Source of the DNA: a virus
Strand: one strand, 5' to 3'
IMG/VR virus record: IMGVR_UViG_3300024346_009227
Span: 52,975-116,974 of that record
Length of the DNA: 64,000 nucleotides
Part shown: in pieces, positions 1-64,000 of the stretch
Numbering within the stretch: the stretch's first letter is position 1
How the letters are laid out: each line of letters opens with the position of its first letter
Notes under the pieces: generated by a model
The model's input: only the letters and a program-made list of their open reading frames with translations
Told to the model about the DNA's origin: nothing
Database searches by the model: none
Made by a program: the position numbers and the translations under genes

Positions 1-387
1 TGTAGAATCACAAGCTTCTAATGCTATGTTACCACTGATTCCATAATATAAAGTATGTGTGTAGTATACCGGTGGAGTAAATGTAAGATATCTTGTAAGA
101 GTTGCCCCAGTAATACCAGTAGGATAGTCTGCACCAAAAGTTATATTTGAGTACTGACTAAATACCCCTAATTGAAGAAATGATGACCCACCAGGAAAAA
201 TAACTTCATAACCATTAACTGTTGCACTACCTCCATCAAAGTTATAAGTTGAAATAACTTCTAATGTTCCACGATAGTAAAGTCTCCAAACAGTATTGCA
301 ATAACCATCTACAGTTAAAGTATTTCCACTAACGCTTCCGCAAATACTATTTCCGCTAACATAACTAAATGTTGGATTTGCTGGCAT
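1..387 (-). CDS. Hypothetical virion protein, partial (C-terminus outside window)
   Basis: A leftward frame opens with ATG at 387 and runs without a stop to base 1, giving 129 residues that begin MPANPTFSYVSGNS. It is rich in Gly, Ser, Thr and Tyr and looks like beta-structure, with no transmembrane segment, signal peptide or recognised motif. Its ATG overlaps the TAA of the 1573-aa gene upstream (TAATG), so translation is probably coupled. That position, at the distal end of the tail operon, suggests a tail-tip, baseplate or fibre component; this is inference only. The true C-terminus is not visible. Confidence 0.7.
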   Translation of the reverse strand, partial: MPANPTFSYVSGNSICGSVSGNTLTVDGYCNTVWRLYYRGTLEVISTYNFDGGSATVNGYEVIFPGGSSFLQLGVFSQYSNITFGADYPTGITGATLTRYLTFTPPVYYTHTLYYGISGNIALEACDST

Positions 388-3300
388 TATTTATCCCCTA
401 ATGTTTTTATCCCATACAATTCAAGCATGTTATATAGGTTTGACAATTGACCAGTTAATGATTGAACTTGAGCACTTAAAAGTTTTATTTGTATACTTGT
501 TGGCAATCCACTTTGAGGTGGTGGTGGCATAGTTGTGGCACATTTTACTGCATAATCATAGTCTACAGATAGTTCGCCATCAGCATCACAAGTAACGCCA
601 ACCACAACCCTTAGACAACCAGCATTTGGATCTGCTGTTGTTGTTGGTCCTTCAGTGGTAGATGTTGGGCTAGCTGTTGTAGTTGGAGCCTGAGTGGTGC
701 TGGTAGTACAATATCCCCCTAATGGTTCATCTGTTACAACTCTAGCATCTTCACAATTATTGGGTGCATCACAACCTGTGTATGGACCAGAACTACTTTC
801 ATCTACTTCCGTTGAGCAATAATGACATTCATTATCTTCATATTTATTTAACCAATAATCTGGACATAAAGTTGTCGATGTTGATGTAGTTGTTACACAT
901 GGGTATCCTACATTCTCATTTTGTTGATCTGCATCTATAGCACAATCTTCTGCTTTAGTTGGACCAGTATATTCTCCATTTGAATCATAATGACAACTAA
1001 AGCATGGATCATCAAAAACAAGTGTCATTGAACAATTAGTGTTAAGTCCAGGCAATTGTGATTCACAGACCTCTAATGTGAATGGTCCAGATACATAATT
1101 AGGACTTCCACAAAATTGAGTACAATTATAACATTCTGACTCTGTTTCAACAACACAGTATGCTGGTGCAGGAGTTGTTGTTGGTGCTATTGTTGTTGGT
1201 GCTATTGTTGTTGGTGGAGCAGTGGTATTATTATTAGGATCTGTTGTTACTGGAACAATGTCTTTTAAAAGACCATTTTTAAATTTTAAGGTTGTTATTG
1301 ATCCTTCTTTTGTAACTAATACTGCTTGATTACCAGTAAATCCATTTGTATTAACAAAGAACATTCCTTCTGTTGATTCGCATTCATCCTGTGCAACTTG
1401 TACTTTAAAGTCAGAACTATTCTCTTTAGTGGTTGTTGTTGTTGGTGTGTTTGGATCTACAGCAGCAGGACAATCTGATACTTGACCATCAAATTTTATT
1501 TTTATTTGTTCGCCTTTAATAATCCATCTTCCGTCATTAGCTGAATAGCAAAGAAGTACAGATTGATTAGCGTATATTTTTCTTGCTGAAAAATTTTTAA
1601 TTAATATTTGTTGTGATGATCTATTACCATTCATGTTTAAATATACATAGCCATCATCAAATGGTCTTATGTTTGATACAGCAAAGCCAGTGGCTATATC
1701 GTGAGAAGTCCAAACACCTCTATACTTATCCCACATTAAATCAACTGGTCCAGCTAAACCTTCTCCTGTTGCATAAGCAACACTATTTGGCAATACTTTT
1801 GGTATAGGAACAGCAACTACTTCATCATATCTATTTTTTACTGTTACTAAATTTCCATCGCCATCAGTTAATAAATCATAATCCATATATGAATTGCCAT
1901 ACCCAACAACCATAATTGGGCCACGAAGACCTACTGGTTGACATTTAATTACATTTCTTGGACCATATCTTGAATGAACATATATTGCTTCTTTATTGCC
2001 ATTAAGAACATTTCCTGACGATTCAAGAAAATCAGCAGCATGATAATTATCATAAATATAACCTCCATCACCATGAAAGCTATGTATTGCTGGAGGTCTG
2101 CCACCAGGAAATTTCCAATCTCCTTTTACTTCATCTGTATATCTGTATGGATTATATGTGTATGCTGTTGGGAGTCCTTCTGGAGCAGAAAGAAAAGAGC
2201 CATATGGAATTGATGTCACTGTATTTAATAGAGATTGACTTCCAAAATTGTTGAATGGTGAAAATAGACCATCATAAGAAACAGCACCTTTATTTCTATA
2301 ATCTCCAGATTGAATCGCCATAGCACCAGCACTCTCTATGTTGCTATGAGATCCACCAATTGTTTTTCTTCTTACAGTTGCACCCTTATCTGCCATAGGA
2401 TCAATTGTTTGGGCTAATACTATATTTTGATGTGGTGTATTTCTGTCGTATCTTCTTCCAAGATAATTTAGTACAAAGTTTTGTATTTTTGCTCCAGCAA
2501 AAGATCTCTGTAGAGATTGAGCTTTCTTTATTGATTCCATATAAACAAACAATATATTTTTTCTGTCAGAATATGCTTTTATGGCAGACTTTTTAAGTCT
2601 TTCTGTATTATATCTTGATGGCATTCCAAATTTTGGAGTAAATGTTCTAAATGAATATTGTGTGGTTACACCAGATGGTCCATATGATGTATTTATTGAT
2701 GTTACTATTGGACCATTCTTTACTATTTCATCACCAAGATTATGTTCTGGCAAACCAATTTTATTTAAAGAACCAGTTTCAAAATAAGGAACTGGATTTA
2801 TATCTTTTAATCTATTTTTAGCAGCTTCTTCTAATGTTCCAGATGCGTTGAATTGCCAAGGAACTAAGTCGTTGTTCTGCTCTATTTTTGTTTTTCCACC
2901 TTTTGTATTCCCAAAATACCAAGGGCCATAAAAATCATTTCTTGTAGATTTGAAGTTAAGCATTGCTTGAAATGGATATAGTGCAGGAAGACCTGTTTTA
3001 AAATTTTCAGATTGACCAAGCACTTGATTTCTATATTGTAATCCAAAATAGCATGTTACAAGTGCATCAACGCCAAATTGATTGTGTATCAATCGATTAA
3101 ATGCAGCAACAGATTGTCCTATTGAAACTAATACATGCTCTGAATCTTTTTTGTCTACACCAATATATTGAGTGCTTATCCATGTTCCAACAGTTCCTAA
3201 ACCAACTACTTCAGAATGCACTGTTGTTTTTATTAATGCGTTTTGGGCTATTGGAATAGTTACATATTGTTCGTTTACTGAGGCTTTGACCCATAAATAT

Positions 3301-5108
3301 TGAGAACCGCTATCTGAATAAGAAATTGTGTCTGAAGAACTACTATCGTATGTAAATTGAGTTTCCCATGAATTTGGTAAGTTAAAAATTAACCAATTCT
3401 GCATTTTTCCATCTTGATTTAATGCCATAGCATTTAACATTTCTCTAGGCAAAGAAGTATTTGTCTTTGCTTCAAGAATTGCTGGATCTATCCATCCAGA
3501 ATCAGTTGGTAAAATATTGTATATTTTTTTAGGTTGATTTTGTTTAATATTTAAATCTAAACTGTCTGAACTTGTATAGCTTTCTAATACTTGTTTTATT
3601 AAAAGGCCATCGCTTTTAGAATCTGGCTTGTTTTGTCCATTATCAACAGTATTATAATTAAGGTCACCTTTATAATTAACTTCTACTAAAAATTGTTTGC
3701 CGTAATATGAATCTATTACTGATTTTAAATAGGTAAAAAGTTGTGCCCCACGAATAACTCCTATATCATTATCTTTTTCTGAAAACTCTCTTTTCAATGG
3801 AAATTCTGTAGATCCACCACCAGCCATAAAGTTGGCAACCATAGAGATATTTGTTCTTGGAGCTTTAAGAAATACTCTAGTGTATATATTGTCATTAGCA
3901 AAAGCATCATCCCATATTTCTAAATACAATGACCAATTGTCTTGATTGCCACCAGTTATCAACAACAACTCATCCATTGTCATTTCATAATATGTAGCAC
4001 CAGGAAATATTGATTCCATTCCAACTAAAGGTATTCCCCAAGCATTTGCTTTTATAGTAGAATGACTAGATATGGAAGGTCTTAAACTATTAAATCTATA
4101 GTTATAATACGGACATGCACATTTTACAACATCATAAGATGCAGATGACCAATATGCTTCTCCATTAATATCATATCCCCAAAATTGTTTTATTCTTGAA
4201 TTTGGACCAGCAGCATTGCCATAATAATTTTGAGTGTAATTTACTGGTGTTCCAACAACAACATTCATTTGAGTTAAACTTACATCGTTATTAAAACAAA
4301 TACTATGTTCTTTTAATCCACCCCAAAGCATAAAGTTTGATTCAATATTGTTGGAAGACTCAACTCCAGCATCCCAAGAAATAACATTCCTGTCTTTTGC
4401 CAAATCTTTTATAACATTTTGAACTTTTTGATTGGCTGCATCTACACCTAGACTTGTTGTTTGAACTGTAAATTCTGTGCCTGTGAGAGTAATCTTAAAC
4501 AATAAACCTAAATCGTCACAAATTTTAGATATTAAATCCATTAAGTTTATATATGGGCCTTCTATTCTATAAAATTTTGGTACTTTGGTTGCAAAATCTA
4601 ACTTTATTGAATATGGTACTCCAGCAGAAATAATCCCATATTTTTTAGAAAGTTCATTTATGCCTTCTTCAAGTTTTGAATACGGCATCCCTCCTTCATT
4701 AGCCTGACTCTTTCCAAACTCTTTGCTCTCCCACCATCTAAAAACATTGAACATGTTTATTATTGGGGAGTCTTCTTTTGCATCATTAGTTCCATATAAA
4801 CTACTAGTTATTACTTCAACATTTTTAATTAATTCTTTTCCATCATTTAATTTTACTTCATAAAAAGTTCCACCAGTATCATGTTTTTCAATAACTCTAT
4901 CTAGAAAACCATTAAAAACAAAAGCGTTATCTTTTTTTAACTTAAACTCATAATTTTTTCCTAACTCATATGTACCTATTGTTGTTTCATTATTTTCTGG
5001 ATCTGGAGCAAGTTTTATATTTACAGATGATTCTGTATCATTCCACCCAATAGATGAATTGAAATCTACTATTGTTAAACCTAAAAATTTTAATCTTTCA
5101 AAACTCAT
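387..5108 (-). CDS. Large distal tail / baseplate-hub-like protein with Thr-rich linkers and Cys modules
   Basis: This 1573-aa protein starts at an ATG preceded by AGGTGAACAA. Residues ~1-480 look like a compact tail-hub or tail-associated module, with short alternating strands and the phrase FVFNGFLDRVIEKHDTGG. Residues ~480-1200 are a long structural body. From ~1215 the chain becomes modular: Thr/Pro-rich linkers at ~1219, ~1295-1315 and ~1470-1494 separate three cysteine modules of the form C-x2-C ... GP ... C ... C. The last ~40 residues form a heptad-like helix, consistent with trimerisation. It lies after the tape measure gene, where tail-tip and receptor-facing proteins usually sit. 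The mucin-like linkers could be glycosylated, as two glycosyltransferase-like genes occur in the window. The general role as a tail protein is likely; the exact function is not known. Confidence 0.6.
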   Translation of the reverse strand: MSFERLKFLGLTIVDFNSSIGWNDTESSVNIKLAPDPENNETTIGTYELGKNYEFKLKKDNAFVFNGFLDRVIEKHDTGGTFYEVKLNDGKELIKNVEVITSSLYGTNDAKEDSPIINMFNVFRWWESKEFGKSQANEGGMPYSKLEEGINELSKKYGIISAGVPYSIKLDFATKVPKFYRIEGPYINLMDLISKICDDLGLLFKITLTGTEFTVQTTSLGVDAANQKVQNVIKDLAKDRNVISWDAGVESSNNIESNFMLWGGLKEHSICFNNDVSLTQMNVVVGTPVNYTQNYYGNAAGPNSRIKQFWGYDINGEAYWSSASYDVVKCACPYYNYRFNSLRPSISSHSTIKANAWGIPLVGMESIFPGATYYEMTMDELLLITGGNQDNWSLYLEIWDDAFANDNIYTRVFLKAPRTNISMVANFMAGGGSTEFPLKREFSEKDNDIGVIRGAQLFTYLKSVIDSYYGKQFLVEVNYKGDLNYNTVDNGQNKPDSKSDGLLIKQVLESYTSSDSLDLNIKQNQPKKIYNILPTDSGWIDPAILEAKTNTSLPREMLNAMALNQDGKMQNWLIFNLPNSWETQFTYDSSSSDTISYSDSGSQYLWVKASVNEQYVTIPIAQNALIKTTVHSEVVGLGTVGTWISTQYIGVDKKDSEHVLVSIGQSVAAFNRLIHNQFGVDALVTCYFGLQYRNQVLGQSENFKTGLPALYPFQAMLNFKSTRNDFYGPWYFGNTKGGKTKIEQNNDLVPWQFNASGTLEEAAKNRLKDINPVPYFETGSLNKIGLPEHNLGDEIVKNGPIVTSINTSYGPSGVTTQYSFRTFTPKFGMPSRYNTERLKKSAIKAYSDRKNILFVYMESIKKAQSLQRSFAGAKIQNFVLNYLGRRYDRNTPHQNIVLAQTIDPMADKGATVRRKTIGGSHSNIESAGAMAIQSGDYRNKGAVSYDGLFSPFNNFGSQSLLNTVTSIPYGSFLSAPEGLPTAYTYNPYRYTDEVKGDWKFPGGRPPAIHSFHGDGGYIYDNYHAADFLESSGNVLNGNKEAIYVHSRYGPRNVIKCQPVGLRGPIMVVGYGNSYMDYDLLTDGDGNLVTVKNRYDEVVAVPIPKVLPNSVAYATGEGLAGPVDLMWDKYRGVWTSHDIATGFAVSNIRPFDDGYVYLNMNGNRSSQQILIKNFSARKIYANQSVLLCYSANDGRWIIKGEQIKIKFDGQVSDCPAAVDPNTPTTTTTKENSSDFKVQVAQDECESTEGMFFVNTNGFTGNQAVLVTKEGSITTLKFKNGLLKDIVPVTTDPNNNTTAPPTTIAPTTIAPTTTPAPAYCVVETESECYNCTQFCGSPNYVSGPFTLEVCESQLPGLNTNCSMTLVFDDPCFSCHYDSNGEYTGPTKAEDCAIDADQQNENVGYPCVTTTSTSTTLCPDYWLNKYEDNECHYCSTEVDESSSGPYTGCDAPNNCEDARVVTDEPLGGYCTTSTTQAPTTTASPTSTTEGPTTTADPNAGCLRVVVGVTCDADGELSVDYDYAVKCATTMPPPPQSGLPTSIQIKLLSAQVQSLTGQLSNLYNMLELYGIKTLGDK

Positions 5109-5116
5109 TTGTTCAC

Positions 5117-6373
5117 CTAGTTATAATTCCAAACTACTGATCTTGTAACTTTTTTAGTTCTATAATCAAATGTCATATCATCTTTTTCTACAAATATTTC
5201 AGTGGCTGTTGGTGCATAAGAAGAAACATCTGGTGGACCTTTAGAGCCATCATTATATAATACTTCAATATTGAGTGTTTTAACACCATTTTTTTTGGCA
5301 GGAAGCTTTTGTATAATTGGACCTAATTCTTTACCAACTGCTGGTATTACAACAATAAGATCTATGGGTGGCGTATCTGTCCAGCTTATAGACTTAAATC
5401 TTTCATCAGTTTTTTCTATACCTTCAGAAATTTCTACAGAATAATTTATTGTTCCAGATATTTTGTTTGTTCCTACAGAAACAGACTTTACTTTACCAGT
5501 TATTGTTCCAATAGTATATGATTTGCCTATTTCCCATTTTTTAACCAAATCAAATTTTTCTGATGCATTTGTATATTTTGTTTTACCTTTACCTTCGTAT
5601 CCAGTTATAGTTCCTTGTAAGCTTGCAGATTTATATGCAGAATCAAAACTTTCTTTTTCTGTATATGTTTCTTCAATTACAAATGGGTCTTTTGATAGTA
5701 TCCAAGATTCATTACAATCAACAGTATTCTTATATGTATTGACTGAATAACTAGTTGTTTTATTATAAGAATCTTCTGTTGGCAAAGTAAAGTATGTAGC
5801 AGCATCAGAATCAGCTATAGATGTAGTTAAAAGCATCTTCTCATTTTCCATCGCTAATTGATAATCTTTAGCTGGATCTTCAGTGCTTTTTATTTGTATG
5901 CTTCTAGTTCTGTTTATTTTTACAAATCTATTGTATTCATCTGCTGGATCTAATGACCAAGTTTCATCTGGTTCTTCGTTATCCAATACTATTTGTTCTA
6001 AAGATATTGTGTAATCACATATTAAACTTGATTGTTCAAGCTGAAAACTTTTAGATTTTAATTTAAATTTTCCAGATAAATTTGGGCCACTTATTGATGT
6101 GCTTATATTGATGTCATCTATTTTATGGCTTACTAAACCTTCTAAAGTTGCCATTTTTCCTATAATCAACCCTAATTTAGCTTTGTCTGCTTCTTCAGCA
6201 GTTCCAGTTGGTTCTGAGTCACCCGCTATTGGATCTACAGCTAAAATTTTTCCTTTTAAATCTACTGTTATTGTAGTAGTTTTTACTTTACCACTTTCTC
6301 TAAACTCTGATTGTTGAGTAATACTTATTAATGGTGTTGGTCTTATTGCAGTTCCATTTAATGATATAGACAT
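5117..6373 (-). CDS. Structural tail protein, paralogue A
   Basis: A 418-aa protein beginning MSISLNGTAIRPTP, with AGGAATGATTT ahead of the ATG. It is paralogous to the neighbouring gene at 6383-7738. Shared landmarks in the same order are an N-terminal 'V-L/S-K-I' strand region, a central SWSLDPADEYNRFVKINRT block (SWSVDYNDEDLRFTKVNHK in the partner), a GTITGYEG block (GTITGLSS in the partner), and a C-terminal DDMTFDYRTKKVTRS block. There is no membrane segment. Position between the tape measure and distal tail genes points to a virion component, perhaps a ring or fibre-attachment protein. I do not recognise a named family. Confidence 0.6.
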   Translation of the reverse strand: MSISLNGTAIRPTPLISITQQSEFRESGKVKTTTITVDLKGKILAVDPIAGDSEPTGTAEEADKAKLGLIIGKMATLEGLVSHKIDDINISTSISGPNLSGKFKLKSKSFQLEQSSLICDYTISLEQIVLDNEEPDETWSLDPADEYNRFVKINRTRSIQIKSTEDPAKDYQLAMENEKMLLTTSIADSDAATYFTLPTEDSYNKTTSYSVNTYKNTVDCNESWILSKDPFVIEETYTEKESFDSAYKSASLQGTITGYEGKGKTKYTNASEKFDLVKKWEIGKSYTIGTITGKVKSVSVGTNKISGTINYSVEISEGIEKTDERFKSISWTDTPPIDLIVVIPAVGKELGPIIQKLPAKKNGVKTLNIEVLYNDGSKGPPDVSSYAPTATEIFVEKDDMTFDYRTKKVTRSVVWNYN

Positions 6374-6382
6374 AAATCATTC

Positions 6383-7738
6383 CTAATATGGTCTAGGTAT
6401 TTGTGTGCTTATCAAATCAAAACTGGTAATGGTTGGTAAAGCTGGTTTTGAACCATCTGCCCATATAAATACTGTAGTTCTTGATATTTTTTTATTTTGT
6501 GCAGTAAAATTAATAGTATCAGATTCAATCATACTTCCTGCTGGTTGATATTGCAATGTGTTTGGAGTAGTCTCTGTTCCAACTCTTTCTATTGTGATAG
6601 ACATAGTTTTTGCTTTATTCATATCAATACTTTGAAATACTGGCCCCTTATCTCCATAGATAGTATTATGTATGACATAAGTCTTAAGGGCATCAGCTAA
6701 ATCTCCAAAGTAACTTACAGTTATTGTTTCATTTTTTACTCCAGTTGTTGTTGGTCTTTTTATATTTTCAATTTCATAGTTATAAGTAATTATTCCTTTT
6801 ACTTTATCATGTGTTTCTGAAAATGAAGTTATTGTTAATGCAAGATATTTAGTGTTTAAAGCACTCTTTACCGTTGTCCATAATGCCAATGCTTCTGTAT
6901 ATCTATTGCTTGGAGTTGATGTAGAAGATGAAGATAGACCAGTTATAGTTCCTTCTATAGAAAGCGTATCTCTTAATGTTTCATTAGATTGTTTGTCTGT
7001 AAGTGTTTGTTCATGGTGTGCTTGTGGTAATTGAGGAATAATTGAATTTTTTAATAAATCATTATGATAAGTTAAATTTATTTCAGCAGAGAATTCCCCA
7101 CCAAGTACATTGACACTATAATTAATTAATTTATTTGAAGGTGAAGCTTTTAAATAAGTATTTTTAGCAGCATCTTTTATATCTGTTGGAATAAGTTCGT
7201 TTATTTTTTTTAGAACTTCTGTTTTTGATGTTTCCCAACCATTTTTGCCATCAACATCTTTAGACTTACAAGAAATTTTATGGTTTACTTTTGTGAATCT
7301 TAAATCTTCATCGTTATAATCAACTGACCATGATTCATCTATATCTGAAGCGTTGGTTTTATCTGGTACTGATTTTGATCCAATGGTTACTGAATCTGCT
7401 TCCATTTCAATTGTGTAATCACAAAAATTAACCCAAATATCTTCTTTAAAATTTAGACTTTTAATTCTAGGAATAAATTTAATTGGTGAGCTTTTACCAT
7501 CTCTTGATTGAATCTCAAAATATGTTTTGTCTGTAAAAGCATTGACTTGTGCTATTATCGCTGCTTGTCTTGCAATAATGGCAGAGTGTCTTGCATCTAC
7601 AGATATAGCTTGACTTGGAACAATTTTTGCAGATACAGATATATTAAAAAGATATGTCTTTGCTTTTCCATTGTCATAAAATTGAACGCTTTCTTGCAAT
7701 GAAAATGTTTGAATTGGGTCTGATAATGTTCCAGCCAT
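6383..7738 (-). CDS. Structural tail protein, paralogue B
   Basis: A 451-aa protein beginning MAGTLSDPIQTFSLQES, with GAGGATTAAAC before the ATG. It is the tandem paralogue of the 418-aa protein just downstream, with the same ordered blocks (SWSVDYNDEDLRF; GTITGLSS; SDTINFTAQNKKISR). Paralogue B has an extra Ala/Ile-rich helical stretch at residues ~48-68 and a short C-terminal extension ending ISTQIPRPY. The pair is separated by 9 nt and is almost certainly co-translated. A tandem duplication of a tail ring or fibre-base component is a reasonable explanation, but no family is recognised. Confidence 0.6.
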   Translation of the reverse strand: MAGTLSDPIQTFSLQESVQFYDNGKAKTYLFNISVSAKIVPSQAISVDARHSAIIARQAAIIAQVNAFTDKTYFEIQSRDGKSSPIKFIPRIKSLNFKEDIWVNFCDYTIEMEADSVTIGSKSVPDKTNASDIDESWSVDYNDEDLRFTKVNHKISCKSKDVDGKNGWETSKTEVLKKINELIPTDIKDAAKNTYLKASPSNKLINYSVNVLGGEFSAEINLTYHNDLLKNSIIPQLPQAHHEQTLTDKQSNETLRDTLSIEGTITGLSSSSTSTPSNRYTEALALWTTVKSALNTKYLALTITSFSETHDKVKGIITYNYEIENIKRPTTTGVKNETITVSYFGDLADALKTYVIHNTIYGDKGPVFQSIDMNKAKTMSITIERVGTETTPNTLQYQPAGSMIESDTINFTAQNKKISRTTVFIWADGSKPALPTITSFDLISTQIPRPY

Positions 7739-7740
7739 GT

Positions 7741-8892
7741 TTAATCCTCAAAGCCATGTGTATATAACTGCATGGTTTCATTAAATGGTTGATTTACTTC
7801 TGGAATAACTAACTCTATTGAATCAAAACAAACATCATTTGCATATATATTAAAATCAATACTATTAGTTATGGCAGAAGAAGCACCATAAGCTATTAAA
7901 GGCATATAATTCCAAGTTGCTTCAACATCTCTTTGTATAAACATCTCCATAGATGAACCATCTGGTATTGCATTGAATGTAGTTCCAAGACCAATTATAG
8001 TAATACTTAATGATTCATTAATAGATGCATACTGATTGCTCAAATAAAGATTTAAACTTTCAAAGTGTGATGGGTTTATTATATCTCCAGATATATATGT
8101 ATAAACAAACCCTGTTGTTAGTGCAGTATCATCTACCATCAAAAACAATTCTAAATTATTTTCAAAAAATGATTTTATATAAAGCTCTACACTATTTATT
8201 TGTTGGTCTATTGTTGATGAACGAATATTGAAATCAATAGATCCATCTGCATCAGTATATAAATACAAATTTTTTATGAATAAATCGGCTGATGATTCTA
8301 CAAATGCTTTTAAATAAAGTTCTTTATTGTCTTGATGTTCATTCCAATATTTTATAAATAAATTAATTGAATTTTGTGGAAATGATTTTAAATATAAATT
8401 TGTTTGTTCTTGCGTGTTGGCTTCTAAATACAAAGCTCTTGCACCAAAAAACATAGCTGTTGATTTTATATATAAAGAAACATTGTTGTCAAAATTTGAT
8501 TTTAAAAATAAATTCCTAAAATTAAAAAATGTTGATGGTGAAGGAGTGGGTGCAGGAGTTGTTGTGGTAGTGGTAGTTGTAGTGGTAGTTGAGGGTTGTG
8601 GGGTTGTTGGTTCGCCTGTTGTAGTAGTAGTTGTTTCTAATGTGATCGTTGGTGCTGGTGCTGAACCTAAAAATGGTAACCATCCTGATAGTGGCACATT
8701 TAATGGGTCATCTGAGGTGTTATAGTAATAAACATCTGAATACTGTTGAATAACCCATTGAGATACTATAATGTCATAAAACAACACATAGCTTGTATCT
8801 AAAGAGTTTCTATATGTAACAACATTGTAGTATTCAAATGTTCCATTAAAATTACCTCCGCTACCAGCACCAGATATAATATAATTTGCCAT
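7741..8892 (-). CDS. Repeat-containing tail fibre-like protein with Thr-rich linker
   Basis: A 383-aa protein beginning MANYIISGAGSGG, with AAGGTAAATT before the ATG. Residues ~1-85 form a small Tyr-rich domain. A Thr/Pro linker follows at ~88-122 (TTTTTTTTTTTPAPTPSP). Residues ~125-290 carry about eight or nine diverged repeats of ~18-22 residues, each ending in a phrase such as LYIK, LYLK, LFIK or LFLM. The remainder has similar beta-strand periodicity. A globular head, mucin-like linker and repeated beta-strands suggest a fibre or decoration protein on the tail. It is encoded between the tape measure gene and the paralogous pair, 2 nt from the latter. No named family recognised. Confidence 0.55.
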   Translation of the reverse strand: MANYIISGAGSGGNFNGTFEYYNVVTYRNSLDTSYVLFYDIIVSQWVIQQYSDVYYYNTSDDPLNVPLSGWLPFLGSAPAPTITLETTTTTTGEPTTPQPSTTTTTTTTTTTPAPTPSPSTFFNFRNLFLKSNFDNNVSLYIKSTAMFFGARALYLEANTQEQTNLYLKSFPQNSINLFIKYWNEHQDNKELYLKAFVESSADLFIKNLYLYTDADGSIDFNIRSSTIDQQINSVELYIKSFFENNLELFLMVDDTALTTGFVYTYISGDIINPSHFESLNLYLSNQYASINESLSITIIGLGTTFNAIPDGSSMEMFIQRDVEATWNYMPLIAYGASSAITNSIDFNIYANDVCFDSIELVIPEVNQPFNETMQLYTHGFED

Positions 8893-8903
8893 AATTTACC
8901 TTA

Positions 8904-11900
8904 CTATGAATTCATTTCATTTTTAAGTTGTTTACCTATCTGTGTAACTATCCATCCTTTTAGTTCTTCTGTCGCTTGTGTTACCGCTGTATATACACCT
9001 TCTGGATTAAAGTCAATATTTAAAGAAGCATTCAAATTGCCCATTACTTCTATATTTATTATTGATGGTATTTTATTAACTTGTGTTTGTAATGCTTCAG
9101 CATAAGCTTTAAATGTATCTATTTGTTCGCCAAAAGGCTTAAGGAATGTAGTTCCTAGTTTGTTTATTGCATCAGCTAATTGTGTAACGGAAGTCATATC
9201 TATTGCTGGAGTTGCGTTTTCTTGCTGATTTGGAACAAATGCCCCTCTTCTAGCATACATAACTCCACCATTAGACATATAACTAGTATTTCCATTTATA
9301 TGTTTTAATAAATTTAAATTTTTAGATGTTGATTCTCTATTTACCACAAACTCTCCTGGTGTGAGCATGGCAGGAACAGTGTCTGTACCTCTTGGTGTGA
9401 ATCCACCATCTGCAAAATAGTTTACCAGACCACCAGAATTATAACCTTTTCTTTTTGACATTTTGTTGGCAGAATCAGCAAAACTTCCAACTCCAGCATT
9501 AAATCTAGACGAAGAAGCTAATATGTTTTGTGATCCTTCCTTATTAGCATTTGCCCCACTCTTAAATGAATCGCCACTTTGAACAAATTTGTTTCCAACT
9601 CCAGATAATTTTCCAGTTAATTCATTTATTCCAGATTCTATTGGATCTACTTTCTTGCCACGAATATTTCCAACACTACCACCAGTTCTAAACCCAGTAA
9701 CTTCTTTGCCACTATTGATTGCATGTAACAGAGAATAATTTTTAGATGAAGCTTGTTTATTTACTACAAACTCACCTGGAGTCAACATAGCTGGAATAGT
9801 ATCTACATTGCCACCAGTACTATATGAACCTAGATCCATTCCAAGAAAACTTAATTTTTGTCTTTGTGGTTGTTGTGGTTGTTCCTGTCTCTTTTTGGCA
9901 AATGCTGCCATTTGACGATAACCACTAGGCATTTGTTCTTGTGGTTGTTGTTGCATCTGTTGCTGTGGAGCTTGATTAAAGAAGCTTTCTGCATAATTAC
10001 TTGATTGAAATGCTGGTTGAGCAACTTGAAGGTTTTGTGGTCGTTGTTGTGCCTGTTGTTGTGGCAACTTTCCTGCAAAATTACTTGGTCTTGGACCTGA
10101 TTGTAATGCTGCTAATGCTGCTTGTTGTTTTTGTTGTTGTGATTGTTGCTGAGGATTCTGATTAACTTGAAGTTGTGATCTAAATCTATTCGCTCTTTGT
10201 CGTTCTATAGCATTTCTTGCTAGTGTTGATCTTTGTTGTCTAGCCCAATCATCTTGAAGTTCTCTTTGTTTTTTTTCTTCCGCTTCTTTTTTAAGTTTCG
10301 CCCTTAAATATTCATCTGTTGCAAATGGGTTTGCTGGTGATAATGTTGTAAGTCCATTTTCCGCATAAATCAAACCACCTAAACTTGCATATGTACTACC
10401 AGATTCTTCTTCTTGTTGTTTTTTTTGTTCTTCTAGATATTCTTTGATTTGTTTTTTAAATTCATCAGAATTACTTTGTATTCCTGATTCATTTGCTTTT
10501 GCTGTTTTTAATGCGTTTACTTCTGCACCAGTAGCAGAAATATTTCCAAAGGGATTGTTGCCACCACGCATTCTAGACTGAACATCTCCAAGCATACCCA
10601 TTGCTGCTGATGTTACGCCTTCGCCACCAGGCTTAGTTGGATCTTGAAAAGATAGTGCTTGTTGAGCAGAAACGCCACCAGACCCAGTAGAAAATCCAGC
10701 TTGCGTATTATCAAAAAGACTACCAGTTCCATCATTAAATCTAGTGTTAGAAAACATTTGGAATGCATTGTTTTCAGCTTGATTTTTTGCTGCTATTCTA
10801 TTAGTTATGTCTGAAGTAGTAGCTTTTCCAATATTGTCAATATATCCTTCTTGATCAACAGTAAGAGATGTTTCTTCTTCACTGCCACTATAAGAACCTA
10901 AATTTGCTCTTCTTTTTAAGTATCCGCCATCATATAAATAACTTACTAATCCACCGCTTGCATATCCAAGTAATTTTTCCGTATTTGACTTAAAAAGATC
11001 TACGCCTTTATGCTGTACTTTTTCTTGAAGATAGTCTTTTCCAACATGTTTTGCTCCATGTAGAGCAGTCTCAAGTGATGGCTTCATTGCAAATTTTGAA
11101 ATCGCAGATATCCCTGCTTTTGCAAGTCCAGTCATCCCCATAGCATTAAAGACCATATCTGTTGCAGCATTATTGCTGTTGTCTTCATTTTGTAAAAATT
11201 GATTCTGTCTACGAGAGAAAGTTTGAGTTGCCCTATTAGAAGTAGATTCTAAATCATCTTTCCTATCTTGCATGTAAGTATATTTATCTTTATTTTTATC
11301 ATCAACTAAATATCTCGAATCTTCTTCGTATTTTTTTTGTCTATTCATTTTTTCATAAAATGCTTTTTTTCTTGCTTGTCCACCATCTTCTAAATAAACT
11401 ATTCCACCAGTAGCTGAATATCCAACATCTTTACCACTATTTATTGCACTTAATAAGTCACCATGTTTAGCAGTAGCAGAGGCATTTATTACAAACTCAC
11501 CTGGCGTAAGCATAGCTGGTACTGTATCTGTACCTTTAGGCTTAAAGAACGAAGGATCAGGATTAGGACTATGGCTAGGAACACCACCAGATGAAAGATA
11601 GCTTACCATTCCACCAGATGACATTTTTCTAGCTTGTCTTTGTCGTTCTATTTGTGCTGCTGCTTCTTCTCTAGTTATTTCACCCCTATTTAATCGACTT
11701 TCAACACTTAGTTCTCCATATTGTCCTTCAAATAATTGTTGCTCTTTGGTTGCTCTAGGAAGTCTAGCTGCAAGAGCACTCTGTTCTTTTTGTTCTTTTA
11801 TAATTGCAGCTTGAAATTCATTTGGTTCACCTTTAACCACATTTTTATTTTCTTCTGGTGCGATAGCTTTTGTTTCACCTTTCATTTGCTTCAATCTATT

Positions 11901-14900
11901 TTTCATTGCCTCTCTAGTTTTAGCATTTTCAATATTTGCAACATCTAAATTTCTTTTATAATCAATTTTTCTTTGTTTTTTACCATCAACATCTTCTTCT
12001 ACAACTACTGCTTTTGATGAAATAGTTGCATATCCTGGAGAATTACTAACAAGATTTAAAAAATCTTCTGTCGTAAAAAGACCTGGACCGTCTGCTGGAA
12101 ATGTAAAAGAGCTATTAGGACTTCCTAATGTTGGTCTATCTCCAGCTAATTGTTTTAATCCATCATTTGTATATGCTTGGTCTGCAAGTTCATTTCCATT
12201 AATGCTTGGAGCTACCGCAGCAAATTTTGCTAATGCAGCCATAGGATTTGAAAATGCAGTAGTAATTACATCAGTAGCTGCACTAAGTGTAGAAGAAAGA
12301 CTTTTATAAGGAGCAGCTATTCTCAATGCGGTATTTTTGGCAGACATAGAAACTTGACCTTTTCCAGTTGCTGCCTTTATAGTTGCATAAGCACCATCTT
12401 CACCTTCTGCAAAATCAATTCCAGAGAATGGTCTAACAATTTTTTGTGCTTTTCCTTCTTGTTTTTCGGAAAGCTTATCTAATAGATTAAAGTCTTTATT
12501 TCTTCCAATAGCACCTTCTAAGCTCTTTCTGCTTATACCACCAACATTTGCTGCTGCTGCATTAAGAACGCTCAACGCATTTATTTTTCCTTCTTCTATC
12601 GCCCTTACAACTAAAGGTATAGCATCTGGTCCAGCTTGTTTTACTTTTGCATCAACAAAACCCTTAGTGTCTTTTATGTTTGAGTATTGATCAATAAAGT
12701 CAAGAAGACCCTTACCACTTATTGCTAAAGATCTTGTGCTTGCCTGTTGTTTAAAGAAAGAACCAACAATTTCTTTTTGGAATGGAAGTATAAGTTTAGG
12801 ATTATCAAAGTCTTCTTTTGCCAAACTTCCTTTTTGTCCACTGTATAAATTATTGTATTCTTTTAAGCCTAAAGGTATTAATTGATTTGGATCTTTACCA
12901 ATTTCAGCAAATTCTTTTTTGTTTAATTCTTCGCCTTGATTTTTAGCAAAAATACCTTTTAGCTTTACCATTTTGCCAAGTATAGCACTAGCTTGCACTT
13001 CTCTTCTTAAACCTATTTGTGCTAATCTTCCTGCATCGCCCTGTCTCTTTAAGAAAAGCTCGTCTTCTTTTCCCATATCTGTAGCGACAAACTTCTCTCC
13101 AGTTCCTTCTTTTATTTGAGTAAGATAAGCCTTAGAGTCAACATAGCTCTTATCTATTTCTGGTCTATTTTGACCATAAGCATTTCTTAACTTTTCATTA
13201 GATGTTAATCCAATTTGGTTATAGCTTGTTCTTCTTAGCTTTAATATTTCTAATTCTGCTTTTTTCTTAGATTCTAATTCTTTATTCCCTCTTGCTGCAA
13301 GAACCTCATTCTCTGCCATTCTTATCTGCGTATCTATGGGCGTTGTGCCTTCTTCGTTTGCAATGTTGGCAACTATATTTTCTTGTTTCTTTTCTGAAAC
13401 AATGTCTTTCTTTTGTGCTTTTAAATTTGCTATTGTTGCAATATATTGTGGTATTTTAGCATCTATATCAGCATCTATACCTTTATTAGATTCAGCACCA
13501 ATATTTTTAAAGTAATCTGGATTTATTTGAAATTGATCTAAACTTTCTATTTTTTCTGGTATGTTATATTTTTTATTCCAATCAATTATTTTCTTTTCTT
13601 TTAAATAATTTTCTATTAATTCTTTTCTTGTTGGTATTTTCTTTTTTGATTCTTCTTCTAAAAGATTTACATCGGTGTCGGTATGTTTATCCCCATAATT
13701 CTTAATGCCTTTCCATTTTTCTCCACCGCTTTTCCAAGCAAGAGCTTTTTGTTTTTCTGGACCATTCCAAAAATAAGTATCATAAAAATCACCTTGTGAT
13801 CCACTAAAAGCATTTGATTTTTGTGCATCTCCATTGTGAAAAGTTGTAAATAAACCGCCCCTTACATTTTTTGAAAGCTTTGGATAATCATCTTCCTTAA
13901 TTGAATTTGTAGTTAAATCAGAAAAGTGATCTATAAAAGTTCCAGTAATCCTAGCATCTTTATATGCTCGATGTCCTCTTAGATAATTATCTAAATCAAA
14001 TACTCTTGCAACCTTTCTTTGTAATGGTCTAATAAGGCCAAATGCAGAAGTAACTTGTTGAAGTCCAGCACCAATCGTTCTACGCCATGTTGTATCAGAT
14101 GTAGCATCATTATCAAATTTTGCTTTTGTATGATCATCAACTGCATCTGGCCCATAATTTAACATTAAAGGTATAAGTTTTTCTTTAACTTTTTTTGCTT
14201 TATCTTTTTCTAAGTTTTCTGTAGATAAGCCTCCTTTATCACTAATTTCTTTTTTAATGCTTTCATATTCTTTGTTAAGTGTTGTTTTTGCTTCTTGTGA
14301 CGAACCTTCTTTTATTTGAATTTGTTTAAAGTTTGAAAAAATATTTCCAAAATCTTGAAGTGCTTCAAATCCACCATTTTCTTCAATTGTTTTTTTAACA
14401 TTAGGATTTTGAGAAAGTTGTCCACTAGATAAAGACGAAATAACTTCAGATAATATAGACAGAGATGTTTTTTCTCTATCTTCTGGTTTTACTATTGCAG
14501 AAGGAACATTGCTTAATGATGATTTTACAAGTGAGTCGTATTTTCCTTTTATGTTGCTTTTAATTGCTGCTGTTTTTTGTTCATTCGTTGGTCCTACTTG
14601 ATTCCATATATTCATCACTTCTTCTGATGCTTTTATTCTTTTATCTAATACTTCTCCACCTTCTGCTAAATATGATGTTTTTCCACTATTGATAGACTTT
14701 AACAAAGGCAAGTTTTGTTGTGCTGCACTTCTATTTACTACAAATTCTCCTGGTGTTAGCATTGCTGGAACAGTATCAGTTCCTCTTGGAGAAAATGCTT
14801 GACCGCCAATTGCAAATCCAATTGCTTGTGCAGGATTAACATTGGCGTTAACTGGAGCAATACCTTGTTGTTGTGCTGCTAATCCACTAATAGATGCAGA

Positions 14901-17900
14901 CAATCTATTAATATTAGCTGTAGCAGCATCTGCTGCTGCTGTAAGTTTTACTCCAATTCCTTGATTTAATTCACTAACTGCTGTAAGACTAGATTCAAAT
15001 TTTTCTGCATTTATTCCTTGGTCCTCTGCTTTATTTGCAATTTTAACCCCAAGAGAATTTGATCCTCCAAGTTCTTGTTCGGATTTACTTACTTTTTCTC
15101 TTGCATCTTTATTTGTTTGTTGCGTAACATTTTGTACGGCTTTTGTTATTGCATCTTGTATATTTCCACCTTCTGAAACTGTAGCTATTGCTTCTGATTG
15201 AACAGATTTGCTTTCTTTTCCTGATAATCCTATTTTTGATAATATTTCATTTAATGTATCTGATTTTGCAGCAATTTCTTTTGCTGCTTCTGGACCTTGT
15301 TTATTAGAAAATGAACTTCCTATTGATTTTTTAAATTCATCACCCCTTAAAGATTCTCCAACATTTGAATATTTTTTATCTGCTTCTTTTTTTTCTTCTC
15401 TTGCTTTTATTAAACTTGATATTTTTCCTTTGTTTGCTGTAACATCTTTTAGGTTTTCATCAGTTACTCCAGCTTCTCTAAGAAAACCACTTTTTTCTTG
15501 AACATCTTTTATTCTTGCAGACTTTTGAACTTCCCTATTTTTTTCATCTTGAACTTGACTCTTTTCCATGCCAGCAATAAATTTATCTAGGTTTGAATAA
15601 AATGTAGTGTTCTGTTTTGTCAACTGAGAAAAATAATCAGTCTGTAAACTTCTTTGATTTCCAATTAACTCTTGATTTGCTTTTACTTGTTCGTCATATA
15701 CTTTAGCTAATTTTCCAACCAACATATCTTCTTCTGGTTTCTTTTTTCCTAAACCAGTAGTATTACGCACAATATTGTCCGCAATATCTTTTCCAACTGG
15801 ACCAAAACTATCTAAAAATGCAAAAAGTGCCTTGTTTTGTTCAGAACTAAAATTACTTACATTTCCACCTTGAGCTTGTGCTTGTTTAAGTAATCCTTGT
15901 CCTTGAACTCTATCTCTTAATATTTTTTGTCTTTCTTTTGGATCTGCCGTTAAAAACTCTCTTCCTCTTTGAGTTTCATTATCTCTTTCTTGTCTTACTT
16001 GACCAAGCTTGCCTTCCAAAATAGCAAGATTGTTTGATTGATCTGCCAAGTTCTTTAATGACTCTTGCAAATTTGAAGCTTCTGATTTTAATTTAACTAA
16101 CTCAGATGCTGCACCTCTAAATGCAGCCCCACCACCTTCTGCACCAGAAGCATTCTGTACTTTTGGTTCTAACTCCCTAATTCTTTCTTGTGTTCTTTTT
16201 AGATTATCTCCGATTACTCTAGAGTCCTGTGCTTCTGCTCCTTTAGTTCCAGTAAGCCTTTCTTGATTTGTTCTAAAGCCCTGCATTTGTCTATCTACTG
16301 AAATCAAGTTCCCTGCTTGTGATGGCAAACCAGCATTTGTAGCAACAGTCTCTGCTGTAAACTTATCTCTCTGTAGTTTTGCACCTTCTAAGTTTTTAAA
16401 AGATTCGCCAATTTGTTTTTGTCTTTGAGCTAAATTTTCTAAACCACTAATATATTGATTACTTGCATTTTCTAATCTTTGACTTATATCTTTAGCTGCA
16501 TTTAAAAATGGGTCTTTTATATTACCAAGTAGTTTTTCTGCAACCTTAGATACATCGCCACCAGCTTCAGCAAGCAGCTTCGTGTATTCTTGTCCAGATA
16601 CATTTCCAGCAACAGAACTAACAACTCTTTCTGCTCCAGCCCCACTAATACCTTGAGCACTTAAAGCTTCTCTTAAACCAGAGGCTATTTGTATGGCTAT
16701 GTCCTGACCACCAACAGGATCTTCTATTGCACCAGCAAGTAATGACGGCAATGCTTGTGAGGCTGCATTAATTGCATTTCCTTGAGTCTTAAATTCATTG
16801 CCATAAGTTCCAAGTGAATCAGAAAGTTTAGAAACGGCAGAATTAAAAGAATTAAAGTCTGGAGTTGATTTTTGATCAAACTGATTAGAAATTCCAGTTA
16901 CTTTTGTTGATCCAATACCGCCACTAAAAAATGACTCATTTGTGCTTAACCTATTAGAGAAACTTTCTACCGAATTAGCAGCAGCAACAACTGCTTCTGA
17001 TAATAATGCCATAGAATTTATAGATCTTTGATTTACAGTTACTGCTTCTTTTTGAGTTTTTTCTAATTGTGCAGCTTTAAAAGAATCTTTCATTACTTTT
17101 ACAATTTCTTTTTTAACATCATCAAAGCTTACATTTCTTGCATTAGCAATTTTTTGTATTTGTGCATTATTAAATCCACCACCGCCACTAGTTAATTTGG
17201 TATCTAATGATGCTGCAAAATCTTTATAGTCTAATGTTCCAGCATTTCCACCAGCCTGTCTTACTGCACTAGAACCAAGTTGTTCGGCTTGTTTATTTAA
17301 AATATTCGTAAGTGGAACTATTTGTGCAGCACCAGCTTCTTTTTGACTTTTTGAATTTAATTCGTTGAATTTTTTAACATCAAATCCACCAAAACCGCCA
17401 CCAGTAATTCCAGATATTAGTCTGTCAAAACCATTTTTCTCTCCACCAGCTTCAACGAATGCTTTTCCAGCGTTTGCTTCAGTAATAATTTTTTGATTTG
17501 CTGCAATTGATTCGGCAATAGTATCATCAAAAGTTCTTAACCCAGTATTTAATTTATCAAATGTTCCTTGCAATCCTGTTAGTGCAGCACCTAACTTTAC
17601 TTCTCTTATTTGTGCCTCTGCTTCTTTAGTGCCATCAGCATAACCTTTTATTAATCCAACAAATGCACCTAAAGCACCGCCTACAAGAGTACCTACTGGC
17701 CCAAGTGCCGAAAAAGCGGTAGCAGTAGTAGCAGCATATGTTCCAGCTTTTTCAATAGCACCAGCAAATTGAAGTGTGGACCTATAAGCTTCTTGCTGTG
17801 CTTTATCTTCAACAACTACTCCTTGTTCATTTGCTTTTGCAAGAGAAGAAACTTCTGGTGCTCCTGCTCTCATTCCAGAAGCAAGTAAAGATCCACCAAC

Positions 17901-20900
17901 AGCAGCAGTTGTTATTCTATTGGCGTAACCAGATGCTCTATCTTGTTTAAACTGTCTTTCTCCCTCTGCACCAGCTTCAAAATCAGTTCGTTTTGAACCT
18001 ACAAGTCTTTGCCCAAAATCTTTTACCTTACCTTGGAATGTTAAATCGCCACTTTCTTTATAATCTCCACCTTTAATTAATTTTGATCCTAAAGACTTAT
18101 CTCCTGTTAGTTCTCCTTGTTTATTAAAAACTGCCCCTCTTTTTCCTTGAGCAAACTGCTTAGTGTATTGATCAGTCATAGACTGGATTTGCAATTCGCT
18201 AACAGGTTTTACTTCTTTTTGTGCTTTTGCTCTAAGTTGTTTTTCTGTTGCTGCTCTATATTCATTAACTATTCCACTTCTTATATCTTCTCTTTCGCTT
18301 TTTCTAGGGGCTTTACCATCATTTTGTTTAGCGTATTCTTTTTCTCTTTGTTTTGAAATTTGTTTTATTGAATCAGGTGTAGTTATTGGCTTTGTTTGTC
18401 CAATTGGCCTTCCTTTTTCATTTACAATCTCACCCTTTGCATTTACTTGGAATGATCTAGTGGCTTTTTCTCCTGATGCTTTTGCTGCTGCTTTTGCCGT
18501 TTCGGCTTTTTGTATATTTGCTTCTGCATCTTTTATAGATTGTTCTGTTTTTAAAATTTCATTTTGAACATTTAATTGTTTAGTTCCAACAGCAGTAATG
18601 CTATTTTCTATTGCCACTCTATTTTGAGCATTTGTATTTCTATCATTAAGAAGTTTTTGATAATCTTGATTTAACTTTAAAATTTGTGCATCTTCTTTTG
18701 ATGTGTCTACTGCCGTTCTTGCCTTAGTATCTCTTGCGTTTGTTGCTGTAGTCAAAGCACTTTCAGCTTTTGTTATTTTTGCATCTATTGCTTTTGATTT
18801 TAATGGTTTTTCAGCTTCCAATTTTTCTGCTTTCGCCTTATCGATTTCTTCCTGTTCTTTTTTTGTGTTAGGAACTTTGTTGTCTCTTGCAGTAGTAGCT
18901 TGCGTAAGAGCATCTTCTGCTCTCATTATTTTTGTGTCTATGTTTTTTGTTTTTAATGGCTTACTAGCTTTTGCTAATTCGTCTTTTGCTTTATCAATTT
19001 CTTCTTGTTCTTTTTTTGTGTTAGGTCCAGCAGCAGTTTTATCTGCCATCTGTTTTGTCAATACATCTCTTTGTCTTTTTGCTTCTGCTATTTGTGCATT
19101 CACAACTCTAACTGATTCACCAGCATCTAATTTAGATTTTTTTCTTGCTTCTAGAACAGAAATTCTTCCGGTAATATTTCCAACTTTTGCAGTTTCACTT
19201 TTTAAGTTTACTGGCTGTTGAGATTTTAATCTTTTTGCTTCTTCTGCTTCTGCAAGTCTTTGACTCGCTGCATCAATTTTTGCTTGCTTCGCTTCTTGCA
19301 TGTCCTTCTTTTTTTGCTTTAAATCATCGACTTTTTGTTTTGTCGAAACAACTCTTTTATTTTCTTGAGTTAAATCTACTGGTTGAGCTTCTTTTGTGAT
19401 TTTTGCTTGTTCTGCTGCTGCAATTCTTTGATCTGCTGCATCTATTTTTGCTTGTCTAGCCTCTTCCATGTCTTTCTTTTTATCTTTTAATTCATTTACT
19501 TTTGTTTGTGCAGATCCAACCCTTGTATTTTCTTTAGTTAAATCTTGTCCTGCTGCTGCTTTTGCATCTCTAGCAGCTACTATTGCTGTACCCTTTGCCC
19601 TTAATTCTAATTCAGCAGTATATGAAGCATCTGCTGCATCTGTATTCTTCTGAAGTGCTTCCGCTAAACTAGTTGCTTCTTTACCTAAAGTAGATAGTGT
19701 TTTACCAAAACCCTTTAGTTCTGTATTAAAAACACCAATATTTGATTTTTCTGCCGATATGTCTTGATCTGCTCTAGCAACATTTCCAATTGCTTGATTT
19801 GATGTTTGATTTTGAACTTTTATTTCACTTACAATTCTTGTGGCTTCTGCTTTTGCATCTTTTTTTGATATTTCTGGATCTGACTCCATTATTTGATCAA
19901 CTAATGTTAAAAGTATTTTCTTTAAATTGTTTGGGCTATTTAAAAATGTATCACTAACTATACTATTACCAACTTCACCACCTTTTTTAAATTTTGCAAA
20001 ACTATTCATTTGATGAAGTTTATTAGCACCAATTTTCTTTGCTTCGCTAGGGCTATATACATATTCACCTGGCGTGAGTAATGCAGGAACTTTACCACCA
20101 GATGCAAATTTGTGAGCATTAGCTAAATTATCAATGCCTATGCTATTAACTGAAGACTTTTTAATTACAAAAGAACCTTCGTCTAAATCCATTGGAACTG
20201 TGTCAGAATTGCCAGTTCCTGGTACTAATCCACCAGAAGCAAAACCCCTAGCTTTTTTTCTTTCTTCCATCATTTCTTTTGTGATTGCTACTGATTTTCC
20301 TAAAGTTGGATCTAATGCTAATGCAGGAAGTGGCTTGTATATATCTTCACTATATTTTTTAGATTCTTTGGTCTTTTTAGATGGTTTCCTTACCATTATT
20401 GGTGGGGCATCTCCTTTGCCTATGCTTTTACTAAATTTTCTTTCACGACTACGAGATTCCCTATTTGTCTCTTCTATTGATGCCTTTTTTATACCAAAAA
20501 TATCATTTCTTTTTTGTTCGAGATATTCGCCCCAAGATCTTTCTGGTGCAATTCTCCGAATATTTGTATTTATTGGTGTGATACCATCATTCATTAAAGA
20601 CAATTTTCTTAGTGCTTCCTCTTTATCTCTAGCGGGAATACTTCCTTTTTTACCCTGTTCGTCTTGATAAGAAAATCTAGCCAAACCTTTATTTTTTTCA
20701 TCTTCTGATTTTCTTGATTTTTCATACATCATACCGCCAACTGCTCCAGCACCAAATCCTAAAGTGCCACCAATAAATGCCCCCGGAATACCACCAAGAA
20801 GAGCACCACCAACAGCACCAGTAATACCTCCAGCAATAGCACCAGCGGGTCCAGCCAAAATTCCTTTAGCATCTCTTTCTTGTCTTTCTGATTCTTCTAT

Positions 20901-23729
20901 TGCAAGACTGTTACCTCTTTTTGGAGGTCTAGATGTATTAATGTCACCTGTGTCTGTCTCATTCATATTCCAATATCTTCTAAGTTCTTTCGCTCTTTCT
21001 TTTGCTTGATCTCTTCTGTCTTGTCTTTCTTGTAGTTTTTGTTGTGAGGCTTTTTTGGCAGCAACAAGCTTAAGAGATATAACAAAGTATCCCATCTGCC
21101 TAATCTTTTGACGCATTTCATCTTCTGTTGCAGCATCAACACTATCACGAACAATATTCCCTTTTGTATCTTTAGCAACAAACTTACCACTAGCAAACTT
21201 TTGTCTAACTACATCTCCACCATAAGCAAATTTTCTTTTTGCTTTAGCAGCTTTCTGTCTATCGGTATATGCAGAAGAAGCATTCATTGTTTTAGATAGT
21301 TCTTCTTTTTCTCTAAATTGACTAGCATTTCTAACTGCTTCAAAACTATCAAATCTATTTGGTCTGGTGAATGTTTCTGGATTTGTACCTTTCCATTGAC
21401 TTCTTGCTTCGTCTTTAGTTGGAGCATCGCCAAAGATAGACCTAAACATTTGGTCTTCTGACTGAGCATTATTTTTTGGCGGTGGTGGAGGTGAATTTGC
21501 AGTCTTTGGTCCACTTTGTGATCTTGCTTTTTTAAGATCACTCCGATCTTTTAAACGCTGAAAGGCAGCATTTACTTGTGCCATATTTTCGGGCAGACCG
21601 CCCCTATCTGAATGATGAATTAAAGCTGCTCTTCTAAATGCACTTGTTAGTTCTGGACCTTGCGGTATATAACCTTTAGTAAATCCAAGTATTTCTTCTG
21701 GATAAAGACCTTTAGGAAATGGTTTTGATCTTGCTTCATTTCCTTCCATGAATCTTTGACGATAGATTGGTCCACCAAACGCTTTTTTAGTAGGATCTTT
21801 TCCACCTATAGCTGTATTTATATCTTCAGCCTGACCTTCAGTTGCTCTTTTTCCTGTTCCATTATATGCTATCGCTACTTTAGATCTTATTAGCAGACCA
21901 GCTAATTTATTATCAGTAAACATTGGTCTACCATATTTATCTTGACCTTTACCTTTAAATAAATTAGTTAGTTTATCTGAATCTTGATAATTAGAAGCAG
22001 CGTATTTTTCAGTTATAGCCTTTGCCTGTTGACCTTTTTCTCTTTCTTTTTTTGTTCCTTTATTTAATTCATAAGCATCAACACCTTCTAGCCTTGTGCT
22101 TGTTCTAAATCTTGCTCTTGTTGGAACAACGCCTACATTTAAACTATCTCCATCAACTGTTTTGTTGTATTTTACACTGCTAACATCTCCACCCTTTAAA
22201 TACTTGCTTCTTCTGACTTGATTTCTAGGTACAACCATCTCACCTGGCTCAAGCAAAGCTGGCACTTTATCTCCAGTGCCACTTCCTGGCACTATACCCC
22301 CTGTTCTCATCCTAAGAAAACCGCCATCTGCTTTTTTATTTGTTCTTGCAGACGAACTATCTGCACCAGCACCCTTTACAAAACCTGTGGCAAAAGAGCC
22401 AATACTTTGACCAATTTTTACAGCAGCGAGAGCAGTAAATAATGGGAGTAAACCTTTAAGTGAATTGATTAATGACAAGACAGAAGTGGCAGCACCAATG
22501 AATGTATCAGCCAAACTTCTAAAGCCAGGGCTATTAACAATACTTCTACCAACCTCAAAAAAGCTTTCCTTCAACTTCTGTAGTTTTACAGCAAGAGCAT
22601 CCTGTGCCTGACCAGCATTAACAGCCAAAGACACACTACCAGCTTGAGCTACCCCTAATGCCTTCTGTGCAGTAGCAAATTCTTGAATAAGTGGGATAAC
22701 CTTACTGATCTGCCTATAACCACCTAATTGCTCAACAATGGCACTAAATCGGGGGTCTGTTGATCTTAATTCTGAAAGTCCAGAGGACAACCTTTTAATT
22801 GCTTCATATGGTCCAACAAACTGCTGTTCTAAGCCAACATCTCCTAAAGCCCTAGCTTCATCTGCGGTATATCTAAGATTTATACCAATTTCTTTTAGAG
22901 CATTAGCCGTATCATTTCTTTGTATTCGTGTAAATATAGTTCTTAAGCCAGTACCAATACTTTCGGCACTTTCTCTTGTCGTTTGTCGTACTGATGTAAA
23001 TAAGGCTATAAGCTCATTTAAATTACCACCAGCAGCTTTAAAAGCACCCCCTGTCTTTCTAATCGCCTCAATAATATCTGATGCTTCAACAGCAAACTCA
23101 CCCGCTACAGCATTAACAGAACCTAAAGCTGCACCAAGATCTCTTGCTTCAACTTTAAACTGCTTCATAATAGCAATAGCACCTTCAGTCGTATCTTTGA
23201 GGTTATCAAAGTTTGGTGCTAAAGCAGCTTGTGCCATTGCTTCTAAGGCATCTTTAGTTTCAGACAGAGTTAAGTTAGCTTGTTTTAAAACTACTGCTAC
23301 GCCAATTAAATCTTTACTGGAAACACCTAAATTTTTAGATAAGTTTGTTACTTGATCACCTACAGCAGCAACATCTTGTACTGTATCTGAAGAAACTTGT
23401 CTTAACCTAACCATTTCTCTATCAAAATCTACGGCAGCAGAAACAGCTTGTTTCATTGTGTTAGTAAAAGCAATGATTGAACCAGCAGTAACAGCGAATG
23501 CAGCAAATCTTTTAGCAGCAAAGCCAGCTTGCCTACCAAAATTTTCTATAGAATTAGTAACTTCAGAAAGCTGAGTTTTTAATGGAGTAAGAGAAGCAAA
23601 TGTTGCAGAATTTGTTCCTATTTTTAAACTGTTCACACTTCCTAATGTGCTATTTATTTGATTGGCTGCTGCTTTTAAAGCACCACTATTTACAGCAACA
23701 TTCAAATTGGCAGTCAAATTAAAAGCCAT
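8904..23729 (-). CDS. Giant tail tape measure protein with embedded nuclease-like and DnaJ-like domains
   Basis: This 4941-aa protein sets tail length and occupies the tail lumen before DNA ejection. Residues ~60-440 match the TP901-type tape measure core (…SAAVDFDREMVRLRQVS…). Seven copies of a VPAMLTPGEFVVN-type motif, common in tape measure proteins, lie near residues 475, 1164, 1209, 2976, 4062, 4637 and 4775. At ~512-625 is a staphylococcal-nuclease-like domain (VDGDSLNV; RLEGVDAYE; DKYGRPMF). At ~672-728 is a J-like domain (YPEEILGF; HHSDRGG; AQVNAAFQRLKD) with HSD in place of HPD. Two short modules at ~848-886 and ~1016-1060 resemble the N-terminus of GspF/PilC. Gly-zipper stretches at ~953-996 and ~1988-2031 could insert in membrane. 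Long coiled coils (~1280-1700) and a Gln-rich region (~4510-4625) follow. The ATG has TTGAGGTATAAAA upstream. The tape measure role is firm; the embedded domains are by motif only. Confidence 0.93.
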   Translation of the reverse strand: MAFNLTANLNVAVNSGALKAAANQINSTLGSVNSLKIGTNSATFASLTPLKTQLSEVTNSIENFGRQAGFAAKRFAAFAVTAGSIIAFTNTMKQAVSAAVDFDREMVRLRQVSSDTVQDVAAVGDQVTNLSKNLGVSSKDLIGVAVVLKQANLTLSETKDALEAMAQAALAPNFDNLKDTTEGAIAIMKQFKVEARDLGAALGSVNAVAGEFAVEASDIIEAIRKTGGAFKAAGGNLNELIALFTSVRQTTRESAESIGTGLRTIFTRIQRNDTANALKEIGINLRYTADEARALGDVGLEQQFVGPYEAIKRLSSGLSELRSTDPRFSAIVEQLGGYRQISKVIPLIQEFATAQKALGVAQAGSVSLAVNAGQAQDALAVKLQKLKESFFEVGRSIVNSPGFRSLADTFIGAATSVLSLINSLKGLLPLFTALAAVKIGQSIGSFATGFVKGAGADSSSARTNKKADGGFLRMRTGGIVPGSGTGDKVPALLEPGEMVVPRNQVRRSKYLKGGDVSSVKYNKTVDGDSLNVGVVPTRARFRTSTRLEGVDAYELNKGTKKEREKGQQAKAITEKYAASNYQDSDKLTNLFKGKGQDKYGRPMFTDNKLAGLLIRSKVAIAYNGTGKRATEGQAEDINTAIGGKDPTKKAFGGPIYRQRFMEGNEARSKPFPKGLYPEEILGFTKGYIPQGPELTSAFRRAALIHHSDRGGLPENMAQVNAAFQRLKDRSDLKKARSQSGPKTANSPPPPPKNNAQSEDQMFRSIFGDAPTKDEARSQWKGTNPETFTRPNRFDSFEAVRNASQFREKEELSKTMNASSAYTDRQKAAKAKRKFAYGGDVVRQKFASGKFVAKDTKGNIVRDSVDAATEDEMRQKIRQMGYFVISLKLVAAKKASQQKLQERQDRRDQAKERAKELRRYWNMNETDTGDINTSRPPKRGNSLAIEESERQERDAKGILAGPAGAIAGGITGAVGGALLGGIPGAFIGGTLGFGAGAVGGMMYEKSRKSEDEKNKGLARFSYQDEQGKKGSIPARDKEEALRKLSLMNDGITPINTNIRRIAPERSWGEYLEQKRNDIFGIKKASIEETNRESRSRERKFSKSIGKGDAPPIMVRKPSKKTKESKKYSEDIYKPLPALALDPTLGKSVAITKEMMEERKKARGFASGGLVPGTGNSDTVPMDLDEGSFVIKKSSVNSIGIDNLANAHKFASGGKVPALLTPGEYVYSPSEAKKIGANKLHQMNSFAKFKKGGEVGNSIVSDTFLNSPNNLKKILLTLVDQIMESDPEISKKDAKAEATRIVSEIKVQNQTSNQAIGNVARADQDISAEKSNIGVFNTELKGFGKTLSTLGKEATSLAEALQKNTDAADASYTAELELRAKGTAIVAARDAKAAAGQDLTKENTRVGSAQTKVNELKDKKKDMEEARQAKIDAADQRIAAAEQAKITKEAQPVDLTQENKRVVSTKQKVDDLKQKKKDMQEAKQAKIDAASQRLAEAEEAKRLKSQQPVNLKSETAKVGNITGRISVLEARKKSKLDAGESVRVVNAQIAEAKRQRDVLTKQMADKTAAGPNTKKEQEEIDKAKDELAKASKPLKTKNIDTKIMRAEDALTQATTARDNKVPNTKKEQEEIDKAKAEKLEAEKPLKSKAIDAKITKAESALTTATNARDTKARTAVDTSKEDAQILKLNQDYQKLLNDRNTNAQNRVAIENSITAVGTKQLNVQNEILKTEQSIKDAEANIQKAETAKAAAKASGEKATRSFQVNAKGEIVNEKGRPIGQTKPITTPDSIKQISKQREKEYAKQNDGKAPRKSEREDIRSGIVNEYRAATEKQLRAKAQKEVKPVSELQIQSMTDQYTKQFAQGKRGAVFNKQGELTGDKSLGSKLIKGGDYKESGDLTFQGKVKDFGQRLVGSKRTDFEAGAEGERQFKQDRASGYANRITTAAVGGSLLASGMRAGAPEVSSLAKANEQGVVVEDKAQQEAYRSTLQFAGAIEKAGTYAATTATAFSALGPVGTLVGGALGAFVGLIKGYADGTKEAEAQIREVKLGAALTGLQGTFDKLNTGLRTFDDTIAESIAANQKIITEANAGKAFVEAGGEKNGFDRLISGITGGGFGGFDVKKFNELNSKSQKEAGAAQIVPLTNILNKQAEQLGSSAVRQAGGNAGTLDYKDFAASLDTKLTSGGGGFNNAQIQKIANARNVSFDDVKKEIVKVMKDSFKAAQLEKTQKEAVTVNQRSINSMALLSEAVVAAANSVESFSNRLSTNESFFSGGIGSTKVTGISNQFDQKSTPDFNSFNSAVSKLSDSLGTYGNEFKTQGNAINAASQALPSLLAGAIEDPVGGQDIAIQIASGLREALSAQGISGAGAERVVSSVAGNVSGQEYTKLLAEAGGDVSKVAEKLLGNIKDPFLNAAKDISQRLENASNQYISGLENLAQRQKQIGESFKNLEGAKLQRDKFTAETVATNAGLPSQAGNLISVDRQMQGFRTNQERLTGTKGAEAQDSRVIGDNLKRTQERIRELEPKVQNASGAEGGGAAFRGAASELVKLKSEASNLQESLKNLADQSNNLAILEGKLGQVRQERDNETQRGREFLTADPKERQKILRDRVQGQGLLKQAQAQGGNVSNFSSEQNKALFAFLDSFGPVGKDIADNIVRNTTGLGKKKPEEDMLVGKLAKVYDEQVKANQELIGNQRSLQTDYFSQLTKQNTTFYSNLDKFIAGMEKSQVQDEKNREVQKSARIKDVQEKSGFLREAGVTDENLKDVTANKGKISSLIKAREEKKEADKKYSNVGESLRGDEFKKSIGSSFSNKQGPEAAKEIAAKSDTLNEILSKIGLSGKESKSVQSEAIATVSEGGNIQDAITKAVQNVTQQTNKDAREKVSKSEQELGGSNSLGVKIANKAEDQGINAEKFESSLTAVSELNQGIGVKLTAAADAATANINRLSASISGLAAQQQGIAPVNANVNPAQAIGFAIGGQAFSPRGTDTVPAMLTPGEFVVNRSAAQQNLPLLKSINSGKTSYLAEGGEVLDKRIKASEEVMNIWNQVGPTNEQKTAAIKSNIKGKYDSLVKSSLSNVPSAIVKPEDREKTSLSILSEVISSLSSGQLSQNPNVKKTIEENGGFEALQDFGNIFSNFKQIQIKEGSSQEAKTTLNKEYESIKKEISDKGGLSTENLEKDKAKKVKEKLIPLMLNYGPDAVDDHTKAKFDNDATSDTTWRRTIGAGLQQVTSAFGLIRPLQRKVARVFDLDNYLRGHRAYKDARITGTFIDHFSDLTTNSIKEDDYPKLSKNVRGGLFTTFHNGDAQKSNAFSGSQGDFYDTYFWNGPEKQKALAWKSGGEKWKGIKNYGDKHTDTDVNLLEEESKKKIPTRKELIENYLKEKKIIDWNKKYNIPEKIESLDQFQINPDYFKNIGAESNKGIDADIDAKIPQYIATIANLKAQKKDIVSEKKQENIVANIANEEGTTPIDTQIRMAENEVLAARGNKELESKKKAELEILKLRRTSYNQIGLTSNEKLRNAYGQNRPEIDKSYVDSKAYLTQIKEGTGEKFVATDMGKEDELFLKRQGDAGRLAQIGLRREVQASAILGKMVKLKGIFAKNQGEELNKKEFAEIGKDPNQLIPLGLKEYNNLYSGQKGSLAKEDFDNPKLILPFQKEIVGSFFKQQASTRSLAISGKGLLDFIDQYSNIKDTKGFVDAKVKQAGPDAIPLVVRAIEEGKINALSVLNAAAANVGGISRKSLEGAIGRNKDFNLLDKLSEKQEGKAQKIVRPFSGIDFAEGEDGAYATIKAATGKGQVSMSAKNTALRIAAPYKSLSSTLSAATDVITTAFSNPMAALAKFAAVAPSINGNELADQAYTNDGLKQLAGDRPTLGSPNSSFTFPADGPGLFTTEDFLNLVSNSPGYATISSKAVVVEEDVDGKKQRKIDYKRNLDVANIENAKTREAMKNRLKQMKGETKAIAPEENKNVVKGEPNEFQAAIIKEQKEQSALAARLPRATKEQQLFEGQYGELSVESRLNRGEITREEAAAQIERQRQARKMSSGGMVSYLSSGGVPSHSPNPDPSFFKPKGTDTVPAMLTPGEFVINASATAKHGDLLSAINSGKDVGYSATGGIVYLEDGGQARKKAFYEKMNRQKKYEEDSRYLVDDKNKDKYTYMQDRKDDLESTSNRATQTFSRRQNQFLQNEDNSNNAATDMVFNAMGMTGLAKAGISAISKFAMKPSLETALHGAKHVGKDYLQEKVQHKGVDLFKSNTEKLLGYASGGLVSYLYDGGYLKRRANLGSYSGSEEETSLTVDQEGYIDNIGKATTSDITNRIAAKNQAENNAFQMFSNTRFNDGTGSLFDNTQAGFSTGSGGVSAQQALSFQDPTKPGGEGVTSAAMGMLGDVQSRMRGGNNPFGNISATGAEVNALKTAKANESGIQSNSDEFKKQIKEYLEEQKKQQEEESGSTYASLGGLIYAENGLTTLSPANPFATDEYLRAKLKKEAEEKKQRELQDDWARQQRSTLARNAIERQRANRFRSQLQVNQNPQQQSQQQKQQAALAALQSGPRPSNFAGKLPQQQAQQRPQNLQVAQPAFQSSNYAESFFNQAPQQQMQQQPQEQMPSGYRQMAAFAKKRQEQPQQPQRQKLSFLGMDLGSYSTGGNVDTIPAMLTPGEFVVNKQASSKNYSLLHAINSGKEVTGFRTGGSVGNIRGKKVDPIESGINELTGKLSGVGNKFVQSGDSFKSGANANKEGSQNILASSSRFNAGVGSFADSANKMSKRKGYNSGGLVNYFADGGFTPRGTDTVPAMLTPGEFVVNRESTSKNLNLLKHINGNTSYMSNGGVMYARRGAFVPNQQENATPAIDMTSVTQLADAINKLGTTFLKPFGEQIDTFKAYAEALQTQVNKIPSIINIEVMGNLNASLNIDFNPEGVYTAVTQATEELKGWIVTQIGKQLKNEMNS

Positions 23730-23743
23730 TTTTATACCTCAAT

Positions 23744-23793
23744 AAAAAAGGGCAGAGCATAAGCGTAGTTACTTCTACGATTAAACCCTGCCC
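23744..23793 (-). terminator. Terminator-like hairpin between chaperone-like gene and tape measure gene
   Basis: Read leftward, an outer stem GGGCAG/CTGCCC encloses an inner CGTAG/CTACG stem, followed by TTTTTT. This has the form of an intrinsic terminator or attenuator just 15 nt before the tape measure ATG. It probably lowers read-through into the tape measure gene, whose product is needed in only a few copies per virion. Confidence 0.65.
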
Positions 23794-23813
23794 ATCTATG
23801 CGATACTGTCCGT

Positions 23814-24698
23814 TTAGTTCTTGACTTCTTCAGCAGGAACTTTAGCTGCTTCAACAACAATTTCTGGTGCTGCCGTTGTTTTGACAGTCTCAACCTTTTC
23901 TTGGATTGGTTTACCTTCGTCATCAAGGAACGGAGAGAATTCAACAACATAATCTCCTTCCTCATTAACTCGATTACCATGAATATCAATGAGTTCACCA
24001 GCCTCATTAATATACCTACCATCCTTATTGACTAGCCTACCCTCAGAATCAACCCTTCGGCCTGTCTTATCAACTAAATGCAACTCTTCATCCACAAAGT
24101 TATATTTAGCTAAAAACTGGTTCTCAGGGAGCTTCTTTTCATAATCTGGATCAAGATTATAAAGCAACATAGCAAGACTTCCTGCTGCCTGTCCAGTTGC
24201 TGGATCGTCATCTCTATTTAAGTAATCTTCATAATTACTAAAATATGTTTTCCCTGTCTCTGAATACACCGTACATGAACTAACCCAGTAATTGAATTGG
24301 GCATTATCTGCTTGACCTTCAGCAGTATTATTATCTAGGGATGATCGCTCAGAGGTTAAAGCCCTAAGTTCCGCACGATCTTTCCTCATTTCAAGAGCTA
24401 AGTCCTTAGCCTGATTGAGTTTAATACCGCCAGACTTAATCTTTCTTTCTGCCCCATTAATTTTTTCCAATAATTTACGATATTCAGCTTCTTTGTTATC
24501 ATCCCAAAGATTCTGCTCTCGCATAACATTATTGACTTTGCCACGAAGAATTGCACCAGATTCAACAGCATCTCGAAATGCCTTATTGTAAATCTTTTGC
24601 CCTTCTTGCCTCTGTTTAACATTAGGTCGAACAACACAAAGTTCAACTTCTTTGCTATCCAAGGTTACCTTAAACTGCTTCTTATTTGTGACACTCAT
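23814..24698 (-). CDS. Tail assembly chaperone-like protein
   Basis: A 294-aa protein beginning MSVTNKKQFKVTLDSKE, with a very strong site, AAAGGAGGATTAGTT, before its ATG. It lies between the tail tube and the tape measure genes, the usual place of tail assembly chaperones. A central helical part contains QNLWDDNKEAEYRKLL followed by EMRKDRAELRALTSERSSLD, a pattern shared with the 348-aa gene upstream. Residues ~205-255 contain short repeats around 'GRxVNxEGxxI' (VDSEGRLVNKDGRYI, GNRVNEEGDYV). The Glu/Val/Ala-rich tail ends AAKVPAEEVKN. An overlapping frame (23732-24022) could be reached only by a +1 or -2 shift, so a classical -1 G/GT frameshift is not evident. Role inferred from position and helix pattern. 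Confidence 0.55.
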   Translation of the reverse strand: MSVTNKKQFKVTLDSKEVELCVVRPNVKQRQEGQKIYNKAFRDAVESGAILRGKVNNVMREQNLWDDNKEAEYRKLLEKINGAERKIKSGGIKLNQAKDLALEMRKDRAELRALTSERSSLDNNTAEGQADNAQFNYWVSSCTVYSETGKTYFSNYEDYLNRDDDPATGQAAGSLAMLLYNLDPDYEKKLPENQFLAKYNFVDEELHLVDKTGRRVDSEGRLVNKDGRYINEAGELIDIHGNRVNEEGDYVVEFSPFLDDEGKPIQEKVETVKTTAAPEIVVEAAKVPAEEVKN

Positions 24699-24700
24699 AA

Positions 24701-25066
24701 CTAATCCTCCTTTTGCTTAAGAATATTCTGGTGTCTGTTCCAATAAACAATATACTGCATTATCTCATTTTCGCAAGATCTAATTTGATGATTACCATTG
24801 TTCAAAACATTTGTTCTACATAAATCCCATAGTTCCCTCCACTTTCTTTGTTTGTCAGTCAAATCCGCTTCACTTATCCCATATCCCCAAATCTCTCCGA
24901 AGTTTTGTTCAAAAGAAGAAAGAGCACCAATAAACGATGTTCTTAGCTTAGTAGTTATAATTTTTTGCAGTCTTGCTTTTGATTCAGTCTCGTACTTTTT
25001 CCTGTTTCTATCTTCATCTTTTTTAGAAAAATTAGAAGCATCTTCCATTTGCGAATAGATATCCAT
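24701..25066 (-). CDS. Small tail-region protein, unknown
   Basis: I start this 121-aa protein at the ATG at 25066 (MDIYSQMEDASNFSKKDED) because GGAGGTAGTTAAA lies just ahead of it; an upstream in-frame ATG at 25084 would consume that site. The N-terminal half is Lys/Glu/Arg-rich and helical, and the C-terminal half has several Trp residues (GEIWGYG; RKWRELWDLC). Its start is 1 nt past the stop of the 348-aa gene and its end is 2 nt before the 294-aa gene, so the three are one translational unit. Likely an accessory tail-assembly protein, from position alone. Confidence 0.55.
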   Translation of the reverse strand: MDIYSQMEDASNFSKKDEDRNRKKYETESKARLQKIITTKLRTSFIGALSSFEQNFGEIWGYGISEADLTDKQRKWRELWDLCRTNVLNNGNHQIRSCENEIMQYIVYWNRHQNILKQKED

Positions 25067-25067
25067 T

Positions 25068-26114
25068 TTAACTACCTCCAGCATTCATTTGCATTTGAAT
25101 ATCCCTTACGGAATCGGGCATATTTTCTTCTGCAAGAGTGCCATGTTTTTTTAGAGCTTGTGATCTTTCTTTCTTAATCATCCTTGCGGACATATCATTT
25201 AAAGATTCTATCTTTTTAGCATCTTCCATGCTTTCTGCAATTAAAAATATTTCTTTACTATTTCTTATTTTGTCATTTCTTATTAATCCATCTACTCCAG
25301 TTTCTACTCCTTTTTTAGTCCTTTTCCTTCTTTGCAAAATCAACCAACCATCAAGCATATCATCATCTTCTAAAACTTCTTCTACTGGAGATTCTGGATG
25401 CTCATATATATTATCATAAAGTGATGACCAAATGATAATACTTTTTTGTTCTTCAGTTAAATCTACAGCAGGAACGCCAAACAAACTTGCTTCAGATTTT
25501 CTACATGACCATGTAGATCTCCAAGGATCTGTTCTGGCTATTTCTCTAAAATTAGAATCGGATATTTTATTTTCAATAAATACTGAAGTGGCATCTTCTA
25601 GAAGTGGTTCTGTTTGCTTCCAAAAATCATCGCCTTCCCAAACTCTAGTTCCATCTTCAAAAGACAATCCTTTTCCAACTAAATATCTCATTCTATCCAT
25701 AGAGGCAATACCCTCACAAGATAAATGATTATATGCACTCTTTTCTTTATACAGACTAGAGAATGTTTCCTTTGCTATTTTAAGCATTTTCCTAATTGTT
25801 TTTCTTTCTTCTGTTTTGAATGTAGCTTCAAATAGTCTTACTTTTAATTCTTCAATATCTTTTGGCATTTGAACGATTTGTTTTTCTTTTTCATCATCCC
25901 AAACATTATTGCTATACATAAAGAATTCTAATTCTTGTTGATTGTATAGACCTTCTAATTCTGCTTCTTCAAATGATTCTATAAATATTTCTTGAGCGAT
26001 GTGACGAGTGTGGCGATCTGGCTGTTTAAGCAAAAAAACTTTTCCGTTGATTTTACAACGAAAAAATCCAGTAATAATTCTGCTAATATATAATTCCTTC
26101 TTAAACTGATCCAT
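25068..26114 (-). CDS. Tail assembly chaperone-like protein, second copy
   Basis: A 348-aa protein beginning MDQFKKELYISRIITGFF. It shares a pattern with the 294-aa gene two positions downstream: a basic Arg/Pro N-terminal segment, then SNNVWDDEKEKQIVQ (QNLWDDNKEAEYRKLL there), then a helix with KTEERKTIRKMLKIAKE. The C-terminal ~100 residues are charged (QRRKRTKKG) and could be flexible. It is the first gene after the tail tube and its terminator, where phages encode tail assembly chaperones. The similarity to the 294-aa protein is weak but ordered, suggesting an old duplication. Function inferred. Confidence 0.5.
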   Translation of the reverse strand: MDQFKKELYISRIITGFFRCKINGKVFLLKQPDRHTRHIAQEIFIESFEEAELEGLYNQQELEFFMYSNNVWDDEKEKQIVQMPKDIEELKVRLFEATFKTEERKTIRKMLKIAKETFSSLYKEKSAYNHLSCEGIASMDRMRYLVGKGLSFEDGTRVWEGDDFWKQTEPLLEDATSVFIENKISDSNFREIARTDPWRSTWSCRKSEASLFGVPAVDLTEEQKSIIIWSSLYDNIYEHPESPVEEVLEDDDMLDGWLILQRRKRTKKGVETGVDGLIRNDKIRNSKEIFLIAESMEDAKKIESLNDMSARMIKKERSQALKKHGTLAEENMPDSVRDIQMQMNAGGS

Positions 26115-26125
26115 CCTATGTTCCT

Positions 26126-26158
26126 AAAAATAAGGGGCAACAGGTTTCCCTGCTGCCC
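26126..26158 (-). terminator. Intrinsic terminator after tail tube gene
   Basis: Read leftward, GGGCAGCAGG - GAAA - CCTGTTGCCC forms a 10-bp stem (one G-U pair) with a GNRA-type tetraloop, followed by CTTATTTTT. It stands 20 nt past the tail tube stop codon, where it would separate abundant tube transcripts from the tail assembly genes beyond. Confidence 0.85.
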
Positions 26159-26178
26159 ACATATTTATAAATCAACCA

Positions 26179-27312
26179 TTAAAACTGGTCAGTTGTTGCC
26201 CTTATAGTTTCACTAGGATCTACCAAGTGAGTTACAGTAAAGTCATTAAAGGTTCTGAATGAGTAAGTAACAGTTGCGTTATTACCATCAACACCACCAC
26301 CTTGGTAATTACAAGACTGCATCTTGCACTTAGAACCAAGATTAATAATAGTGCCTTCATTAAGAACTAATTTAATAGCCTGATTTGACAAGTTATTACC
26401 ATTGTAACTATTTAATGCAGAGCCAGTTTCGGTTACTTCAATATTATCACCACCCTTTGCCAATACTTCAAATTCGGCAGTAACTTCTACTGGGAATTTG
26501 GTATATCGGAAATAAGGTGCTTTTCGACCCAATTCTAAAATCTGCTCACGACCAAGAGTAGCAGAAGCAGAAGCAGATTGGAATGATACATTGTAACACT
26601 TAAGTGTTTCATTTATAGTATTATATCCAGATGGCGAACCTGCATGAGTAGGAGTAATACCAGGAATCATAGTTGGGAAAAGTGATTTGGACATATTAAG
26701 ATGCTGTCTTCGGGCAATACCAGAAGCAGATCGTTGAGCATCATAATTAGTGTTAGTTACTTCACTATATGGATCAGCATCCCATGAAGCATCCGAAGTT
26801 TGAGTGCCAGAATCATCTGGTCTGAAATCGGGAACCCATTTACCAGTTGCACCAGTATTCCAAACCTTATTGTTTGCAACCATAGTTACTGATTCAGTAG
26901 CATTTCCATCAATCCCAATTTTGTAAGAGACTTGACTTACAAAGCATCCAGAAACAACGCAAGTAGAACTTGGGGTTCCAGAAGCAGCTTCTTGAGTATC
27001 ATCAGTAATAGAAAGAGCAAGAATTGTCTTTTGATTAGATCGACCAACCAAAGTTGCACTAGTAGAACCTTGAGTTCCAAGATGGTACAATAATGGAAAG
27101 CCATCAAGTACTTTTTCAAGAGTAATTTCTACATCTGCAACACCTTCAATGTTTTCATAAATTGAAATCATACCAATTTCAAAAACTTGTTCAAGATTGA
27201 AAGTGGTATTAATACCAACAGACTGAAGACCACGAACTTCTTTGTAGTCAGTAGTATTATCTGCTGCAATACCAACTGCTTGACAAGCATAAAATATTCT
27301 TCGATTTGCCAT
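26179..27312 (-). CDS. Major tail tube protein (predicted)
   Basis: A 377-aa protein beginning MANRRIFYACQAVGIAAD, with GGAGATTTATAAA before its ATG. The sequence is regular and beta-rich: VRGLQSVGINTTFNLEQVFEIG, VADVEITLEKVLDG, and a C-terminal VTYSFRTFNDF. This style, with a 'V.I....E.VFEIG....YENIEG' opening, fits tail tube subunits of large phages. The expression signals support it: a conserved GGTGTATT motif lies ~50 nt upstream and a strong terminator follows at once, as expected for a protein needed in hundreds of copies. It precedes the chaperone-like genes and the tape measure gene, the canonical order. No sheath-like gene is adjacent. Confidence 0.72.
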   Translation of the reverse strand: MANRRIFYACQAVGIAADNTTDYKEVRGLQSVGINTTFNLEQVFEIGMISIYENIEGVADVEITLEKVLDGFPLLYHLGTQGSTSATLVGRSNQKTILALSITDDTQEAASGTPSSTCVVSGCFVSQVSYKIGIDGNATESVTMVANNKVWNTGATGKWVPDFRPDDSGTQTSDASWDADPYSEVTNTNYDAQRSASGIARRQHLNMSKSLFPTMIPGITPTHAGSPSGYNTINETLKCYNVSFQSASASATLGREQILELGRKAPYFRYTKFPVEVTAEFEVLAKGGDNIEVTETGSALNSYNGNNLSNQAIKLVLNEGTIINLGSKCKMQSCNYQGGGVDGNNATVTYSFRTFNDFTVTHLVDPSETIRATTDQF

Positions 27313-27360
27313 TTTATAAATCTCCCATATGAATTTCTATCCGAAAATCAACCCTCATTT

Positions 27361-27372
27361 AATTAATACACC
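27361..27372 (-). promoter_or_regulatory. Conserved GGTGTATT motif upstream of tail tube gene
   Basis: Read leftward, GGTGTATTAATT lies 3 nt after the stop of the 318-aa gene and ~50 nt before the tail tube ATG. Four other copies of this motif occur between leftward genes (29505, 32394, 47895, 51498). It could be a -10-only late promoter or an RNA signal. Confidence 0.45.
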
Positions 27373-27375
27373 AAT

Positions 27376-28332
27376 TTAAAGAGAATCTATTGAGAAAGTA
27401 ACCCTTATACTAGATCTATACATAGGTGGAGCAGCAAACTGCTCTTGAGATCTAATTTTATCAAAAGATATCAGCTTCCATTGGTAGTCAGTTGTTATTT
27501 TTTCGTAATTTAATCCAGATGGAGCTATTTGCCCATCATATGTAAGTGGGTATTTTTGATCGGCTAAGAGCCTTGTCTTGTCTATGCCCCAAAATCTTTT
27601 TTCCCATTGATTAATAATAACATCATGAACTTGCCTTCTATCCCAAGGTGTCTCTGCAAAAACATGCATTAATATATCTTGTTTGTGAACTCTATTGATA
27701 GCTCCTAGCTCATAAGGTGTCATACTTACAGATGGCAATGTTTCTAAAACTATAGCAGGAAGCTGTATTCTATTTAGGGAAAGAACATCCCAAGCACCAG
27801 ACCCTTTAGACGAAAATTGAACATCATCAACTCTAAAGCTGTCGTATTGTATAGTTTGAAACCAAGGTATATCAGCAGATACAATTTTTACATTTCTGTA
27901 AGAATGTTCACATTTAACTGTGCTAGTTGTAGCTATTGGGGAATTAAAAATAATTTTACCTTCGGGATAATTTATCTTATATCCAGAAGGTCCAGATGTA
28001 TTTTTAGGTATAAAAGATGTGTTTACATATATACCACTAATGCTTATAGGCTGATGGGTATACTCAACTCCAGATTCCCATACCCAATCTGATCTAGCTC
28101 CTTCCCACACAGAACCATTTGCATATCTAGGATCTCTAGAGAGCCTCATTTTATAAGACGGCAAAGAATGTGAACCAACTCCTGTTGGGTAAACTCCTGT
28201 TGGAACATAGATATTTGTAAAAGCACCAGTACATAAAAATCCATTTTGCATAAACATATGAACAGATGTTTCTAATAAATCTGAAGTTAATGCATCACCA
28301 TAATTTGTTACGCCATGAAATTTTATACTCAT
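27376..28332 (-). CDS. Neck / tail structural protein, unknown family
   Basis: A 318-aa protein beginning MSIKFHGVTNYGDALTSDLL. Its ATG overlaps the TGA of the upstream gene (ATGA), so the two are translationally coupled. It is Tyr/Trp-rich (WEGARSDWVWESG; NQWEKRFWGIDKTRLL) and beta-rich, without a membrane segment. It sits between the probable tail-completion protein and the tail tube. Genes here usually encode the tail terminator or neck proteins, so a head-tail joining role is likely, but I recognise no specific family. Confidence 0.5.
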   Translation of the reverse strand: MSIKFHGVTNYGDALTSDLLETSVHMFMQNGFLCTGAFTNIYVPTGVYPTGVGSHSLPSYKMRLSRDPRYANGSVWEGARSDWVWESGVEYTHQPISISGIYVNTSFIPKNTSGPSGYKINYPEGKIIFNSPIATTSTVKCEHSYRNVKIVSADIPWFQTIQYDSFRVDDVQFSSKGSGAWDVLSLNRIQLPAIVLETLPSVSMTPYELGAINRVHKQDILMHVFAETPWDRRQVHDVIINQWEKRFWGIDKTRLLADQKYPLTYDGQIAPSGLNYEKITTDYQWKLISFDKIRSQEQFAAPPMYRSSIRVTFSIDSL

Positions 28333-28976
28333 TTCAATAATCCCTCTAAACCTTCTTTTAACTTCGTAAGCATGTCTACTTCTGTTGCAGCTAATGCCCT
28401 AGTTATCCAGTTGTCATCTATTGTTCCAGAATAGGCTGGATCTACTCTAAATCCTTTTGACATTTTTGGGGAAATCATTAATGCGTAACCGCTTCTTGAT
28501 CGAGGTGTATCCTTATAAATAACTTCATAATCAGCAATAATTATACTATCGCCAGCAGTTAGTAGCCATTTTAGCCAATCAACAGTATTTCCATTTGAAT
28601 CATAAGCCCCAAAATTTTTGTCTAATAAAAATTCTATTCCACCCTTCAATAACGATAATCTAATACCACCCAAACTTGCTGAAGTTGGTCCAAGTGCATT
28701 AAGCTGAATTGATGAGGATACTGCCTTAACAACTCTTTCTCCAACATTTTCTCCTGGCCTAAAACCAAAATCTTTTCTTAATTGTCCAATATCTAAAGAA
28801 TAGTATGTATCACTTGGATCTTTTCTTAGCTTGTTTTCAATATATTCAACAAGACTCGGTCTTATTTTTACAAGTAGTCGATCTATTGTGCTGCGAAGAG
28901 TTTGTTTTAGTTCTTTTACTACAGCTAATGCAAATTGTTGTTCGTCAAGTCTAACATCATATTTAAAAGAAGCCAT
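28329..28976 (-). CDS. Tail completion / neck protein-like
   Basis: A 215-aa protein beginning MASFKYDVRLDEQQFALAV, with AGGAGCTTAAA before the ATG. The N-terminal half is helical (ELKQTLRSTIDRLLVKI), followed by a beta-rich part and YSGTIDDNWITRALAAT near the end. The overall plan, an amphipathic helix followed by a 'P-x-YSGT-x-x-DNW-x-TRA' ending, resembles neck or tail completion proteins that close the head-proximal tail end. Its stop overlaps the next start (ATGA). Specific assignment is tentative. Confidence 0.5.
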   Translation of the reverse strand: MASFKYDVRLDEQQFALAVVKELKQTLRSTIDRLLVKIRPSLVEYIENKLRKDPSDTYYSLDIGQLRKDFGFRPGENVGERVVKAVSSSIQLNALGPTSASLGGIRLSLLKGGIEFLLDKNFGAYDSNGNTVDWLKWLLTAGDSIIIADYEVIYKDTPRSRSGYALMISPKMSKGFRVDPAYSGTIDDNWITRALAATEVDMLTKLKEGLEGLLK

Positions 28977-28977
28977 T

Positions 28978-29499
28978 TTAAGCTCCTATTCTATTCCATA
29001 CAGCAACCCAATATCTGTTTTGGACTATGTTTCCTTGATCAATAGGCTCGCCAGCAAGTTCATATGTATATCTAATCATTGGCTCTAAGCTTATTTGCAT
29101 AATCATTTTTCTTGACTGCAAAACATTTGCTAAATCTTTTATATATCCTTTAGTCTGAATTGTTCCCGCTGGATGCTGTATGTTTGCTGGAATTTTAACA
29201 AACCAATCAGAAGGACTATTTGATATTAAAAGCTTTATTGGGGTTGTACTTTCTGAAAAATGATAGCCCCTACCATCACATAAAGGGCAAATGCTTCCGT
29301 TTGGAAAAGGCATAGGTCCACCATTAGTCCAATGGTTTGATGACTTGTTACCGATTGGATCTATAATACAATTAACACAAGCACTTGGAAGTGGGGGATA
29401 TACCAATAGGCAATCCTTGCCCAATTGATCTATTAGGTCATCTATAGCATCTTGAGCTATTTTTTTAACATCATCAGATAATGTGAATAATTTGCCCAT
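28978..29499 (-). CDS. Head-tail adaptor-like protein with Cys pairs
   Basis: A 173-aa protein beginning MGKLFTLSDDVKKIAQDAID. A four-cysteine arrangement is visible: CVNC at ~42-45 and CPLCDGRGYHF at ~72, the latter like a DnaJ zinc-finger CxxCxGxG. The rest is beta-rich, with IMQISLEPMIRYTYELAGE near the C-terminus. The Cys pairs could bind zinc. The start is unusual: the GGTGTATT motif (29505-29514) lies only a few nt before the ATG and there is no good Shine-Dalgarno sequence, so initiation may be leaderless. Position suggests a neck protein; no family name can be given with confidence. Confidence 0.5.
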   Translation of the reverse strand: MGKLFTLSDDVKKIAQDAIDDLIDQLGKDCLLVYPPLPSACVNCIIDPIGNKSSNHWTNGGPMPFPNGSICPLCDGRGYHFSESTTPIKLLISNSPSDWFVKIPANIQHPAGTIQTKGYIKDLANVLQSRKMIMQISLEPMIRYTYELAGEPIDQGNIVQNRYWVAVWNRIGA

Positions 29500-29504
29500 A
29501 ATGT

Positions 29505-29514
29505 ATAATACACC
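29505..29514 (-). promoter_or_regulatory. Conserved GGTGTATT motif upstream of neck gene
   Basis: Read leftward, GGTGTATTAT directly precedes the 173-aa gene. It lies within the inverted repeat TGTATAAT...ATTATACA, so it can also form a hairpin. If it is a -10 element, transcription would begin almost at the start codon. Confidence 0.4.
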
Positions 29515-29530
29515 ACTGATAATTATACAA

Positions 29531-31330
29531 TTAAAGCTTCTTTAAAATTAAATAATCATCTGAATACTTAAGCAAACTAAGTTTTTCTGATTTTTTATAA
29601 ATATCTGCAATTTCTTGATCTGCATTTACTATGATTAAAAAATCTTCTGGCCTTAAAAAAGTTTCTTGTTTTAACAATGAAAAATCAATAAGTTCTTGAG
29701 ACAAGCCTTTATAGTTAATTAATAATGTTCTAGTATTTTCATCTGGTGCTGCAAAATCATCTTCTTTATCTGTAAGAATAAAGTTTTCATAATTAAAGTT
29801 ATTTATGTATTTTTGAATTGATTCTTTACACATATTTTTGTATTCATCCACTCTAACTACCCCAAGGCCTTTTTGGCAAAGAGCAATGGTAGTTTGTAAT
29901 CCTTCTGAGCTTATATCTAAACAATATGAGTTATTTGCTGCCCAAACAATTTCTCTTACTGCTTCAACTGAAAGTCCACCATCAACATTAGTTAAAGGAA
30001 CATATTGAAATTTTAATCTCATTAATGCTTCTTCAAATGTGTACAAGATAGGAACAATTTTTTCTTTCTGGCATATATAAGAAAATTCAGTTGCTTCTTG
30101 ATAGTCATCTAGTACTTTTTTTGCAAAATCTTTACTTATCATCCATAAAGTTGAATCATCTAATTCATCAATATCAACAATCTTGTAAGATAATTGAGAA
30201 TGTGTTGTTTTCAAGCAGCCTTTATTTATTTGATCAAATATAGTTATTTTTGCCTGATTTGTTTTTATTAGTGGCCAAAAATCAAGCATGAAGTTAATGC
30301 TTTTTTCTAGTCTTAAATTGCCTTTGCAAATTAAAGCGTAATCATATTCTTCTGCAATAAACTTGTGAAGAGTTAACTTTAGATTTGCTCCAAGCATATA
30401 TTCTTTTTCTTTTTCCCATTTCATTTTTTTAAATGATTCTTCAGTAGTATTGCTTTCTCTTCCAATAATATAAGCTTTAATTTTTACATCATTTTTTTGT
30501 GCGGAAATTATAGGTGTTGGATTTCCAACTACTTTAGCAGAATCGGTAATTGATCTAAACAATTCATCTTGACTCACTTTTCCAGTAAAGTAAGTGATTG
30601 CCTCTCTATGATTCCAACCAAGTTCAGTCCAGCCAACTATATAATTGAATATTCTATCTACGATTTGTAGTGGGTAAGGAACGCCTTTTGGTCTGCTAAA
30701 TCTGTGTATCCATTTTAAAAATGGAAGACACAAAGACTTGCCACCATTCTGCCTTACTTTTTCTTGTATGTAACCTTCTTCACCACCAAAACCTCTGAAA
30801 TTTTTGTTGAATGTCGGCCAAACATCTCTTCTCATGCAGAAAACGCCTAGACCCTGCATAGGTATTTCAAATGGTTTTCCTTCGTGTACTCTTTTATCTG
30901 TTTCCCAAGTTCCATACATATGCCCTCTCCAACCTGGCTGAAAATGAGTAGATAAATCTCTTTGGTTGTCATACAAAAGTGGCCCTTGAATTAAATCTTT
31001 TGTGTTTTCATTTTCCCTTAAGTATTTTTTGAGTTCACTAATCACATCTTTTTTGAAAATAACATGACAATCAATGCACATTACAAATTTTCCAGTTGCC
31101 ATTTCAAAAACATGATTTCTAGACTGAGATGTTCCAGCTTTTTCTGGTGCGTGTATATACCTTGCTCCAACATGACCACAAGCATTTTTTGTGTCTTCAC
31201 AAGATTTTGGTTTTGTATCTACTATTAAAAGCTCTACATCTTCTAGATCGTGATAAGCTTTTAGTGCTTGAAGTGTAAAATAAACCCCATCAAAATCATC
31301 GTATGTAGCCATACCAATGGTTAAAAACAT
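29531..31330 (-). CDS. Multidomain glycosyltransferase (GT-A family 2-like N-terminus)
   Basis: A 599-aa protein with AAGGAGGATTT before its ATG. Residues 1-~250 form a GT-A glycosyltransferase: the opening MFLTIGMATYDDFDGVYF, a VELLIVDTKP strand, an acidic CIDCHVIF motif in place of DxD, and FGGEEGYIQEKVR, which resembles the acceptor-site GGED motif. Residues ~260-430 are of unknown type. The C-terminal ~150 residues have a Rossmann-like opening (YCLDISSEGLQTTIALC … VVRVDEY), reminiscent of a class I methyltransferase-type fold, but catalytic residues cannot be confirmed. It is a cytoplasmic sugar transferase embedded among structural genes. Acceptor candidates include the Thr-rich or collagen-like virion proteins; this is inference. 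Confidence 0.75.
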   Translation of the reverse strand: MFLTIGMATYDDFDGVYFTLQALKAYHDLEDVELLIVDTKPKSCEDTKNACGHVGARYIHAPEKAGTSQSRNHVFEMATGKFVMCIDCHVIFKKDVISELKKYLRENENTKDLIQGPLLYDNQRDLSTHFQPGWRGHMYGTWETDKRVHEGKPFEIPMQGLGVFCMRRDVWPTFNKNFRGFGGEEGYIQEKVRQNGGKSLCLPFLKWIHRFSRPKGVPYPLQIVDRIFNYIVGWTELGWNHREAITYFTGKVSQDELFRSITDSAKVVGNPTPIISAQKNDVKIKAYIIGRESNTTEESFKKMKWEKEKEYMLGANLKLTLHKFIAEEYDYALICKGNLRLEKSINFMLDFWPLIKTNQAKITIFDQINKGCLKTTHSQLSYKIVDIDELDDSTLWMISKDFAKKVLDDYQEATEFSYICQKEKIVPILYTFEEALMRLKFQYVPLTNVDGGLSVEAVREIVWAANNSYCLDISSEGLQTTIALCQKGLGVVRVDEYKNMCKESIQKYINNFNYENFILTDKEDDFAAPDENTRTLLINYKGLSQELIDFSLLKQETFLRPEDFLIIVNADQEIADIYKKSEKLSLLKYSDDYLILKKL

Positions 31331-31359
31331 AAATCCTCCTTTAATTTCCTAAGTCTTAA

Positions 31360-31818
31360 CTAAGCTTGTTTTGCAACAAACAAACCAGATAGCTCAACTG
31401 AATAAACATTGACCGCATCCAATGGAACAAATCCATTTTCAAATACTAATTCTTGATTTGATGACAAATTATATGATGTAGTTGTATCAGCATCTTCACC
31501 AAAATTCAAGTACATAATTCCAGTAGAATTGTTTTTAAAGTAAAAATAATTTCTTCCTGATTTTGCAGGGAAAATTTGTTGGCTAATTCCTGTTGCAACA
31601 ATAGCACTAGAGCCATCTTCAAGACTATCGCTCATGCTGGTATCTACATTGTAATAACCAAAATTTCTACTCAAATTTACTGGTTCAATATCAGAAAATG
31701 TTCTAACATCAACCCTATTGTAAGTAGTTACTTCTCCAGAAGGATGCCCTTCAGTTGATTGAATAGTCGAAGACCCAATTTTAATAACACCGCTATTAAT
31801 TATATGATGAGTTGCCAT
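31360..31818 (-). CDS. Small virion protein, unknown
   Basis: A 152-aa beta-rich protein beginning MATHHIINSGVIKIGSS, with AAGGAGTAGGTAG before the ATG. The C-terminal half (SGRNYFYFKNNSTGIMYLNFGED) resembles the small beta-sandwich found in many phage decoration or attachment proteins, in which a strand reads '…xxxNNSxxxIYxNFG'. No membrane segment or cysteine cluster is visible. It is 11 nt downstream of the 176-aa gene. Virion decoration or a short attachment protein is plausible; I do not recognise a named family. Confidence 0.5.
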   Translation of the reverse strand: MATHHIINSGVIKIGSSTIQSTEGHPSGEVTTYNRVDVRTFSDIEPVNLSRNFGYYNVDTSMSDSLEDGSSAIVATGISQQIFPAKSGRNYFYFKNNSTGIMYLNFGEDADTTTSYNLSSNQELVFENGFVPLDAVNVYSVELSGLFVAKQA

Positions 31819-31829
31819 CTACCTACTCC

Positions 31830-32360
31830 TTATCTTGGGAAAAATGTTCTACCTTCATTGCTAGTATAATAAACCTGATCTCTAGAACCAGCAAATATTC
31901 TAAATGGACTCATTATAGCAGCACCAGCTATAGATCCAATTCTAGCAGTTTGATATTCTAGTTTAACTTCTTCGTAAACAGAACACCAACCCTTTTCTAG
32001 CAATTTCATTCTACCATCCATAGTTCCACGCAAGTCAATAGAAGAACTGCCATCCCTAATAGCAATTCCTTGACCAACAGCCCTTCTTGTCTCGCCACGC
32101 TCTATTAAACATGCTGATTTTATAGTTACTAAATTTATAAAGTTATCATCTCTAGTAGTTGCCCTATCTACTGGACTAGGCTCAATTGTAAGTGCTTGAA
32201 TATCAACTTGAAAATTATTTGCAAATTTTAGTTCTGAAGTAACTAGTTGAGCAGCAACAGCAATCACTTGCGTAAGTCGTTTGTCTGTATATAGTTGTGG
32301 AGAAACTAAGTCATCTAATAAAACTCTCAATAATGTTATAAATTCTGCTTGCCAGTACAT
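31830..32360 (-). CDS. Head-tail connector-like protein
   Basis: A 176-aa protein beginning MYWQAEFITLLRVLLDDLV, preceded by AGAGGTTATT. It has a helical N-terminus (DKRLTQVIAVAAQLVTSEL), a central segment with paired basic residues (LIERGETRRAVGQG), and a C-terminus ending NEGRTFFPR. The all-helical plan, with 'LL.D......Y.D..L...I..AA..V..E', is typical of gp6-type head-tail adaptors that sit under the portal, although that family is usually shorter. A GGTGTATT motif lies 34 nt upstream. Tentative. Confidence 0.5.
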   Translation of the reverse strand: MYWQAEFITLLRVLLDDLVSPQLYTDKRLTQVIAVAAQLVTSELKFANNFQVDIQALTIEPSPVDRATTRDDNFINLVTIKSACLIERGETRRAVGQGIAIRDGSSSIDLRGTMDGRMKLLEKGWCSVYEEVKLEYQTARIGSIAGAAIMSPFRIFAGSRDQVYYTSNEGRTFFPR

Positions 32361-32393
32361 AATAACCTCTATGGTTAGAGCATTGTTTCAATT

Positions 32394-32404
32394 AATAATA
32401 CACC
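32394..32404 (-). promoter_or_regulatory. Conserved GGTGTATT motif upstream of connector-like gene
   Basis: Read leftward, GGTGTATTATTAATTG follows the stop of the 214-aa gene by 6 nt and lies ~34 nt before the next ATG, whose own ribosome site (AGAGGTTATT) would remain in the transcript. This spacing suits a -10-type promoter best of the five copies. Confidence 0.45.
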
Positions 32405-32409
32405 ATATT

Positions 32410-33054
32410 TTAATCGGTAAATGGTGGCACTATAACTATATTGCCAACAGATAGTGTGACTATATGTCCATTAGACAAGGTAGATCTAAACTCATAAGAC
32501 CATCTTCCTGCCCCAATTTGACTTAATTCTTCATTACTAAGCTCTACTCTTAGAGATGTTTGATTAAGAAGTTCTGCAATTTTAGTAAATGTTGGTCTAG
32601 AATCTATAATGAATTCTGTAGTTGAACCAATAAGATCTGGCCAATCAACAGAAGTTATATCTATAGATCTAGATTCTTCTACTAAATAATCATCTGTCAA
32701 TCTTAACTCTATAGGATTTTCTGGATTAATTGGTATTGGGTTTGTTAATGCAGGAACACCAATTCCAGTAGAGCTACATCTTGTGCTAACTTTAACATCT
32801 ATGTTTTCATATTCTTCTGGATTAATTGCTAAAACACCAAGAAATTCAACCCCACAATAAAATTTGATAGCACCTCTAAAAGATGCTGGTATTGTTGGAG
32901 TAAATAAAAAGTAGCCATTAGTTAAATTTACAAATCCAGTTGTATATGGAGTACTATAATTTGTTCCATTTCCGTTTATTAATTGTGCAGATAAAGTTGT
33001 GCAATTTTCATAATTTTTGCCAAAAGATAAGCTTATACCCATTTCAAATGCCAT
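32410..33054 (-). CDS. Structural protein, paralogue 1 (two-domain)
   Basis: I place the start at the ATG at 33054 (MAFEMGISLSFGKNYENC) because GGAGATTAAC precedes it; an upstream in-frame TTG at 33066 would consume this site. The C-terminal ~100 of 214 residues are paralogous to the next gene upstream: LRLTDDYLVEESRSIDITS vs LRSTDDYYAIDGRAIDFTS, and IGAGRWSYEFRS vs IGAGRWSYEIRS. The N-terminal domain is an extra beta-rich module. The shared domain resembles small beta-sandwich virion proteins. Probably a virion surface or fibre-base component; family unknown. Confidence 0.5.
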   Translation of the reverse strand: MAFEMGISLSFGKNYENCTTLSAQLINGNGTNYSTPYTTGFVNLTNGYFLFTPTIPASFRGAIKFYCGVEFLGVLAINPEEYENIDVKVSTRCSSTGIGVPALTNPIPINPENPIELRLTDDYLVEESRSIDITSVDWPDLIGSTTEFIIDSRPTFTKIAELLNQTSLRVELSNEELSQIGAGRWSYEFRSTLSNGHIVTLSVGNIVIVPPFTD

Positions 33055-33055
33055 G

Positions 33056-33385
33056 TTAATCTCCAAAAGCAGGAGTTATAATTAAATTTCCAAAACTTAC
33101 AGTTACAGTATGGCCACTAAGAAAAACAGATCTAATTTCATAAGACCATCTTCCAGCACCAATACTTTGTAAATCTGTACTGCTAAGTTCAAGTCTTAAG
33201 GTTTTACTATCAATATAAGAAGTTATTTTTGAAAAGTTTAATTTTCCATCAACATAAAACATTGTTGTAACTTCACTTAGATTTGGATAATCATCAGAGG
33301 TGAAATCTATAGCTCTACCATCTATTGCATAATAGTCATCTGTTGACCTTAAATCTAATGTTTCACCAGCAACAAAAGTGATCAT
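33056..33385 (-). CDS. Structural protein, paralogue 2 (single domain)
   Basis: A 109-aa protein taken to start at the ATG at 33385 (MITFVAGETLDLRSTDDYY), whose first bases overlap the TGA of a 36-codon gene (ATGA); an in-frame upstream ATG lies inside that gene and has no ribosome site. It is a single copy of the domain found in the C-terminus of the 214-aa protein 1 nt downstream, sharing IGAGRWSYE and a final 'P-x-F-x-D'. Tandem duplication is evident. Function unknown, likely structural. Confidence 0.5.
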   Translation of the reverse strand: MITFVAGETLDLRSTDDYYAIDGRAIDFTSDDYPNLSEVTTMFYVDGKLNFSKITSYIDSKTLRLELSSTDLQSIGAGRWSYEIRSVFLSGHTVTVSFGNLIITPAFGD

Positions 33386-33492
33386 TTTTGCACAAACCCA
33401 CTTGTACATATGTAATCAGACTGATTGCTATTTAATACGGTATACTCAATAGCAACAATAGTATCATTTGTGTAAATAACTTCATTCTGCAT
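33382..33492 (-). CDS. 36-aa coupled small ORF
   Basis: A short frame starts with ATG at 33492 inside the last codons of the 95-aa membrane gene and ends with TGA overlapping the next gene's ATG. It encodes 36 residues beginning MQNEVIYTNDTIVAIEY and has AAGGAAACAGCAA ahead of it. Overlaps at both ends and a ribosome site favour a genuine small gene, or a translational relay that couples its neighbours. No function can be assigned. Confidence 0.5.
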   Translation of the reverse strand: MQNEVIYTNDTIVAIEYTVLNSNQSDYICTSGFVQK

Positions 33493-33769
33493 TTGCTGTT
33501 TCCTTTTTAGTCCTTTTGAGTTCATGCAATTCTCTAGTGTTCAACAGTATCTGATTAAGTATGCCCATAGTATTTTCTTGGCTTTTAACTACACTTTCTA
33601 GTCCATTTTCTAATCTGTCTATAAATTTGATATGCCTATCATGCAAAGGAAGGATAATCTTCTCGCCCAACCAATTTGCTGCTTTATAGGTTGTCCAAAC
33701 AAAGAATATTAAGAAACTACAAGAAACACCCAATCGTTCAACTAATAGGACAATTTCTTTTTCATCCAT
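33482..33769 (-). CDS. Small membrane protein with coiled coil (holin- or XhlA-like architecture)
   Basis: I start this 95-aa protein at the ATG at 33769 (MDEKEIVLLVERLGVS), preceded by TTGGGGGTTAGAACA. One hydrophobic segment (VSCSFLIFFVWTTYKAANWL, ~15-34) is followed by a charged region predicted to form a coiled coil (~45-85; FIDRLENGLESVVKSQEN). A single membrane helix before a coiled coil is seen in XhlA-type membrane proteins and some accessory lysis or tail-tip proteins. No lysozyme-type gene is adjacent, so a lysis role is only a possibility. It lies between fibre-region genes and small virion genes. Confidence 0.5.
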   Translation of the reverse strand: MDEKEIVLLVERLGVSCSFLIFFVWTTYKAANWLGEKIILPLHDRHIKFIDRLENGLESVVKSQENTMGILNQILLNTRELHELKRTKKETANAE

Positions 33770-33804
33770 TGTTCTAACCCCCAAATAATGTAGTTGTGCC
33801 TACA

Positions 33805-34365
33805 TTAAATTACACCTGTCACTCCAACTTCTGTGGCATTCTCTACTACCTTTCTTTTTTCTGCAAAGGTGCTAGCTAAGATTGAACGAGCTTGACCATA
33901 TTCTAAAAGAACAGCAGTCATTTCTTCTATAGACGAGAAAACAACAGGCGTATTATCCATGCTAATTAGGTTGGGAAGTTCTAGGCCCAATGCTGCTGCC
34001 TCTTTTGCAAGAGAAAATACACCCACAAGAAGGGCGACATCAGAGGGGGAAATTCCTAAACGATAGCCACGACCAGAATCCCAACCAACTTTTTCTAAAG
34101 CTGCCCATTCATTATCTATATTTTGAAATGACCATGCCTTTGCTTGAGATAGAGCGTCTGGAGGTGCAGCAGCTATATAATCCCATGTTTGATCAGCAAG
34201 CTTAGATATAAATTTGCCAATTTCTGAATCAAGTAAAACTGGCATGGTTATATTTCTTGAAACACCATCTGAATTTGTTTTAATCAGATTAATGTTGTAT
34301 ATGTCCTCTGTTGCTATTCCAGAGTTATCTATCCTGTTTGTCAGTATAATGCTTAAACTTAACAT
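33805..34365 (-). CDS. DUF4376-like / tail fibre assembly-type protein
   Basis: A 186-aa protein beginning MLSLSIILTNRIDNSGIAT, with AGGAGAAAAA before its ATG. It has a short N-terminal beta part and a longer helical part with VALLVGVFSLAKEAAALGLE, followed by 'VFSSIEEMTAVLLEYGQA', and ends ENATEVGVTGVI. This order resembles DUF4376-type C-terminal domains found in tail fibre assembly proteins. It follows the three tail-collar genes by 8 nt, a typical place for a chaperone that helps fold or attach fibres. Recognition is by pattern only. Confidence 0.45.
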   Translation of the reverse strand: MLSLSIILTNRIDNSGIATEDIYNINLIKTNSDGVSRNITMPVLLDSEIGKFISKLADQTWDYIAAAPPDALSQAKAWSFQNIDNEWAALEKVGWDSGRGYRLGISPSDVALLVGVFSLAKEAAALGLELPNLISMDNTPVVFSSIEEMTAVLLEYGQARSILASTFAEKRKVVENATEVGVTGVI

Positions 34366-34373
34366 TTTTTCTC

Positions 34374-35057
34374 CTATGCTTTTATGATAAAATTAACGAC
34401 TATCGCTGGTGGAATAATGCCGAATGCAGTTCCACCTCCAGTACTGGAATTAGTAACGGTATGGTTATGGTTAGTGCTTTCAGTTCCTGTGGTAGTTGCA
34501 TGGCTATGATCTTGATTAGCTGCTTGCATGTTAGGAGTTCCATTAGCACTTCTGCCAGCACCATCTCTCAAACCATATGATCCAGACGATCCTACATTTC
34601 TTCCCCAACCATGTGTATGATCAGCAGACACTGTACCACTTGTTCCTGAGTGTGTATGATTAGCGGTTTGCGTTCCTACTGTTGTAGCATGAGTGTGAGA
34701 AGCCATGTTAGCTTCAGATAAAGCAACTGTTTCTGCTCCTACATTTGATCCCAAAGTTCTAGTAGTTAGAGAAGTACCTGTTCCTGCACAAATTGGAATC
34801 CTACCCCTCATATCGGGCAAAGTAAAAGTATCGTTAGAATTTCCAGAACCATAAGTAGTTCCAATAACTTTAAATAAATCGCCATAATCCTTTCTACTAA
34901 CAGCACTTCCATTGCATAAAAGCCATCCGTTAGGAACTACAGATCCAGCAAAAAATCTTATAACACCAATAGGAGTAATGGATGATTGTAAACCTTGAAA
35001 GGAACTACCCTTAGGAGAATTAGTCGGTATCGAATTATAAGAAAAAGATCCAGCCAA
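34374..35057 (-). CDS. Tail collar fibre protein, copy 1
   Basis: A 227-aa protein using a TTG start (read as Met; AGGTGTAAA lies just upstream), beginning MAGSFSYNSIPTNSPKGSSF. Residues ~28-90 form a phage tail collar domain (GVIRFFAGSVVPNGWLLCNG … LPDMRGRIP). Residues ~120-200 carry repeated His-x-His motifs (SHTHATTVGTQ, DHTHGWGR, NHNHTVTN), which in T4 gp12-type fibres bind metal at a trimer axis. The C-terminus reads GIIPPAIVVNFIIKA. It is one of three tandem paralogues (34374, 35065, 35756), and the same domain ends the 2845-aa protein. A receptor-binding or fibre-tip role is expected. Confidence 0.8.
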   Translation of the reverse strand: MAGSFSYNSIPTNSPKGSSFQGLQSSITPIGVIRFFAGSVVPNGWLLCNGSAVSRKDYGDLFKVIGTTYGSGNSNDTFTLPDMRGRIPICAGTGTSLTTRTLGSNVGAETVALSEANMASHTHATTVGTQTANHTHSGTSGTVSADHTHGWGRNVGSSGSYGLRDGAGRSANGTPNMQAANQDHSHATTTGTESTNHNHTVTNSSTGGGTAFGIIPPAIVVNFIIKA

Positions 35058-35064
35058 TTTACAC

Positions 35065-35748
35065 CTATATTTTTATAATGAAATTAACAACTATGGATGG
35101 AGGCATAATGCCAAATGCCGTTCCGCTTCCAGTATTAGAGTTAGACACCGAATGATTGTGATTGGCACTTTCCGTTCCTGTTGTAGTAGCATGAGTATGG
35201 TTTTGCTGAATGCCACCAGTATTAGGTTGACCAGAACTACTAGCTGTTCCTGAGTCCATCAACCCATATGAACCAGATGTACCCGCAGTATGACTAAAGT
35301 AGTGGTTGTGATTTGTACTTTCACCCCCACTTGTTCCTGTGTGTGTATGTGTAACACTTTCTGTTCCAACTGTGGTTGCATGTGTATGAGAAGGCAAATT
35401 AGTTTCTGCTAATGTCGCTGTTTCTGCACCAAGAGTTGCTGCCAATGCCCTTGTGGTTAAACCAGAACCAGAACCAACACCAATAGGTAGTCTGCCTCTC
35501 ATGTCTGGTAAAGTAAATGTATTGTTAGAATTACCAACACCATAAGTAGTACCTATAATTTTAAATAAATCACTAAAAGCTATTCTGCTTACAATGCTTC
35601 CGTCACAAATTAACCATCCAATTGGAGCAACGGAACCAGCAAACATTTCTATTACACCAGTCGGTATGATTGGTGTTTTTATAGGCTCAAACGAACTACC
35701 TTTAGGGGAGTTAGTTGGTATCGAATTATAGGAAAAAGATCCAGCCAA
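35065..35748 (-). CDS. Tail collar fibre protein, copy 2
   Basis: A 227-aa paralogue of the preceding gene, also starting at TTG, with AGGTGAAAA just upstream. The collar block reads GVIEMFAGSVAPIGWLICDG and LPDMRGRLPIGVG, followed by His-x-His repeats (SHTHATTVGTE, NHNHYFSH, NHTHATTTG) and the end GIMPPSIVVNFIIKI. Most differences from copy 1 lie in the central His-rich and Gly/Ser-rich segment, the part likely to contact the receptor. The gap to the next copy is only 7 nt, so the three form one translational unit. Confidence 0.8.
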   Translation of the reverse strand: MAGSFSYNSIPTNSPKGSSFEPIKTPIIPTGVIEMFAGSVAPIGWLICDGSIVSRIAFSDLFKIIGTTYGVGNSNNTFTLPDMRGRLPIGVGSGSGLTTRALAATLGAETATLAETNLPSHTHATTVGTESVTHTHTGTSGGESTNHNHYFSHTAGTSGSYGLMDSGTASSSGQPNTGGIQQNHTHATTTGTESANHNHSVSNSNTGSGTAFGIMPPSIVVNFIIKI

Positions 35749-35755
35749 TTTTCAC

Positions 35756-36442
35756 CTATATCTTTATAATAAAATTAATGGCTATTGATGGAGGCATAAT
35801 CCCGAATGCAGTTCCACTACCTGTGTTAGAATTTGTAACTGAATGAGTATGTGTGGCACTTTGAGTTCCAAATGTAGTTGAATGAGTATGACCAACAGAA
35901 TTACCACCTGTTAATGGTGTTCCCGAACTGCTAGCAGTGGTTGAATCTATAATACCAACTTGTAAACCAGTAGTTCCTATAGGCTTATTGTAACTGTGCG
36001 TATGATTAACACTATGGCCACCGCTTGTACCTGTGTGAGTATGATTAGCACTTTGTGTTCCAACTGTAGCGGTATGGGTATGTGGTGGAAGATTTGTTTC
36101 TGCTAATGTTACTGTCTCTGCACCAATATTCGCCCCTAAAGTTCTAGCAGTAAGCGATGTGCCTGTTCCAGCACCTATGGGTAATCGCCCTCTCATATCT
36201 GGTAATGCAAATGTGGTGTTGGAATTACCAGCCCCATATGTGGTTCCAATAACTTTGAATAAATCGCCATAAGTCTTTCTACTGACAGCACTTCCGTCAC
36301 ATATAAGCCACCCATTTGGAGCAGTAGAACCAGCAAACATTTGAATAATACCAGACGATATAGTAGTCTCTTGAACTGCTTGAAACGCAGAACCTTTTGG
36401 AGAATTGCTTGGTATCATGCCATAGCTAAACGCTCCAGCCAT
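35756..36442 (-). CDS. Tail collar fibre protein, copy 3
   Basis: A 228-aa paralogue starting with ATG at 36442 (MAGAFSYGMIPSNSPKGSAF); a longer in-frame start lacks a ribosome site and does not match its siblings. The ATG overlaps the TAA of the 148-aa gene (TAATG), with GGGGGGAAGTT upstream. The collar block reads GIIQMFAGSTAPNGWLICDG and LPDMRGRLPIGAG, followed by four His-x-His units. This copy keeps ATG, whereas the other two use TTG. Triplicate tip proteins suggest either a mixed fibre or recent copy-number amplification. Confidence 0.8.
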   Translation of the reverse strand: MAGAFSYGMIPSNSPKGSAFQAVQETTISSGIIQMFAGSTAPNGWLICDGSAVSRKTYGDLFKVIGTTYGAGNSNTTFALPDMRGRLPIGAGTGTSLTARTLGANIGAETVTLAETNLPPHTHTATVGTQSANHTHTGTSGGHSVNHTHSYNKPIGTTGLQVGIIDSTTASSSGTPLTGGNSVGHTHSTTFGTQSATHTHSVTNSNTGSGTAFGIMPPSIAINFIIKI

Positions 36443-36888
36443 TAATAACTTCCCCCCATTACACAAACTTGCAATGCAGTAGTACTAGCAGTAGTAGTAA
36501 CACTAACAGAGGCAAAAAGTTTAAATGTAGATGGCAAAACAAGAGGATTGGCAAAAGTCAATGTGGTAGTAAATCCAGCAACAGTAGTTGAAGGAGTTAC
36601 AGCGGTCACAAGTATTTCTGTAAACAAATAAGCTGTAGTACCATCATGTACCCATATGCCTACGATATTACCAGCGGTAGGTGCTGTAAAAGCGGTAGAG
36701 CAAGCATTGACTTGAATAGCATCAATTCTTAGCCCATTAGTAGAAGTGGGTACAACCTCTACTATATTTGCTGCTGCAAGACTAGCTGTTACTGTTGGAC
36801 CTCTAGTTGTACACGCTGTTTGTGCTGCAAGTGTTTTTGCAACAAAGTATGGAGCTTGAGGAAAAATAGGTGTTGATGTAACTGGCAT
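36442..36888 (-). CDS. Hypothetical structural protein, Ala/Thr-rich
   Basis: A 148-aa protein beginning MPVTSTPIFPQAPYFVAKT, whose ATG overlaps the TAA of the 761-aa collagen-like gene (TAATG). It is rich in Thr, Ala and Val and beta-strand in character (NIVGIWVHDGTTAYLFTEILV; TLTFANPLVLPSTF), resembling small beta-sandwich virion proteins. It has no membrane helix. Position between the collagen-like fibre and the collar genes suggests a fibre-associated or adaptor role. No family recognised. Confidence 0.5.
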   Translation of the reverse strand: MPVTSTPIFPQAPYFVAKTLAAQTACTTRGPTVTASLAAANIVEVVPTSTNGLRIDAIQVNACSTAFTAPTAGNIVGIWVHDGTTAYLFTEILVTAVTPSTTVAGFTTTLTFANPLVLPSTFKLFASVSVTTTASTTALQVCVMGGSY

Positions 36889-39173
36889 TATAAACCTCCA
36901 AAGTTGTTAGCTAAGAAAACATTGCTTGCTGCTGATGGGGCGGTTGACCAAGACAATACGCCAGAACCACTAGTGATTATTACTCCACCATTAGCACCAT
37001 CTGTTGTTGGCAAAGTCCATATTACACTATTTGCTATATTGTCGCCAGCTTTGAATCCTACATAAGTTGTTCCATTTGCTGCCAGTTCATAAAATCTTAA
37101 TTCGCTTGTGTTGCCAGCAGAAGTATTAAAAGGAGTTAAATTTAAAGATCTTGCTAAATATAGTGCGTAGTTAGTATCTACATAAAGAAGATTAGTTCCA
37201 CCAAAGTTTTGTACTGTAAATAAATTTGCTGATGGAGAAGAAGATCCTTGGATAGCTATGCCAACTCCAGTCGAAACCTTTACTGTTGTGCCATCAAAAG
37301 TAAAGCTGGAAGATCCAGCAGCAGCATTGCTTCCATCTTTATAAACAACTTGATTTGCAGATCCAGCCACTGGGCCAGTTAAACCTTGGTTTCCTTGATT
37401 TCCTTGTGAGCCTTGATTTCCTGTTCCAGTTAAACCTTGGTTTCCTTGATTTCCTTGTGAGCCTTGATTTCCTGTTCCAGTTACTCCTTGGAAACCTTGG
37501 TTTCCTTGTCCTTGAAATCCTTGATCGCCCTGATGACCTTGAAAACCTTGTCTGCCTTGAAAACCCTGTTCTCCTTGCCACCCTTGATCGCCCTGATGAC
37601 CTTGAAAACCCTGTCTTCCTTGAAATCCTTGATCTCCTTGTGAGCCTTGATTGCCTTGATGGCCTTGAAATCCTTGTGTACCTGTTCCAGTTGAACCTTG
37701 TAAACCTTGCGATCCCTGTGAGCCATAACCTTGTGCTCCTTGTTGACCCTGCTGGCCTTGCTCACCTTGCAAACCATAGCCTTGAGCACCCTGTTCACCT
37801 TGTGATCCTTGTGAACCATAACCCTGCAATCCTTGTAAGCCTTGTAATCCCTGCGAACCAACTTGGCCTTGGCTACCTTGAAAACCTTGTTGACCCACTG
37901 AACCTTGTGACCCTTGAAATCCTTGCAATCCTCTTGATCCTTGTGCTCCTATTGCTCCCTGATCCCCCTGCTCTCCTGATCCTGATGGCATTGGAGTTGT
38001 AATTACACATGAACACTCTCCAGTATCGCCCTTAATACCTTGTCTACCTTGATTGCCTTCAAACCCTTGCCTTCCTTGACTTCCTTGAAAACCATCATAT
38101 CCTTGATAACCTTGAAAGCCTTGAACACCCTGATTTCCTTGTTCTCCTTGATATCCTCTTGCCCCAGTTAAACCTTGTTGACCTTGTTCGCCCTGATCTC
38201 CTTGTGGCCCTCTAATCTGCCCAATATTTTTCCAATAGATCGGAGAAATGTCAGTATGTATTAAACCATCGCCAATAGCAGCAACTCGACCACTTGGATC
38301 AGGACATGGATATGTTGCAGTGCCTTGACTTACATCTGTTAATACCCAAACATCATGCAAGATGGCCCCAACAGTTTCATCGTTGAATACATTTTGCCAA
38401 CTGTCAGAACCTATGATTACAGAACCATATCCTACATCACCTTGATAACCTTGATCTCCCTGATTTCCTTGATACCCCTGATTTCCGCTATAACCTTGTT
38501 CGCCTTGTTCACCTAATCCTTGATAGCCTTGATCGCCCTGTTCTCCTTTATTTCCTTGATCTCCCTGACTACCATTTGATCCTTGGCTACCTTGATTTCC
38601 AGTAGTTCCAACAACGCCTTGATGCCCTTGAAATCCTTGTGATCCAAAAGTACCTTGACTTCCTTGATCACCAACATCTCCTTTTAATCCTTGAAATCCC
38701 TGATCGCCTTGATTTCCCTGATCTCCTTGGTAGCCTTGATTGCCCTGATTCCCTTGATCTCCATAAACACCTTGATTTCCTTGATCTCCCTGATCTCCAT
38801 AAACACCTTGATTCCCTTGTCTTCCTTGATTGCCTTGATCGCCCTGATAACCTTGATCTCCTTGATATCCCTGATCACCTTGCGAGCCTTCATCTCCTTG
38901 ACTTCCTTGTTGACCTTGTGATCCTTGGTCACCTTGATCTCCTTGATTTCCTTGGTCGCCTTGGTGTCCTTGTCTTCCTTGAAAACCTTGAAAACCCTGT
39001 TCTCCTTGAGTGCTTTGAAAACCTTGATTTCCTTGATTTCCTTGATCTCCTTGAGAACCTTGTGCCCCTGGAACGCCTATAGATATCCAACCAGTATTAT
39101 TGTATACCCATGACCTTTCGCCAAATGTGTATATATCACCTAATTCTGGATCGTCAGGAAAATTTATTGGCAT
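36888..39173 (-). CDS. Collagen-like fibre protein (761 aa)
   Basis: The protein begins MPINFPDDPELGDIYTFGE, preceded by AGGACATACGAT. A ~34-residue N-terminal head leads into a collagen-like stretch of Gly-X-Gln triplets (GDQGNQGNQG) to ~245. A globular insert at ~245-320 (SDSWQNVFNDETVGAILHD; IYWKNIGQIRGPQG) is also present in the 2845-aa protein. A second collagenous run extends to ~600, interrupted by a short CSCVITTPMPSG break. The C-terminal ~160 residues form a globular domain ending SNVFLANNFGGL. Trimeric collagen helices with a globular tip are typical of receptor-reaching fibres. The Gln-rich Y position and absence of Pro-hydroxylation signals suit a bacterial cytoplasm. Confidence 0.8.
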   Translation of the reverse strand: MPINFPDDPELGDIYTFGERSWVYNNTGWISIGVPGAQGSQGDQGNQGNQGFQSTQGEQGFQGFQGRQGHQGDQGNQGDQGDQGSQGQQGSQGDEGSQGDQGYQGDQGYQGDQGNQGRQGNQGVYGDQGDQGNQGVYGDQGNQGNQGYQGDQGNQGDQGFQGLKGDVGDQGSQGTFGSQGFQGHQGVVGTTGNQGSQGSNGSQGDQGNKGEQGDQGYQGLGEQGEQGYSGNQGYQGNQGDQGYQGDVGYGSVIIGSDSWQNVFNDETVGAILHDVWVLTDVSQGTATYPCPDPSGRVAAIGDGLIHTDISPIYWKNIGQIRGPQGDQGEQGQQGLTGARGYQGEQGNQGVQGFQGYQGYDGFQGSQGRQGFEGNQGRQGIKGDTGECSCVITTPMPSGSGEQGDQGAIGAQGSRGLQGFQGSQGSVGQQGFQGSQGQVGSQGLQGLQGLQGYGSQGSQGEQGAQGYGLQGEQGQQGQQGAQGYGSQGSQGLQGSTGTGTQGFQGHQGNQGSQGDQGFQGRQGFQGHQGDQGWQGEQGFQGRQGFQGHQGDQGFQGQGNQGFQGVTGTGNQGSQGNQGNQGLTGTGNQGSQGNQGNQGLTGPVAGSANQVVYKDGSNAAAGSSSFTFDGTTVKVSTGVGIAIQGSSSPSANLFTVQNFGGTNLLYVDTNYALYLARSLNLTPFNTSAGNTSELRFYELAANGTTYVGFKAGDNIANSVIWTLPTTDGANGGVIITSGSGVLSWSTAPSAASNVFLANNFGGL
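37375..39080. repeat. Collagen-coding DNA repeats in the 761-aa fibre gene
   Basis: Nine-base repeat units based on CAAGGAGAT/CAAGGATTT (read leftward) recur throughout, coding Gly-X-Gln triplets. They create many spurious open frames in other registers. The repeats are interrupted at ~38215-38438 by the globular insert and near 37980-38030 by a short break. Slippage between units is a likely source of length variation. Confidence 0.85.
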
Positions 39174-39183
39174 ATCGTATGTC

Positions 39184-42100
39184 CTAAGTTTTTATTATGT
39201 AGTTCAATGCCATACTTGGCTGCATATTGTTATGTGGATTATCACCACCAGTATTGTTTTTATTTTCTATAACTGGAGTAAATGTATGTGTATGGTCTAA
39301 GTTTGGAGAGTTATTAGTATAAACATCCCAACCAGCTTTTTCATTTCCTCGAACTATAAGCCTATCTAAATAACCACCACCAAGATTAGCAAATCCATTT
39401 GCCCCTGTTCCCAATCCTGCTCCAGCAGCTATTAATTGACTATGATTATGTACTTGATTATTAGACATATAGCCAGTATTACCACCATTGCTACCATATA
39501 CAATATTAGGATGACTATGTGATGGTATTTGACTAGCATTTAAAGTAATAGTTTCTGCCCCTACTGTAACAGACAATCCTCTATTTGTTAAGCCACTTCC
39601 TTGCCCAACACCAATTATTGTTCTGCCTCTTAAGTCTGGTACTCCAAATGTAGTGCCATTTCCTGCACTATATGTTGTTCCAATTACAGCAAATAATGCA
39701 GAATAAGTAACTCTAGAATAAGTGTTTGTACCATCACACAACAACCATCCAGCAGGAGCAGTGCTACCAGCGAAAGCAACTATTGATCCACTTGGAGTTG
39801 AAACTGCTGCTGGTGAACTAACCCAATTTGTTCCATCGCTTGTAAGAACATTACCAATTGTTCCAACAGATGTAAGCCCAGTTCCACCAGAGCTAACAGT
39901 TAAAGTTGCTGATAATCCACCAGCAGTAATTGCATTTTGATTTATCCAAGCTGGAGCAGCAGAACCATTTGATTTAAGTATTTGCCCACTAGTTCCAGCA
40001 GCAAGCATAGCTGTTGATCCAGAACCAGTTTGATATGAAATTTGTCCTGCTGCACCGCCAGCTAAATGTGTAGCTACTGATGATTTTCCAGTTGTGTCTT
40101 GATTAAGTATAGGTATATCAGAAGCAACTAAAGCTCTAAATGATGGAGCACCAGTAGAACCATTGGGTGATGCAAGAATAGTATTTGCTGTTTGATTAAC
40201 TAGACCTATTGTAAATCCACCAGCAGTAGTAACTGGAGAACCAGAAAGACTAAATATTGCTGGTACAGATAAGGATACAGATGTTACTGATCCGCTGGAT
40301 TGAAATCCTTGAGATCCTTGAACACCAACTAAGCCTTGATAACCCTGATAACCTTGTGAGCCATTTGTGCCACTAGAACCCTGTGATCCAGTGCCACCAG
40401 TTGCTCCTTGATATCCTTGATTTCCAGAACTTCCTTGAAGACCTTGAAGACCTTGACTTCCATTTGTTCCTTGGGAACCCTGAGAACCTTGTGCTCCAGT
40501 AGATCCAATTATTCCTTGTAATCCTTGTCTTCCCTGATAACCCTGTTCACCAACAGATCCTTGAACACCTTGATTTCCTTGTCTTCCTTGAAAGCCAATA
40601 TCTCCTTGACTTCCTTGAACACCTTGAAATCCTTGATCGCCTTGATTTCCGTAAATTCCTTGCCTACCCTGATCCCCTTGGTTTCCTTGGAATCCTTGAA
40701 CGCCTTGAATACCTTGATAGCCTTGTGGCCCTCTAATAAAACCAATATTCTGCCAATAGATAGGGGCATTGCCATTGTATATTAAACCATTTCCAATATT
40801 TGCAATACCAATAGATGGGTTTGGGCATCCTTCTGTTGCAGTTCCTTGTTCAGTGTCTGTAATTATCCAAACATCACCAACAGTAGCACCAGAGGTTTCA
40901 ACATTAAATATATTTTCCCAAGTGTCAGAACCTTTAATGCTAACACCAGATCCTGTCTGACCTTGATAACCTTGATATCCCTGATGCCCTTGAATACCTT
41001 GACTTCCTTGGTTGCCTTGTAATCCTTGAAAACCCTGATAACCTTGAAATCCTTGTTGTCCTTGATCGCCTTGAAGACCTTGATTACCTTGGTTACCTTG
41101 AAATCCTTGTCTTCCTTGTAAACCTTGTCTTCCTTGAAAACCTTGATCTCCCTGTTCGCCTTGTTCGCCTTGTGTTCCTTGTCTGCCTTGAGATCCTTGA
41201 TTGCCTTGAAAACCTTGATTGCCCCTATTTCCCTGTTCACCTTGATCACCTTGATCACCTTGTTCGCCTTGATTTCCTTGAAAGCCTTGTCTTCCTTGAA
41301 AACCTTGATATCCTTGATCGCCTTGATCGCCCTGATATCCTTGATTGCCTTGATCTCCTTGGATTCCTTGTCTACCTTGTCTTCCTTGAGATCCTTGTAA
41401 TCCAAAATATCCCTGATAACCTTGATCGCCCTGTTCACCTTTTAGTCCTAGAAATCCTTGGTTTCCTCTTAATCCCTGATTTCCTTGGTATCCTTGTTCA
41501 CCTTGTTCACCTTGTTCGCCTTGTTCTCCTTGATAACCTTGATTACCTTGATCGCCCTTAGAAACCAATAACGCCCAACCATTATTTGGTGGCGAAGAAC
41601 CTAATGACCAAGCACCAATGTTTACCAATTGATAAAATGAACCTTGGTATGTAACCGCATCATTTAAAACATATGTTGTTAATGAAGACCAAGTGCCTAT
41701 GTATGAGAATGGAACTTCACCTTGATAACCCTGATCACCTTGTGTGCCTTGATGACCTTGATATCCTTGATATCCTTGATATCCTTGGTTACCTTGATAG
41801 CCTTGCTGTCCTTGGTTCCCCTGATTTCCTTGAAGACCTTGAAAGCCTTGATAACCTTGTTCGCCTTGATGCCCTTGATATCCTTGTGTTCCTTGAAAAC
41901 CCTGATAACCTTGATCACCTTGATTGCCTTGATGTCCTTGAAAACCTTGTAATCCTTGTAAACCCTGCAATCCCTGACTTCCTTGAAAACCAGAACCTTG
42001 ATGTCCTTGTAAGCCTTGTGCCCCTATAGATCCAACAGGTTGAATCCAAATTCCAGTAACGCCATCATATATAAATATGTATATAATGCCTGTCGTTGTG

Positions 42101-45100
42101 TCTAACCACATATCACCAGCATCTGGAGATGATGGGGCAGTAGAACTAGCAGTATATATACCTCTATTTATTCCTTGGTATCCCTGATACCCTTGATATC
42201 CAGTATCACCCTTATCACCAGTTCTTGCAAAAGTGAGCAATACTTCATCATCGTTAGAAAATGTTCCACTTCCAGATAAATAAGAAATTGTAACATCAAA
42301 GAAGCTAGGCTCTTGTTCTGATGAATTGCTTATAGTATAAAGTGCAAATACTGTAGAGTCATTTTTCTTAGATAATTTAAAGTGGCCCTTCATCGTGCTT
42401 GTTGAAGCAGAGATTGTAGCTAAGAATAGAGAAAGATCTATGTTTGCATTATTTGGATTATCATCAATTATAACATGCGTAGCTGATGCAAGAGAAGCAT
42501 TGTTAAATCTTATGTAGTTATCGCCTGGATCATTGATTGAATAATTATTTGTATCTATTTTATATTCAACTGTTACACCGCCAAAACTACCAGTTGATCC
42601 CTGATATCCTTGATCGCCTTGATTGCCATAATTACCTTGATCGCCTTGTAATCCCTGATCACCTTGATTTCCATGTTCTCCTTGATTGCCTTGATCTCCT
42701 TGTAAACCTTGTTCGCCCTGCCAACCTTGATCGCCTTGATTCCCCTGATTCCCTTGTTCTCCTTGAAATCCTTGCTCGCCCTGATTTCCTTGGAAACCCT
42801 GTTCGCCTTGAAATCCTTGCTCACCTTGGAAACCTTGATCGCCTTGATTTCCTTGGAAACCTTGCTCACCCTGATTACCTTGTTCTCCTTGGAATCCTTG
42901 ATCACCCTGTGAACCTTGTTCACCCTGCCAACCTTGATTTCCCTGATCTCCTTGAAAACCTTGAAATCCCTGCTCTCCTTGATTTCCTTGGAATCCTTGT
43001 TCACCTTGAAAACCTTGATTTCCTTGACTACCTTGAAATCCTTGATCGCCCTGTTCACCTTGATTGCCTTGATAGCCTTGTTCTCCTTGATTTCCTTGAA
43101 AACCCTGTTCGCCTTGATTGCCTTGATGGCCTTGTTCTCCTTGATTTCCTTGTGGACCTTGATTGCCCTGTTGACCTTGAAATCCTTGATAGCCTTGGAT
43201 TCCTTGTAAGCCCTGATTGCCTTGAAACCCTTGAAAACCCTGTTCGCCTATTACCGGCACTACGCTGACAGTTGTTCTTGCAAACGAATAATATGCGTTT
43301 CCTTCGGTATACCATTTAAGTGAATGTGCTGTGCTATCATCATTATTTGCATAAATCTTAACGATCATACGATTAGTAGAATCTATAGTCGTTGTTGTTA
43401 AAACTAAATCCATTAAGGTTTCTACTGCATTAGTACTATCAGTCCACCCTATCATTGGAGCATTTGTTGATAATATTGGCCCTATTGGGGTTCCAGTAGA
43501 GTTTGCTAATTGTATTGTAATATAAGTTTGTATGTGGTCGTTTGAGGCTTGCTTTAGAAAGTGTTGGTGGAATAACTGAGATCCACCTGGTATAACTGAA
43601 AACCCTAATTGTGGCGTTATAAAGCTGGCAATGAGCACATCATTTGTATTTCCAGCCAATGATGTTGTCACCATCTGCTGAGATGTTGCAATTGGAGTTA
43701 TAGAAAGTTGTTTATAGCCATTTACATCAGATGCAACAGAGTAATTAAAATAATATGTCTCTCCAGTAGATTCGCCTCTATATCCCTGATTACCTTGAAA
43801 TCCTTGATTACCTTGCAAACCTTGCAATCCCTGTTCGCCTTGGTATCCTTGTTCGCCTTGATCTCCTTGATCTCCTTGATCTCCTTGATTTCCTTGTTGT
43901 CCTTGAAATCCTTGATCTCCTTGATAGCCCTGATCGCCTTGAATACCTTGTTCGCCTTGATAACCTTGAAATCCTTGATGACCTTGAATCCCCTGCTCTC
44001 CCTGCTCTCCTTGAAATCCTTGGTGACCTTGATCACCTTGATTCCCTTGGAAACCTTGGTCACCCTGATTGCCCTGATTACCCTGTGAACCTTGGTATCC
44101 TTGGTCACCTTTCTGAGCAATCAATGTCCAAAAAGTTCCTTCTGCGGGGGTATCCCCAAGATTGCCACCATTAGAATGAATGCGATACCAAGTTTGCCCT
44201 AAATAAGTTGCTATATCACCTATAGCATATGATGCACCACCACTATAAGCACCTGTGAAATTCCATAATGCATCTGATCCTTGATTACCTTGATTACCTT
44301 GCTCACCTTGGTTGCCTTGGTTGCCTTGATAACCTTGATTTCCTTGCTCACCTTGATTTCCTTGCTCACCTTGAAAACCTTGGTCACCTTGATTTCCTTG
44401 ATTTCCTTGAAAACCTTGATCACCTTGAAACCCTTGATCGCCTTGGAAACCTTGTTCACCCTGTGACCCTTGCTGACCTTGGTTTCCTTGAAAACCCTGC
44501 TCTCCTTGATCACCTTGGCTACCTTGATCTCCCTGATTTCCTTGTGAGCCTTGATATCCTTGATCGCCTTGCGAGCCAACAATACCAATAGACAGAGTAA
44601 CAAAATCTTCGTTGTTTATTACTCCATATGTACTAACTAGTGCCACATTAAATATTACATAACTTCCATCTTCAGTATCGTTTGTTGCAGTACCATCTAC
44701 GCAAGAAGTTATTTGATAAGTAACATATGTTGAAGGATTTGCTTGACTTGTTAGGGTTAAATAACCACTCTGAATACTTAAGAATAAATCATGTAGCGTA
44801 GTATTTAATCCGTATGGATTATCATCTACTTTAACTTGAGTGGCCGAAGTAAAAGGATCAGCATTAAAACTTATATAATCATTGGTAGGATCAAGATCTG
44901 TAAGAGTTGTTGTATTTACTTTGTATGTCCAAGACAATGCAGCAATTCCACGCTCGCCTTGATCTCCCTGATTTCCTTGCGAACCTTGCTCACCTTGCCA
45001 ACCTTGATAACCCTGTTCCCCTTGTGATCCTTGATTACCCTGTTCTCCTTGATTGCCTTGAAAACCTTGTTCTCCCTGATTTCCTTGATCTCCCTGATTT

Positions 45101-47721
45101 CCCTGTTCACCTTGAAATCCTTGATAACCCTGTTCGCCTTGAAAACCTTGATTTCCTTGATCTCCCTGATTACCTTGATTTCCTTGATCACCTTGAAAAC
45201 CTTGATTTCCCTGATCTCCCTGATCTCCCTGATTACCTTGAAATCCTTGGTTTCCTTGATGCCCTTGCGATCCTTGATCGCCTGTTCTAGCAAATGTAAT
45301 TATAACATCTTCACTGTTGACAAATGGAGTTGAACCACTTCCACTAACATATGAACAATCTACTTGAAAATAACCAGACAATTCACTCACATTAGAAATG
45401 GTGAATAATGCAAAAGAAGAAGAATCAAATTTTTTAGATACTCTAAAATGACCTTTAATTGTCGATGTAGAATCATCTATTGTTCTTAAAAATTCTTGAA
45501 TATCAGTAGAATTATCGTTTTGATCATCAATCAATAAATGTGTTGCATTTACAAGATTTGCTTGATCAAATTTTAATTTTCCAGAAGTTGGATCAGTATT
45601 ATCATTGTTAGAAATGAATGTGTAATCAAAAGAAGCACCACCAAAATTTCCATCATTGCCCTGATTGCCTTGATTACCTTGATTGCCTTGTATTCCTTGA
45701 GATCCTTGTAAACCTTGTAAACCTTGGAAACCCTGTTCTCCTTGGAATCCTTGATCACCTTGAAAGCCTTGGAATCCTTGATCACCTTGTTCTCCCTGAT
45801 TTCCTTGCAACCCTTGATCACCTTGGAATCCTTGATCTCCTTGATCTCCTTGAAATCCTTGATCACCTTGGAATCCTTGATCTCCTTGATCTCCTTGATC
45901 TCCTTGATTTCCTTGATCACCTTGATTTCCTTGATTTCCTTGATTCCCTTGATTCCCCTGATATCCTTGATCACCTTGGAATCCTTGAATTCCCTGATCA
46001 CCTTGCAATCCTTGATTGCCCTGATCTCCTTGAAAACCTTGTTCTCCAATTTTCCCTGCAAGACAAATTGAAAGAGTGTTATATGTTTTAAATCCTGGGC
46101 TTGAAGAATGCGTAACAACTGCAACTATATCCCCTGTTGTGGGATTATAAGAAGTTATTCGCATGTACTGTATAATATTGTCAGTCGGTGCGTATACAGA
46201 CAGTATTTGTCCAGCACCAAAAGCTAAACCTGTCGCTATAGGACTTTGATAATAATTTTCACCAACTGTTTGAAAATAATATTCGCCTGTGTTTTGTGTA
46301 GTGCAAATTAAAGGTGTTGTGCCTTGATTTCCTTGATACCCTTGATCACCTTGATTGCCTTGTAACCCCTGTTCACCTTGAAAACCTTGTTCTCCTTTTT
46401 CACCTTGTGATCCTTGATTTCCTTGTTCTCCCTGATTGCCTTGAAACCCCTGTTCGCCTTGAAATCCTTGTTCCCCCTGTTCACCTTGATATCCTTGATC
46501 ACCTTGGTTTCCTTGTGCCCCTTGTGCTCCTTGATCACCTTGATATCCTTGATTACCAGAATCCCCCTTATCTCCAGTTCTTGCAAAAGTTAAAAGTACT
46601 TCATCATTATTTGAAAATGTTCCATTTCCAGATAGATAAGAAATAACAACATCAAAAAAACTTGGTTCTTCTTCTGTTGCAGAACTAATTGAATAAAGTG
46701 CAAATACTGTCGAATCATTTTTCTTAGATAGTTTAAAGTGACCCTTCATTGTGCTTGTTGATGCGGAAATGGTATTTAAATATAAAGAAAGATCAATACT
46801 TGAGTTGTTTGGATTATCATCAATAATAACATGTGTAGCTAATGCAATATTAGAATTATTGAATCTTATAAAATTATCGCCGGGATCGTTTATTGTATAA
46901 TTAAGAGTGTCTATAAGGTATTCAACTGTGACACCACCAAAGTTTCCATTTGAACCTTGATTGCCTTGTTCACCTTGAAAACCCTGTTCGCCTTGAAATC
47001 CTTGGTTGCCTTGTTCACCTTGAAATCCTTGTTCACCCTGACCACCTTGAACTCCCTGTTCACCCTGCCATCCTTGATTTCCTTGAAAACCTTGTTCACC
47101 TTGGAAACCTTGATTGCCTTGCTCTCCTTGAAAACCTTGGTCGCCTTGATGACCTTGATCACCCTGTCTTCCCTGCCATCCTTGATCACCTTGCCAGCCC
47201 TGATCTCCTTGATGTCCTTGAAAACCTTGTCTTCCCTGCCATCCTTGTTCACCTTGCCAACCTTGATCTCCTTGATGACCTTGCCAACCTTGATCACCTT
47301 GACTTCCTTGTTGTCCTTGAAAACCTTGATCTCCTTGGTGACCTTGAAATCCTTGATTTCCTTGCCAACCCTGATCTCCTTGATGGCCTTGAAATCCTTG
47401 TCTTCCTTGATTTCCTTGATTTCCTTGAAAACCTTGTCTTCCTTGAGATCCTTGCGATCCTTGCGATCCAGTTGTTCCTTTTTCAGCAAAAATTGTCCAC
47501 CAACTATTTTCCGCAGGGGTAACTCCATCAATAGTTGATATGCAAATCCAAGACGAACCACCATATGTAACTACATCATTTACATAATATTGTGAACTAG
47601 GGTTATAGGCTCCACGAAAAGTAAGACCAACACCAATAGACCCTTGATTACCTTGGTCACCTTGATCTCCTTGAAAACCTTGTTCGCCCATTTGACCTTG
47701 ATGTCCTTGAACACCAATCAT
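39184..47721 (-). CDS. Giant collagen-like adhesin with multiple inserted domains and a tail collar tip
   Basis: From the first unbroken ATG the protein is 2845 aa. Gly-X-Gln collagenous runs are broken by globular modules. Three CBM5/12-like modules lie at ~33-85, ~1149-1202 and ~2002-2057 (e.g. GAYNPSSQYYVNDVVTYGGS … WWTIFAEKG). Four copies of a ~125-residue unit lie at ~259-387, 692-812, 925-1046 and 1712-1836 (e.g. ATHVIIDDNP … GHFKLSKKNDS). Unique inserts are at ~468-558, ~1317-1492 and ~1852-1900. A module at ~2257-2332 is shared with the 761-aa fibre. Residues ~2643-2845 are a tail collar domain (FAGSTAPAGWLLCDG; VPDLRGRTIIG; SHSHP; ALNYIIKT). This suggests a very long trimeric fibre that may bind polysaccharide. 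The ATG at 47721 has a poor ribosome site; see 47770-47877. Confidence 0.85.
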   Translation of the reverse strand: MIGVQGHQGQMGEQGFQGDQGDQGNQGSIGVGLTFRGAYNPSSQYYVNDVVTYGGSSWICISTIDGVTPAENSWWTIFAEKGTTGSQGSQGSQGRQGFQGNQGNQGRQGFQGHQGDQGWQGNQGFQGHQGDQGFQGQQGSQGDQGWQGHQGDQGWQGEQGWQGRQGFQGHQGDQGWQGDQGWQGRQGDQGHQGDQGFQGEQGNQGFQGEQGFQGNQGWQGEQGVQGGQGEQGFQGEQGNQGFQGEQGFQGEQGNQGSNGNFGGVTVEYLIDTLNYTINDPGDNFIRFNNSNIALATHVIIDDNPNNSSIDLSLYLNTISASTSTMKGHFKLSKKNDSTVFALYSISSATEEEPSFFDVVISYLSGNGTFSNNDEVLLTFARTGDKGDSGNQGYQGDQGAQGAQGNQGDQGYQGEQGEQGFQGEQGFQGNQGEQGNQGSQGEKGEQGFQGEQGLQGNQGDQGYQGNQGTTPLICTTQNTGEYYFQTVGENYYQSPIATGLAFGAGQILSVYAPTDNIIQYMRITSYNPTTGDIVAVVTHSSSPGFKTYNTLSICLAGKIGEQGFQGDQGNQGLQGDQGIQGFQGDQGYQGNQGNQGNQGNQGDQGNQGDQGDQGDQGFQGDQGFQGDQGDQGFQGDQGLQGNQGEQGDQGFQGFQGDQGFQGEQGFQGLQGLQGSQGIQGNQGNQGNQGNDGNFGGASFDYTFISNNDNTDPTSGKLKFDQANLVNATHLLIDDQNDNSTDIQEFLRTIDDSTSTIKGHFRVSKKFDSSSFALFTISNVSELSGYFQVDCSYVSGSGSTPFVNSEDVIITFARTGDQGSQGHQGNQGFQGNQGDQGDQGNQGFQGDQGNQGNQGDQGNQGFQGEQGYQGFQGEQGNQGDQGNQGEQGFQGNQGEQGNQGSQGEQGYQGWQGEQGSQGNQGDQGERGIAALSWTYKVNTTTLTDLDPTNDYISFNADPFTSATQVKVDDNPYGLNTTLHDLFLSIQSGYLTLTSQANPSTYVTYQITSCVDGTATNDTEDGSYVIFNVALVSTYGVINNEDFVTLSIGIVGSQGDQGYQGSQGNQGDQGSQGDQGEQGFQGNQGQQGSQGEQGFQGDQGFQGDQGFQGNQGNQGDQGFQGEQGNQGEQGNQGYQGNQGNQGEQGNQGNQGSDALWNFTGAYSGGASYAIGDIATYLGQTWYRIHSNGGNLGDTPAEGTFWTLIAQKGDQGYQGSQGNQGNQGDQGFQGNQGDQGHQGFQGEQGEQGIQGHQGFQGYQGEQGIQGDQGYQGDQGFQGQQGNQGDQGDQGDQGEQGYQGEQGLQGLQGNQGFQGNQGYRGESTGETYYFNYSVASDVNGYKQLSITPIATSQQMVTTSLAGNTNDVLIASFITPQLGFSVIPGGSQLFHQHFLKQASNDHIQTYITIQLANSTGTPIGPILSTNAPMIGWTDSTNAVETLMDLVLTTTTIDSTNRMIVKIYANNDDSTAHSLKWYTEGNAYYSFARTTVSVVPVIGEQGFQGFQGNQGLQGIQGYQGFQGQQGNQGPQGNQGEQGHQGNQGEQGFQGNQGEQGYQGNQGEQGDQGFQGSQGNQGFQGEQGFQGNQGEQGFQGFQGDQGNQGWQGEQGSQGDQGFQGEQGNQGEQGFQGNQGDQGFQGEQGFQGEQGFQGNQGEQGFQGEQGNQGNQGDQGWQGEQGLQGDQGNQGEHGNQGDQGLQGDQGNYGNQGDQGYQGSTGSFGGVTVEYKIDTNNYSINDPGDNYIRFNNASLASATHVIIDDNPNNANIDLSLFLATISASTSTMKGHFKLSKKNDSTVFALYTISNSSEQEPSFFDVTISYLSGSGTFSNDDEVLLTFARTGDKGDTGYQGYQGYQGINRGIYTASSTAPSSPDAGDMWLDTTTGIIYIFIYDGVTGIWIQPVGSIGAQGLQGHQGSGFQGSQGLQGLQGLQGFQGHQGNQGDQGYQGFQGTQGYQGHQGEQGYQGFQGLQGNQGNQGQQGYQGNQGYQGYQGYQGHQGTQGDQGYQGEVPFSYIGTWSSLTTYVLNDAVTYQGSFYQLVNIGAWSLGSSPPNNGWALLVSKGDQGNQGYQGEQGEQGEQGEQGYQGNQGLRGNQGFLGLKGEQGDQGYQGYFGLQGSQGRQGRQGIQGDQGNQGYQGDQGDQGYQGFQGRQGFQGNQGEQGDQGDQGEQGNRGNQGFQGNQGSQGRQGTQGEQGEQGDQGFQGRQGLQGRQGFQGNQGNQGLQGDQGQQGFQGYQGFQGLQGNQGSQGIQGHQGYQGYQGQTGSGVSIKGSDTWENIFNVETSGATVGDVWIITDTEQGTATEGCPNPSIGIANIGNGLIYNGNAPIYWQNIGFIRGPQGYQGIQGVQGFQGNQGDQGRQGIYGNQGDQGFQGVQGSQGDIGFQGRQGNQGVQGSVGEQGYQGRQGLQGIIGSTGAQGSQGSQGTNGSQGLQGLQGSSGNQGYQGATGGTGSQGSSGTNGSQGYQGYQGLVGVQGSQGFQSSGSVTSVSLSVPAIFSLSGSPVTTAGGFTIGLVNQTANTILASPNGSTGAPSFRALVASDIPILNQDTTGKSSVATHLAGGAAGQISYQTGSGSTAMLAAGTSGQILKSNGSAAPAWINQNAITAGGLSATLTVSSGGTGLTSVGTIGNVLTSDGTNWVSSPAAVSTPSGSIVAFAGSTAPAGWLLCDGTNTYSRVTYSALFAVIGTTYSAGNGTTFGVPDLRGRTIIGVGQGSGLTNRGLSVTVGAETITLNASQIPSHSHPNIVYGSNGGNTGYMSNNQVHNHSQLIAAGAGLGTGANGFANLGGGYLDRLIVRGNEKAGWDVYTNNSPNLDHTHTFTPVIENKNNTGGDNPHNNMQPSMALNYIIKT
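39790..47690. repeat. Collagen-coding DNA repeats in the giant adhesin gene
   Basis: Repeated nine-base units coding Gly-X-Gln fill most of this gene between the globular inserts. The units vary at the second triplet position, mostly Asp, Asn, Phe, Tyr, Glu, His, Arg or Trp codons. The many open frames on the opposite strand here (rich in Leu, Ile and Asp or in Lys and Ile) are shadows of these repeats and not genes. Confidence 0.85.
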
Positions 47722-47769
47722 TCCTTGAATGCCCTGATTTCCTTGAGATCCTTGAGATCCAGCAATATC

Positions 47770-47877
47770 TTATGTGATAAAATTTTCACCATCAAAAAAA
47801 ACGGCTTGTCCAGAGGCTGGTACTCCAGAAAAGTCGTCTTGATCTTGTATTCTTGTTATGTTTCTTTGGAAGTGCAT
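47770..47877 (-). other. Plausible N-terminus of the giant adhesin cut by an in-frame TAA
   Basis: An ATG at 47877 has TTTGGAGAAAATAAAAT ahead of it and opens a 35-codon frame, MHFQRNITRIQDQDDFSGVP, ending …FFDGENFIT before TAA at 47770-47772. Sixteen sense codons then lead in the same frame (DIAGSQGSQGNQGIQG) into the 2845-aa protein. The join without the stop reads like a normal fibre N-terminus. The stop could be a true nonsense change, a recoded or read-through site, or a sequencing error; other genes here end with TAA, so TAA is a normal stop codon in this phage. Confidence 0.7.
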
Positions 47878-47894
47878 ATTTTATTTTCTCCAAA

Positions 47895-47906
47895 GATAAA
47901 TACACC
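47895..47906 (-). promoter_or_regulatory. Conserved GGTGTATT motif upstream of the giant adhesin
   Basis: Read leftward, GGTGTATTTATC lies 6 nt after the zinc-ribbon gene stop and 18 nt before the ATG at 47877. It supports transcription or mRNA control beginning with the upstream frame rather than at 47721. Confidence 0.45.
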
Positions 47907-47911
47907 ATCTG

Positions 47912-48163
47912 TTAAGTAATGGCTGGCCACTTTTTAATAGGGCAATCTTGACCAGCCCAACTAGCTTTTGTCTTCAAATTACAACCACATTTTGTACATG
48001 TCCAATTAGGACTAGATTTATTTACTTCGGGGCATGTATCACAAATATCTAATCGTATTTTTACCTTATCTTCCGTTAATGTTGGCATTCCAGCAGCAAC
48101 ATGCTTAACAACCGCTTTTGCAAAGCTTGCAGCTTTTTCAAAAATTGTTGGTTCTTTAGCCAT
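47912..48163 (-). CDS. Small zinc-ribbon protein
   Basis: An 83-aa protein beginning MAKEPTIFEKAASFAKAVV, with AAAGGAGATCGTT before the ATG. The C-terminal half has the pattern C-x2-C (CDTCPEV), then C-x2-C-x-C (CTKCGCNLKTKASW), then CPIKKW. This Cys layout with a trailing 'CPxxKW' is common in small phage and bacterial zinc-ribbon proteins of unknown function. The N-terminal ~30 residues form an amphipathic helix. It follows the capsid gene and its terminator and precedes the adhesin gene. Zinc binding is likely; the role is unknown. Confidence 0.7.
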   Translation of the reverse strand: MAKEPTIFEKAASFAKAVVKHVAAGMPTLTEDKVKIRLDICDTCPEVNKSSPNWTCTKCGCNLKTKASWAGQDCPIKKWPAIT

Positions 48164-48203
48164 AACGATCTCCTTTAGTGTTTCAAATCCTTTTGCAATA
48201 TAA

Positions 48204-48234
48204 CAAAAAAAACAGTCCTCGTAAAGAGGACTGC
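48204..48234 (-). terminator. Intrinsic terminator after the major capsid gene
   Basis: Read leftward, CAGTCCTC - TTTAC - GAGGACTG forms a perfect 8-bp stem followed by TTTTTTTT. It starts ~25 nt after the capsid stop codon. It is the strongest terminator in the leftward block and fits a gene expressed at very high level. Confidence 0.93.
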
Positions 48235-48258
48235 TTTATTTTATTTAATATTTTAACA

Positions 48259-49251
48259 CTATACTGCACCAAGAAGAACCCTTCGGTTATCAAGTACAGC
48301 AAAGCCGTGTTCACCAAAACCATACATGCCCATCCTGCGTTGACGATGGAAAGTAGGATCTTCGTAAACTTCGATTTCTTGACGAACAGGATGAACAAAG
48401 CTGTCTTGTTTATCAAGGTCTAAGCCGATAACAATTTCAACTTTGCTGCCTGGCATAGATGCACCAAGAGGTCCAGCATAATACTTCTGGAATTCTTGAC
48501 CAACGCCAATTTCATCAAGATCGTGAAGGTTAACGCCAAATACCCTTGGAAGTGGAGTTTCTTCTTGAACGAAGATTTCCCTTCGGGTAAAGTCATCAAC
48601 TTCACCAATCTGCCATCCACGAATGTCTTCAAGACTTTCTGGACTGATATAAAGGTCAGTAAGCTTACCACGATTAATCGAGGTACTATTACCACCAGTA
48701 TTTCGCCTCATGGAAGTTTTGAGAAGAGCAACTAGCCTCTTGCTAAAGTAGCCAGCAGCAGCAGCATCGTCATAAATGACAAGGCCACGACCAACGCCAG
48801 CAGCAAGAATGGTTCTCCAGCCATCGCTGTTCATTTTACGAACAAAAGATGCTTCAAGAACTTGCATTGCTCGACCAATGATATCCCACCTTGCATCCCT
48901 AGCATAACGCAGGGAGAAGTCGATGGAAGCACCAACTTCATAGGTAGGAACCATTACATAGTCGCCTTCTACGCTTCGCTCAGGAATTTTACCCTGTGCA
49001 GGAATCGTATAAGCAACGAAATCTTTCTCAGTACCAGGAGCAAGAAAATCCAAAGGAAATTCTACCGAAGTACCAGGAGCAAAATTTACAGTTTCAAAAA
49101 TATTGCTAACGATATCTCCGTTAACAATACCCTGACGAAGAGGGAGGGTTAAAGCTTTGGCCAATTCAACTTGTGCAGCACAAGCAACTTCATAATTGTT
49201 GCTGCCTGACTTTTTCAACAAGTCTACCATTTCTGGAGTTGGTGTCTTCAT
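48259..49251 (-). CDS. Major capsid protein (HK97-type fold, predicted)
   Basis: A 330-aa protein beginning MKTPTPEMVDLLKKSGSNN, with AAAGGAGAGATAGTTCC upstream of the ATG. It has features of large-phage capsid proteins: an N-terminal helical arm, PLRQGIVNGDIVSNIFETVNF (arm to E-loop region), RYARDARWDIIGRAMQVLEA (spine-helix-like) and a C-terminal FHRQRRMGMYGFGEHGFAVLDNRRVL (P-domain/terminal strand). Order and expression context agree: protease-scaffold, decoration-like gene, capsid, terminator, as in many phages. No database comparison was run, so the fold is inferred. Confidence 0.85.
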   Translation of the reverse strand: MKTPTPEMVDLLKKSGSNNYEVACAAQVELAKALTLPLRQGIVNGDIVSNIFETVNFAPGTSVEFPLDFLAPGTEKDFVAYTIPAQGKIPERSVEGDYVMVPTYEVGASIDFSLRYARDARWDIIGRAMQVLEASFVRKMNSDGWRTILAAGVGRGLVIYDDAAAAGYFSKRLVALLKTSMRRNTGGNSTSINRGKLTDLYISPESLEDIRGWQIGEVDDFTRREIFVQEETPLPRVFGVNLHDLDEIGVGQEFQKYYAGPLGASMPGSKVEIVIGLDLDKQDSFVHPVRQEIEVYEDPTFHRQRRMGMYGFGEHGFAVLDNRRVLLGAV

Positions 49252-49276
49252 GGAACTATCTCTCCTTTTTTAAAAG

Positions 49277-49741
49277 TTATGCAGGAAGGTCAATATACAC
49301 TTTTGCGAAACCACTTTCGTCTTTTGCAGTAGCAAAAGCCCCTACTAGTGGAGTAGCAACTACACCAACAGGAGAAATTACAGTTGATAGAACACCAGTT
49401 CCAACAAGATATGCTGGAGCACCTGGTGCTGGAGTACCAGCTACCGCATCAGTTACAACATAACCTTTGCGAAGCAGTGGGGCTTTTTCGCCAACTACTT
49501 GCTCATCTTTGTGGAAATTTCGATGCTGACGAGTTTGGTCAATGCTTACAAAGCTTGCCAAAGTCAAACCAGCAACTTTATATCCAGATGGATTTACAAC
49601 TAAAGATGCAATTCCTGGAGTTTCGTTACCAACACCAGAAGCTTGAGTACCATAAACAAGAACAAGACCCTTGCTTACAACATCGTTGCAAACCAAAGAA
49701 ATGTCAGTTTCAAGTACATTACGGTCAGATTTAAGAGCCAT
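49277..49741 (-). CDS. Capsid decoration / stabilisation-like protein
   Basis: A 154-aa protein beginning MALKSDRNVLETDISLVCN, with AAAGGAGAGACTA before its ATG. It is Gly/Val/Ala-rich with beta-strand character (GYKVAGLTLASFVSIDQTRQH; APAYLVGTGVLSTVISP) and ends VYIDLPA. It lies between the scaffold and capsid genes, like the lambda gpD/T4-type head-stabilising proteins, and its composition fits a small surface protein that binds capsomer junctions. No membrane helix. Role inferred from order and type. Confidence 0.6.
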   Translation of the reverse strand: MALKSDRNVLETDISLVCNDVVSKGLVLVYGTQASGVGNETPGIASLVVNPSGYKVAGLTLASFVSIDQTRQHRNFHKDEQVVGEKAPLLRKGYVVTDAVAGTPAPGAPAYLVGTGVLSTVISPVGVVATPLVGAFATAKDESGFAKVYIDLPA

Positions 49742-49756
49742 TAGTCTCTCCTTTTA

Positions 49757-50443
49757 TTACTCTGTGGCCGATGTTTCTAAACCAAAATAAGACGCAATTT
49801 GCGATGCTACTTGCTTAACACCATTAGAACTTTCTGAAGTTGCAAGAGCAGCATCTGATTTAACTTCAGCAGTGTCCAAGATAGATGCAGATGCTTTAAC
49901 ATCTGCTGGATCTTCACTAATTTCTACATTTTCACTTGGAGTTTTCTTTTTGTCTTCTTCTGGATCTTTAGCTGGTGCTTCTTCATTAACAGTTTTTCCA
50001 GATTTGTATTCAGACATTTTTTTATTAAAGTAATCAGACTGTACATTAACAGCGGTGGCAAAAGATTCATCATTAAGAGTACTTAATGCAGAAACTACCA
50101 AAGTAGCCTCATCTTTATTCATGCCAAACTTTTCGATTACCAAGCTTGCACGATCACTCATGCTTTTTTCTTTCTTCATGCTGTTAAGTTCGTTAACAAC
50201 CATGTTCAATTGTTTTTTCATGGCTTCAGATTCAGCCATCATTTTCTTTTTATCTTCTTCATGCATAGAAGCTTCTTCTTCCATTTTCTTTTTCTTATCT
50301 TCCCACCATTTGTTTGCTTCTACTTCTTCTTTGTCCTCTTCTTTAATTGCTGGATCTTCAGAAGTCTCTTCCTTCTTTTCTTCTGGAACTTCCGGTGGAA
50401 ATTCAGCAACAATTTTTTCTTCTTTAACTTCTTCAATGCTCAT
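49757..50443 (-). CDS. Scaffold protein from internal start (nested in protease gene)
   Basis: An in-frame ATG at 50443, residue 265 of the protease-scaffold, is preceded by AAAGGAGATCATT. Six nt separate AGGAG from ATG. The same sequence with one difference (AAAGGAGATCGTT) precedes the zinc-ribbon gene at 48163, a clear independent start. The product would be 228 residues (MSIEEVKEEKIVAEFPPEV…), acidic and coiled-coil, matching a scaffold. Nested starts of this type are known for lambda Nu3 and herpesvirus UL26.5. The signal is directly visible; use in vivo is inferred. Confidence 0.75.
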   Translation of the reverse strand: MSIEEVKEEKIVAEFPPEVPEEKKEETSEDPAIKEEDKEEVEANKWWEDKKKKMEEEASMHEEDKKKMMAESEAMKKQLNMVVNELNSMKKEKSMSDRASLVIEKFGMNKDEATLVVSALSTLNDESFATAVNVQSDYFNKKMSEYKSGKTVNEEAPAKDPEEDKKKTPSENVEISEDPADVKASASILDTAEVKSDAALATSESSNGVKQVASQIASYFGLETSATE

Positions 50444-51235
50444 AATGATCTCCTTTGACTTTGTAGTCTCATCTAATTGGTACACCGAACTTGTAATAAA
50501 AGCTTCCGTTTCATCAAAAATAATACTTTCTGGATTGGCTGGCTTGCGGACAAGCCCCTTTCCAGAGAAGACGATGTTCTTTAAAACTCTTCCTATTTTG
50601 ACATTATTAAAGACACCATTACCGCCATATGCTCGTAAATGTTTAGTTAAAAAAGCAGTCTTTTCATTTCTAGCAATTACTTTGGCAGCAACACCATCAT
50701 CCATAGCGTAGTCAAAATTATTAAATAATGCTTCCATAGAAACAAACCATTTGTTGTTTGCTATGCCAGAGATTATATCGTTCATCTCTTCTTGTTTTTT
50801 TGGATCTTCCCAAAATTTATAAAGTACAGCAGAGGTCAAGATGTGAAACTTTTTAGGCAATTCATCAACACTAACTCCTTCTGCCACATCATTGCCATCT
50901 TCATCAATTACTTTAGATCCAGTAATATGTCCGATTATTTGCTTTTGATCATGCTCATAATTAAATGGCTTATCAGATGGGGTATTTCTTGCAGTCCAAA
51001 CTTCTGCTTTATCAAACACATCATCATTTTTATTCCAGCCAGTAGTAACTAAGATAGACTTCAAATAATGAAGATCCATCTGGTTTTTGTTTTCTGCTAC
51101 TGCTCTAAGTGGCTTGTTTAATAGGAAAGGATCGCAAATTTCTAATTCACATGTAGAAGAAATAGACATGCTAGAAATAATTTTTTCTTTAAGTCCATCT
51201 TGTATTTCTGACTTAAAAATTGCAAATTCTTTCAT
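49757..51235 (-). CDS. Prohead protease fused to a scaffold
   Basis: A 492-aa protein beginning MKEFAIFKSEIQDGLKEKI, with AGGAGAAAATAA before its ATG. Residues ~1-240 resemble a U35-type maturation protease: FNYEHDQKQIIGHI gives a candidate catalytic His95, and NKWFVSMEALF a candidate Ser166. 'GLVRKPANPES' at ~235 is a typical end of this module. Residues ~265-492 are Lys/Glu-rich, coiled-coil and low-complexity, as in scaffolds. An in-frame internal start at 50443 (separate entry) would produce the scaffold alone, like lambda C/Nu3. The protein shapes the procapsid and is then digested. Its ATG overlaps the TGA of the 84-aa gene. Confidence 0.75.
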   Translation of the reverse strand: MKEFAIFKSEIQDGLKEKIISSMSISSTCELEICDPFLLNKPLRAVAENKNQMDLHYLKSILVTTGWNKNDDVFDKAEVWTARNTPSDKPFNYEHDQKQIIGHITGSKVIDEDGNDVAEGVSVDELPKKFHILTSAVLYKFWEDPKKQEEMNDIISGIANNKWFVSMEALFNNFDYAMDDGVAAKVIARNEKTAFLTKHLRAYGGNGVFNNVKIGRVLKNIVFSGKGLVRKPANPESIIFDETEAFITSSVYQLDETTKSKEIIMSIEEVKEEKIVAEFPPEVPEEKKEETSEDPAIKEEDKEEVEANKWWEDKKKKMEEEASMHEEDKKKMMAESEAMKKQLNMVVNELNSMKKEKSMSDRASLVIEKFGMNKDEATLVVSALSTLNDESFATAVNVQSDYFNKKMSEYKSGKTVNEEAPAKDPEEDKKKTPSENVEISEDPADVKASASILDTAEVKSDAALATSESSNGVKQVASQIASYFGLETSATE

Positions 51236-51486
51236 TTATTTTCTCCTAAATTAAAATAGTTTGTTATTTTGCTTAAAAACAAAACATTATCTATTTCTTT
51301 TTCAACATCTGCGTTCTTAAATTTAAGTATGCCATCGTCTACACTAAATAATTGCAATGTAAACTTATATGAATTTTCAATGTCTTGATGCAAAAAAACT
51401 GCGTAAATATCATCAACCTTCTTTTTGCCCATGTATACTTCTACATCAGAAGTTTCTGTGTCATATATTATTTTTATCTTTGGCAT
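51232..51486 (-). CDS. Small hypothetical protein upstream of the protease-scaffold gene
   Basis: An 84-aa acidic protein beginning MPKIKIIYDTETSDVEVYM, with AGGGAGATAGT before its ATG and a TGA that overlaps the protease ATG. It is beta-rich in its first half and helical at the end (EIDNVLFLSKITNYFNLGENK). No cysteine, membrane helix or motif is seen. Translational coupling to the protease-scaffold gene suggests a head-assembly accessory, by position only. Confidence 0.55.
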   Translation of the reverse strand: MPKIKIIYDTETSDVEVYMGKKKVDDIYAVFLHQDIENSYKFTLQLFSVDDGILKFKNADVEKEIDNVLFLSKITNYFNLGENK

Positions 51487-51487
51487 A

Positions 51488-52222
51488 CTATCTCCCTAAT
51501 AAATACACCCAAAAATCATATATTCTTTTAATTAAAGATTTTTGCCCTTTTATAAACAATCCCAAGCTTTCTTTTTCTCTAACAAATTTATCTAGAAATT
51601 TTGGTAATTTTTCACTTTTATGTTCATGCGTAAATATAAAATTAGATTGATTACCTAGTACTGTAATGTAATCTTTCTTACTATTTTTAGCAAATTCTTT
51701 ATACCAATATCTTTCTAAAACATCAACTGTATCATGTTCAACAAATGGAGGCCAAAATTTTCTAGCGGATGAAACCGCAAAGCAATTTGTTGCCCAAGCA
51801 TCTGTTGTAAATCTATTATTCCAAATGAAAGTTACAGCACTAGCACCAGAAATCATTTCATTTTCTATAACATTAAAGCCGTATTCTGTTATTTTTACAT
51901 CTGCTGCTTGAACTATGCAGTACGAGTCTGGATGATCTCTAAATACAGTTTCTAATCCTAGTCTTATATTGTGAGATTCAAAAAAAGATGTTGGCTGTTT
52001 TCCATTTTCGTTTGGAAAACCTTTTCTTGTAATTAGCTTTTGAACAATGTCTTTTTTAATTAAGTCTTCAAATAACCAAAACTTTCCATGTTCTGGAGAA
52101 GACCATATTACATATATATCTGGCTTAGCCTTGAAAAATTTTTTATATCTTTCTATATTTTCAATACTACTACAAAATTCATGGTATCTACGATATAGGG
52201 TAATCAGAATTATTGGTTTCAT
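51488..52222 (-). CDS. Putative glycosyltransferase-like protein
   Basis: A 244-aa protein beginning MKPIILITLYRRYHEFCSS. The start overlaps the last 35 nt of the portal gene and has only a weak ribosome site. The layout resembles a small GT-A transferase: an N-terminal 'ILITLYRR' strand, an SPEHGKFWLFEDLIKK segment, and YCIVQAADVKITEYGF, in which the acidic AADVK could stand where DxD binds metal and sugar nucleotide. A hydrophobic segment 'GASAVTFIWNNR' and a C-terminal Tyr/Trp helix follow. Residence in the head operon suggests a virion or host-surface target. Tentative. Confidence 0.45.
   Translation of the reverse strand: MKPIILITLYRRYHEFCSSIENIERYKKFFKAKPDIYVIWSSPEHGKFWLFEDLIKKDIVQKLITRKGFPNENGKQPTSFFESHNIRLGLETVFRDHPDSYCIVQAADVKITEYGFNVIENEMISGASAVTFIWNNRFTTDAWATNCFAVSSARKFWPPFVEHDTVDVLERYWYKEFAKNSKKDYITVLGNQSNFIFTHEHKSEKLPKFLDKFVREKESLGLFIKGQKSLIKRIYDFWVYLLGR
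51498..51509 (-). promoter_or_regulatory. Conserved GGTGTATT motif at the 3' end of the glycosyltransferase-like gene
   Basis: Read leftward, GGTGTATTTATT overlaps codons for the C-terminus of the 244-aa protein (…WVYLLG) and lies 12 nt before the 84-aa gene's ATG. As it is coding as well, this copy is the weakest of the five. Confidence 0.3.
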
Positions 52223-54332
52223 CTTGTTTGCCTATAAAGTAAATTGCAACAGATGACGCTTCAATTTTTCTTCTTGTTTCTGTATTTGGTTGAATGCCTT
52301 CTTTAGAAATATAATTCTTAGTAGCTATAGACAGAACCTTATTTATATCATCATGAATTTTCATGTCTGTATTAATAATTTTTGCTATGGTTTGCTTCTC
52401 TACCTTTTCCAAATAGCTTAAATTGCAAAGTATATGGAACTTTGTTTTTTCTAAAGAATTAAAATCTTCAGAAGATAGTTCTCTTATAGACTTCTTTTTT
52501 GAAGAATGTAAAAAAGCTGGATTAACTAAATCAGATATAGATTTTTGAGCAGCTTCTGCCCAAGACATTATCTCTACTAATTCAGCAGCAGTTCTTGGTT
52601 TTACTTCTTTTTTCTTCCTTACTTCTTTATCGTTGACTCCAACTGGTCTTCCTTGCCCTTCAATGCCAATAGGCTTGTCTTGAGATTGATTTGGATTTTG
52701 GCCCATTGGAGGAACTTTTGGTGGTGCTGTTTCTTGAGAGGCTTCAACCCCAAAGTCTTTTGGAGTAAGCACACCCATTTGTGCCCAAAGTTTTTTGATT
52801 TCTTCTAGTCTTTGTGGGTTGTGCCAAGGGCCAGCCTTCTTAGGCATTTGATCATTTTCCCTTTTCTTAAACTCTCTTTTTCTTCTAACAGTTTCAATTT
52901 CTGGAACAAAATTAAATCTTTCTTGAATTGCTTCTTCACTAATAATATCTCTATCAATTAAGTCGATAAGCAATCTCTTCTCTGCTGCTTCGTCTTGTAG
53001 TGTTTGATGATCAAAAACAACTTGAGCAGGGAACTTAAATCCCATTGCCTTCTGAACTACTTTTATTTCAGTTTCCCAAAATCTAGCTAGTAATTGTCTG
53101 CCATAATCTAGTCTTTCAATTAATGTTCTAAGACTAATGTAATTATTTGAAAAGCCTTGACCAGTAGGCAAACCAGTTAAAGATGGTGGTATACCCAATC
53201 CTGCAAAAATTGCATTTAAAATTGGCTTATACTTTTCTTCACCTAAAAATTTAGCTACATCAGTAGATGTTTCTTTAAAGTCTAATTCTGGACCCCATAT
53301 AAGATCGATAGATCCACCACCAACATTGTTTAAAAGCATATCTGCAAGCCTACCGATTGCATTTTCTGTTGGCAATATTCTATGTTCTAAAGATCCTAAT
53401 TTCCAAAGTCGAATATGGCTAACTGCACCATCTAATGCTGCAAGATCAGCAAGCTTCATTTTCTTAAGCATCAACAAATCTTCTAAGATGCAATAGATCA
53501 TTGGCTTTGCCCAAACTTGCCAATCATCTCGCTTGTAGTAAATAGCAACAGTTTTATCTGCTGGTAATGGAATTGATTTACCACCAGCAATACTTGGGGT
53601 GAAGTTTGATGTAGGTACTCCAGACAACATTTCTTTTTCTATTTCTTCTTTTGGATTCTTTAATTTTTTGGCAATTATTTCTGGAATTCTAACGCCATAT
53701 CTAAATGCATTTGGCCCAAGAAATGGTGCTAACTCTTCTCCATACACTTCAATTGTACAAGGATTATAAATTGTGTATGACCAAGGAATTTCATTCTTGG
53801 CTACACTTACTGGTTTTTCAATAACTAAATCTGCTGCCGAACCCTTCTGTAAATTTTCAACATCTGAGTTTTTTAATTTTGCAGTAGATCGTTTTATAAT
53901 GACATTCCCTGCACGATAAAGCATATTTAAAATACGCTCAGTTCTTTCTACTCCATTTACTTTTTTAAACCATTCTCTATAAAAATCTTGAATTTTTTCA
54001 TTTGGATGAACAAGCTCTATTCCCTGACAAGCAAATTCTGCCATCATATCTATTACATTACGCACAATGCCAATCCGTTCATAGGCTTGCATACAAGCAA
54101 GCATGATATCTTTATCAAATAAGGGGATTTGTTCGCCTGGTCTAAAGAAATCGTAGTCTCTTCGATCAAAAGATTCCCTAACTGAAACATGATTAGTGGC
54201 AACATTTTGAAAAGAATTACCAGCAACAGATCTACTTAATGAGTCTGCATGACTGGCTTTTGCGAATGCTTTTTGTTTTGATTCTGGATCATTTTCATCC
54301 CAAGTTACAAACATTGCTTTATCATTTGACAT
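52188..54332 (-). CDS. Portal protein
   Basis: A 714-aa protein beginning MSNDKAMFVTWDENDPESK, with AGGGAAAATACA before its ATG. The order terminase-portal-protease/scaffold-capsid is canonical. The N-terminal region includes QAYERIGIVRNVIDMMAEFACQGIELV, a typical portal clip/wing opening. Residues ~240-470 contain the stem-like helices and the loop with 'AGLGIPPSLTGLPTGQGFSNNYISL', a common portal signature. The C-terminal ~200 residues are charged and may form a barrel or flexible extension. The dodecameric portal forms the DNA channel at one capsid vertex. Confidence 0.88.
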   Translation of the reverse strand: MSNDKAMFVTWDENDPESKQKAFAKASHADSLSRSVAGNSFQNVATNHVSVRESFDRRDYDFFRPGEQIPLFDKDIMLACMQAYERIGIVRNVIDMMAEFACQGIELVHPNEKIQDFYREWFKKVNGVERTERILNMLYRAGNVIIKRSTAKLKNSDVENLQKGSAADLVIEKPVSVAKNEIPWSYTIYNPCTIEVYGEELAPFLGPNAFRYGVRIPEIIAKKLKNPKEEIEKEMLSGVPTSNFTPSIAGGKSIPLPADKTVAIYYKRDDWQVWAKPMIYCILEDLLMLKKMKLADLAALDGAVSHIRLWKLGSLEHRILPTENAIGRLADMLLNNVGGGSIDLIWGPELDFKETSTDVAKFLGEEKYKPILNAIFAGLGIPPSLTGLPTGQGFSNNYISLRTLIERLDYGRQLLARFWETEIKVVQKAMGFKFPAQVVFDHQTLQDEAAEKRLLIDLIDRDIISEEAIQERFNFVPEIETVRRKREFKKRENDQMPKKAGPWHNPQRLEEIKKLWAQMGVLTPKDFGVEASQETAPPKVPPMGQNPNQSQDKPIGIEGQGRPVGVNDKEVRKKKEVKPRTAAELVEIMSWAEAAQKSISDLVNPAFLHSSKKKSIRELSSEDFNSLEKTKFHILCNLSYLEKVEKQTIAKIINTDMKIHDDINKVLSIATKNYISKEGIQPNTETRRKIEASSVAIYFIGKQDETNNSDYPIS

Positions 54333-54362
54333 TGTATTTTCCCTAATCTGATTGCAATCGGA

Positions 54363-56492
54363 TTACTCTATAGTGTTATTACACCTTGTGGGAACAACTA
54401 TACCATAACCAGAACCATGATTGGTAGCTTTTTTGAACCATTCTGGCCCAATATACATTTCCTTATCCTCTGCATTTTGAGATGCGACATGCCTAGCAAA
54501 CCCACCAGTATGAGTATATTCATCTTGAACTTCAATTCTTTGAAATGCTCTAGCTACCATATTTGCCATAAGCAATGCAGAATACCTATCTTTTCTTGTT
54601 CTGCTCTTTTTACCATCTGGATCTCTACTTTCTGGAGTATCCCATCTATCTCTGCCCGATGGAGTATGAACATGAACAATACTAGAAAGCTCATCTTTTA
54701 GTTCTTCTATATCCATCACACAATCTTCTAGGGTGTCATACATATTAACCCTTCCTGTTGCCATATCTTCTTCTTGTGCAAGAGTCAATGAGATTGGGTC
54801 AAAGTATGGAAATAGCAAAGTCTTGTCTTCTAAATCTTTTCTTAATCCATGATTTGCTTCTACTACCCAGTTTGGATCAGCAAAATTTATCATCGATAAA
54901 ATATGTTCACCACTTTTATCGTCTGAGTCTTTTCTTTTAAGTGGATCAATTACTTTATAGATTGCTTTTTCTGAATCCTGCAATCTATTCGTATCTTGAA
55001 GTCCTTCCTCAATAGCAATACCTCCACCTTGACTATCCAAAGCTATGCGAACCATATTGGGAAACATCTTTGCTAAATTTCTTATTTTTCTACAGCAATA
55101 ACTGTAAAAGTCTTTTTCATTTACAATTCCACTTTTCATTTTTTCTTTAAACGAAGATCTAGTTGTAGTCCAGCAATATACTATTCGTCTATGATCTGGA
55201 TAAAGTGCTAAGATTATTACTGCAAAATTATCTCTTTCAGATGCTGGATCAATAGCCATAACATGCTGCACAGATGAATCGCCAAGAAGAGAAGCATGAA
55301 ATAAAACTTCCCCACTAGGTAAAACAATTGGCGAACTTGGATTTCCAGAAACGCAAGATTCAATTAAGCTTCTCTTAAAAAAACCATCTGAATCAGTTGC
55401 AAATGTAGCACCATATTCAATTAGATAATTCGCCTTAGTGCTATTTATTCTTGCAGAAGTTATTTGCTTCGCATCCATAAAACCTGGCGGTAATATTTCC
55501 ACAGGAAGTCTTATGATTGAATAATCTCTCCAATCAAAGCCATCTGGAACTGGCCCTTGAAATATCTGTTCTAATAAATTTTTGTCTCCATTACTTTCAA
55601 TAATTCTTTTATAGTTAAACCATGTTTTATAAAAATGATTAAACGAGTAGTATGCTGTACCAGAAACTATGTTTTGATTGCTTCTAAGTATCTTGCTTTC
55701 CTGTGCTTCATCTTCATCAGTCCAAACCCCAAGCTGTTTCATCAATCTTATTTTTGCTTGCCTATGAACTTTTTCACTTGGGTTAGAAGATACGCTAGAG
55801 AAACCCCTTACCACATTTTGATAAATGTCTTCTCTAATAGAAGCGAACTCGTCACAAACTGTATAGTTAGCTCTTTGACCTCTAATCTTTTCACCTGTTC
55901 CCAATGGCAATGCCATAGCAACACTTTCCCCAACAATCATTTCGCATCTATCTATGTCTCGTCTTGGGCCTTGATCTCTATTATTTCTACCTTTGCCAAC
56001 ACCGCATATGTCTCTATAGATAACCCCATTTGCCCATAGACCTTCCATGTATTCAAATATAACTTTACTCTGTCTAAATACTTTACCTATGATTGCAATC
56101 TTGCATCCTTGGGTAAATAAAAGTCTAAGCATAGAATATAACGCAAGGATATAACTTTTCCCTGCACCACGACCAGCGATGATCATTGGGAATGGTCTTT
56201 TCCAAAGCTCTTTTAAAATGATGTGTTGAAAAGGAAATATATCTATTCCAAACAGAAGCTTGCATGTAAAAGGAAAGTAGTCTGGATTTCTCATTATCTT
56301 TAGCAGATATATATCCATTCTTTCCATGTCTGCTTTAGAAATGTTTTTAAGAGGATGGATCGTATTTAATGGAACATCAACTATTCGTTGAATATCATTA
56401 ATATCTGTAAGAGGATTTACCGCAAGCATTTCCTGCTCAGAAAGCATCCAAGCTCGGTCTATTATCCTCTTTAACTTCTCTTGGTCCTTCAT
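54363..56492 (-). CDS. Terminase large subunit
   Basis: The motor that cuts and packages DNA. I start at the ATG at 56492 (MKDQEKLKRIIDRAWM) rather than the TTG two codons earlier; the true site lies inside the upstream gene's last 60 nt. A Walker A motif GRGAGKS is at ~104-112 and a Walker B-like VCDEFAS at ~206-216. Nuclease-domain landmarks are AIDPASERDNFAVI (~411), IALDSQGGG (~480) and the C-terminal DRYSALLMANMVAR (~625). At ~709 residues it is within the size range of TerL from large phages. It probably acts with the 259-aa candidate small terminase. Confidence 0.93.
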   Translation of the reverse strand: MKDQEKLKRIIDRAWMLSEQEMLAVNPLTDINDIQRIVDVPLNTIHPLKNISKADMERMDIYLLKIMRNPDYFPFTCKLLFGIDIFPFQHIILKELWKRPFPMIIAGRGAGKSYILALYSMLRLLFTQGCKIAIIGKVFRQSKVIFEYMEGLWANGVIYRDICGVGKGRNNRDQGPRRDIDRCEMIVGESVAMALPLGTGEKIRGQRANYTVCDEFASIREDIYQNVVRGFSSVSSNPSEKVHRQAKIRLMKQLGVWTDEDEAQESKILRSNQNIVSGTAYYSFNHFYKTWFNYKRIIESNGDKNLLEQIFQGPVPDGFDWRDYSIIRLPVEILPPGFMDAKQITSARINSTKANYLIEYGATFATDSDGFFKRSLIESCVSGNPSSPIVLPSGEVLFHASLLGDSSVQHVMAIDPASERDNFAVIILALYPDHRRIVYCWTTTRSSFKEKMKSGIVNEKDFYSYCCRKIRNLAKMFPNMVRIALDSQGGGIAIEEGLQDTNRLQDSEKAIYKVIDPLKRKDSDDKSGEHILSMINFADPNWVVEANHGLRKDLEDKTLLFPYFDPISLTLAQEEDMATGRVNMYDTLEDCVMDIEELKDELSSIVHVHTPSGRDRWDTPESRDPDGKKSRTRKDRYSALLMANMVARAFQRIEVQDEYTHTGGFARHVASQNAEDKEMYIGPEWFKKATNHGSGYGIVVPTRCNNTIE

Positions 56493-56943
56493 TTTCAATT
56501 ACTCGTTTGAATATGGAAGAGGCAACTGTTTGCCCATGATTTTCACAAAAGATTATTTTAACCTTATACTTTAATTCTATTTCTATCAATCTTTTCAATA
56601 GGAAAAATGGATTAAGCTTTACGCTCTTCATCTTGTAGGATGGTATGCCAGTTCCTTTTGGGTATTTGATTAAGTCATCCATAGAGAATTCTAAAATCAT
56701 AAATGCATATTTAAACGACTGCATTCTTTCTAGTTCTCTTTCAAATCTATCTTCAACTAAATTTGTTGCCAGTTCTGCAATAGAACCTTTTCTTTCTATT
56801 GTCAGTATGTCTTGATATCCCTCTATGGAATAATCACCAGTCTTTAGTGTTCCAGATACAGTTCCTTCACAAGCTTTTGCTGGCATAAAAGTCCAGCCGT
56901 TTTGCTCTCTCGTATCTCTGATTACTTTATACTTTATGTCCAT
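56437..56943 (-). CDS. ERCC4-type nuclease
   Basis: A 168-aa protein beginning MDIKYKVIRDTREQNGWTF. It has the ERCC4/XPF nuclease signature in order: D-x-RE-x2 (DTREQ), GTLKTGDYSIEG and IERKGSIAELATNL, followed by a basic helix (RFERELERMQ). In this family these acidic and ERK residues bind metal and cut structured DNA. It overlaps gmd by 17 nt and terL by 56 nt. Adjacent to the terminase, it may resolve branched concatemers before packaging; this is inference. It has no helix-hairpin-helix domain, unlike cellular XPF/Mus81. Confidence 0.75.
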   Translation of the reverse strand: MDIKYKVIRDTREQNGWTFMPAKACEGTVSGTLKTGDYSIEGYQDILTIERKGSIAELATNLVEDRFERELERMQSFKYAFMILEFSMDDLIKYPKGTGIPSYKMKSVKLNPFFLLKRLIEIELKYKVKIIFCENHGQTVASSIFKRVIENEGPREVKEDNRPSLDAF

Positions 56944-57976
56944 TGATATCGCTTTCGACCATCTCTTTTACAAGGAGATCAAAATTATAGTGTGGTTTCC
57001 ATTTAAGAACTTCCCTTGCCTTTGTTGATACACCACGAAGAGCATCAACCTCAAATGGTCTTTTCAGTGACTTGTTTAATGTGACATATTTTTCCCAATC
57101 GCCAAGTCCAGCAGCTTCAAATGATTTGTTTAAAAAATCTTCTACAGAATAGGTAGATCCAGTAGCTATAACAAAGTCTTGTGGGTTGTCTAACTGAAGC
57201 ATTAAACGCATTGCTTCAACATAATCCTTTGCATGACCCCAATCACGCAGAGAATCTATATTACCAAGTTGTAATTTATCTTTAGTTAGTTTATTAACAT
57301 ACTTGCCTATCCAAGAGGTTATCTTCCTAGTTACAAACAACTCTCCCCTTCTAGGCGATTCGTGATTGAAGAGAATGCCCGAACAGGCGTACAAGCCATA
57401 AGACTCCCTATAAATTTTAACCAAATTATGGGATGCCAGCTTTGCCACACCATATGGAGAGTTTGGAACCATTAAAGTGTCTTCATCTTGAAAACAATCT
57501 TTATTAATAAAATCTTCTCTGCTAATAGCAGTTTTAGATTCTTTTCTAATTCCACCAATAGGAATATAATAAGAAAAACATGAACCATACATTTCACTTG
57601 TTGATGCTTGATATAGTCTTGAAGATTTTGAAAAATTCAAAATCCCTTCCAAGACATTAAGCGTTCCCTTCAAATCCACATCGAGCGTGTGATGCGGTTG
57701 CGTAAACGAATCGCCCACATGACTCTGTGCTGCCAGATTGTAGATTTCCGTAGGGGTATATTTATAGATAGTGGAGAAGACAAATGATTGATCGCAGACA
57801 TCGCCTCTTAAGAGAGTGAAGTTTTTGTGATCTGAACAACCATTAAGCCTTGCTCCATTATCTATTGACGACCGTCTTGCTACCGCTAAGACATTGTACT
57901 TTTTTGCCAAAAGGCTTTCGCAGAGATACGAACCATCTTGTCCTGTCGCCCCAAACACTAGTGCCAACTTATTCAT
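56927..57976 (-). CDS. gmd: GDP-mannose 4,6-dehydratase
   Basis: A 349-aa short-chain dehydrogenase/reductase. It has the NAD(P)-binding GATGQDGS motif characteristic of GMD at residues 9-16, a STSEMYG active-site segment at ~125-131 (Thr/Ser and Glu), and the YGVAK Tyr/Lys pair at ~175. The length and ending fit the family. GMD converts GDP-D-mannose to GDP-4-keto-6-deoxymannose, a precursor of fucose, rhamnose and perosamine-type sugars. It starts with AAAGGATAAAGACG before ATG and overlaps the upstream gene by 8 nt. With two glycosyltransferase-like genes it suggests a phage-encoded route to a deoxysugar for virion proteins or host envelope. No epimerase or aminotransferase is seen here. 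Confidence 0.88.
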   Translation of the reverse strand: MNKLALVFGATGQDGSYLCESLLAKKYNVLAVARRSSIDNGARLNGCSDHKNFTLLRGDVCDQSFVFSTIYKYTPTEIYNLAAQSHVGDSFTQPHHTLDVDLKGTLNVLEGILNFSKSSRLYQASTSEMYGSCFSYYIPIGGIRKESKTAISREDFINKDCFQDEDTLMVPNSPYGVAKLASHNLVKIYRESYGLYACSGILFNHESPRRGELFVTRKITSWIGKYVNKLTKDKLQLGNIDSLRDWGHAKDYVEAMRLMLQLDNPQDFVIATGSTYSVEDFLNKSFEAAGLGDWEKYVTLNKSLKRPFEVDALRGVSTKAREVLKWKPHYNFDLLVKEMVESDINGHKV

Positions 57977-58748
57977 CGTCTTTATCCTTTGGAATTAAAA
58001 CTGGTAGGTCTTGACTACCATCATCAAATGTATGAACGCTAGTTAACTTCTTCTCTTCTTTTTTAGTGGCAAGCTTCATGGTTTCCATAGTACCTCCCAC
58101 TAAGTCACGCTCTTCCTCATTCTGAAGTTTTTTAATGATTGCCAAGTATGTCTCTTTAGATGACTCGATACGAGTAATACGCTGATCTCTAGTTGCCTTT
58201 AAGTCCTTGAGCAATCCCTGATGTTTTTCTTCAAGTTTAATAAATTCTGTAGACCTAGCCTGTTCAGAAGATTTAGCTGCTTGTATCTGTGTCTCTAAGC
58301 CGAGCACATATTCACGATCAGATTCGGACATGCCTTGCATATCAGGAAATCTTCTCATATATTCTTCCTGCATTCTAATCAGCTTCGCTATCTCTTTGCC
58401 AGAGTTTCTTTTGCTTTTAGCATTCCTATGCATCATTATCTCAAACTTGATAACCAAAAATATTTGTGTTTCCTCAGTTACGAGAACATCTTCTCTGAAC
58501 TGGGCCATGTACTTTACATACTGCTCTTCAAAATATTCCAACTCTTCTTCATCCATTTCCTGCTTAAGCTGCTTCCAAGCTTTACTACTTCTTAAATTTT
58601 TATGATTTTCATCATTGAGTGTCTGTACAAACTCTTCAATTAGTACCACAGGCTTGAGCAAGAGCGTGCTCATATCTTCTAACGATAAAGTTTCATGGTG
58701 CTTAGTTATATAATCACGATCAGTTTTATTCAGCTTCTTTCCTGCCAT
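57969..58748 (-). CDS. Candidate terminase small subunit (HTH plus coiled coil)
   Basis: A 259-aa protein. I start it at the ATG at 58748 (MAGKKLNKTDRDYITKHHE), as AAGGAGATCCTCA lies just ahead; an earlier in-frame codon lacks this. Residues ~4-45 look like a helix-turn-helix (DRDYITKHHETLSLEDMSTLL). Long Lys/Glu/Gln-rich helices fill most of the rest, with QAAKSSEQARSTEFIKLEEK-like coiled coil at ~150-230. An N-terminal DNA-binding domain and a central oligomerising helix is the plan of terminase small subunits, and it precedes terL with gmd and the nuclease gene between. It could instead be a scaffold or transcription accessory. Assignment by plan and position. Confidence 0.5.
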   Translation of the reverse strand: MAGKKLNKTDRDYITKHHETLSLEDMSTLLLKPVVLIEEFVQTLNDENHKNLRSSKAWKQLKQEMDEEELEYFEEQYVKYMAQFREDVLVTEETQIFLVIKFEIMMHRNAKSKRNSGKEIAKLIRMQEEYMRRFPDMQGMSESDREYVLGLETQIQAAKSSEQARSTEFIKLEEKHQGLLKDLKATRDQRITRIESSKETYLAIIKKLQNEEERDLVGGTMETMKLATKKEEKKLTSVHTFDDGSQDLPVLIPKDKDDE

Positions 58749-59319
58749 TGAGGATCTCCTTAATTGCTTGTTCAACTCTTTGTTTTTTTATTTTGGGAAC
58801 AGACTCACCAGCTTTAATTCTAAGATATATTGAACGAAGTTCAACAGGAAGGTGCAAGTCTATTAGATTAGAACACTCAGATATGTTCGCCTCATCTACA
58901 ACAGATTGTTTTCCGTGTGCGTTCTTTTCTGTATCGTCTGAGATTGTTTGTATATCTAAGGGTCGCATTAAATTTTGCTTAGACGAATTCCTTTTTTTCC
59001 ATGCCTTATACTTTTCGCAGTAATTGCCATCTGAACATTTGTTCGAGTCATGACATGGTTTACATGGGGGATCTGTTCTATGATACTTGTCTCTCTTGAA
59101 ATTTATAAGTCTGTTTTTAATATGGGAATAAAGAAAGTTTTCTAAGGGGCGAGATGGGTCATAGCGAGATAAAGATTCAAGTCCAAATATGTAAGCTTCC
59201 TGCCTAATGTCTTCCACATCGTAATATCCGAAGGTAAATGTTGGGGCAAGAAGGTTGATCGCTTTCTTTAAAGCTGCTATAACTTCTTCTTCCTTTAATC
59301 CATGCGGATAATCATTCAT
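58726..59319 (-). CDS. Sigma-70-like factor with Cys cluster (candidate late sigma)
   Basis: A 197-aa protein beginning MNDYPHGLKEEEVIAALKK, with an 8-nt overlap with the short gene upstream. Residues ~34-78 look like sigma region 2 (DVEDIRQEAYIFGLESLSRYD … FLYSHIKNRLINFKRD). Immediately after is a four-cysteine cluster (CKPCHDSNKCSDGNYC), which could bind zinc or iron-sulphur. A reduced region 4-like segment lies at ~160-190. It is the first substantial gene of the leftward structural block, so it may direct late transcription, like T4 gp55. This is inference. Region 2 recognition is fair; region 4 is weak. Confidence 0.6.
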   Translation of the reverse strand: MNDYPHGLKEEEVIAALKKAINLLAPTFTFGYYDVEDIRQEAYIFGLESLSRYDPSRPLENFLYSHIKNRLINFKRDKYHRTDPPCKPCHDSNKCSDGNYCEKYKAWKKRNSSKQNLMRPLDIQTISDDTEKNAHGKQSVVDEANISECSNLIDLHLPVELRSIYLRIKAGESVPKIKKQRVEQAIKEILNGRKEAE

Positions 59320-59458
59320 CTTTTATGATGTTCTCTTCGATACTTGCTAACGCCTGTTCAATGGGGGGTGTTGGGGCTAACAGTTCTGGTTCTGGTAATA
59401 CACACCCTGCTATCACCTTAATTCTTGTCTCTACTTCAATTGGTTCATCTTTGTTCAT
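59312..59458 (-). CDS. Short leader ORF upstream of the sigma-like gene
   Basis: A 48-residue frame beginning MNKDEPIEVETRIKVIAGCV at the ATG at 59458 ends with TGA overlapping the next ATG by 8 nt. A longer in-frame start exists at 59545 but has no better ribosome site. It is acidic and Pro/Glu/Ala-rich in the second half. Coupled arrangement favours a real small gene or translational leader; no function can be given. Confidence 0.4.
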   Translation of the reverse strand: MNKDEPIEVETRIKVIAGCVLPEPELLAPTPPIEQALASIEENIIKDE

Positions 59459-59617
59459 GGCATCACCATTTTCTGCGAAAATTGTATTAGTACATCTTAT
59501 GTATGATACTATTGTTTCAATCGCATTGCAAGTGAGATTAAGCATTTAGGGGGCGAACAAGTATGGCTTTGGTAGTACATTGGGGAAAGTGTGGCTTGGT
59601 AAGTGACAACGCCCGGC

Positions 59618-59785
59618 TGCCATTTTGGCAGTCTGCCATTTTGGCATCCGAATTGAAAAAACCCCTGCCATTCTGTCATGCGACACCTGTCATTTTGGCA
59701 TCCCGCTGGTATTACCTAGTATTACTATTTTGGTATAACTTTGTTATATTTCAACCCTAGCAAGTAGCAATATGCCATTTTGGCA
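59618..59785. promoter_or_regulatory. Five copies of palindrome TGCCA-TTT-TGGCA (operator family I)
   Basis: Perfect copies are at 59618-59630, 59634-59646 and 59773-59785. Near-perfect copies are at 59666-59678 (TGCCATTCTGTCA) and 59688-59700 (TGTCATTTTGGCA). Each has 5-bp arms around a TTT centre, and some extend to 6-7 bp. Clustered copies with unequal spacing (16, 32, 22 and 85 bp) are what a dimeric repressor or an origin-binding protein would bind. Confidence 0.8.
59707..59750. promoter_or_regulatory. Two copies of operator family II palindrome
   Basis: TGGTATTAC-CTA-GTATTACT (59707-59726) and TTGGTATAAC-TTT-GTTATATT (59730-59750) are two imperfect dyads of consensus TGGTATWAC-N3-GTWWTACCA. 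Four more copies lie upstream of the small rightward genes. They sit between family I copies, so the two factors may interact here. Confidence 0.7.
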
Positions 59786-60039
59786 TGGCATTTAAAGCTT
59801 CTATAATGCTATTATTTTGAGCGATTACATTTATTGAGTAAATATACAAATATTAAATATTTTCGCTTAAAATCGATTTTCTCACTTTTAAGAATGGTGC
59901 AATCTTTACTAAAATAGTAATCTATCTTATTTGTATTTTTATAAACTATTTTATTATTTTTAAAATAAGTAGAATTCATGAAGATTTATTTATTTTTGTT
60001 TTTTTGTGGATATTGGGGTTGATTTATACCGATACAATT

Positions 60040-60102
60040 ACTAACATAATATTAGTTAGTTATTTGTTTTTTAGATTCTACTTTTTAGACTCTACAAATA
60101 AC
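60040..60102 (+). promoter_or_regulatory. Leader inverted repeats before the second sigma-like gene
   Basis: ACTAAC/GTTAGT (60040-60045, 60055-60060) and the perfect GTTATTTGT/ACAAATAAC pair (60059-60067, 60094-60102) flank a tandem TTTTTAGATTCTAC / TTTTTAGACTCTAC repeat. In RNA the second pair would form a hairpin ending ~9 nt before the AAGGATT ribosome site, so it could gate translation. Confidence 0.5.
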
Positions 60103-60127
60103 AAACAAGGATTAAGGATTTTTAGCT

Positions 60128-60655
60128 ATGGAAAATATGAAAAATGTATCTAATGATGAGATTGTTACCATTACTGCAAAAATGATCGGAGTCGGTCGAA
60201 AATACGGTTTTCAATCGGCCGATTGTCAAGACCTTGCTCAAGATGTTTTATATGTTGCGATAAGAAAATATAATCCTAATAAGGGAGCAAAATTCGCAAC
60301 ATTTTGCTGGTATCTATTCAATCGTAAGGTAATTGATGGACTTAGAAGAATTAATCATAAGTACTACAAAAAAACTTCCATTGCTAAAATGATGGATAAG
60401 GAGGAGGGTAATAATAAAGAAATTCAAGGTAAACGCCTTGACACAATGTCCGTCTTAAAGATGCATTTAAAGGATAATTTCGACGCTGGAATTATCACAC
60501 GGAAAGAACACGATGTTTTAGTTCTTAGGGCCCATGGTAACGATTTCTATGAAATTGCAAGTATACTTGATATTTCACTAGGATCGGCACATGGCACATA
60601 TCAAAAAGGCCTTGCCATGATATGTGAAGACGATGGTATCTTAGGGGCTGTTTAG
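60128..60655 (+). CDS. Sigma-70-family factor (ECF-like)
   Basis: A 175-aa protein beginning MENMKNVSNDEIVTITAKM, with AAGGATTTTTAGCT ahead of its ATG. Residues ~30-75 are region 2 (ADCQDLAQDVLYVAIRKYN … KFATFCWYLFNRKVIDGL). Residues ~125-165 are region 4 (EHDVLVLRAHGNDFYEIASI, SLGSAHGTYQKGLA). The two-domain plan is that of ECF sigma factors, with no region 3. It is the first rightward gene beside the operator array and ends in a strong terminator, so it is transcribed as its own unit. It may direct RNA polymerase to phage promoters such as the repeated TTGAAT-N18-AATAAT sites, but this link is untested. Confidence 0.8.
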   Translation: MENMKNVSNDEIVTITAKMIGVGRKYGFQSADCQDLAQDVLYVAIRKYNPNKGAKFATFCWYLFNRKVIDGLRRINHKYYKKTSIAKMMDKEEGNNKEIQGKRLDTMSVLKMHLKDNFDAGIITRKEHDVLVLRAHGNDFYEIASILDISLGSAHGTYQKGLAMICEDDGILGAV

Positions 60656-60667
60656 TCTAGTCAATCA

Positions 60668-60702
60668 AAGCCCTAGTTATTGTTACTAGGGCTTATTTTC
60701 TT
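60668..60702 (+). terminator. Terminator after the second sigma-like gene
   Basis: AAGCCCTAGT - 7 nt - ACTAGGGCTT is a perfect 10-bp stem followed by ATTTTCTT. It lies 12 nt past the stop codon and insulates the gene from the small-gene cassettes. Confidence 0.9.
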
Positions 60703-60731
60703 AATAGTATATAGAATAAAGGGATAATAGA

Positions 60732-60965
60732 ATGATTAATGATAAGAACACTAAAACAGCCGTAATAAATGCCTTTAACAATCTTAAGTCTAATTTTAAA
60801 AATACTTGCGACGATATGTTATTTTATAAGGTTTATGGCGAAATAACAAAGTGTTCACATGAAGAAAATTATACACCTACTTTATTATTCAATGATAAAA
60901 TTTTAATGGATTATGAATTTAAGTCCTGCGATTGTTTAAATATTCAATGTAATTGCAAGCCGTAA
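60732..60965 (+). CDS. Small hypothetical protein
   Basis: A 77-aa protein beginning MINDKNTKTAVINAFNNLK, with AAAGGGATAATAG before ATG. It has a Cys-rich end (SCDCLNIQCNCKP) that could bind metal, and 'KCSHEENYTP' in the middle. The stop codon lies in the GTAA loop of an AGCC/GGCT hairpin. It has no recognised motif. Probably an early small protein acting on the host, by position. Confidence 0.55.
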   Translation: MINDKNTKTAVINAFNNLKSNFKNTCDDMLFYKVYGEITKCSHEENYTPTLLFNDKILMDYEFKSCDCLNIQCNCKP

Positions 60966-60996
60966 GGCTAACAATGGCTTGACATCGTAAGATGGA

Positions 60997-61058
60997 AAGC
61001 CCGGCCGATAGGCCAAAAATAAAAAACACCTGCTTGTCTTACCAAGACCAACGGGCTT
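60997..61058 (+). ncRNA. Repeated three-way-junction RNA element, copy 1
   Basis: AAGCCC (60997-61002) pairs with GGGCTT (61053-61058) to close the element. Inside are GGCC-GATA-GGCC (61003-61014), an A-rich linker ending CACCTGC, and a hairpin with GTCTT-ACC-AAGAC (61036-61048). A second copy at 62370-62430 keeps the same plan, with a compensatory change in the third stem (U-A at 61034/61050 here, C-G there). It lies after a small gene and before the next promoter. Function unknown. Confidence 0.7.
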
Positions 61059-61103
61059 AGGGAAGCTATGCCTATAGGCTAAGATCGGCAAAGTTGCCTC
61101 GCA

Positions 61104-61126
61104 TTGTATAACATTGTAATACCAAA
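61104..61126. promoter_or_regulatory. Operator family II copy upstream of promoter 1
   Basis: TTGTATAAC-ATT-GTAATACCAA (61104-61126) ends 26 bp before the -35 box of promoter 1. Similar copies stand 20-28 bp before promoters 4 and 5. This fixed place upstream of the -35 favours an activator or an upstream regulator. Confidence 0.65.
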
Positions 61127-61152
61127 TATATTTAAATTATTTTAAAATTGTT

Positions 61153-61182
61153 TTGAATAAATCTTAAGTTCAATCGGATAAT
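61153..61182 (+). promoter_or_regulatory. Repeated phage promoter 1
   Basis: TTGAAT (61153-61158), an 18-bp spacer ending in CG, and GATAAT (61177-61182), followed by AAGGTATAAGGGAAA. It drives the 74-aa gene at 61236. The leader contains the inverted repeat AAGGTATAA/TTATACCTT, which may form a hairpin. Confidence 0.8.
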
Positions 61183-61235
61183 AAGGTATAAGGGAAACAA
61201 AAAGTTATACCTTACAACAAAAAGGAAAGTGAATC

Positions 61236-61460
61236 ATGTTGTTTTACAATAGCGAAATTGTGGATGCTGTAAATGAGATTTATACTTTAAAAGTCAACAA
61301 CAAGCGGGGTTTTGTGTCGATTTTCCGTAAAGGTTGGTTTATAGGTAAGTTGGATTTGAAAAATGGGGCATTATGGTTCCATAGGGAGTGGAAGGGCGGT
61401 TTTACCGCAAGGGCGGTTAGAGTTTGGCATCATTACGGAAGAAATCGACCGATGTGGTAA
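61236..61460 (+). CDS. Small basic hypothetical protein
   Basis: A 74-aa protein beginning MLFYNSEIVDAVNEIYTLK, with AAAAGGAAAGTGAATC before ATG. It is basic and Trp-rich in the second half (GALWFHREWKGG; RVWHHYGRNRPMW), suggesting nucleic-acid or protein binding. It is followed at once by a UUCG-loop terminator that contains its stop codon. Single-gene early cassette under promoter 1. No family recognised. Confidence 0.6.
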   Translation: MLFYNSEIVDAVNEIYTLKVNNKRGFVSIFRKGWFIGKLDLKNGALWFHREWKGGFTARAVRVWHHYGRNRPMW

Positions 61461-61479
61461 CCCTTCGGGGTTAATTTTT
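61458..61479 (+). terminator. UUCG-tetraloop terminator containing a stop codon
   Basis: TAACCC-TTCG-GGGTTA is a perfect 6-bp stem with a UUCG-type loop, followed by ATTTTTA. Its first three bases are the TAA stop of the 74-aa gene. A strong, compact intrinsic terminator. Confidence 0.75.
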
Positions 61480-61490
61480 AAAAAAAAGAA

Positions 61491-61519
61491 CCTGCTGTCT
61501 TATCAAAGATAGTGGGCTT
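61491..61519 (+). ncRNA. Partial copy 3 of the repeated RNA element
   Basis: CCTGC, the hairpin CTGTCTT-ATCA-AAGATAG (61495-61512; 7 bp with a G-U pair) and TGGGCTT match the 3' half of copies 1 and 2. The closing AAGCCC strand and GATA hairpin are missing. It could be a decayed or reduced form. Confidence 0.5.
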
Positions 61520-61610
61520 CGCCAAGGTATGCCCATACCCCATAGTCTAATTAGATATGTTTGTCTTTATATATGGTTACAAATAATTTTAAAATAAAAT
61601 AAAATAAGTT

Positions 61611-61640
61611 TGAATAAATTTATAGTTCAAACGAATAATA
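61611..61640 (+). promoter_or_regulatory. Repeated phage promoter 2
   Basis: TTGAAT (61611-61616), 18 bp ending AACG, then AATAAT (61635-61640) and AAGGTATGAAGGAAA. It drives the 81-aa gene at 61697. A degenerate half of operator family II (TGGTTAC) lies ~30 bp upstream. Confidence 0.8.
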
Positions 61641-61696
61641 AGGTATGAAGGAAACACAAAGTTAAACTTCTAAGCTTAAAAGAAAAGGATTGTAGA

Positions 61697-61942
61697 ATGG
61701 TTAAGATTGAAAATGGGCGTTTTAGTGAGACTACCTTTATAGAAGATATAGTGGGTAAAAAGATAGTTATCAACAAATATCGTAATCAAGAGGGTTATAG
61801 ACTAGGTTTTGTCGAGTCTACCACTAGAGGTAAGCATGGTTATACTTTATTGCTAACATTCAATGACGAATGCCATTTTAACGAAAAGTCTATAAGTCGA
61901 TATTGCCTTCATAACATAGAAGATGCAGTAGTCTTTATGTAA
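61697..61942 (+). CDS. Small hypothetical protein
   Basis: An 81-aa protein beginning MVKIENGRFSETTFIEDIV, with AAAAGGATTGTAGA before ATG. It is basic and beta-rich, with GKKIVINKYRNQEGYRLGF in the first half and CHFNEKSISRYCLHNIEDA near the end. One candidate fold is a small OB- or SH3-like barrel, but no family is recognised. Its TAA at 61940-61942 is followed ~26 nt later by promoter 3, so the cassette is very tight. Confidence 0.55.
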   Translation: MVKIENGRFSETTFIEDIVGKKIVINKYRNQEGYRLGFVESTTRGKHGYTLLLTFNDECHFNEKSISRYCLHNIEDAVVFM

Positions 61943-61968
61943 ATAAAAAAAGTTTTTTCTAATTTTTC

Positions 61969-61998
61969 TTGAATAAAATTAGACTTCATACGAATAAT
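61969..61998 (+). promoter_or_regulatory. Repeated phage promoter 3
   Basis: TTGAAT (61969-61974), 18 bp ending TACG, then AATAAT (61993-61998) and ATAGCATAGAAG. It drives the 62-aa and 35-aa genes. No operator family II copy fits upstream, as the previous gene occupies the space. Confidence 0.75.
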
Positions 61999-62032
61999 AT
62001 AGCATAGAAGTAACCCTAACATGGAGAGTAAG

Positions 62033-62221
62033 ATGAATAGTTATAATCCCTTTGTATGCGATTTCATTATGCAAGAGAAAAAAGCAAGGCGTATGACACA
62101 AGGCGAATTGCAATATGCAATAGAAGATTGTCGGGAATGCATTCTATTGAATATAAATCCAGACAAATATCGTGACCAAATATCGGTCTATAAAATGGAA
62201 CTAACAAGGAGGGCTAAGTAA
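62033..62221 (+). CDS. Small hypothetical protein
   Basis: A 62-aa protein taken to start at the ATG at 62033 (MNSYNPFVCDFIMQEKKAR), because GGAGAGTAAG precedes it; this is the same AAGGAAAGTAAG-type site seen before the other rightward genes. The 12-nt upstream ATG lies inside the ribosome site. The protein is helical with a CDF…CRECILL pair of Cys segments. Its TAA overlaps the ATG of the next gene (TAATG). No family recognised. Confidence 0.55.
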   Translation: MNSYNPFVCDFIMQEKKARRMTQGELQYAIEDCRECILLNINPDKYRDQISVYKMELTRRAK

Positions 62222-62328
62222 TGACTAATGAACAGGTTAACATGATGGTTTTGTTTGGCTTACTAGTGTATTGTTCCTGCTTATATCAGTTCATTGCTTA
62301 TATAAACAGGCCAGTACAATACAAATAA
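62221..62328 (+). CDS. 35-aa single-pass membrane protein
   Basis: A short frame beginning MTNEQVNMMVLFGLLVYCS and ending INRPVQYK. A central hydrophobic run (MMVLFGLLVYCSCLYQFIAY) is long enough to cross a membrane, with a polar N-terminus and basic C-terminus. AAGGAGGGCTAAGTA gives a very strong ribosome site and the ATG overlaps the upstream TAA. It is likely a genuine small membrane protein, perhaps one that acts on the host envelope. Too short for family assignment. Confidence 0.65.
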   Translation: MTNEQVNMMVLFGLLVYCSCLYQFIAYINRPVQYK

Positions 62329-62369
62329 AGTTGGGGGGCGAAAGCCCCTCGATGGATTTCTCGAAGAGA

Positions 62370-62430
62370 AAGCCCGGCCGATAGGCCAAGAAAAAAAACA
62401 CCTGCCTGTCTTACCAAGACTGGCGGGCTT
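62370..62430 (+). ncRNA. Repeated three-way-junction RNA element, copy 2
   Basis: AAGCCC (62370-62375) pairs with GGGCTT (62425-62430). GGCC-GATA-GGCC (62376-62387) forms the second stem. An A-rich linker ends CACCTGC, and the third stem has CCTGTCTT-ACC-AAGACTGG (62405-62423), with an internal U-U mismatch where copy 1 has U-C. The C-G pairs at 62406/62422 and 62405/62423 replace U-A and a mismatch in copy 1. Conserved loops and a compensatory change support a selected RNA structure. Confidence 0.72.
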
Positions 62431-62435
62431 GCGGA

Positions 62436-62495
62436 GGTATTACCTTGTATTACCACTGCTACCAAAGCAAAAATTGGTATTACTTTGTTATACCA
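62436..62495. promoter_or_regulatory. Two operator family II copies upstream of promoter 4
   Basis: GGTATTAC-CTT-GTATTACCA (62436-62455) and the best dyad of the family, TGGTATTAC-TTT-GTTATACCA (62475-62495). The second ends 28 bp before the -35 box of promoter 4. Confidence 0.7.
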
Positions 62496-62523
62496 GTTAT
62501 CTTGAAAATATTTTTATTTTTAT

Positions 62524-62553
62524 TTGAATAAATTTAAGTTTCAAACGAATAAT
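62524..62553 (+). promoter_or_regulatory. Repeated phage promoter 4 (no ORF downstream)
   Basis: TTGAAT (62524-62529), 18 bp ending AACG, then AATAAT (62548-62553) and ATAGTATGAAAGGAAAA. The transcript would run into a ~100-nt structured stretch without a plausible ORF before the next operator. Confidence 0.8.
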
Positions 62554-62569
62554 ATAGTATGAAAGGAAA

Positions 62570-62676
62570 ACAAAGTATCTAAAGGGAACTATCTGAAAAA
62601 TCGGGAAGGGCCGATATAAAACAAGCTTGCCTACTGGGGGTATCCAGTGGGAATGGGGGGAGGCTGCACATTTTTA
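62570..62676 (+). ncRNA. Candidate small RNA driven by promoter 4
   Basis: Only a 7-codon frame (MKGKQSI) follows promoter 4. The stretch then folds into ATCGG-GAAGGG-CCGAT, ACTGG-GGGTAT-CCAGT and an enclosing GCCT…AGGC pairing, then T-rich CACATTTTTAATTT. A promoter, structured body and terminal T-run are what a small regulatory RNA would show. No homologue is known to me. Confidence 0.5.
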
Positions 62677-62677
62677 A

Positions 62678-62699
62678 TTTGGTATAACTTAGTATTATT
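62678..62699. promoter_or_regulatory. Operator family II copy upstream of promoter 5
   Basis: TTTGGTATAAC-TTA-GTATTATT ends 20 bp before the -35 box of promoter 5, the same side and similar distance as for promoters 1 and 4. Confidence 0.65.
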
Positions 62700-62719
62700 T
62701 AAAATATTTTAAAATTGTT

Positions 62720-62749
62720 TTGAATAAATTTTAAGTTAAAACGAATAAT
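62720..62749 (+). promoter_or_regulatory. Repeated phage promoter 5
   Basis: TTGAAT (62720-62725), 18 bp ending AACG, then AATAAT (62744-62749) and AAAGTATGGAAGA. It drives the 83-aa acidic gene. Confidence 0.8.
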
Positions 62750-62791
62750 AAAGTATGGAAGATGAAACACTATAACGAAAAGGAAAGTAAA

Positions 62792-63043
62792 ATGATCGAA
62801 TTTAATGACGATGGCCAGTGGGAACAAAATCAAGATGATCTTATCGAATATCTTGGTAATGAGAGAGATTATGAGATTGTAATCGATGATGAAAATATTG
62901 AACCAAATTGGGATATCTTAACAACTACTAACAAGGCTATTGAAGATTTTGATCTTGAAAAGCTTACTGAAAGAATGATCGAAAAGCATGAATGCGAATT
63001 GGCTTTGTTGGAAGAATTTGAAAATAATTGTGAAAAGTTTTGA
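62792..63043 (+). CDS. Small acidic hypothetical protein
   Basis: An 83-aa protein taken to start at the ATG at 62792 (MIEFNDDGQWEQNQDDLIE), which is preceded by AAAAGGAAAGTAAA like the other rightward genes; an earlier in-frame ATG at 62762 lacks this. It is highly acidic (Asp/Glu-rich throughout) and helical at the end (RMIEKHECELALLEEFENN). Acidic small early proteins can mimic DNA, but this cannot be shown here. The -35 box of promoter 6 overlaps its TGA. Confidence 0.6.
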   Translation: MIEFNDDGQWEQNQDDLIEYLGNERDYEIVIDDENIEPNWDILTTTNKAIEDFDLEKLTERMIEKHECELALLEEFENNCEKF

Positions 63044-63069
63044 ATAATTTGGAAGTTGAAACGAATAAT
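63040..63069 (+). promoter_or_regulatory. Repeated phage promoter 6, overlapping a stop codon
   Basis: TTGAAT (63040-63045) contains the TGA (63041-63043) that ends the 83-aa gene. The 18-bp spacer ends AACG and AATAAT follows (63064-63069), then ATAGTATGAAGG. It drives the 229-aa gene. Confidence 0.78.
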
Positions 63070-63107
63070 ATAGTATGAAGGTTTTACCCTAACACAAGGA
63101 AAGTAAG

Positions 63108-63797
63108 ATGTTAAGTCTAGAAGTTATTAAGCCAGTAGTTGAAATCAAGTTTAGTCAAACCGAAAAAATGCCTTGGATATCGTGGGATATCCCTGCATGG
63201 GAGTGCAAGACAGGCTCAAAGTTGGTGAATGTTGAAGGCTCTATATGTGAGGGTTGTTATGCTCTAAAGGGTAGGTATGGGTTTGGCATAGTCAAAGATG
63301 CAAATACGAATAGGTTTAATGAACTAGCCAAGGGGCTTGAAGTTTGGAAAGAAGCTTTTATCAAAGCATTGGGCAAGAAATATAAACATATGCGGGATAA
63401 ATCGCAAGCATACTTTAGGTGGTTTACTAGTGGCGATGTTCAAAGTTTGGAGATGTTGGTAGCTATGAATGAAATAGCTATTGCCCTGCCAGAAGTTAAG
63501 TTTTGGCTACCTACCAAGGAACATGGCATGGTTCGGGAATATCTTGCCCTGCATGGTGATTTTGCAAGTAACTTTACTGTTAGGCCGTCAATGTATATGG
63601 TCGATCAACTGCCTAGCAAGGGGCTAGGATTGCCTACAAGCACTGCAATAAGAACGCCAGTTAATGCGGATAGTCGGCACGAAAATATATGTCAAGCAAG
63701 CCTTGATGCCTTTAATGGTGCAAGCAAGGTTAATTGTGGCGATTGTCGCAAGTGTTGGGATAAAAGCGTAAACAATGTCGCATACATATACCACTAA
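63108..63797 (+). CDS. Gp88-like Cys-rich phage protein
   Basis: A 229-aa protein beginning MLSLEVIKPVVEIKFSQTE, with AAGGAAAGTAAG before ATG. It resembles the 'gene product 88' phage family: SICEGCYALKGRYGF near residue 45, then a central FRWFTSGDVQSLEMLVAMNE (the 'R-x-x-xSGD' region) and KFWLPTKEHGMV, and a C-terminal CGDCRKCWD. The cysteines may hold a metal or iron-sulphur site. The family's biochemical function is not established. It is the largest gene in the rightward cassette block. Confidence 0.7.
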   Translation: MLSLEVIKPVVEIKFSQTEKMPWISWDIPAWECKTGSKLVNVEGSICEGCYALKGRYGFGIVKDANTNRFNELAKGLEVWKEAFIKALGKKYKHMRDKSQAYFRWFTSGDVQSLEMLVAMNEIAIALPEVKFWLPTKEHGMVREYLALHGDFASNFTVRPSMYMVDQLPSKGLGLPTSTAIRTPVNADSRHENICQASLDAFNGASKVNCGDCRKCWDKSVNNVAYIYH

Positions 63798-63809
63798 GGG
63801 GGAAGTAAG

Positions 63810-64000
63810 ATGATAGTTAAAAACTGTAATCATGGTAAATGGCAAAATTTAGGTCAGGATACCGATGATGATGGGAATATCTTTCAACGCCACTATTGCA
63901 AGGTATGCAATATGGCAAGAGTAAAGGTTGTTGCCAAAATTGTTGGATATCGTAACATTGCCCAAACTTGTATGCGATATCTGCATACAGATTTTAAAAA
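63810..64000 (+). CDS. Zinc-ribbon-like small protein, partial
   Basis: A rightward frame starts at the ATG at 63810 with GGGGGAAGTAAG upstream and runs past the window end. The visible 63 residues begin MIVKNCNHGKWQNLGQDTD and contain C-x-H and HYCKVCN, spaced like a zinc ribbon. It lies 12 nt after the Gp88-like gene, so the two are probably co-transcribed from promoter 6. The C-terminus is not visible. Confidence 0.6.
   Translation, partial: MIVKNCNHGKWQNLGQDTDDDGNIFQRHYCKVCNMARVKVVAKIVGYRNIAQTCMRYLHTDFK

What the first reader, a model, noticed from the sequence alone, without database searches (positions are those of the whole stretch)
21545..22190. Tape measure protein carries a staphylococcal-nuclease-like domain next to a DnaJ-like domain
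Seen: residues ~512-625 contain VDGDSLNV, RLEGVDAYE and DKYGRPMF in order. These align with the DGDT, RLLLVDTPE and DKYGRGLA segments of S. aureus nuclease, keeping the residues equivalent to catalytic R35, E43 and R87 and ligand D40. At ~672-728, YPEEILGF, HHSDRGG and AQVNAAFQRLKD follow the J-domain helix plan, with HSD for HPD. Known: tape measure proteins often carry peptidoglycan hydrolases and are ejected with the genome. Inference: the nuclease might enter the host and attack host DNA, or be blocked inside the tail. A J-like domain could recruit a chaperone for tail assembly or for export of the tape measure. I do not know of this pair described in a tape measure protein.
Basis: partly seen in the sequence, partly recalled or inferred. 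Interest (0 to 1): 0.92.

Follow-up and report, generated by a model that had tools for sequence, protein, structure and literature searches.

The report
Swappable nuclease slot in phage tail-ruler
The giant protein that sets the tail length of this aquatic bacterial virus carries a real DNA/RNA-cutting domain next to a chaperone-recruiting domain, and in related viruses the same spot holds other enzymes instead, which suggests a virus that injects exchangeable weapons with its tail ruler.

Summary
Window 8904-23729 (-) is a 4941-aa tape measure protein (TMP). Residues ~519-632 are a staphylococcal-nuclease (SNase) domain: the listed PDB matches of its AlphaFold model are all SNase, and residues equivalent to D21, R35, D40, E43 and R87 are kept. 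Residues ~672-735 are a J domain: near-identical phages carry canonical HPD and one passes the Pfam DnaJ cut-off; this copy reads HSD. The pair is not a fixed unit. The nuclease sits in an exchangeable slot after a conserved 'VPALLEPGEMVVP' motif. A TMP 93% identical before the slot and 83% after it (L002) has a different domain there. Across 67 non-redundant relatives the slot holds SNase (five to six label changes on the tree), PD-(D/E)XK-like domains (13/67 slots against 1/732 control windows), an ADP-ribosyltransferase (above the Pfam cut-off), HAD-like, P-loop and unknown domains. No slot-linked immunity gene was seen. Best reading: a virion-delivered, polymorphic effector carried by the TMP and released into the host at DNA entry. 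Delivery and activity are inferred. This resembles MuF toxins and polyvalent proteins, but the carrier is new to the papers I could search.

The parts
8904..23729 (-). Tape measure protein gene, 4941 aa
   Evidence: one ORF; PhageMin_Tail PF10145 at residues 125-337, E 4.3e-24, and phrog_28 tape measure E 1.8e-23
22719..23357 (-). Conserved TMP core (PF10145), residues 125-337
   Evidence: 95-97% identical in L002-L007 over the searched N-terminal stretch
22221..22295 (-). Conserved motif IVPGSGTGDKVPALLEPGEMVVPRN that borders the slot (residues 479-503); related copies recur further down the TMP
21789..22136 (-). Exchanged segment, residues 532-647: absent from the near-identical TMP L002, where an unrelated domain stands
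   Evidence: blastp blocks W 1-531 (93%) and 648-3647 (83%) against L002; identity profile
21834..22175 (-). SNase domain, residues 519-632 (VDGDS 525, RLEGVDAYE 546, DKYGRP 597)
   Evidence: phrog_452 2.4e-9; AlphaFold + Foldseek PDB 2.9e-6 to SNase; profile A9 against PDB 2.6e-7
21738..21776 (-). Conserved GGPIYRQRFMEGN linker after the slot (residues 652-664)
   Evidence: shared with L001-L003
21525..21716 (-). J domain, residues 672-735, with HSD (706-708) in place of HPD
   Evidence: 49% identical to L001, which hits PF00226 at 29.4 bits; profile A5 hits PDB J proteins (Ydj1 1.9e-4); three helices in a low-confidence model
20724..20843 (-). Glycine-zipper hydrophobic segment (residues 963-1002), a possible membrane-spanning part
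   Evidence: run of overlapping GxxxG repeats, peak hydropathy 1.51; PF13488 13.8 bits, below cut-off

Best explanation
This phage family uses its tape measure protein as a carrier for exchangeable effector domains. The effector is inserted between the conserved N-terminal TMP core and the rest of the ruler, after a Gly-rich VPALLEPGEMVVP motif. In this phage the effector is an SNase-type nuclease. At infection the TMP is expelled from the tail before or with the DNA, and its glycine-zipper segment helps it cross the inner membrane. The nuclease then reaches the cytoplasm and cuts host nucleic acid (DNA and/or RNA), or a defence or competitor nucleic acid. The neighbouring J domain recruits host DnaK to pull in, unfold or refold the very long TMP, and is shared by cargoes of different kinds. 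Shown: domain identities, catalytic residues, clean cassette exchange, repeated appearance of nuclease folds in one slot. Inferred: delivery, activity, target, role of the J domain.
For: SNase identity. Residues equivalent to D21, R35, D40, E43 and R87 invariant in six SNase sequences, five from TMPs and one stand-alone phage enzyme. Cassette exchange between near-identical phages. SNase in the slot in several separate places of the TMP tree: six changes, starred branches forcing five; one copy above the Pfam cut-off (L081, PF00565 29.6 bits against 21). PD-(D/E)XK-like signature in 13/67 slots against 1/732 windows elsewhere in the same TMPs. ADP-ribosyltransferase in the slot of L099 (PF03496 1.8e-8, above cut-off), a class known as injected phage effectors (T4 Alt; PMC5512222). 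During lambda injection the TMP is labelled by a host inner-membrane fusion and met by a host nuclease (PMC13190303). The glycine zipper of the T6SS DNase Tde1, needed for entry into target cells, is homologous to TMP segments (PMC10240207).
Against: No experiment. Virus and relatives are metagenomic contigs and the host is unknown. The PD-(D/E)XK assignment rests on sequence signature and secondary structure: the AlphaFold model is weak (pLDDT 64) and Foldseek was inconclusive; the signature was written after seeing examples. A folded ~115-residue OB-fold inside a tail tube is sterically awkward. The J domain here has HSD, which may not activate DnaK. Many slot domains have no known function.
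Confidence: 0.6

Rival explanations
1. The slot varies because the exposed TMP segment is under pressure to escape host defences that bind the TMP (SNIPE-like) or to match different inner-membrane partners; the inserted domains serve as spacers or decoys and their chemistry is incidental.
For: SNIPE binds TMPs and TMP changes give escape; a divergent TMP region tracks with use of ManYZ (PMC13190303). The slot is the most variable part of otherwise 83-93% identical TMPs.
Against: Catalytic residues of the SNase are kept in the TMP copies aligned. Enzyme folds, several of them nuclease-like, keep returning to the slot; decoys would not need active sites.
Confidence: 0.15
2. The nuclease serves the phage's own DNA or its surroundings: processing of a DNA end during packaging or ejection, degradation of extracellular DNA at the cell surface, or removal of competing phage DNA (superinfection exclusion) after synthesis in the infected cell.
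For: Nucleases are used by phages in packaging: T4 gp4-type head completion DNase (PMC7824862). An SNase domain occurs in the baseplate hub of BtI1 (PMC2147016) and of Acinetobacter phage ME3.
Against: An ADP-ribosyltransferase, HAD-like and P-loop domains occupy the same slot, which does not fit one DNA-processing step. Position is inside the ruler, not at head or tip.
Confidence: 0.17
3. The inserts are mobile or selfish domain cassettes that spread through TMPs with no benefit to the phage.
For: Repeated exchange at one site; unrelated cargo.
Against: In-frame fusion without its own gene, start or recognised intein elements; active-site conservation; family-wide retention of a filled slot.
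Confidence: 0.06

Closest known systems
MuF polymorphic toxins of temperate phages (PMC5576092)
   Same: a conserved virion protein fused to exchangeable enzymatic domains, more than half of them nucleases, with metallopeptidases and ADP-ribosyltransferases also found
   Different: carrier is a head/packaging protein with a C-terminal toxin, usually followed by a small putative immunity ORF; here the carrier is the tape measure, the slot is internal and no linked small ORF follows the TMP
Polyvalent proteins injected with phage or plasmid DNA (PMC5512222)
   Same: giant multi-domain proteins with enzymes thought to enter the host with the DNA
   Different: that paper's text does not contain 'tape measure', SNase or DnaJ; here the scaffold is the tail ruler
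SNase domain in baseplate hub proteins (BtI1, PMC2147016; Acinetobacter phage ME3 ME3_37)
   Same: SNase fused to a phage tail protein; exchange of domains was noted there
   Different: hub protein, not tape measure; no J domain found; that paper calls the use of the domain obscure
Stand-alone phage SNase endonucleases (phrog_452; cyanophages, L057)
   Same: same family and catalytic residues
   Different: separate small genes, not virion fusions
Tde1 T6SS DNase effector (PMC10240207)
   Same: DNase plus glycine zipper needed for entry, the zipper region being homologous to tape measure proteins
   Different: bacterial weapon with an immunity protein; Ntox15 fold, not SNase
TMPs with peptidoglycan hydrolases (e.g. 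SPbeta YomI, among the nearest cultured TMPs)
   Same: TMP with an enzyme domain
   Different: those act on the cell wall (own knowledge); about 27% identity to the window TMP core

Membership tests
Staphylococcal nuclease family (PF00565) | OB-fold of SNase | tested here: met
   AlphaFold pLDDT about 70-92 over the domain; the listed Foldseek PDB hits are all SNase, best 2.9e-6
Staphylococcal nuclease family (PF00565) | catalytic R35, E43, R87 and Ca ligands D21, D40 | tested here: met
   invariant D18, D20, R38, D43, E46, R93 of A9, aligned to PDB 4kd4
Staphylococcal nuclease family (PF00565) | Pfam gathering score | tested here: inconclusive
   window 14.5 bits against 21; TMP homologue L081 29.6 bits passes
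Staphylococcal nuclease family (PF00565) | Ca2+-dependent nuclease activity | not testable with these tools
   needs purified protein
J-domain proteins (PF00226) | sequence match to J-domain helices | tested here: met
   homologous region of L001 29.4 bits against cut-off 27.8; window copy 49% identical to it
J-domain proteins (PF00226) | HPD motif | tested here: not met
   HSD in the window; HPD in L001-L003
J-domain proteins (PF00226) | antiparallel helical hairpin in the model | tested here: inconclusive
   three helices in order but pLDDT about 35-60
Phage tape measure proteins | TMP core, huge length, place in the tail operon | tested here: met
   PF10145 4e-24; 4941 aa; directly followed by genes conserved in relatives
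Polymorphic toxin/effector systems (MuF-like) | conserved carrier with exchangeable enzymatic domains | tested here: met
Polymorphic toxin/effector systems (MuF-like) | adjacent immunity gene | tested here: not met
   TMP followed directly by a conserved tail-region gene in the window and three relatives
PD-(D/E)XK nucleases (alternative slot content) | E...D...(D/E)xK signature | tested here: met
   13/67 slots against 1/732 windows and 2/3350 shuffles; pattern written after seeing examples
PD-(D/E)XK nucleases (alternative slot content) | restriction-endonuclease-like fold | tested here: inconclusive
   model pLDDT 64, no confident Foldseek match

The most novel reading that the evidence does not exclude
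A widespread group of aquatic phages (over 500 IMG/VR stretches with this TMP core) uses the tape measure protein as an injection vehicle for a polymorphic arsenal (nucleases, ADP-ribosyltransferases and others), some with a built-in J domain that harnesses host Hsp70 to pull the effector into the cell.
Probability: 0.45. Interest if true: 0.9.

Novelty: new variant of a known kind. Interest (0 to 1): 0.78.

Why it matters
If right, tape measure proteins are not only rulers and channel-formers but delivery vehicles for interchangeable enzymes. That would give a large set of uncultured phages an early-infection weapon and make TMP cargo a place to look for new effectors and for counter-defence. 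The J domain would be a direct hint that phages can use host Hsp70 during ejection. The idea is testable with one purified domain and one translocation assay.

Tried and rejected
tblastn of the SNase-J region against cultured phages found nothing. Single-sequence Pfam of most slots was negative. PDB search with the 3-row SNase profile A3 gave spurious ubiquitin repeats on top, cured by the 6-row A9. AlphaFold and Foldseek of a PD-(D/E)XK-like slot were inconclusive. A first tree used too many columns because match envelopes had been merged and was rebuilt on the N-terminal core. A looser PD-(D/E)XK pattern matched 74/458 control windows and was dropped. The idea that SNase and J form a functional pair was rejected because the J domain keeps company with other cargoes. 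I saw no sign of an intein or a separate ORF. I found no paper describing this among 10 library searches, but subscription journals and preprints are not held.
Full report
OBSERVATION. The window lies in an IMG/VR virus record of 116,974 bases. ORF 8904-23729 (-) encodes 4941 aa without a stop. It is a tape measure protein: PhageMin_Tail at residues 125-337, E 4.3e-24; phrog_28 E 1.8e-23. Its core is about 27% identical to the TMPs of SPbeta-like phages, the nearest cultured relatives.

SNASE DOMAIN. Residues 519-632 match phrog_452 'endonuclease' (2.4e-9). Pfam SNase is below cut-off for this copy alone (14.5 against 21 bits). An AlphaFold model of residues 512-740 from eight sequences is confident over the SNase part (about 70-92), and the listed PDB matches are all staphylococcal nuclease, best E 2.9e-6. 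Among viral models the best matches are TNase-like nucleases, including a cyanophage endonuclease. Six SNase sequences, five from TMPs and one stand-alone phage enzyme, keep the residues at the positions of D21, R35, D40, E43 and R87. Their profile finds 282 distinct PDB sequences at E<=0.1, best 2.6e-7; the 60 listed are all staphylococcal nuclease.

J DOMAIN. Alone the window copy is weak (PF00226 E 0.055; phrog_13942 3.5e-7). The homologous stretch of three near-identical phages reads HPD, is 48-50% identical to the window, and scores 29.4, 27.2 and 27.7 bits against a cut-off of 27.8. The joint profile finds Ydj1, human Hsp40 and others in the PDB (the two top rows are designed repeat proteins and chance). 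In the window HPD has become HSD. The model of this part is poor (pLDDT about 35-60) but shows three helices in order. The J domain was found only in this phage and three close relatives.

THE SLOT IS EXCHANGEABLE. Compared with L002 (IMGVR 3300005582_000006), TMP residues 1-531 are 93% identical and 648-3647 83% identical, while 532-647 have no counterpart; L002 has an unrelated ~245-aa domain there. L001, L003, L004, L006 and L008 carry yet other domains after the same motif GDKVPALLEPGEMVVP. A profile search from more distant members found 516 IMG/VR stretches with the TMP core, of which 80 were kept. Among these TMPs I find SNase also in L037, L038, L054/L079, L061, L081, L086 and L128/L143, with L081 above the Pfam cut-off (29.6 bits). 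In 67 non-redundant slots a PD-(D/E)XK signature occurs in 13, against 1 of 732 windows elsewhere in the same proteins and 2 of 3350 shuffles. An ADP-ribosyltransferase occurs in L099 (PF03496 1.8e-8, above cut-off). Slots also hold HAD-like 'DFDRT', P-loop 'AGSGKS' and unknown domains. On a tree of the TMP core, SNase needs six changes and well-supported branches force five; TMPs with identical cores carry different slots (L004/L006, L107/L108).

CAVEATS ON THE ALTERNATIVE CARGO. The PD-(D/E)XK signature was written after examples had been seen. The one model folded (L031 slot) has mean pLDDT 64 and no confident structural match. So 'PD-(D/E)XK-like' is a motif-level statement. SNase and ADP-ribosyltransferase are family-level statements. 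In L086 the SNase lies at 826-940, behind another domain, so it is a second position rather than the first slot.

SURROUNDINGS. The TMP gene is directly followed by a conserved tail-region gene in the window and in three relatives, so no slot-linked immunity gene is seen. The TMP has a glycine-zipper hydrophobic segment at 963-1002 and another hydrophobic GxxxG segment at 2005-2033. One distant relative with an SNase slot comes from a MAG labelled Chitinophagia (L061), a weak host clue. The host of the window phage is unknown.

MECHANISM. The best-supported reading is delivery. The TMP leaves the tail with the DNA; in lambda it is labelled from the inner membrane during injection and is met there by the host nuclease SNIPE (PMC13190303). 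The glycine zipper of the T6SS DNase Tde1 is needed to enter target cells and resembles TMP segments (PMC10240207). An enzyme domain in the TMP would thus reach the cytoplasm at the earliest moment, as T4 Alt and the polyvalent proteins are thought to do (PMC5512222). The J domain could recruit DnaK to pull in or refold the very long protein; its presence next to different cargoes fits a role in entry rather than in nuclease chemistry. These steps are inferred. Self-harm may be avoided because the domain is held in the tail, because the nuclease needs Ca2+ or folding after entry, or because phage DNA is protected; none of these was tested.

KNOWN AND NEW. SNase in a phage tail protein has precedents in baseplate hubs (BtI1, PMC2147016; ME3_37). 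Polymorphic effectors on a virion protein are known from MuF (PMC5576092). I found no description of an exchangeable effector slot in a tape measure protein, nor of an SNase-J pair in one, in ten searches of the library, which lacks most subscription papers and all preprints. I therefore file it as a new variant of virion-delivered polymorphic effectors.

Noticed in passing
window TMP residues 489, 1178, 1214, 2987, 4070, 4645, 4785: A Gly-flanked motif like VPAxLxPGEFVV recurs seven times along the TMP and borders variable segments; its role is unknown to me.
   Followed up: partly
L099:7231-7875: ADP-ribosyltransferase (PF03496, 1.8e-8) in the TMP slot of a related phage.
   Followed up: partly
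L004 and L006, TMP segments after RQRFM: Metallopeptidase-like motifs (HELGAH; KHERIH) stand where the J domain is in other members.
   Followed up: no
L116, L121, L123, L129, L153: Recurring HAD-like domain (DFDRT or similar) in or after the TMP slot.
   Followed up: no
L003, L004, L008, L083, L135, L146: Recurring unknown slot domain with 'THFTH ... NMGLDLPANWN'; no Pfam, PHROG or phage match where tested.
   Followed up: partly
window 23732-24022 (-): A 96-aa frame overlapping the gene upstream of the TMP ends just before the TMP start; possible frameshifted tail chaperone (G/GT-like).
   Followed up: no
window 36888-39173 (-): 761-aa protein with many collagen repeats (PF01391, 9e-67), next to a 2845-aa ORF (39184-47721).
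   Followed up: no
window 29531-31330 (-); L050-L052: A glycosyltransferase (PF00535, 5e-12) in the tail-gene region; further proteins in the rest of the genome look glycosyltransferase-like by eye.
   Followed up: no
L157:37999-44988 (Acinetobacter phage ME3, ME3_37): SNase-like stretch at residues 1103-1162 of the 2329-aa baseplate hub protein, a weak sequence match that agrees with the structure hit.
   Followed up: partly

Follow-up and report, generated by a model that had tools for sequence, protein, structure and literature searches.

A palindrome of the sigma-54 chaperone regulon in the divergent control region of a probable planctomycete phage

In phage repressor operators such as lambda OR/OL and the L5-type stoperators, several short palindromes lie over early promoters in a divergent control region. 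The locus described here shares this arrangement but differs in two ways: no linked phage repressor was found, and the site matches a host regulon. Within the stretch examined, moreover, no lysogeny gene was recognized. Binding sites of host factors such as LexA, IHF or CRP can also occur in phage control regions, and here too a putative host transcription factor site lies in the control region of a phage, with the difference that it belongs to the sigma-54 chaperone regulon. The nearest parallel in sequence is the sigma-54 chaperone enhancer of Planctomycetota and Bacteroidota, which would be read by an NtrC-family activator; chaperones are enriched in the predicted sigma-54 regulons of both (survey, PMC12316311). 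Like that enhancer, the phage locus has multiple copies, upstream of genes, of a 13-bp palindrome (TGYCANNNTGRCA) that is the same down to its degenerate positions. Unlike it, the phage has no consensus -24/-12 promoter, its sites lie over sigma-70-like -35 boxes, and the spacing is different. In the literature that we searched, we found no report of sigma-54 enhancers, or of sigma-54 chaperone-regulon sites, in phage genomes.

The DNA analyzed, called the window, is a stretch of 64,000 nucleotides (positions 52,975 to 116,974 of the viral record IMGVR_UViG_3300024346_009227), and coordinates are those of the window unless another record is named. A sequence-only reading of the window had described three perfect and two near-perfect palindrome copies within 168 bp, exactly between the leftward structural genes and the rightward early genes, and had interpreted them as operators or, possibly, an origin. 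All five copies are indeed there, and a sigma-like gene heads each of the two gene blocks. From left to right, the region contains the following features.

58726-59319, minus strand: sigma-70 region 2 protein (197 aa), at the start of the leftward structural block, after a short gene
59572-59616, plus strand: conserved element to the left of O1, GTAGTACATTGGGGAAAGTGTGGCTTGGTAAGTGACAACGCCC (pattern GTARTACATT...TGGCTTG.T.AGTG..AAC.GCCCC)
59618-59630, no strand: O1, exact copy of TGCCATTTTGGCA, with arms of 6 bp counting the flanking C/G
59634-59646, no strand: O2, exact copy of TGCCATTTTGGCA
59666-59678, no strand: O3, degenerate copy TGCCATTCTGTCA, two mismatches; intact (TGCCATTCTGGCA / TGCCATTTTGGCA) in the relatives L007 and L012
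59688-59700, no strand: O4, TGTCATTTTGGCA, one mismatch; its right arm is the -35 box of P2
59773-59785, no strand: O5, exact copy of TGCCATTTTGGCA; its right arm is the -35 box of P1
60128-60655, plus strand: sigma-70 region 2 protein (175 aa), the first rightward early gene

Successive copies are spaced 16, 32, 22 and 85 bp apart. Arms of 7 bp had also been described, an overestimate: the longest perfect arms are 6 bp (CTGCCA..TGGCAG at 59617-59631 and ATGCCA..TGGCAT at 59772-59786). With up to two mismatches allowed, the window has 11 matches, compared with 3.05 +/- 1.79 in dinucleotide shuffles; no shuffle out of 100 had as many as 11. All copies with at most one mismatch lie inside the array. 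In the whole record of 116,974 bases there are four copies with at most one mismatch, all of them in the array, and the reversed control gave none. Further copies scattered through coding sequence, which the sequence-only reading had named as the observation that would count against it, are therefore not seen at this stringency. The degenerate palindrome TGYCANNNTGRCA likewise occurs four times in the 117-kb record, 4/4 inside the array, when about 0.29 would be expected per record and 0.0004 per 168 bp. The view that the array is a cluster of cis-regulatory sites at a divergent switch region is supported.

Four promoters were predicted around the array.

59503-59531, minus strand: PL, predicted leftward promoter TTGCAA-N17-TATCAT, conserved in close relatives
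59695-59722, plus strand: P2, predicted promoter TTGGCA-N16-TAGTAT, with its -35 inside O4
59780-59807, plus strand: P1, predicted sigma-70-like promoter TTGGCA-N16-TATAAT, with its -35 inside O5; the best rightward promoter in the intergenic region
60019-60047, plus strand: P3, predicted promoter TTGATT-N17-TAACAT, just 5' of the first early gene

Two of the five sites thus overlap predicted early promoters, O4 and O5 containing the -35 boxes of P2 and P1, respectively; O1-O3 overlap no good promoter. P1 is kept in L007, L010 and L012 (there with TTGTCA), and a -10 as good as its own is found at 0.4% of positions in the region. P2 is kept in L010 and L018, and in L007 with TTGACA; its -10 is weak alone, with 13% of the region's positions equally good. 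The element at 59572-59616 is conserved whether or not a relative has palindromes, and distant relatives (L065, L072 and L088) have it too. It has no conserved RNA fold and no conserved pairs, and is possibly a late promoter or a packaging site.

Relatives were collected by means of the flanking sigma-like gene. In these loci, palindromes of this type are retained in the corresponding intergenic region and are absent from the rest of the locus; their number (2-4), spacing and center vary among the relatives. Two relatives, L015 and L016, have no palindromes; their sigma-like proteins are 77-79% and their terminases 86-87% identical to those of the window phage. In both, tandem TGAAGAA/TGTGAAGATTTGATGAAGATT and TACCTATCTTA repeats take the place of the palindromes (L015 440-1100; L016 4700-5500, reverse strand), which looks like an exchange of one operator type for another. 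That the palindromes are kept in place, yet are missing in L015 and L016, implies that selection acts on the sites but that they can be replaced, a pattern that is in keeping with operators and disfavors an essential origin.

The array carries the palindrome TGYCA-N3-TGRCA that characterizes the planctomycete-type chaperone-regulon enhancer. In bacterial genomes, there are at least 118 matches in which this palindrome precedes a sigma-54 promoter by 39-69 bp, against a chance estimate of about 3-4. Among the matches listed, the taxa are mainly Planctomycetota, Poribacteria, Bacteroidales and Nitrospirota, and the downstream gene is most often dnaK, otherwise hsp20, groES/EL, htpG, clpB or dnaJ. 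Palindrome-promoter distances among these listed matches cluster near 41, 53 and 64-69 bp, which fits helical phasing, as expected. A second copy, which the search pattern did not require, is present in 18/118 of the matches listed (0.09 expected), and among them it is mostly 20-24, 40-45, 63 or 71 bp away. When the Planctomycetota were taken separately, 16 of 392 genomes had the palindrome with a sigma-54 promoter (reversed control, 0). Planctomycete dnaK upstream regions, chosen independently of the motif, carried the palindrome in 11 of 27 cases, against 0.03 expected and 0 in the control. The degenerate position is the same in the phage sites and in the host enhancers. Of 30 planctomycete dnaK loci, 7 have, immediately before dnaK, a gene for a regulator of the NtrC family with GAFTGA and a Fis-type HTH. 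The identity of the phage palindrome with the chaperone-regulon enhancer, as judged by sequence comparison, is a new element that was absent from the earlier reading.

The window phage and its closest relatives have no sigma-54 consensus, and the array therefore cannot act there as a classical sigma-54 enhancer. The best candidate near the array, a weak site at 59642 (TGGCATCCGAATTGAA), is partly conserved; we did not accept it as a sigma-54 promoter, because the essential -12 GC is missing. A -24/-12 promoter 40-70 bp downstream of a palindrome, present in the distant L113, was tested for and found absent in the window phage, and for this reason we do not file the array as a sigma-54 enhancer, describing it instead as carrying a putative binding site of that system.

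In more distant phages, the palindromes are accompanied by sigma-54-like promoters. Each of the three palindromes of L113 precedes a sigma-54-like site by 46-59 bp. The same stretch (L113 1-2300) has a second repeated motif, TGTAGCATTTTGC, beside the palindromes. In G002, a distant relative with a terminase 48% identical, 23 of the 24 palindromes fall within an early region of about 13.5 kb. Most of them form pairs with a 29-bp spacing in front of early promoters, and sigma-54 consensus sites accompany them. A scan of viral contigs revealed 40 stretches with both palindrome and sigma-54 promoter and at least 120 with close palindrome pairs. Twelve dense loci (130 kb), which are partly homologous and were picked for their palindromes, contain 207 palindromes versus 1 in the reversed control and 71 strict sigma-54 sites versus 0; of about 112 close pairs in these loci, 94 have a spacing of precisely 29 bp. 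The viral contigs L348, L328, L331, L407 and L431 have many TGCCANNNTGGCA pairs with this exact spacing, and several of these contigs have sigma-54-like sites on both strands, making a candidate large regulon.

The likely host of these phages can be approached through a DUF1501 protein (E 5e-91) that G001, a close relative with the same terminase as the window phage (100% identity), encodes beside a CsrA homologue (L270 13488-14992); G005 has a copy 97% identical to it. The protein has matches in 158 of 246 Planctomycetota genomes, the best at 44-45% identity over the full length, and in 9 of 247 Bacteroidota genomes, at 30-35% and partial. Because the G001 protein matches mostly Planctomycetota, the host of the phage group is probably a planctomycete, the window phage being included by inference. 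The terminase was also considered as a host clue and set aside: known phages are only about 25% identical, and 392 Planctomycetota genomes gave no match, a result uninformative on host.

Taken together, these data lead us to propose, tentatively and at a little under an even chance, that the array consists of operators for the rightward early promoters with the specificity of the host NtrC-family activator of the chaperone regulon. Because this operator has the sequence of the enhancer palindrome in the host sigma-54 chaperone regulon, the NtrC-family enhancer-binding protein of that regulon would be the most likely binder of the array, and we infer it to be the most economical candidate. A protein on O4 and O5 would cover the -35 boxes of P2 and P1 and could block or gate these promoters, whether by repression or by activation, and early transcription would thereby become responsive to the state of the host proteostasis regulator. 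O1 and O2, which lie between the leftward promoter and O4/O5, could contribute cooperative binding. Where distant relatives have sigma-54 promoters, these sites would work as true enhancers. This model suggests that a host stress regulator, or an imitator of it, controls phage early genes. The main doubt about a host regulator is the 29-bp pairing in the dense phages, which is unlike the host; since host spacings are different, the binding mode or the protein may differ. The benefit to the phage of repression by a host factor is not obvious, which also counts against the host regulator. A further point against the model is that O1-O3 are not placed over a good promoter.

On a wider scale, we think it possible, with reservations, that a broad group of planctomycete phages has its early genes wired into the host sigma-54 proteostasis regulon, carrying up to dozens of enhancer copies, often as 29-bp pairs with sigma-54 promoters. 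The window clade would have reused the palindrome as operators inside sigma-70 early promoters, and the host stress regulator would set phage expression. If true, this would be a direct link between phage early transcription and a host stress regulon in Planctomycetota, where phages and heat-shock control are both little studied. The motif would then predict which phylum a metagenomic phage infects, and the NtrC-family gene next to dnaK would be a candidate for the protein that regulates the chaperone regulon of planctomycetes.

The main rival is a phage regulator with the same specificity: a phage-encoded protein of undescribed fold would bind the palindromes and run the early/late switch, and it would share the palindrome with the host through having evolved to read, or interfere with, host chaperone sites. 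Such a regulator would account for sites at early promoters in several phage groups, for fixed 29-bp pairs that differ from host spacing, and for an array that, in the manner of immunity-type operators, is swapped for different repeats in close relatives. It leaves the identity with the host enhancer unexplained or convergent, however, and no phage protein was found to track with the palindromes, some records being incomplete. The search for a small DNA-binding protein, which the sequence-only reading had recommended, yielded none that tracks with the sites, and no Fis-type HTH scored above the cut-off among the proteins of 22 phage records, some of them incomplete. The only conserved small early candidate for DNA binding, an HTH-like protein (50-74 aa) with a C-terminal GRRP/GRRK tail, is encoded beside the switch in many relatives (L278 16159-16377; G003 42939-43163; the early side of L020/L024). 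The window clade has lost it, whereas records free of palindromes have it; since its distribution does not follow that of the palindromes, we rejected it as the binder. On balance, we consider a phage-encoded regulator rather unlikely.

An improbable alternative is that the copies are decoys, titrating the host chaperone activator and so dampening or retuning the heat-shock response as phage DNA replicates. The lack of sigma-54 promoters at the window-clade sites and the number of sites (4-5 in each genome and as many as 24 in one relative) are compatible with titration, but placement is not random: the window-clade sites are at promoters, forming -35 boxes, and many phage copies adjoin sigma-54-like promoters.

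An iteron-type replication origin, the second role originally entertained, is very improbable. The repeats do adjoin a stretch of 76-80% A+T (59770-60129), yet their spacing is irregular and no initiator gene is adjacent, the neighbors being sigma-like and small uncharacterized proteins. The palindromes are missing from L015 and L016, even though other repeats stand in their place, and the G002 copies are spread over their 13.5 kb at gene starts. Of the two proposed roles, it is that of operator that is strengthened, by the position kept in relatives, the absence of copies elsewhere in the record and the overlap with -35 boxes.

RNA hairpins or terminators in place of DNA operators can be given almost no weight, even though each copy could fold into a 5-6 bp hairpin and T-runs follow copies in some relatives, because the common variant TGCCA...TGACA loses a base pair on one strand, the copies in the window are not followed by a T-run, a search of Rfam gave no match, and host enhancers show the same degenerate position.

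Finally, the window has no tRNAs. A 4941-aa open reading frame with hydrophobic segments occupies the tape-measure position (8904-23729), suggesting an unusually long tail. Two very long proteins, 761 and 2845 aa in length and collagen-like (GxQGxQG), are encoded at 36888-47721 and probably form tail fibers.

Follow-up and report, generated by a model that had tools for sequence, protein, structure and literature searches.

Lambdoid morons are autonomous units of promoter, gene and terminator that are inserted between genes, and T4-type phages reportedly carry 'mobile regulatory cassettes', the PeSL elements of Arbiol et al. (2010) and Comeau et al. (2014). PeSL cassettes are described as repeated units of promoter and stem-loop that lie between small accessory genes and undergo modular shuffling (PMC4503421). 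It has also been reported that T4-like phages place early promoters before novel ORFs, and that the sigma70-type -10 is kept in them (T at -7, A at -11) (PMC1524935). In cluster K mycobacteriophages, SAS/ESAS occur in 11-19 copies upstream of some small genes, about half of them with inverted repeats, and SAS is a 13-bp GGGATAGGAGCCC at the ribosome site whose role is thought to be translational (PMC3203893). Moreover, the sigma factor gp47 of phage 7-11 has eight bipartite promoters, GTAAtg-(16)-aCTA, for late genes (PMC8948821).

The locus described here lies at the end of a 64,000-nucleotide stretch of viral DNA (the window; IMG/VR record IMGVR_UViG_3300024346_009227, positions 52,975 to 116,974). 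Its sequence makes it likely that a regulon of a phage sigma factor begins here, arranged as an array of expression slots. Functionally the array is comparable to the T4 PeSL cassettes, without being a member of that class. The likeness consists in repeated promoters, with stem-loops at some junctions, between small genes, and in a content between the motifs that is shuffled among relatives; the differences are that the probable reader of the array promoters is an ECF-type sigma factor of the phage, that several array junctions have no stem-loop, and that the cross-lineage exchange of the array concerns the ORF with its ribosome site (PMC4503421). Nor is the phage T4-like, as judged from its tape measure, from its terminase hits, which are 24-28% identical to non-T4 phages, and from a megablast search that gave no phage match.

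Layout of the array

Six near-identical, bipartite promoters of 30 bp each, all on the plus strand between 61153 and 63069, match TTGAATAA-N13-WCGRATAAT exactly, as the preliminary description had said of repeated promoters, and 100 shuffles gave 0 matches to the pattern; one further near match within the window, with one mismatch, lies at 46689. Each copy is followed by a small gene, by two of them or by a non-coding unit, and the CG preceding the -10 is invariant. The promoters and the small genes are as follows.

60732..60965, plus: F8, 77 aa, without an array promoter here, with its own promoter in relatives G004 and G005
61153..61182, plus: promoter 1, exact pattern match, 0 expected
61236..61460, plus: F35, 74 aa, hypervariable slot, replaced in G002, G003, G004 and G007
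61610..61639, plus: promoter 2, exact pattern match
61697..61942, plus: F2, 81 aa
61969..61998, plus: promoter 3, exact pattern match
62033..62221, plus: F3, 62 aa
62221..62328, plus: F6, 35 aa
62524..62553, plus: promoter 4, exact pattern match, no ORF downstream
62720..62749, plus: promoter 5, exact pattern match
62792..63043, plus: F4, 83 aa, acidic
63040..63069, plus: promoter 6, exact pattern match, overlapping the F4 stop codon
63108..63797, plus: F5, 229 aa, Pfam match to GP88 (E 3e-22)
63810..64000, plus: F18, cut by the record end

A constant order of parts had been proposed, and it holds for the promoter, which is present at each unit, but not for F8, which lacks one, or for unit 4, which lacks a gene. 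The supposed common ribosome site, AAGGAAAGT(G/A)A, was found in units 1, 5 and 6, while the other units have variants; the array sites are AAGGAAAGTRA-like, and the 13-bp GGGATAGGAGCCC of cluster K was not found at them. The array resembles SAS/ESAS in that a multi-copy repeat stands before some of the small genes; here, however, the repeated element is a promoter, about 35-60 bp ahead of the start codon (PMC3203893). The non-coding parts are listed below.

60668..60694, plus: intrinsic-terminator-like hairpin 3' of sigma1 (pattern scan)
61029..61072, plus: RNA element E1, copy 1, hairpin with compensatory stem changes
61105..61123, no strand: family II palindrome upstream of promoter 1 (palindrome scan)
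61491..61533, plus: E1, copy 2, hairpin
62401..62444, plus: E1, copy 3, hairpin
62436..62454, no strand: family II palindrome, outer copy (palindrome scan)
62476..62494, no strand: family II palindrome upstream of promoter 4 (palindrome scan)
62560..62670, plus: RNA-A, presumed non-coding transcript, ends approximate (conserved unit in relatives)
62681..62699, no strand: family II palindrome upstream of promoter 5 (palindrome scan)

The 19-bp family II palindromes, GGTATWACNNNGTWATACC, had been described as operators, and they were indeed found 29, 29 and 20 bp upstream of promoters 1, 4 and 5, respectively, with 14 matches (both strands counted) against 3.3 ± 2.5 expected. Not every unit has an operator: promoters 3 and 6 in the window have no family II palindrome, and that of promoter 2 is decayed in the window, being still recognisable in G002. 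RNA elements are represented by three E1 hairpins and are absent from units 2 and 5; stem-loops (E1 or terminator-like) stand at some unit junctions only. The stem pairs of E1 were counted by hand; a MAFFT alignment put the stem out of register. E1 as a minus-strand terminator was rejected, because the T-run differs from copy to copy. Unit 4 (62524-62680) looks like a small-RNA unit, and the RNA-A unit between two promoters is kept in most relatives, also in lineage C. Searches of Rfam with E1, RNA-A and RNA-B gave chance-level matches only. The label 'early', given before to the cassettes, is an assumption and not an observation.

Sigma1 and the promoter dialects

Two sigma-like proteins are encoded beside the array.

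58726..59319, minus: sigma2, second phage sigma-like protein, heading the leftward genes (Pfam Sigma70_r2)
60128..60655, plus: sigma1, ECF-type sigma factor of 175 aa, proposed to read the array promoters (Pfam, structure model, region 4 switch)

Judged from its structure model, sigma1 has the ECF fold. In Pfam, its region 2 matches Sigma70_r2 (PF04542) with 28.4 bits, above the cut-off of 24, and the sequence match of region 4 is below the cut-off. The model has two domains, and among solved structures ECF sigma factors come closest to it; after the linker come helices 106-119, 125-135, 140-147 and 151-168, which superpose on sigF region 4 over 56 residues (Z 8.7, rmsd 1.5 Å) and on sigma-E region 4 on -35 DNA with Z 7.7. 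The modelled features are thus those of ECF factors, namely a helix-turn-helix in region 4 and a short linker instead of region 3.

In lineage C, the -35 is changed from TTG to YTA at every site: its third base is G in 97 of the 98 sites of lineages A and B and A in all 50 of lineage C, and the same change is seen in 23 homologous cassette pairs; in addition, the final T of the -10 is missing in 41 of 43 lineage C sites. Region 4 of sigma1 changed together with the -35, with 54-61% identity between A and B versus 19-29% between A and C, while region 2 diverges widely with the -10 core unchanged. Since the -35 and sigma1 region 4 switched together and sigma2 did not, the array promoters are probably not of the host early type, and the phage sigma factor appears to fit them better than the host enzyme does. 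It may be that the switch happened just once on the sigma1 tree, in which case the correlation of -35 and region 4 rests on one change. An objection that sigma1 could not be the reader, being only 43% identical overall between A and B, was dropped, for the protein is better conserved in region 4, which switches with the -35. As judged from these sites, lineage C has lost TTG and the last -10 T throughout the regulon, which would set the array apart from the sigma70 early class of PeSL promoters; T4-like phages likewise have numerous small ORFs peculiar to a lineage, each with its own copy of the phage's early promoter consensus, but differ from lineage C in the last -10 T (PMC1524935).

It is conceivable that the host primary sigma reads the array as ordinary early promoters, as in T4, with sigma1 serving other genes, for TTGAAT-N18-AATAAT agrees with sigma70 at 9 of 12 positions, an A-rich tract lies upstream, and in distant relatives that share this layout the promoters follow the sigma70 consensus. 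This is unlikely in our judgement, given that in lineage C the G of TTG is gone from every site and the last T of the -10 from nearly every one, that the CG before the -10 does not vary, and that one host-like genome favours TTG-N20-TA---T in its upstream regions. Use of the array promoter by the host was rejected: the array motif was not enriched over the reversed control in eight planctomycete genomes, and the copies conserved between these genomes lie at or inside coding regions. Sigma2, also encoded next to the array and 97-99% identical throughout lineages A and B (G004 excepted), which have one dialect, is a very improbable reader: G024 has promoters of lineage C and a sigma2 that shares 82% identity with the sigma2 of the window, and G004 combines a diverged sigma2 with A-type promoters. 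A virion RNA polymerase was rejected too, no DxDGD-type motif being present in the large virion proteins that were tested, which are a tape measure and collagen-like proteins. With sigma1 as the probable reader, the system is like that of phage 7-11, where the phage also encodes a sigma factor and has bipartite promoters of non-sigma70 type, but here there are tens of promoters, one per small gene, and the array that they form is hypervariable and lies beside the sigma gene (PMC8948821).

Gain, loss and replacement among relatives

Related IMG/VR records have the same promoters in small-gene arrays (0-1 matches in controls), with about 29 copies in a 141.8-kb relative; most single promoter matches in other contigs were set aside for variable spacing or as apparent coding coincidences. 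Between near-identical phages (terminase 99-100%), different genes occupy the slots between conserved flanks, units are gained and lost in an otherwise collinear array, and the backbone is 97-100% identical versus array proteins down to about 43%. The F35 slot has five different contents between the conserved promoter/leader and E1. A loss of 1517 bp was seen within the array, and G010 has a clean 386-bp gain of promoter plus 97-aa gene, which as a promoter and gene inserted between genes recalls a lambdoid moron; the array differs from morons in being dense, in sharing one promoter dialect and in having no clear terminator per unit. Moreover, the F2 copy of the window is 43% identical to that of G007, while the copies of G007 and lineage C share 96% identity, against the order of the backbone. 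Such incongruent histories show, at the level of sequence comparison, that array genes move between phages.

What moves is smaller than had been supposed. A plug-in array of complete cassettes, with operator, promoter, gene and RNA element travelling together, is right for close relatives in so far as genes are swapped in slots; across lineages the same genes stand behind non-homologous promoters and leaders, and what is most clearly shared is the ORF together with 12-15 bp that hold the ribosome site, without promoter or leader. Because homology stops there in the clearest cases, the strong cassette form is not supported. There may in fact be no exchange device, the repeats reflecting common regulation only and the variation being ordinary mosaicism in which selection keeps gene boundaries. 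Some gains and losses are of the gene only, sharing limited to ORF and ribosome site is what mosaicism gives, and leaders may simply drift faster than ORFs. Nevertheless, among close relatives the content of the most variable slot is replaced while the sequence on either side, from the promoter to the start codon and from E1 onward, is kept, and one deletion joins the AT-rich tracts upstream of two promoters. Ordinary mosaicism has a substantial chance of being the whole explanation, though somewhat short of even.

Proposed model and likely host

In the model that we propose, sigma1 would be made first, from a different promoter, bind the host core RNA polymerase and turn on all slots together, its region 4 setting the promoter dialect of the lineage. 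A newcomer gene would settle behind a resident promoter as ORF with ribosome site, or, between close relatives, might arrive with its promoter. It would enter either by homologous recombination where promoter, leader and E1 sequence is repeated, or by illegitimate recombination with selection afterwards. A putative dimeric regulator that acts on promoters after non-coding elements may bind the family II palindromes. Tentatively, at little less than an even chance, region 4 of an ECF-type sigma fixes a private dialect and the promoter array offers open slots, where cargo of ORF and ribosome site crosses dialects and falls under the local control of the slot it enters, while sigma and slots stay paired.

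The array suggests how such viruses exchange accessory genes yet keep them controlled, and it offers a testable model for phage control of newly acquired small genes. It is also a natural, countable case of promoter/sigma co-evolution, with about 100 sites of one dialect, 50 of another and homologous genes behind both. The host is probably among freshwater Planctomycetes (Planctomycetota), which few phage papers in the searched literature concern. The similar arrays of more distant phages, with their sigma70-consensus promoters, indicate that such a layout can do without a phage sigma factor.

The promoter array and its relatives

In the 116,974-bp IMG/VR record the window spans 52975-116974, up to the last base, and the array is therefore cut at position 64000; megablast of the window against 50,697 phage records gave no match. 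Since a terminase, a very large tape measure protein and a collagen-like tail protein are encoded in the left part, the record is assigned to a long-tailed phage. The array lies on the right side and runs rightward, beyond a divergent control region in which four palindromes TGCCATTTTGGCA occur within one mismatch (0.2 expected); these palindromes are also present in relatives G002 and G003 and absent from G004.

Left part, leftward: tape measure protein, 4941 aa
Left part, leftward: collagen-like tail protein, 2845 aa
54363-56498, leftward: terminase
58726-59319, (-): sigma2, a second sigma-like protein, at the head of the leftward genes
59618-59785: the four palindromes TGCCATTTTGGCA of the divergent control region, which separates sigma2 from sigma1
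60128-60655: sigma1, the sigma factor adjoining the array
61153-63069, rightward: array promoters 1-6

All six promoters fit TTGAATAA-N13-WCGRATAAT with zero mismatches and constant length (0 in 100 shuffles). Promoters 1, 4 and 5 are preceded, at 29, 29 and 20 bp, by family II palindromic, operator-like sites GGTATWACNNNGTWATACC, the ribosome sites are alike across units, and the hairpin element E1 occurs in three copies. The recurring parts reported in the preliminary description were thus confirmed in the window, with exceptions: promoters 3 and 6 have no palindromes, units 2 and 5 have no RNA elements, and unit 4 is geneless and holds RNA-A, a conserved, presumably non-coding unit made up of two hairpins, the first with a purine loop, and a G-rich tail. 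The promoter variant TCGGATAAT at 61153 is also found in the first slots of G002, G003, G004 and G005; it accounts for 7/37 unique lineage A sites and 0/46 lineage B sites.

Ten closely related contigs (G001-G010; the window genome is G000) were recruited by searching with sigma1 and with the promoter pattern. In the logo of 71 unique sites, an A-rich tract precedes TTGAATAA; a 13-bp spacer separates the latter from ACGAATAAT, whose CG is invariant, and RTAT is conserved as well. In G007 (141.8 kb), 29 promoter matches share one orientation and a single match has the opposite one, and the reversed control pattern gave 0 or 1 matches in every record. The same promoter-like sequence lies near both ends of G007 (bases 91-120 and 141773-141802), which suggests that the record is a complete genome with a terminal repeat. 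Lone array-type promoters of opposite direction occur in G010 at 6195 (+) and G002 at 7190 (+), where the downstream sequence resembles an RNA-A copy.

A second promoter dialect and its candidate reader

A search with the RNA-A tail revealed lineage C (G022-G026), which has the same kind of array with -35 elements (C/T)TAAATAA. Base 3 of the -35 element is G in 97/98 lineage A/B sites and A in 50/50 lineage C sites, although the sites are non-independent; the same change is seen in 23 homologous cassette pairs, and the final T of AATAAT is absent from 41/43 unique lineage C sites.

Sigma1 is an ECF-type sigma factor, as indicated by a Pfam region 2 match above cut-off and by an AlphaFold model (mean pLDDT 74.6, pTM 0.40) of two helical domains joined by an unstructured linker. 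The solved structures closest to this model are those of ECF sigma factors, SigH and SigE among them; the whole-chain rmsd is large because the model does not predict how the domains are placed relative to each other. Lineages A and B have the same -35 element, and their sigma1 proteins are 54-61% identical in region 4 and only 31-41% in region 2; for A and C, with different -35 elements, the identity of region 4 is 19-29%. In the predicted recognition helix, lineages A/B have S-x-G-S-A-x-G-x-x-x-K and lineage C has S-x-G-R-I-S-Q-I-W-x-E. Sigma2 is out of step with the dialect: in G024 an A-like sigma2 accompanies C promoters, and in G004 a diverged sigma2 accompanies A promoters. That is to say, region 4 of sigma1 tracks the -35 element and sigma2 does not, which makes sigma1 the best candidate for the reader of the array promoters, although the correlation may represent one evolutionary switch. 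A promoter variant also precedes sigma1 in lineage C (stretches L211 and L225; position 1381, gene from about 1473), suggesting autoregulation there.

Gain, loss and transfer of genes

Gene families were called and compared among related genomes. Array gene order is collinear among relatives, and one slot, from promoter 1 and its leader (to the start codon) to E1 copy 2, is hypervariable, with five contents in five genomes.

Contents of the hypervariable slot
G000: 74-aa gene
G002: 59 aa
G003: 136 aa
G004: 91-aa gene + promoter + RNA-A + promoter + F8
G007: 73 aa

Some changes concern the gene only; others include promoters. In G010, 1517 bp of G007 with four promoters are missing, the joint falling between the AT-rich tracts that precede two promoters, and a clean 386-bp insertion consists of a promoter and a 97-aa gene. 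Gene F8 directly follows sigma1 in G000, G001, G002 and G008; in G004 and G005 it is preceded by a promoter of its own. The backbone is near-identical in most relatives (terminase 99-100%, sigma2 97-99%; G004 and G006 are more distant), yet array proteins, sigma1 foremost, fall to about 43% identity.

Between lineages C (G023) and B (G007, G010), homology in several clear cases starts 12-15 bp before the ORF and stops at or near the stop codon, the promoters and leaders being unrelated; other blocks span several genes. F2 of G007 is 43% identical to that of G000 and 96% to that of G023, the reverse of the backbone, in which the G007 terminase is 100% identical to that of G000 and 85% to those of G022 and G026 of lineage C (sigma2, 98% v 68%); F20, F32 and F46 show the same tendency. 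Judged from these identities and the ORF-limited homology, genes evidently cross lineages and sit behind promoters of the local dialect. The earlier interpretation of the array as swappable cassettes is therefore partly supported: gene gain, loss and replacement in slots are supported, but the complete cassette as a mobile unit is not, since the same genes stand behind unrelated promoters and leaders, the very finding that the preliminary description had named as its refutation. The array works like the PeSL cassettes of T4, but two tested defining PeSL features were not found here.

More distant lineages were recruited with sigma2 as bait. The GC-rich stretch L220 has about 11 repeats of type GGTYGAAAWTTTGGAAAAGCAAGCGAAAA ahead of small genes, and consensus sigma70 promoters number several to about eleven in 8-10 kb of L226, L234 and L235; one promoter per small gene is thus a common layout. 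The searched stretches yielded no sigma1 homologue, and the private dialect was seen only together with sigma1. In L220 and L219 the GGTYGAAAWTTTGGAAAAGCAAGCGAAAA units lie upstream of sigma2 on the reverse strand and are separated by GC-rich hairpins with T-runs; the place of sigma1 is taken by a 358-aa ORF that has no Pfam match.

Operator-like sites, RNA elements and the likely host

Most family II palindromes of the relatives have their centres 28-30, 38-39, 58-59 or 78-79 bp away from the -35. Such spacing, near multiples of the helical turn, would fit regulation by an activator or by a looping repressor, but is only suggestive because many copies share a common descent. Compensatory changes occur in the stem of E1 (pair 4 G-C, A-U, G-U; pair 5 C-G, G-C; pair 6 U-A, C-G), and a role in 3′-end formation or anti-termination is possible. 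RNA-B (L105:12500-12780, G007) comprises a promoter, a good ribosome site, a two-codon ORF (ATG TAT TAA) and a conserved structured stretch GGGGMAAACCAMGGTGAGATACC; it also occurs in G002, G004, G008, G010 and lineage C, and was found in these phages only. No fitting Rfam family was obtained for the RNA elements, RNA-B included.

The host is likely a planctomycete. In one planctomycete-type genome, upstream regions favour TTG-N20-TA---T (31 matches vs 12 on the reverse strand), which is not the phage motif. A DUF1501 protein of G007 (L106:11682-12632), whose best matches (70-73% identical) are from Planctomycetota MAGs, several of them from lakes, is a host clue and a possible auxiliary gene. 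G007 also encodes a CsrA homologue (L106:12956-13183; E 6e-9, above the Pfam cut-off), which coexists with RNA-A units bearing several GGA motifs, so that a CsrA-RNA pair is conceivable.
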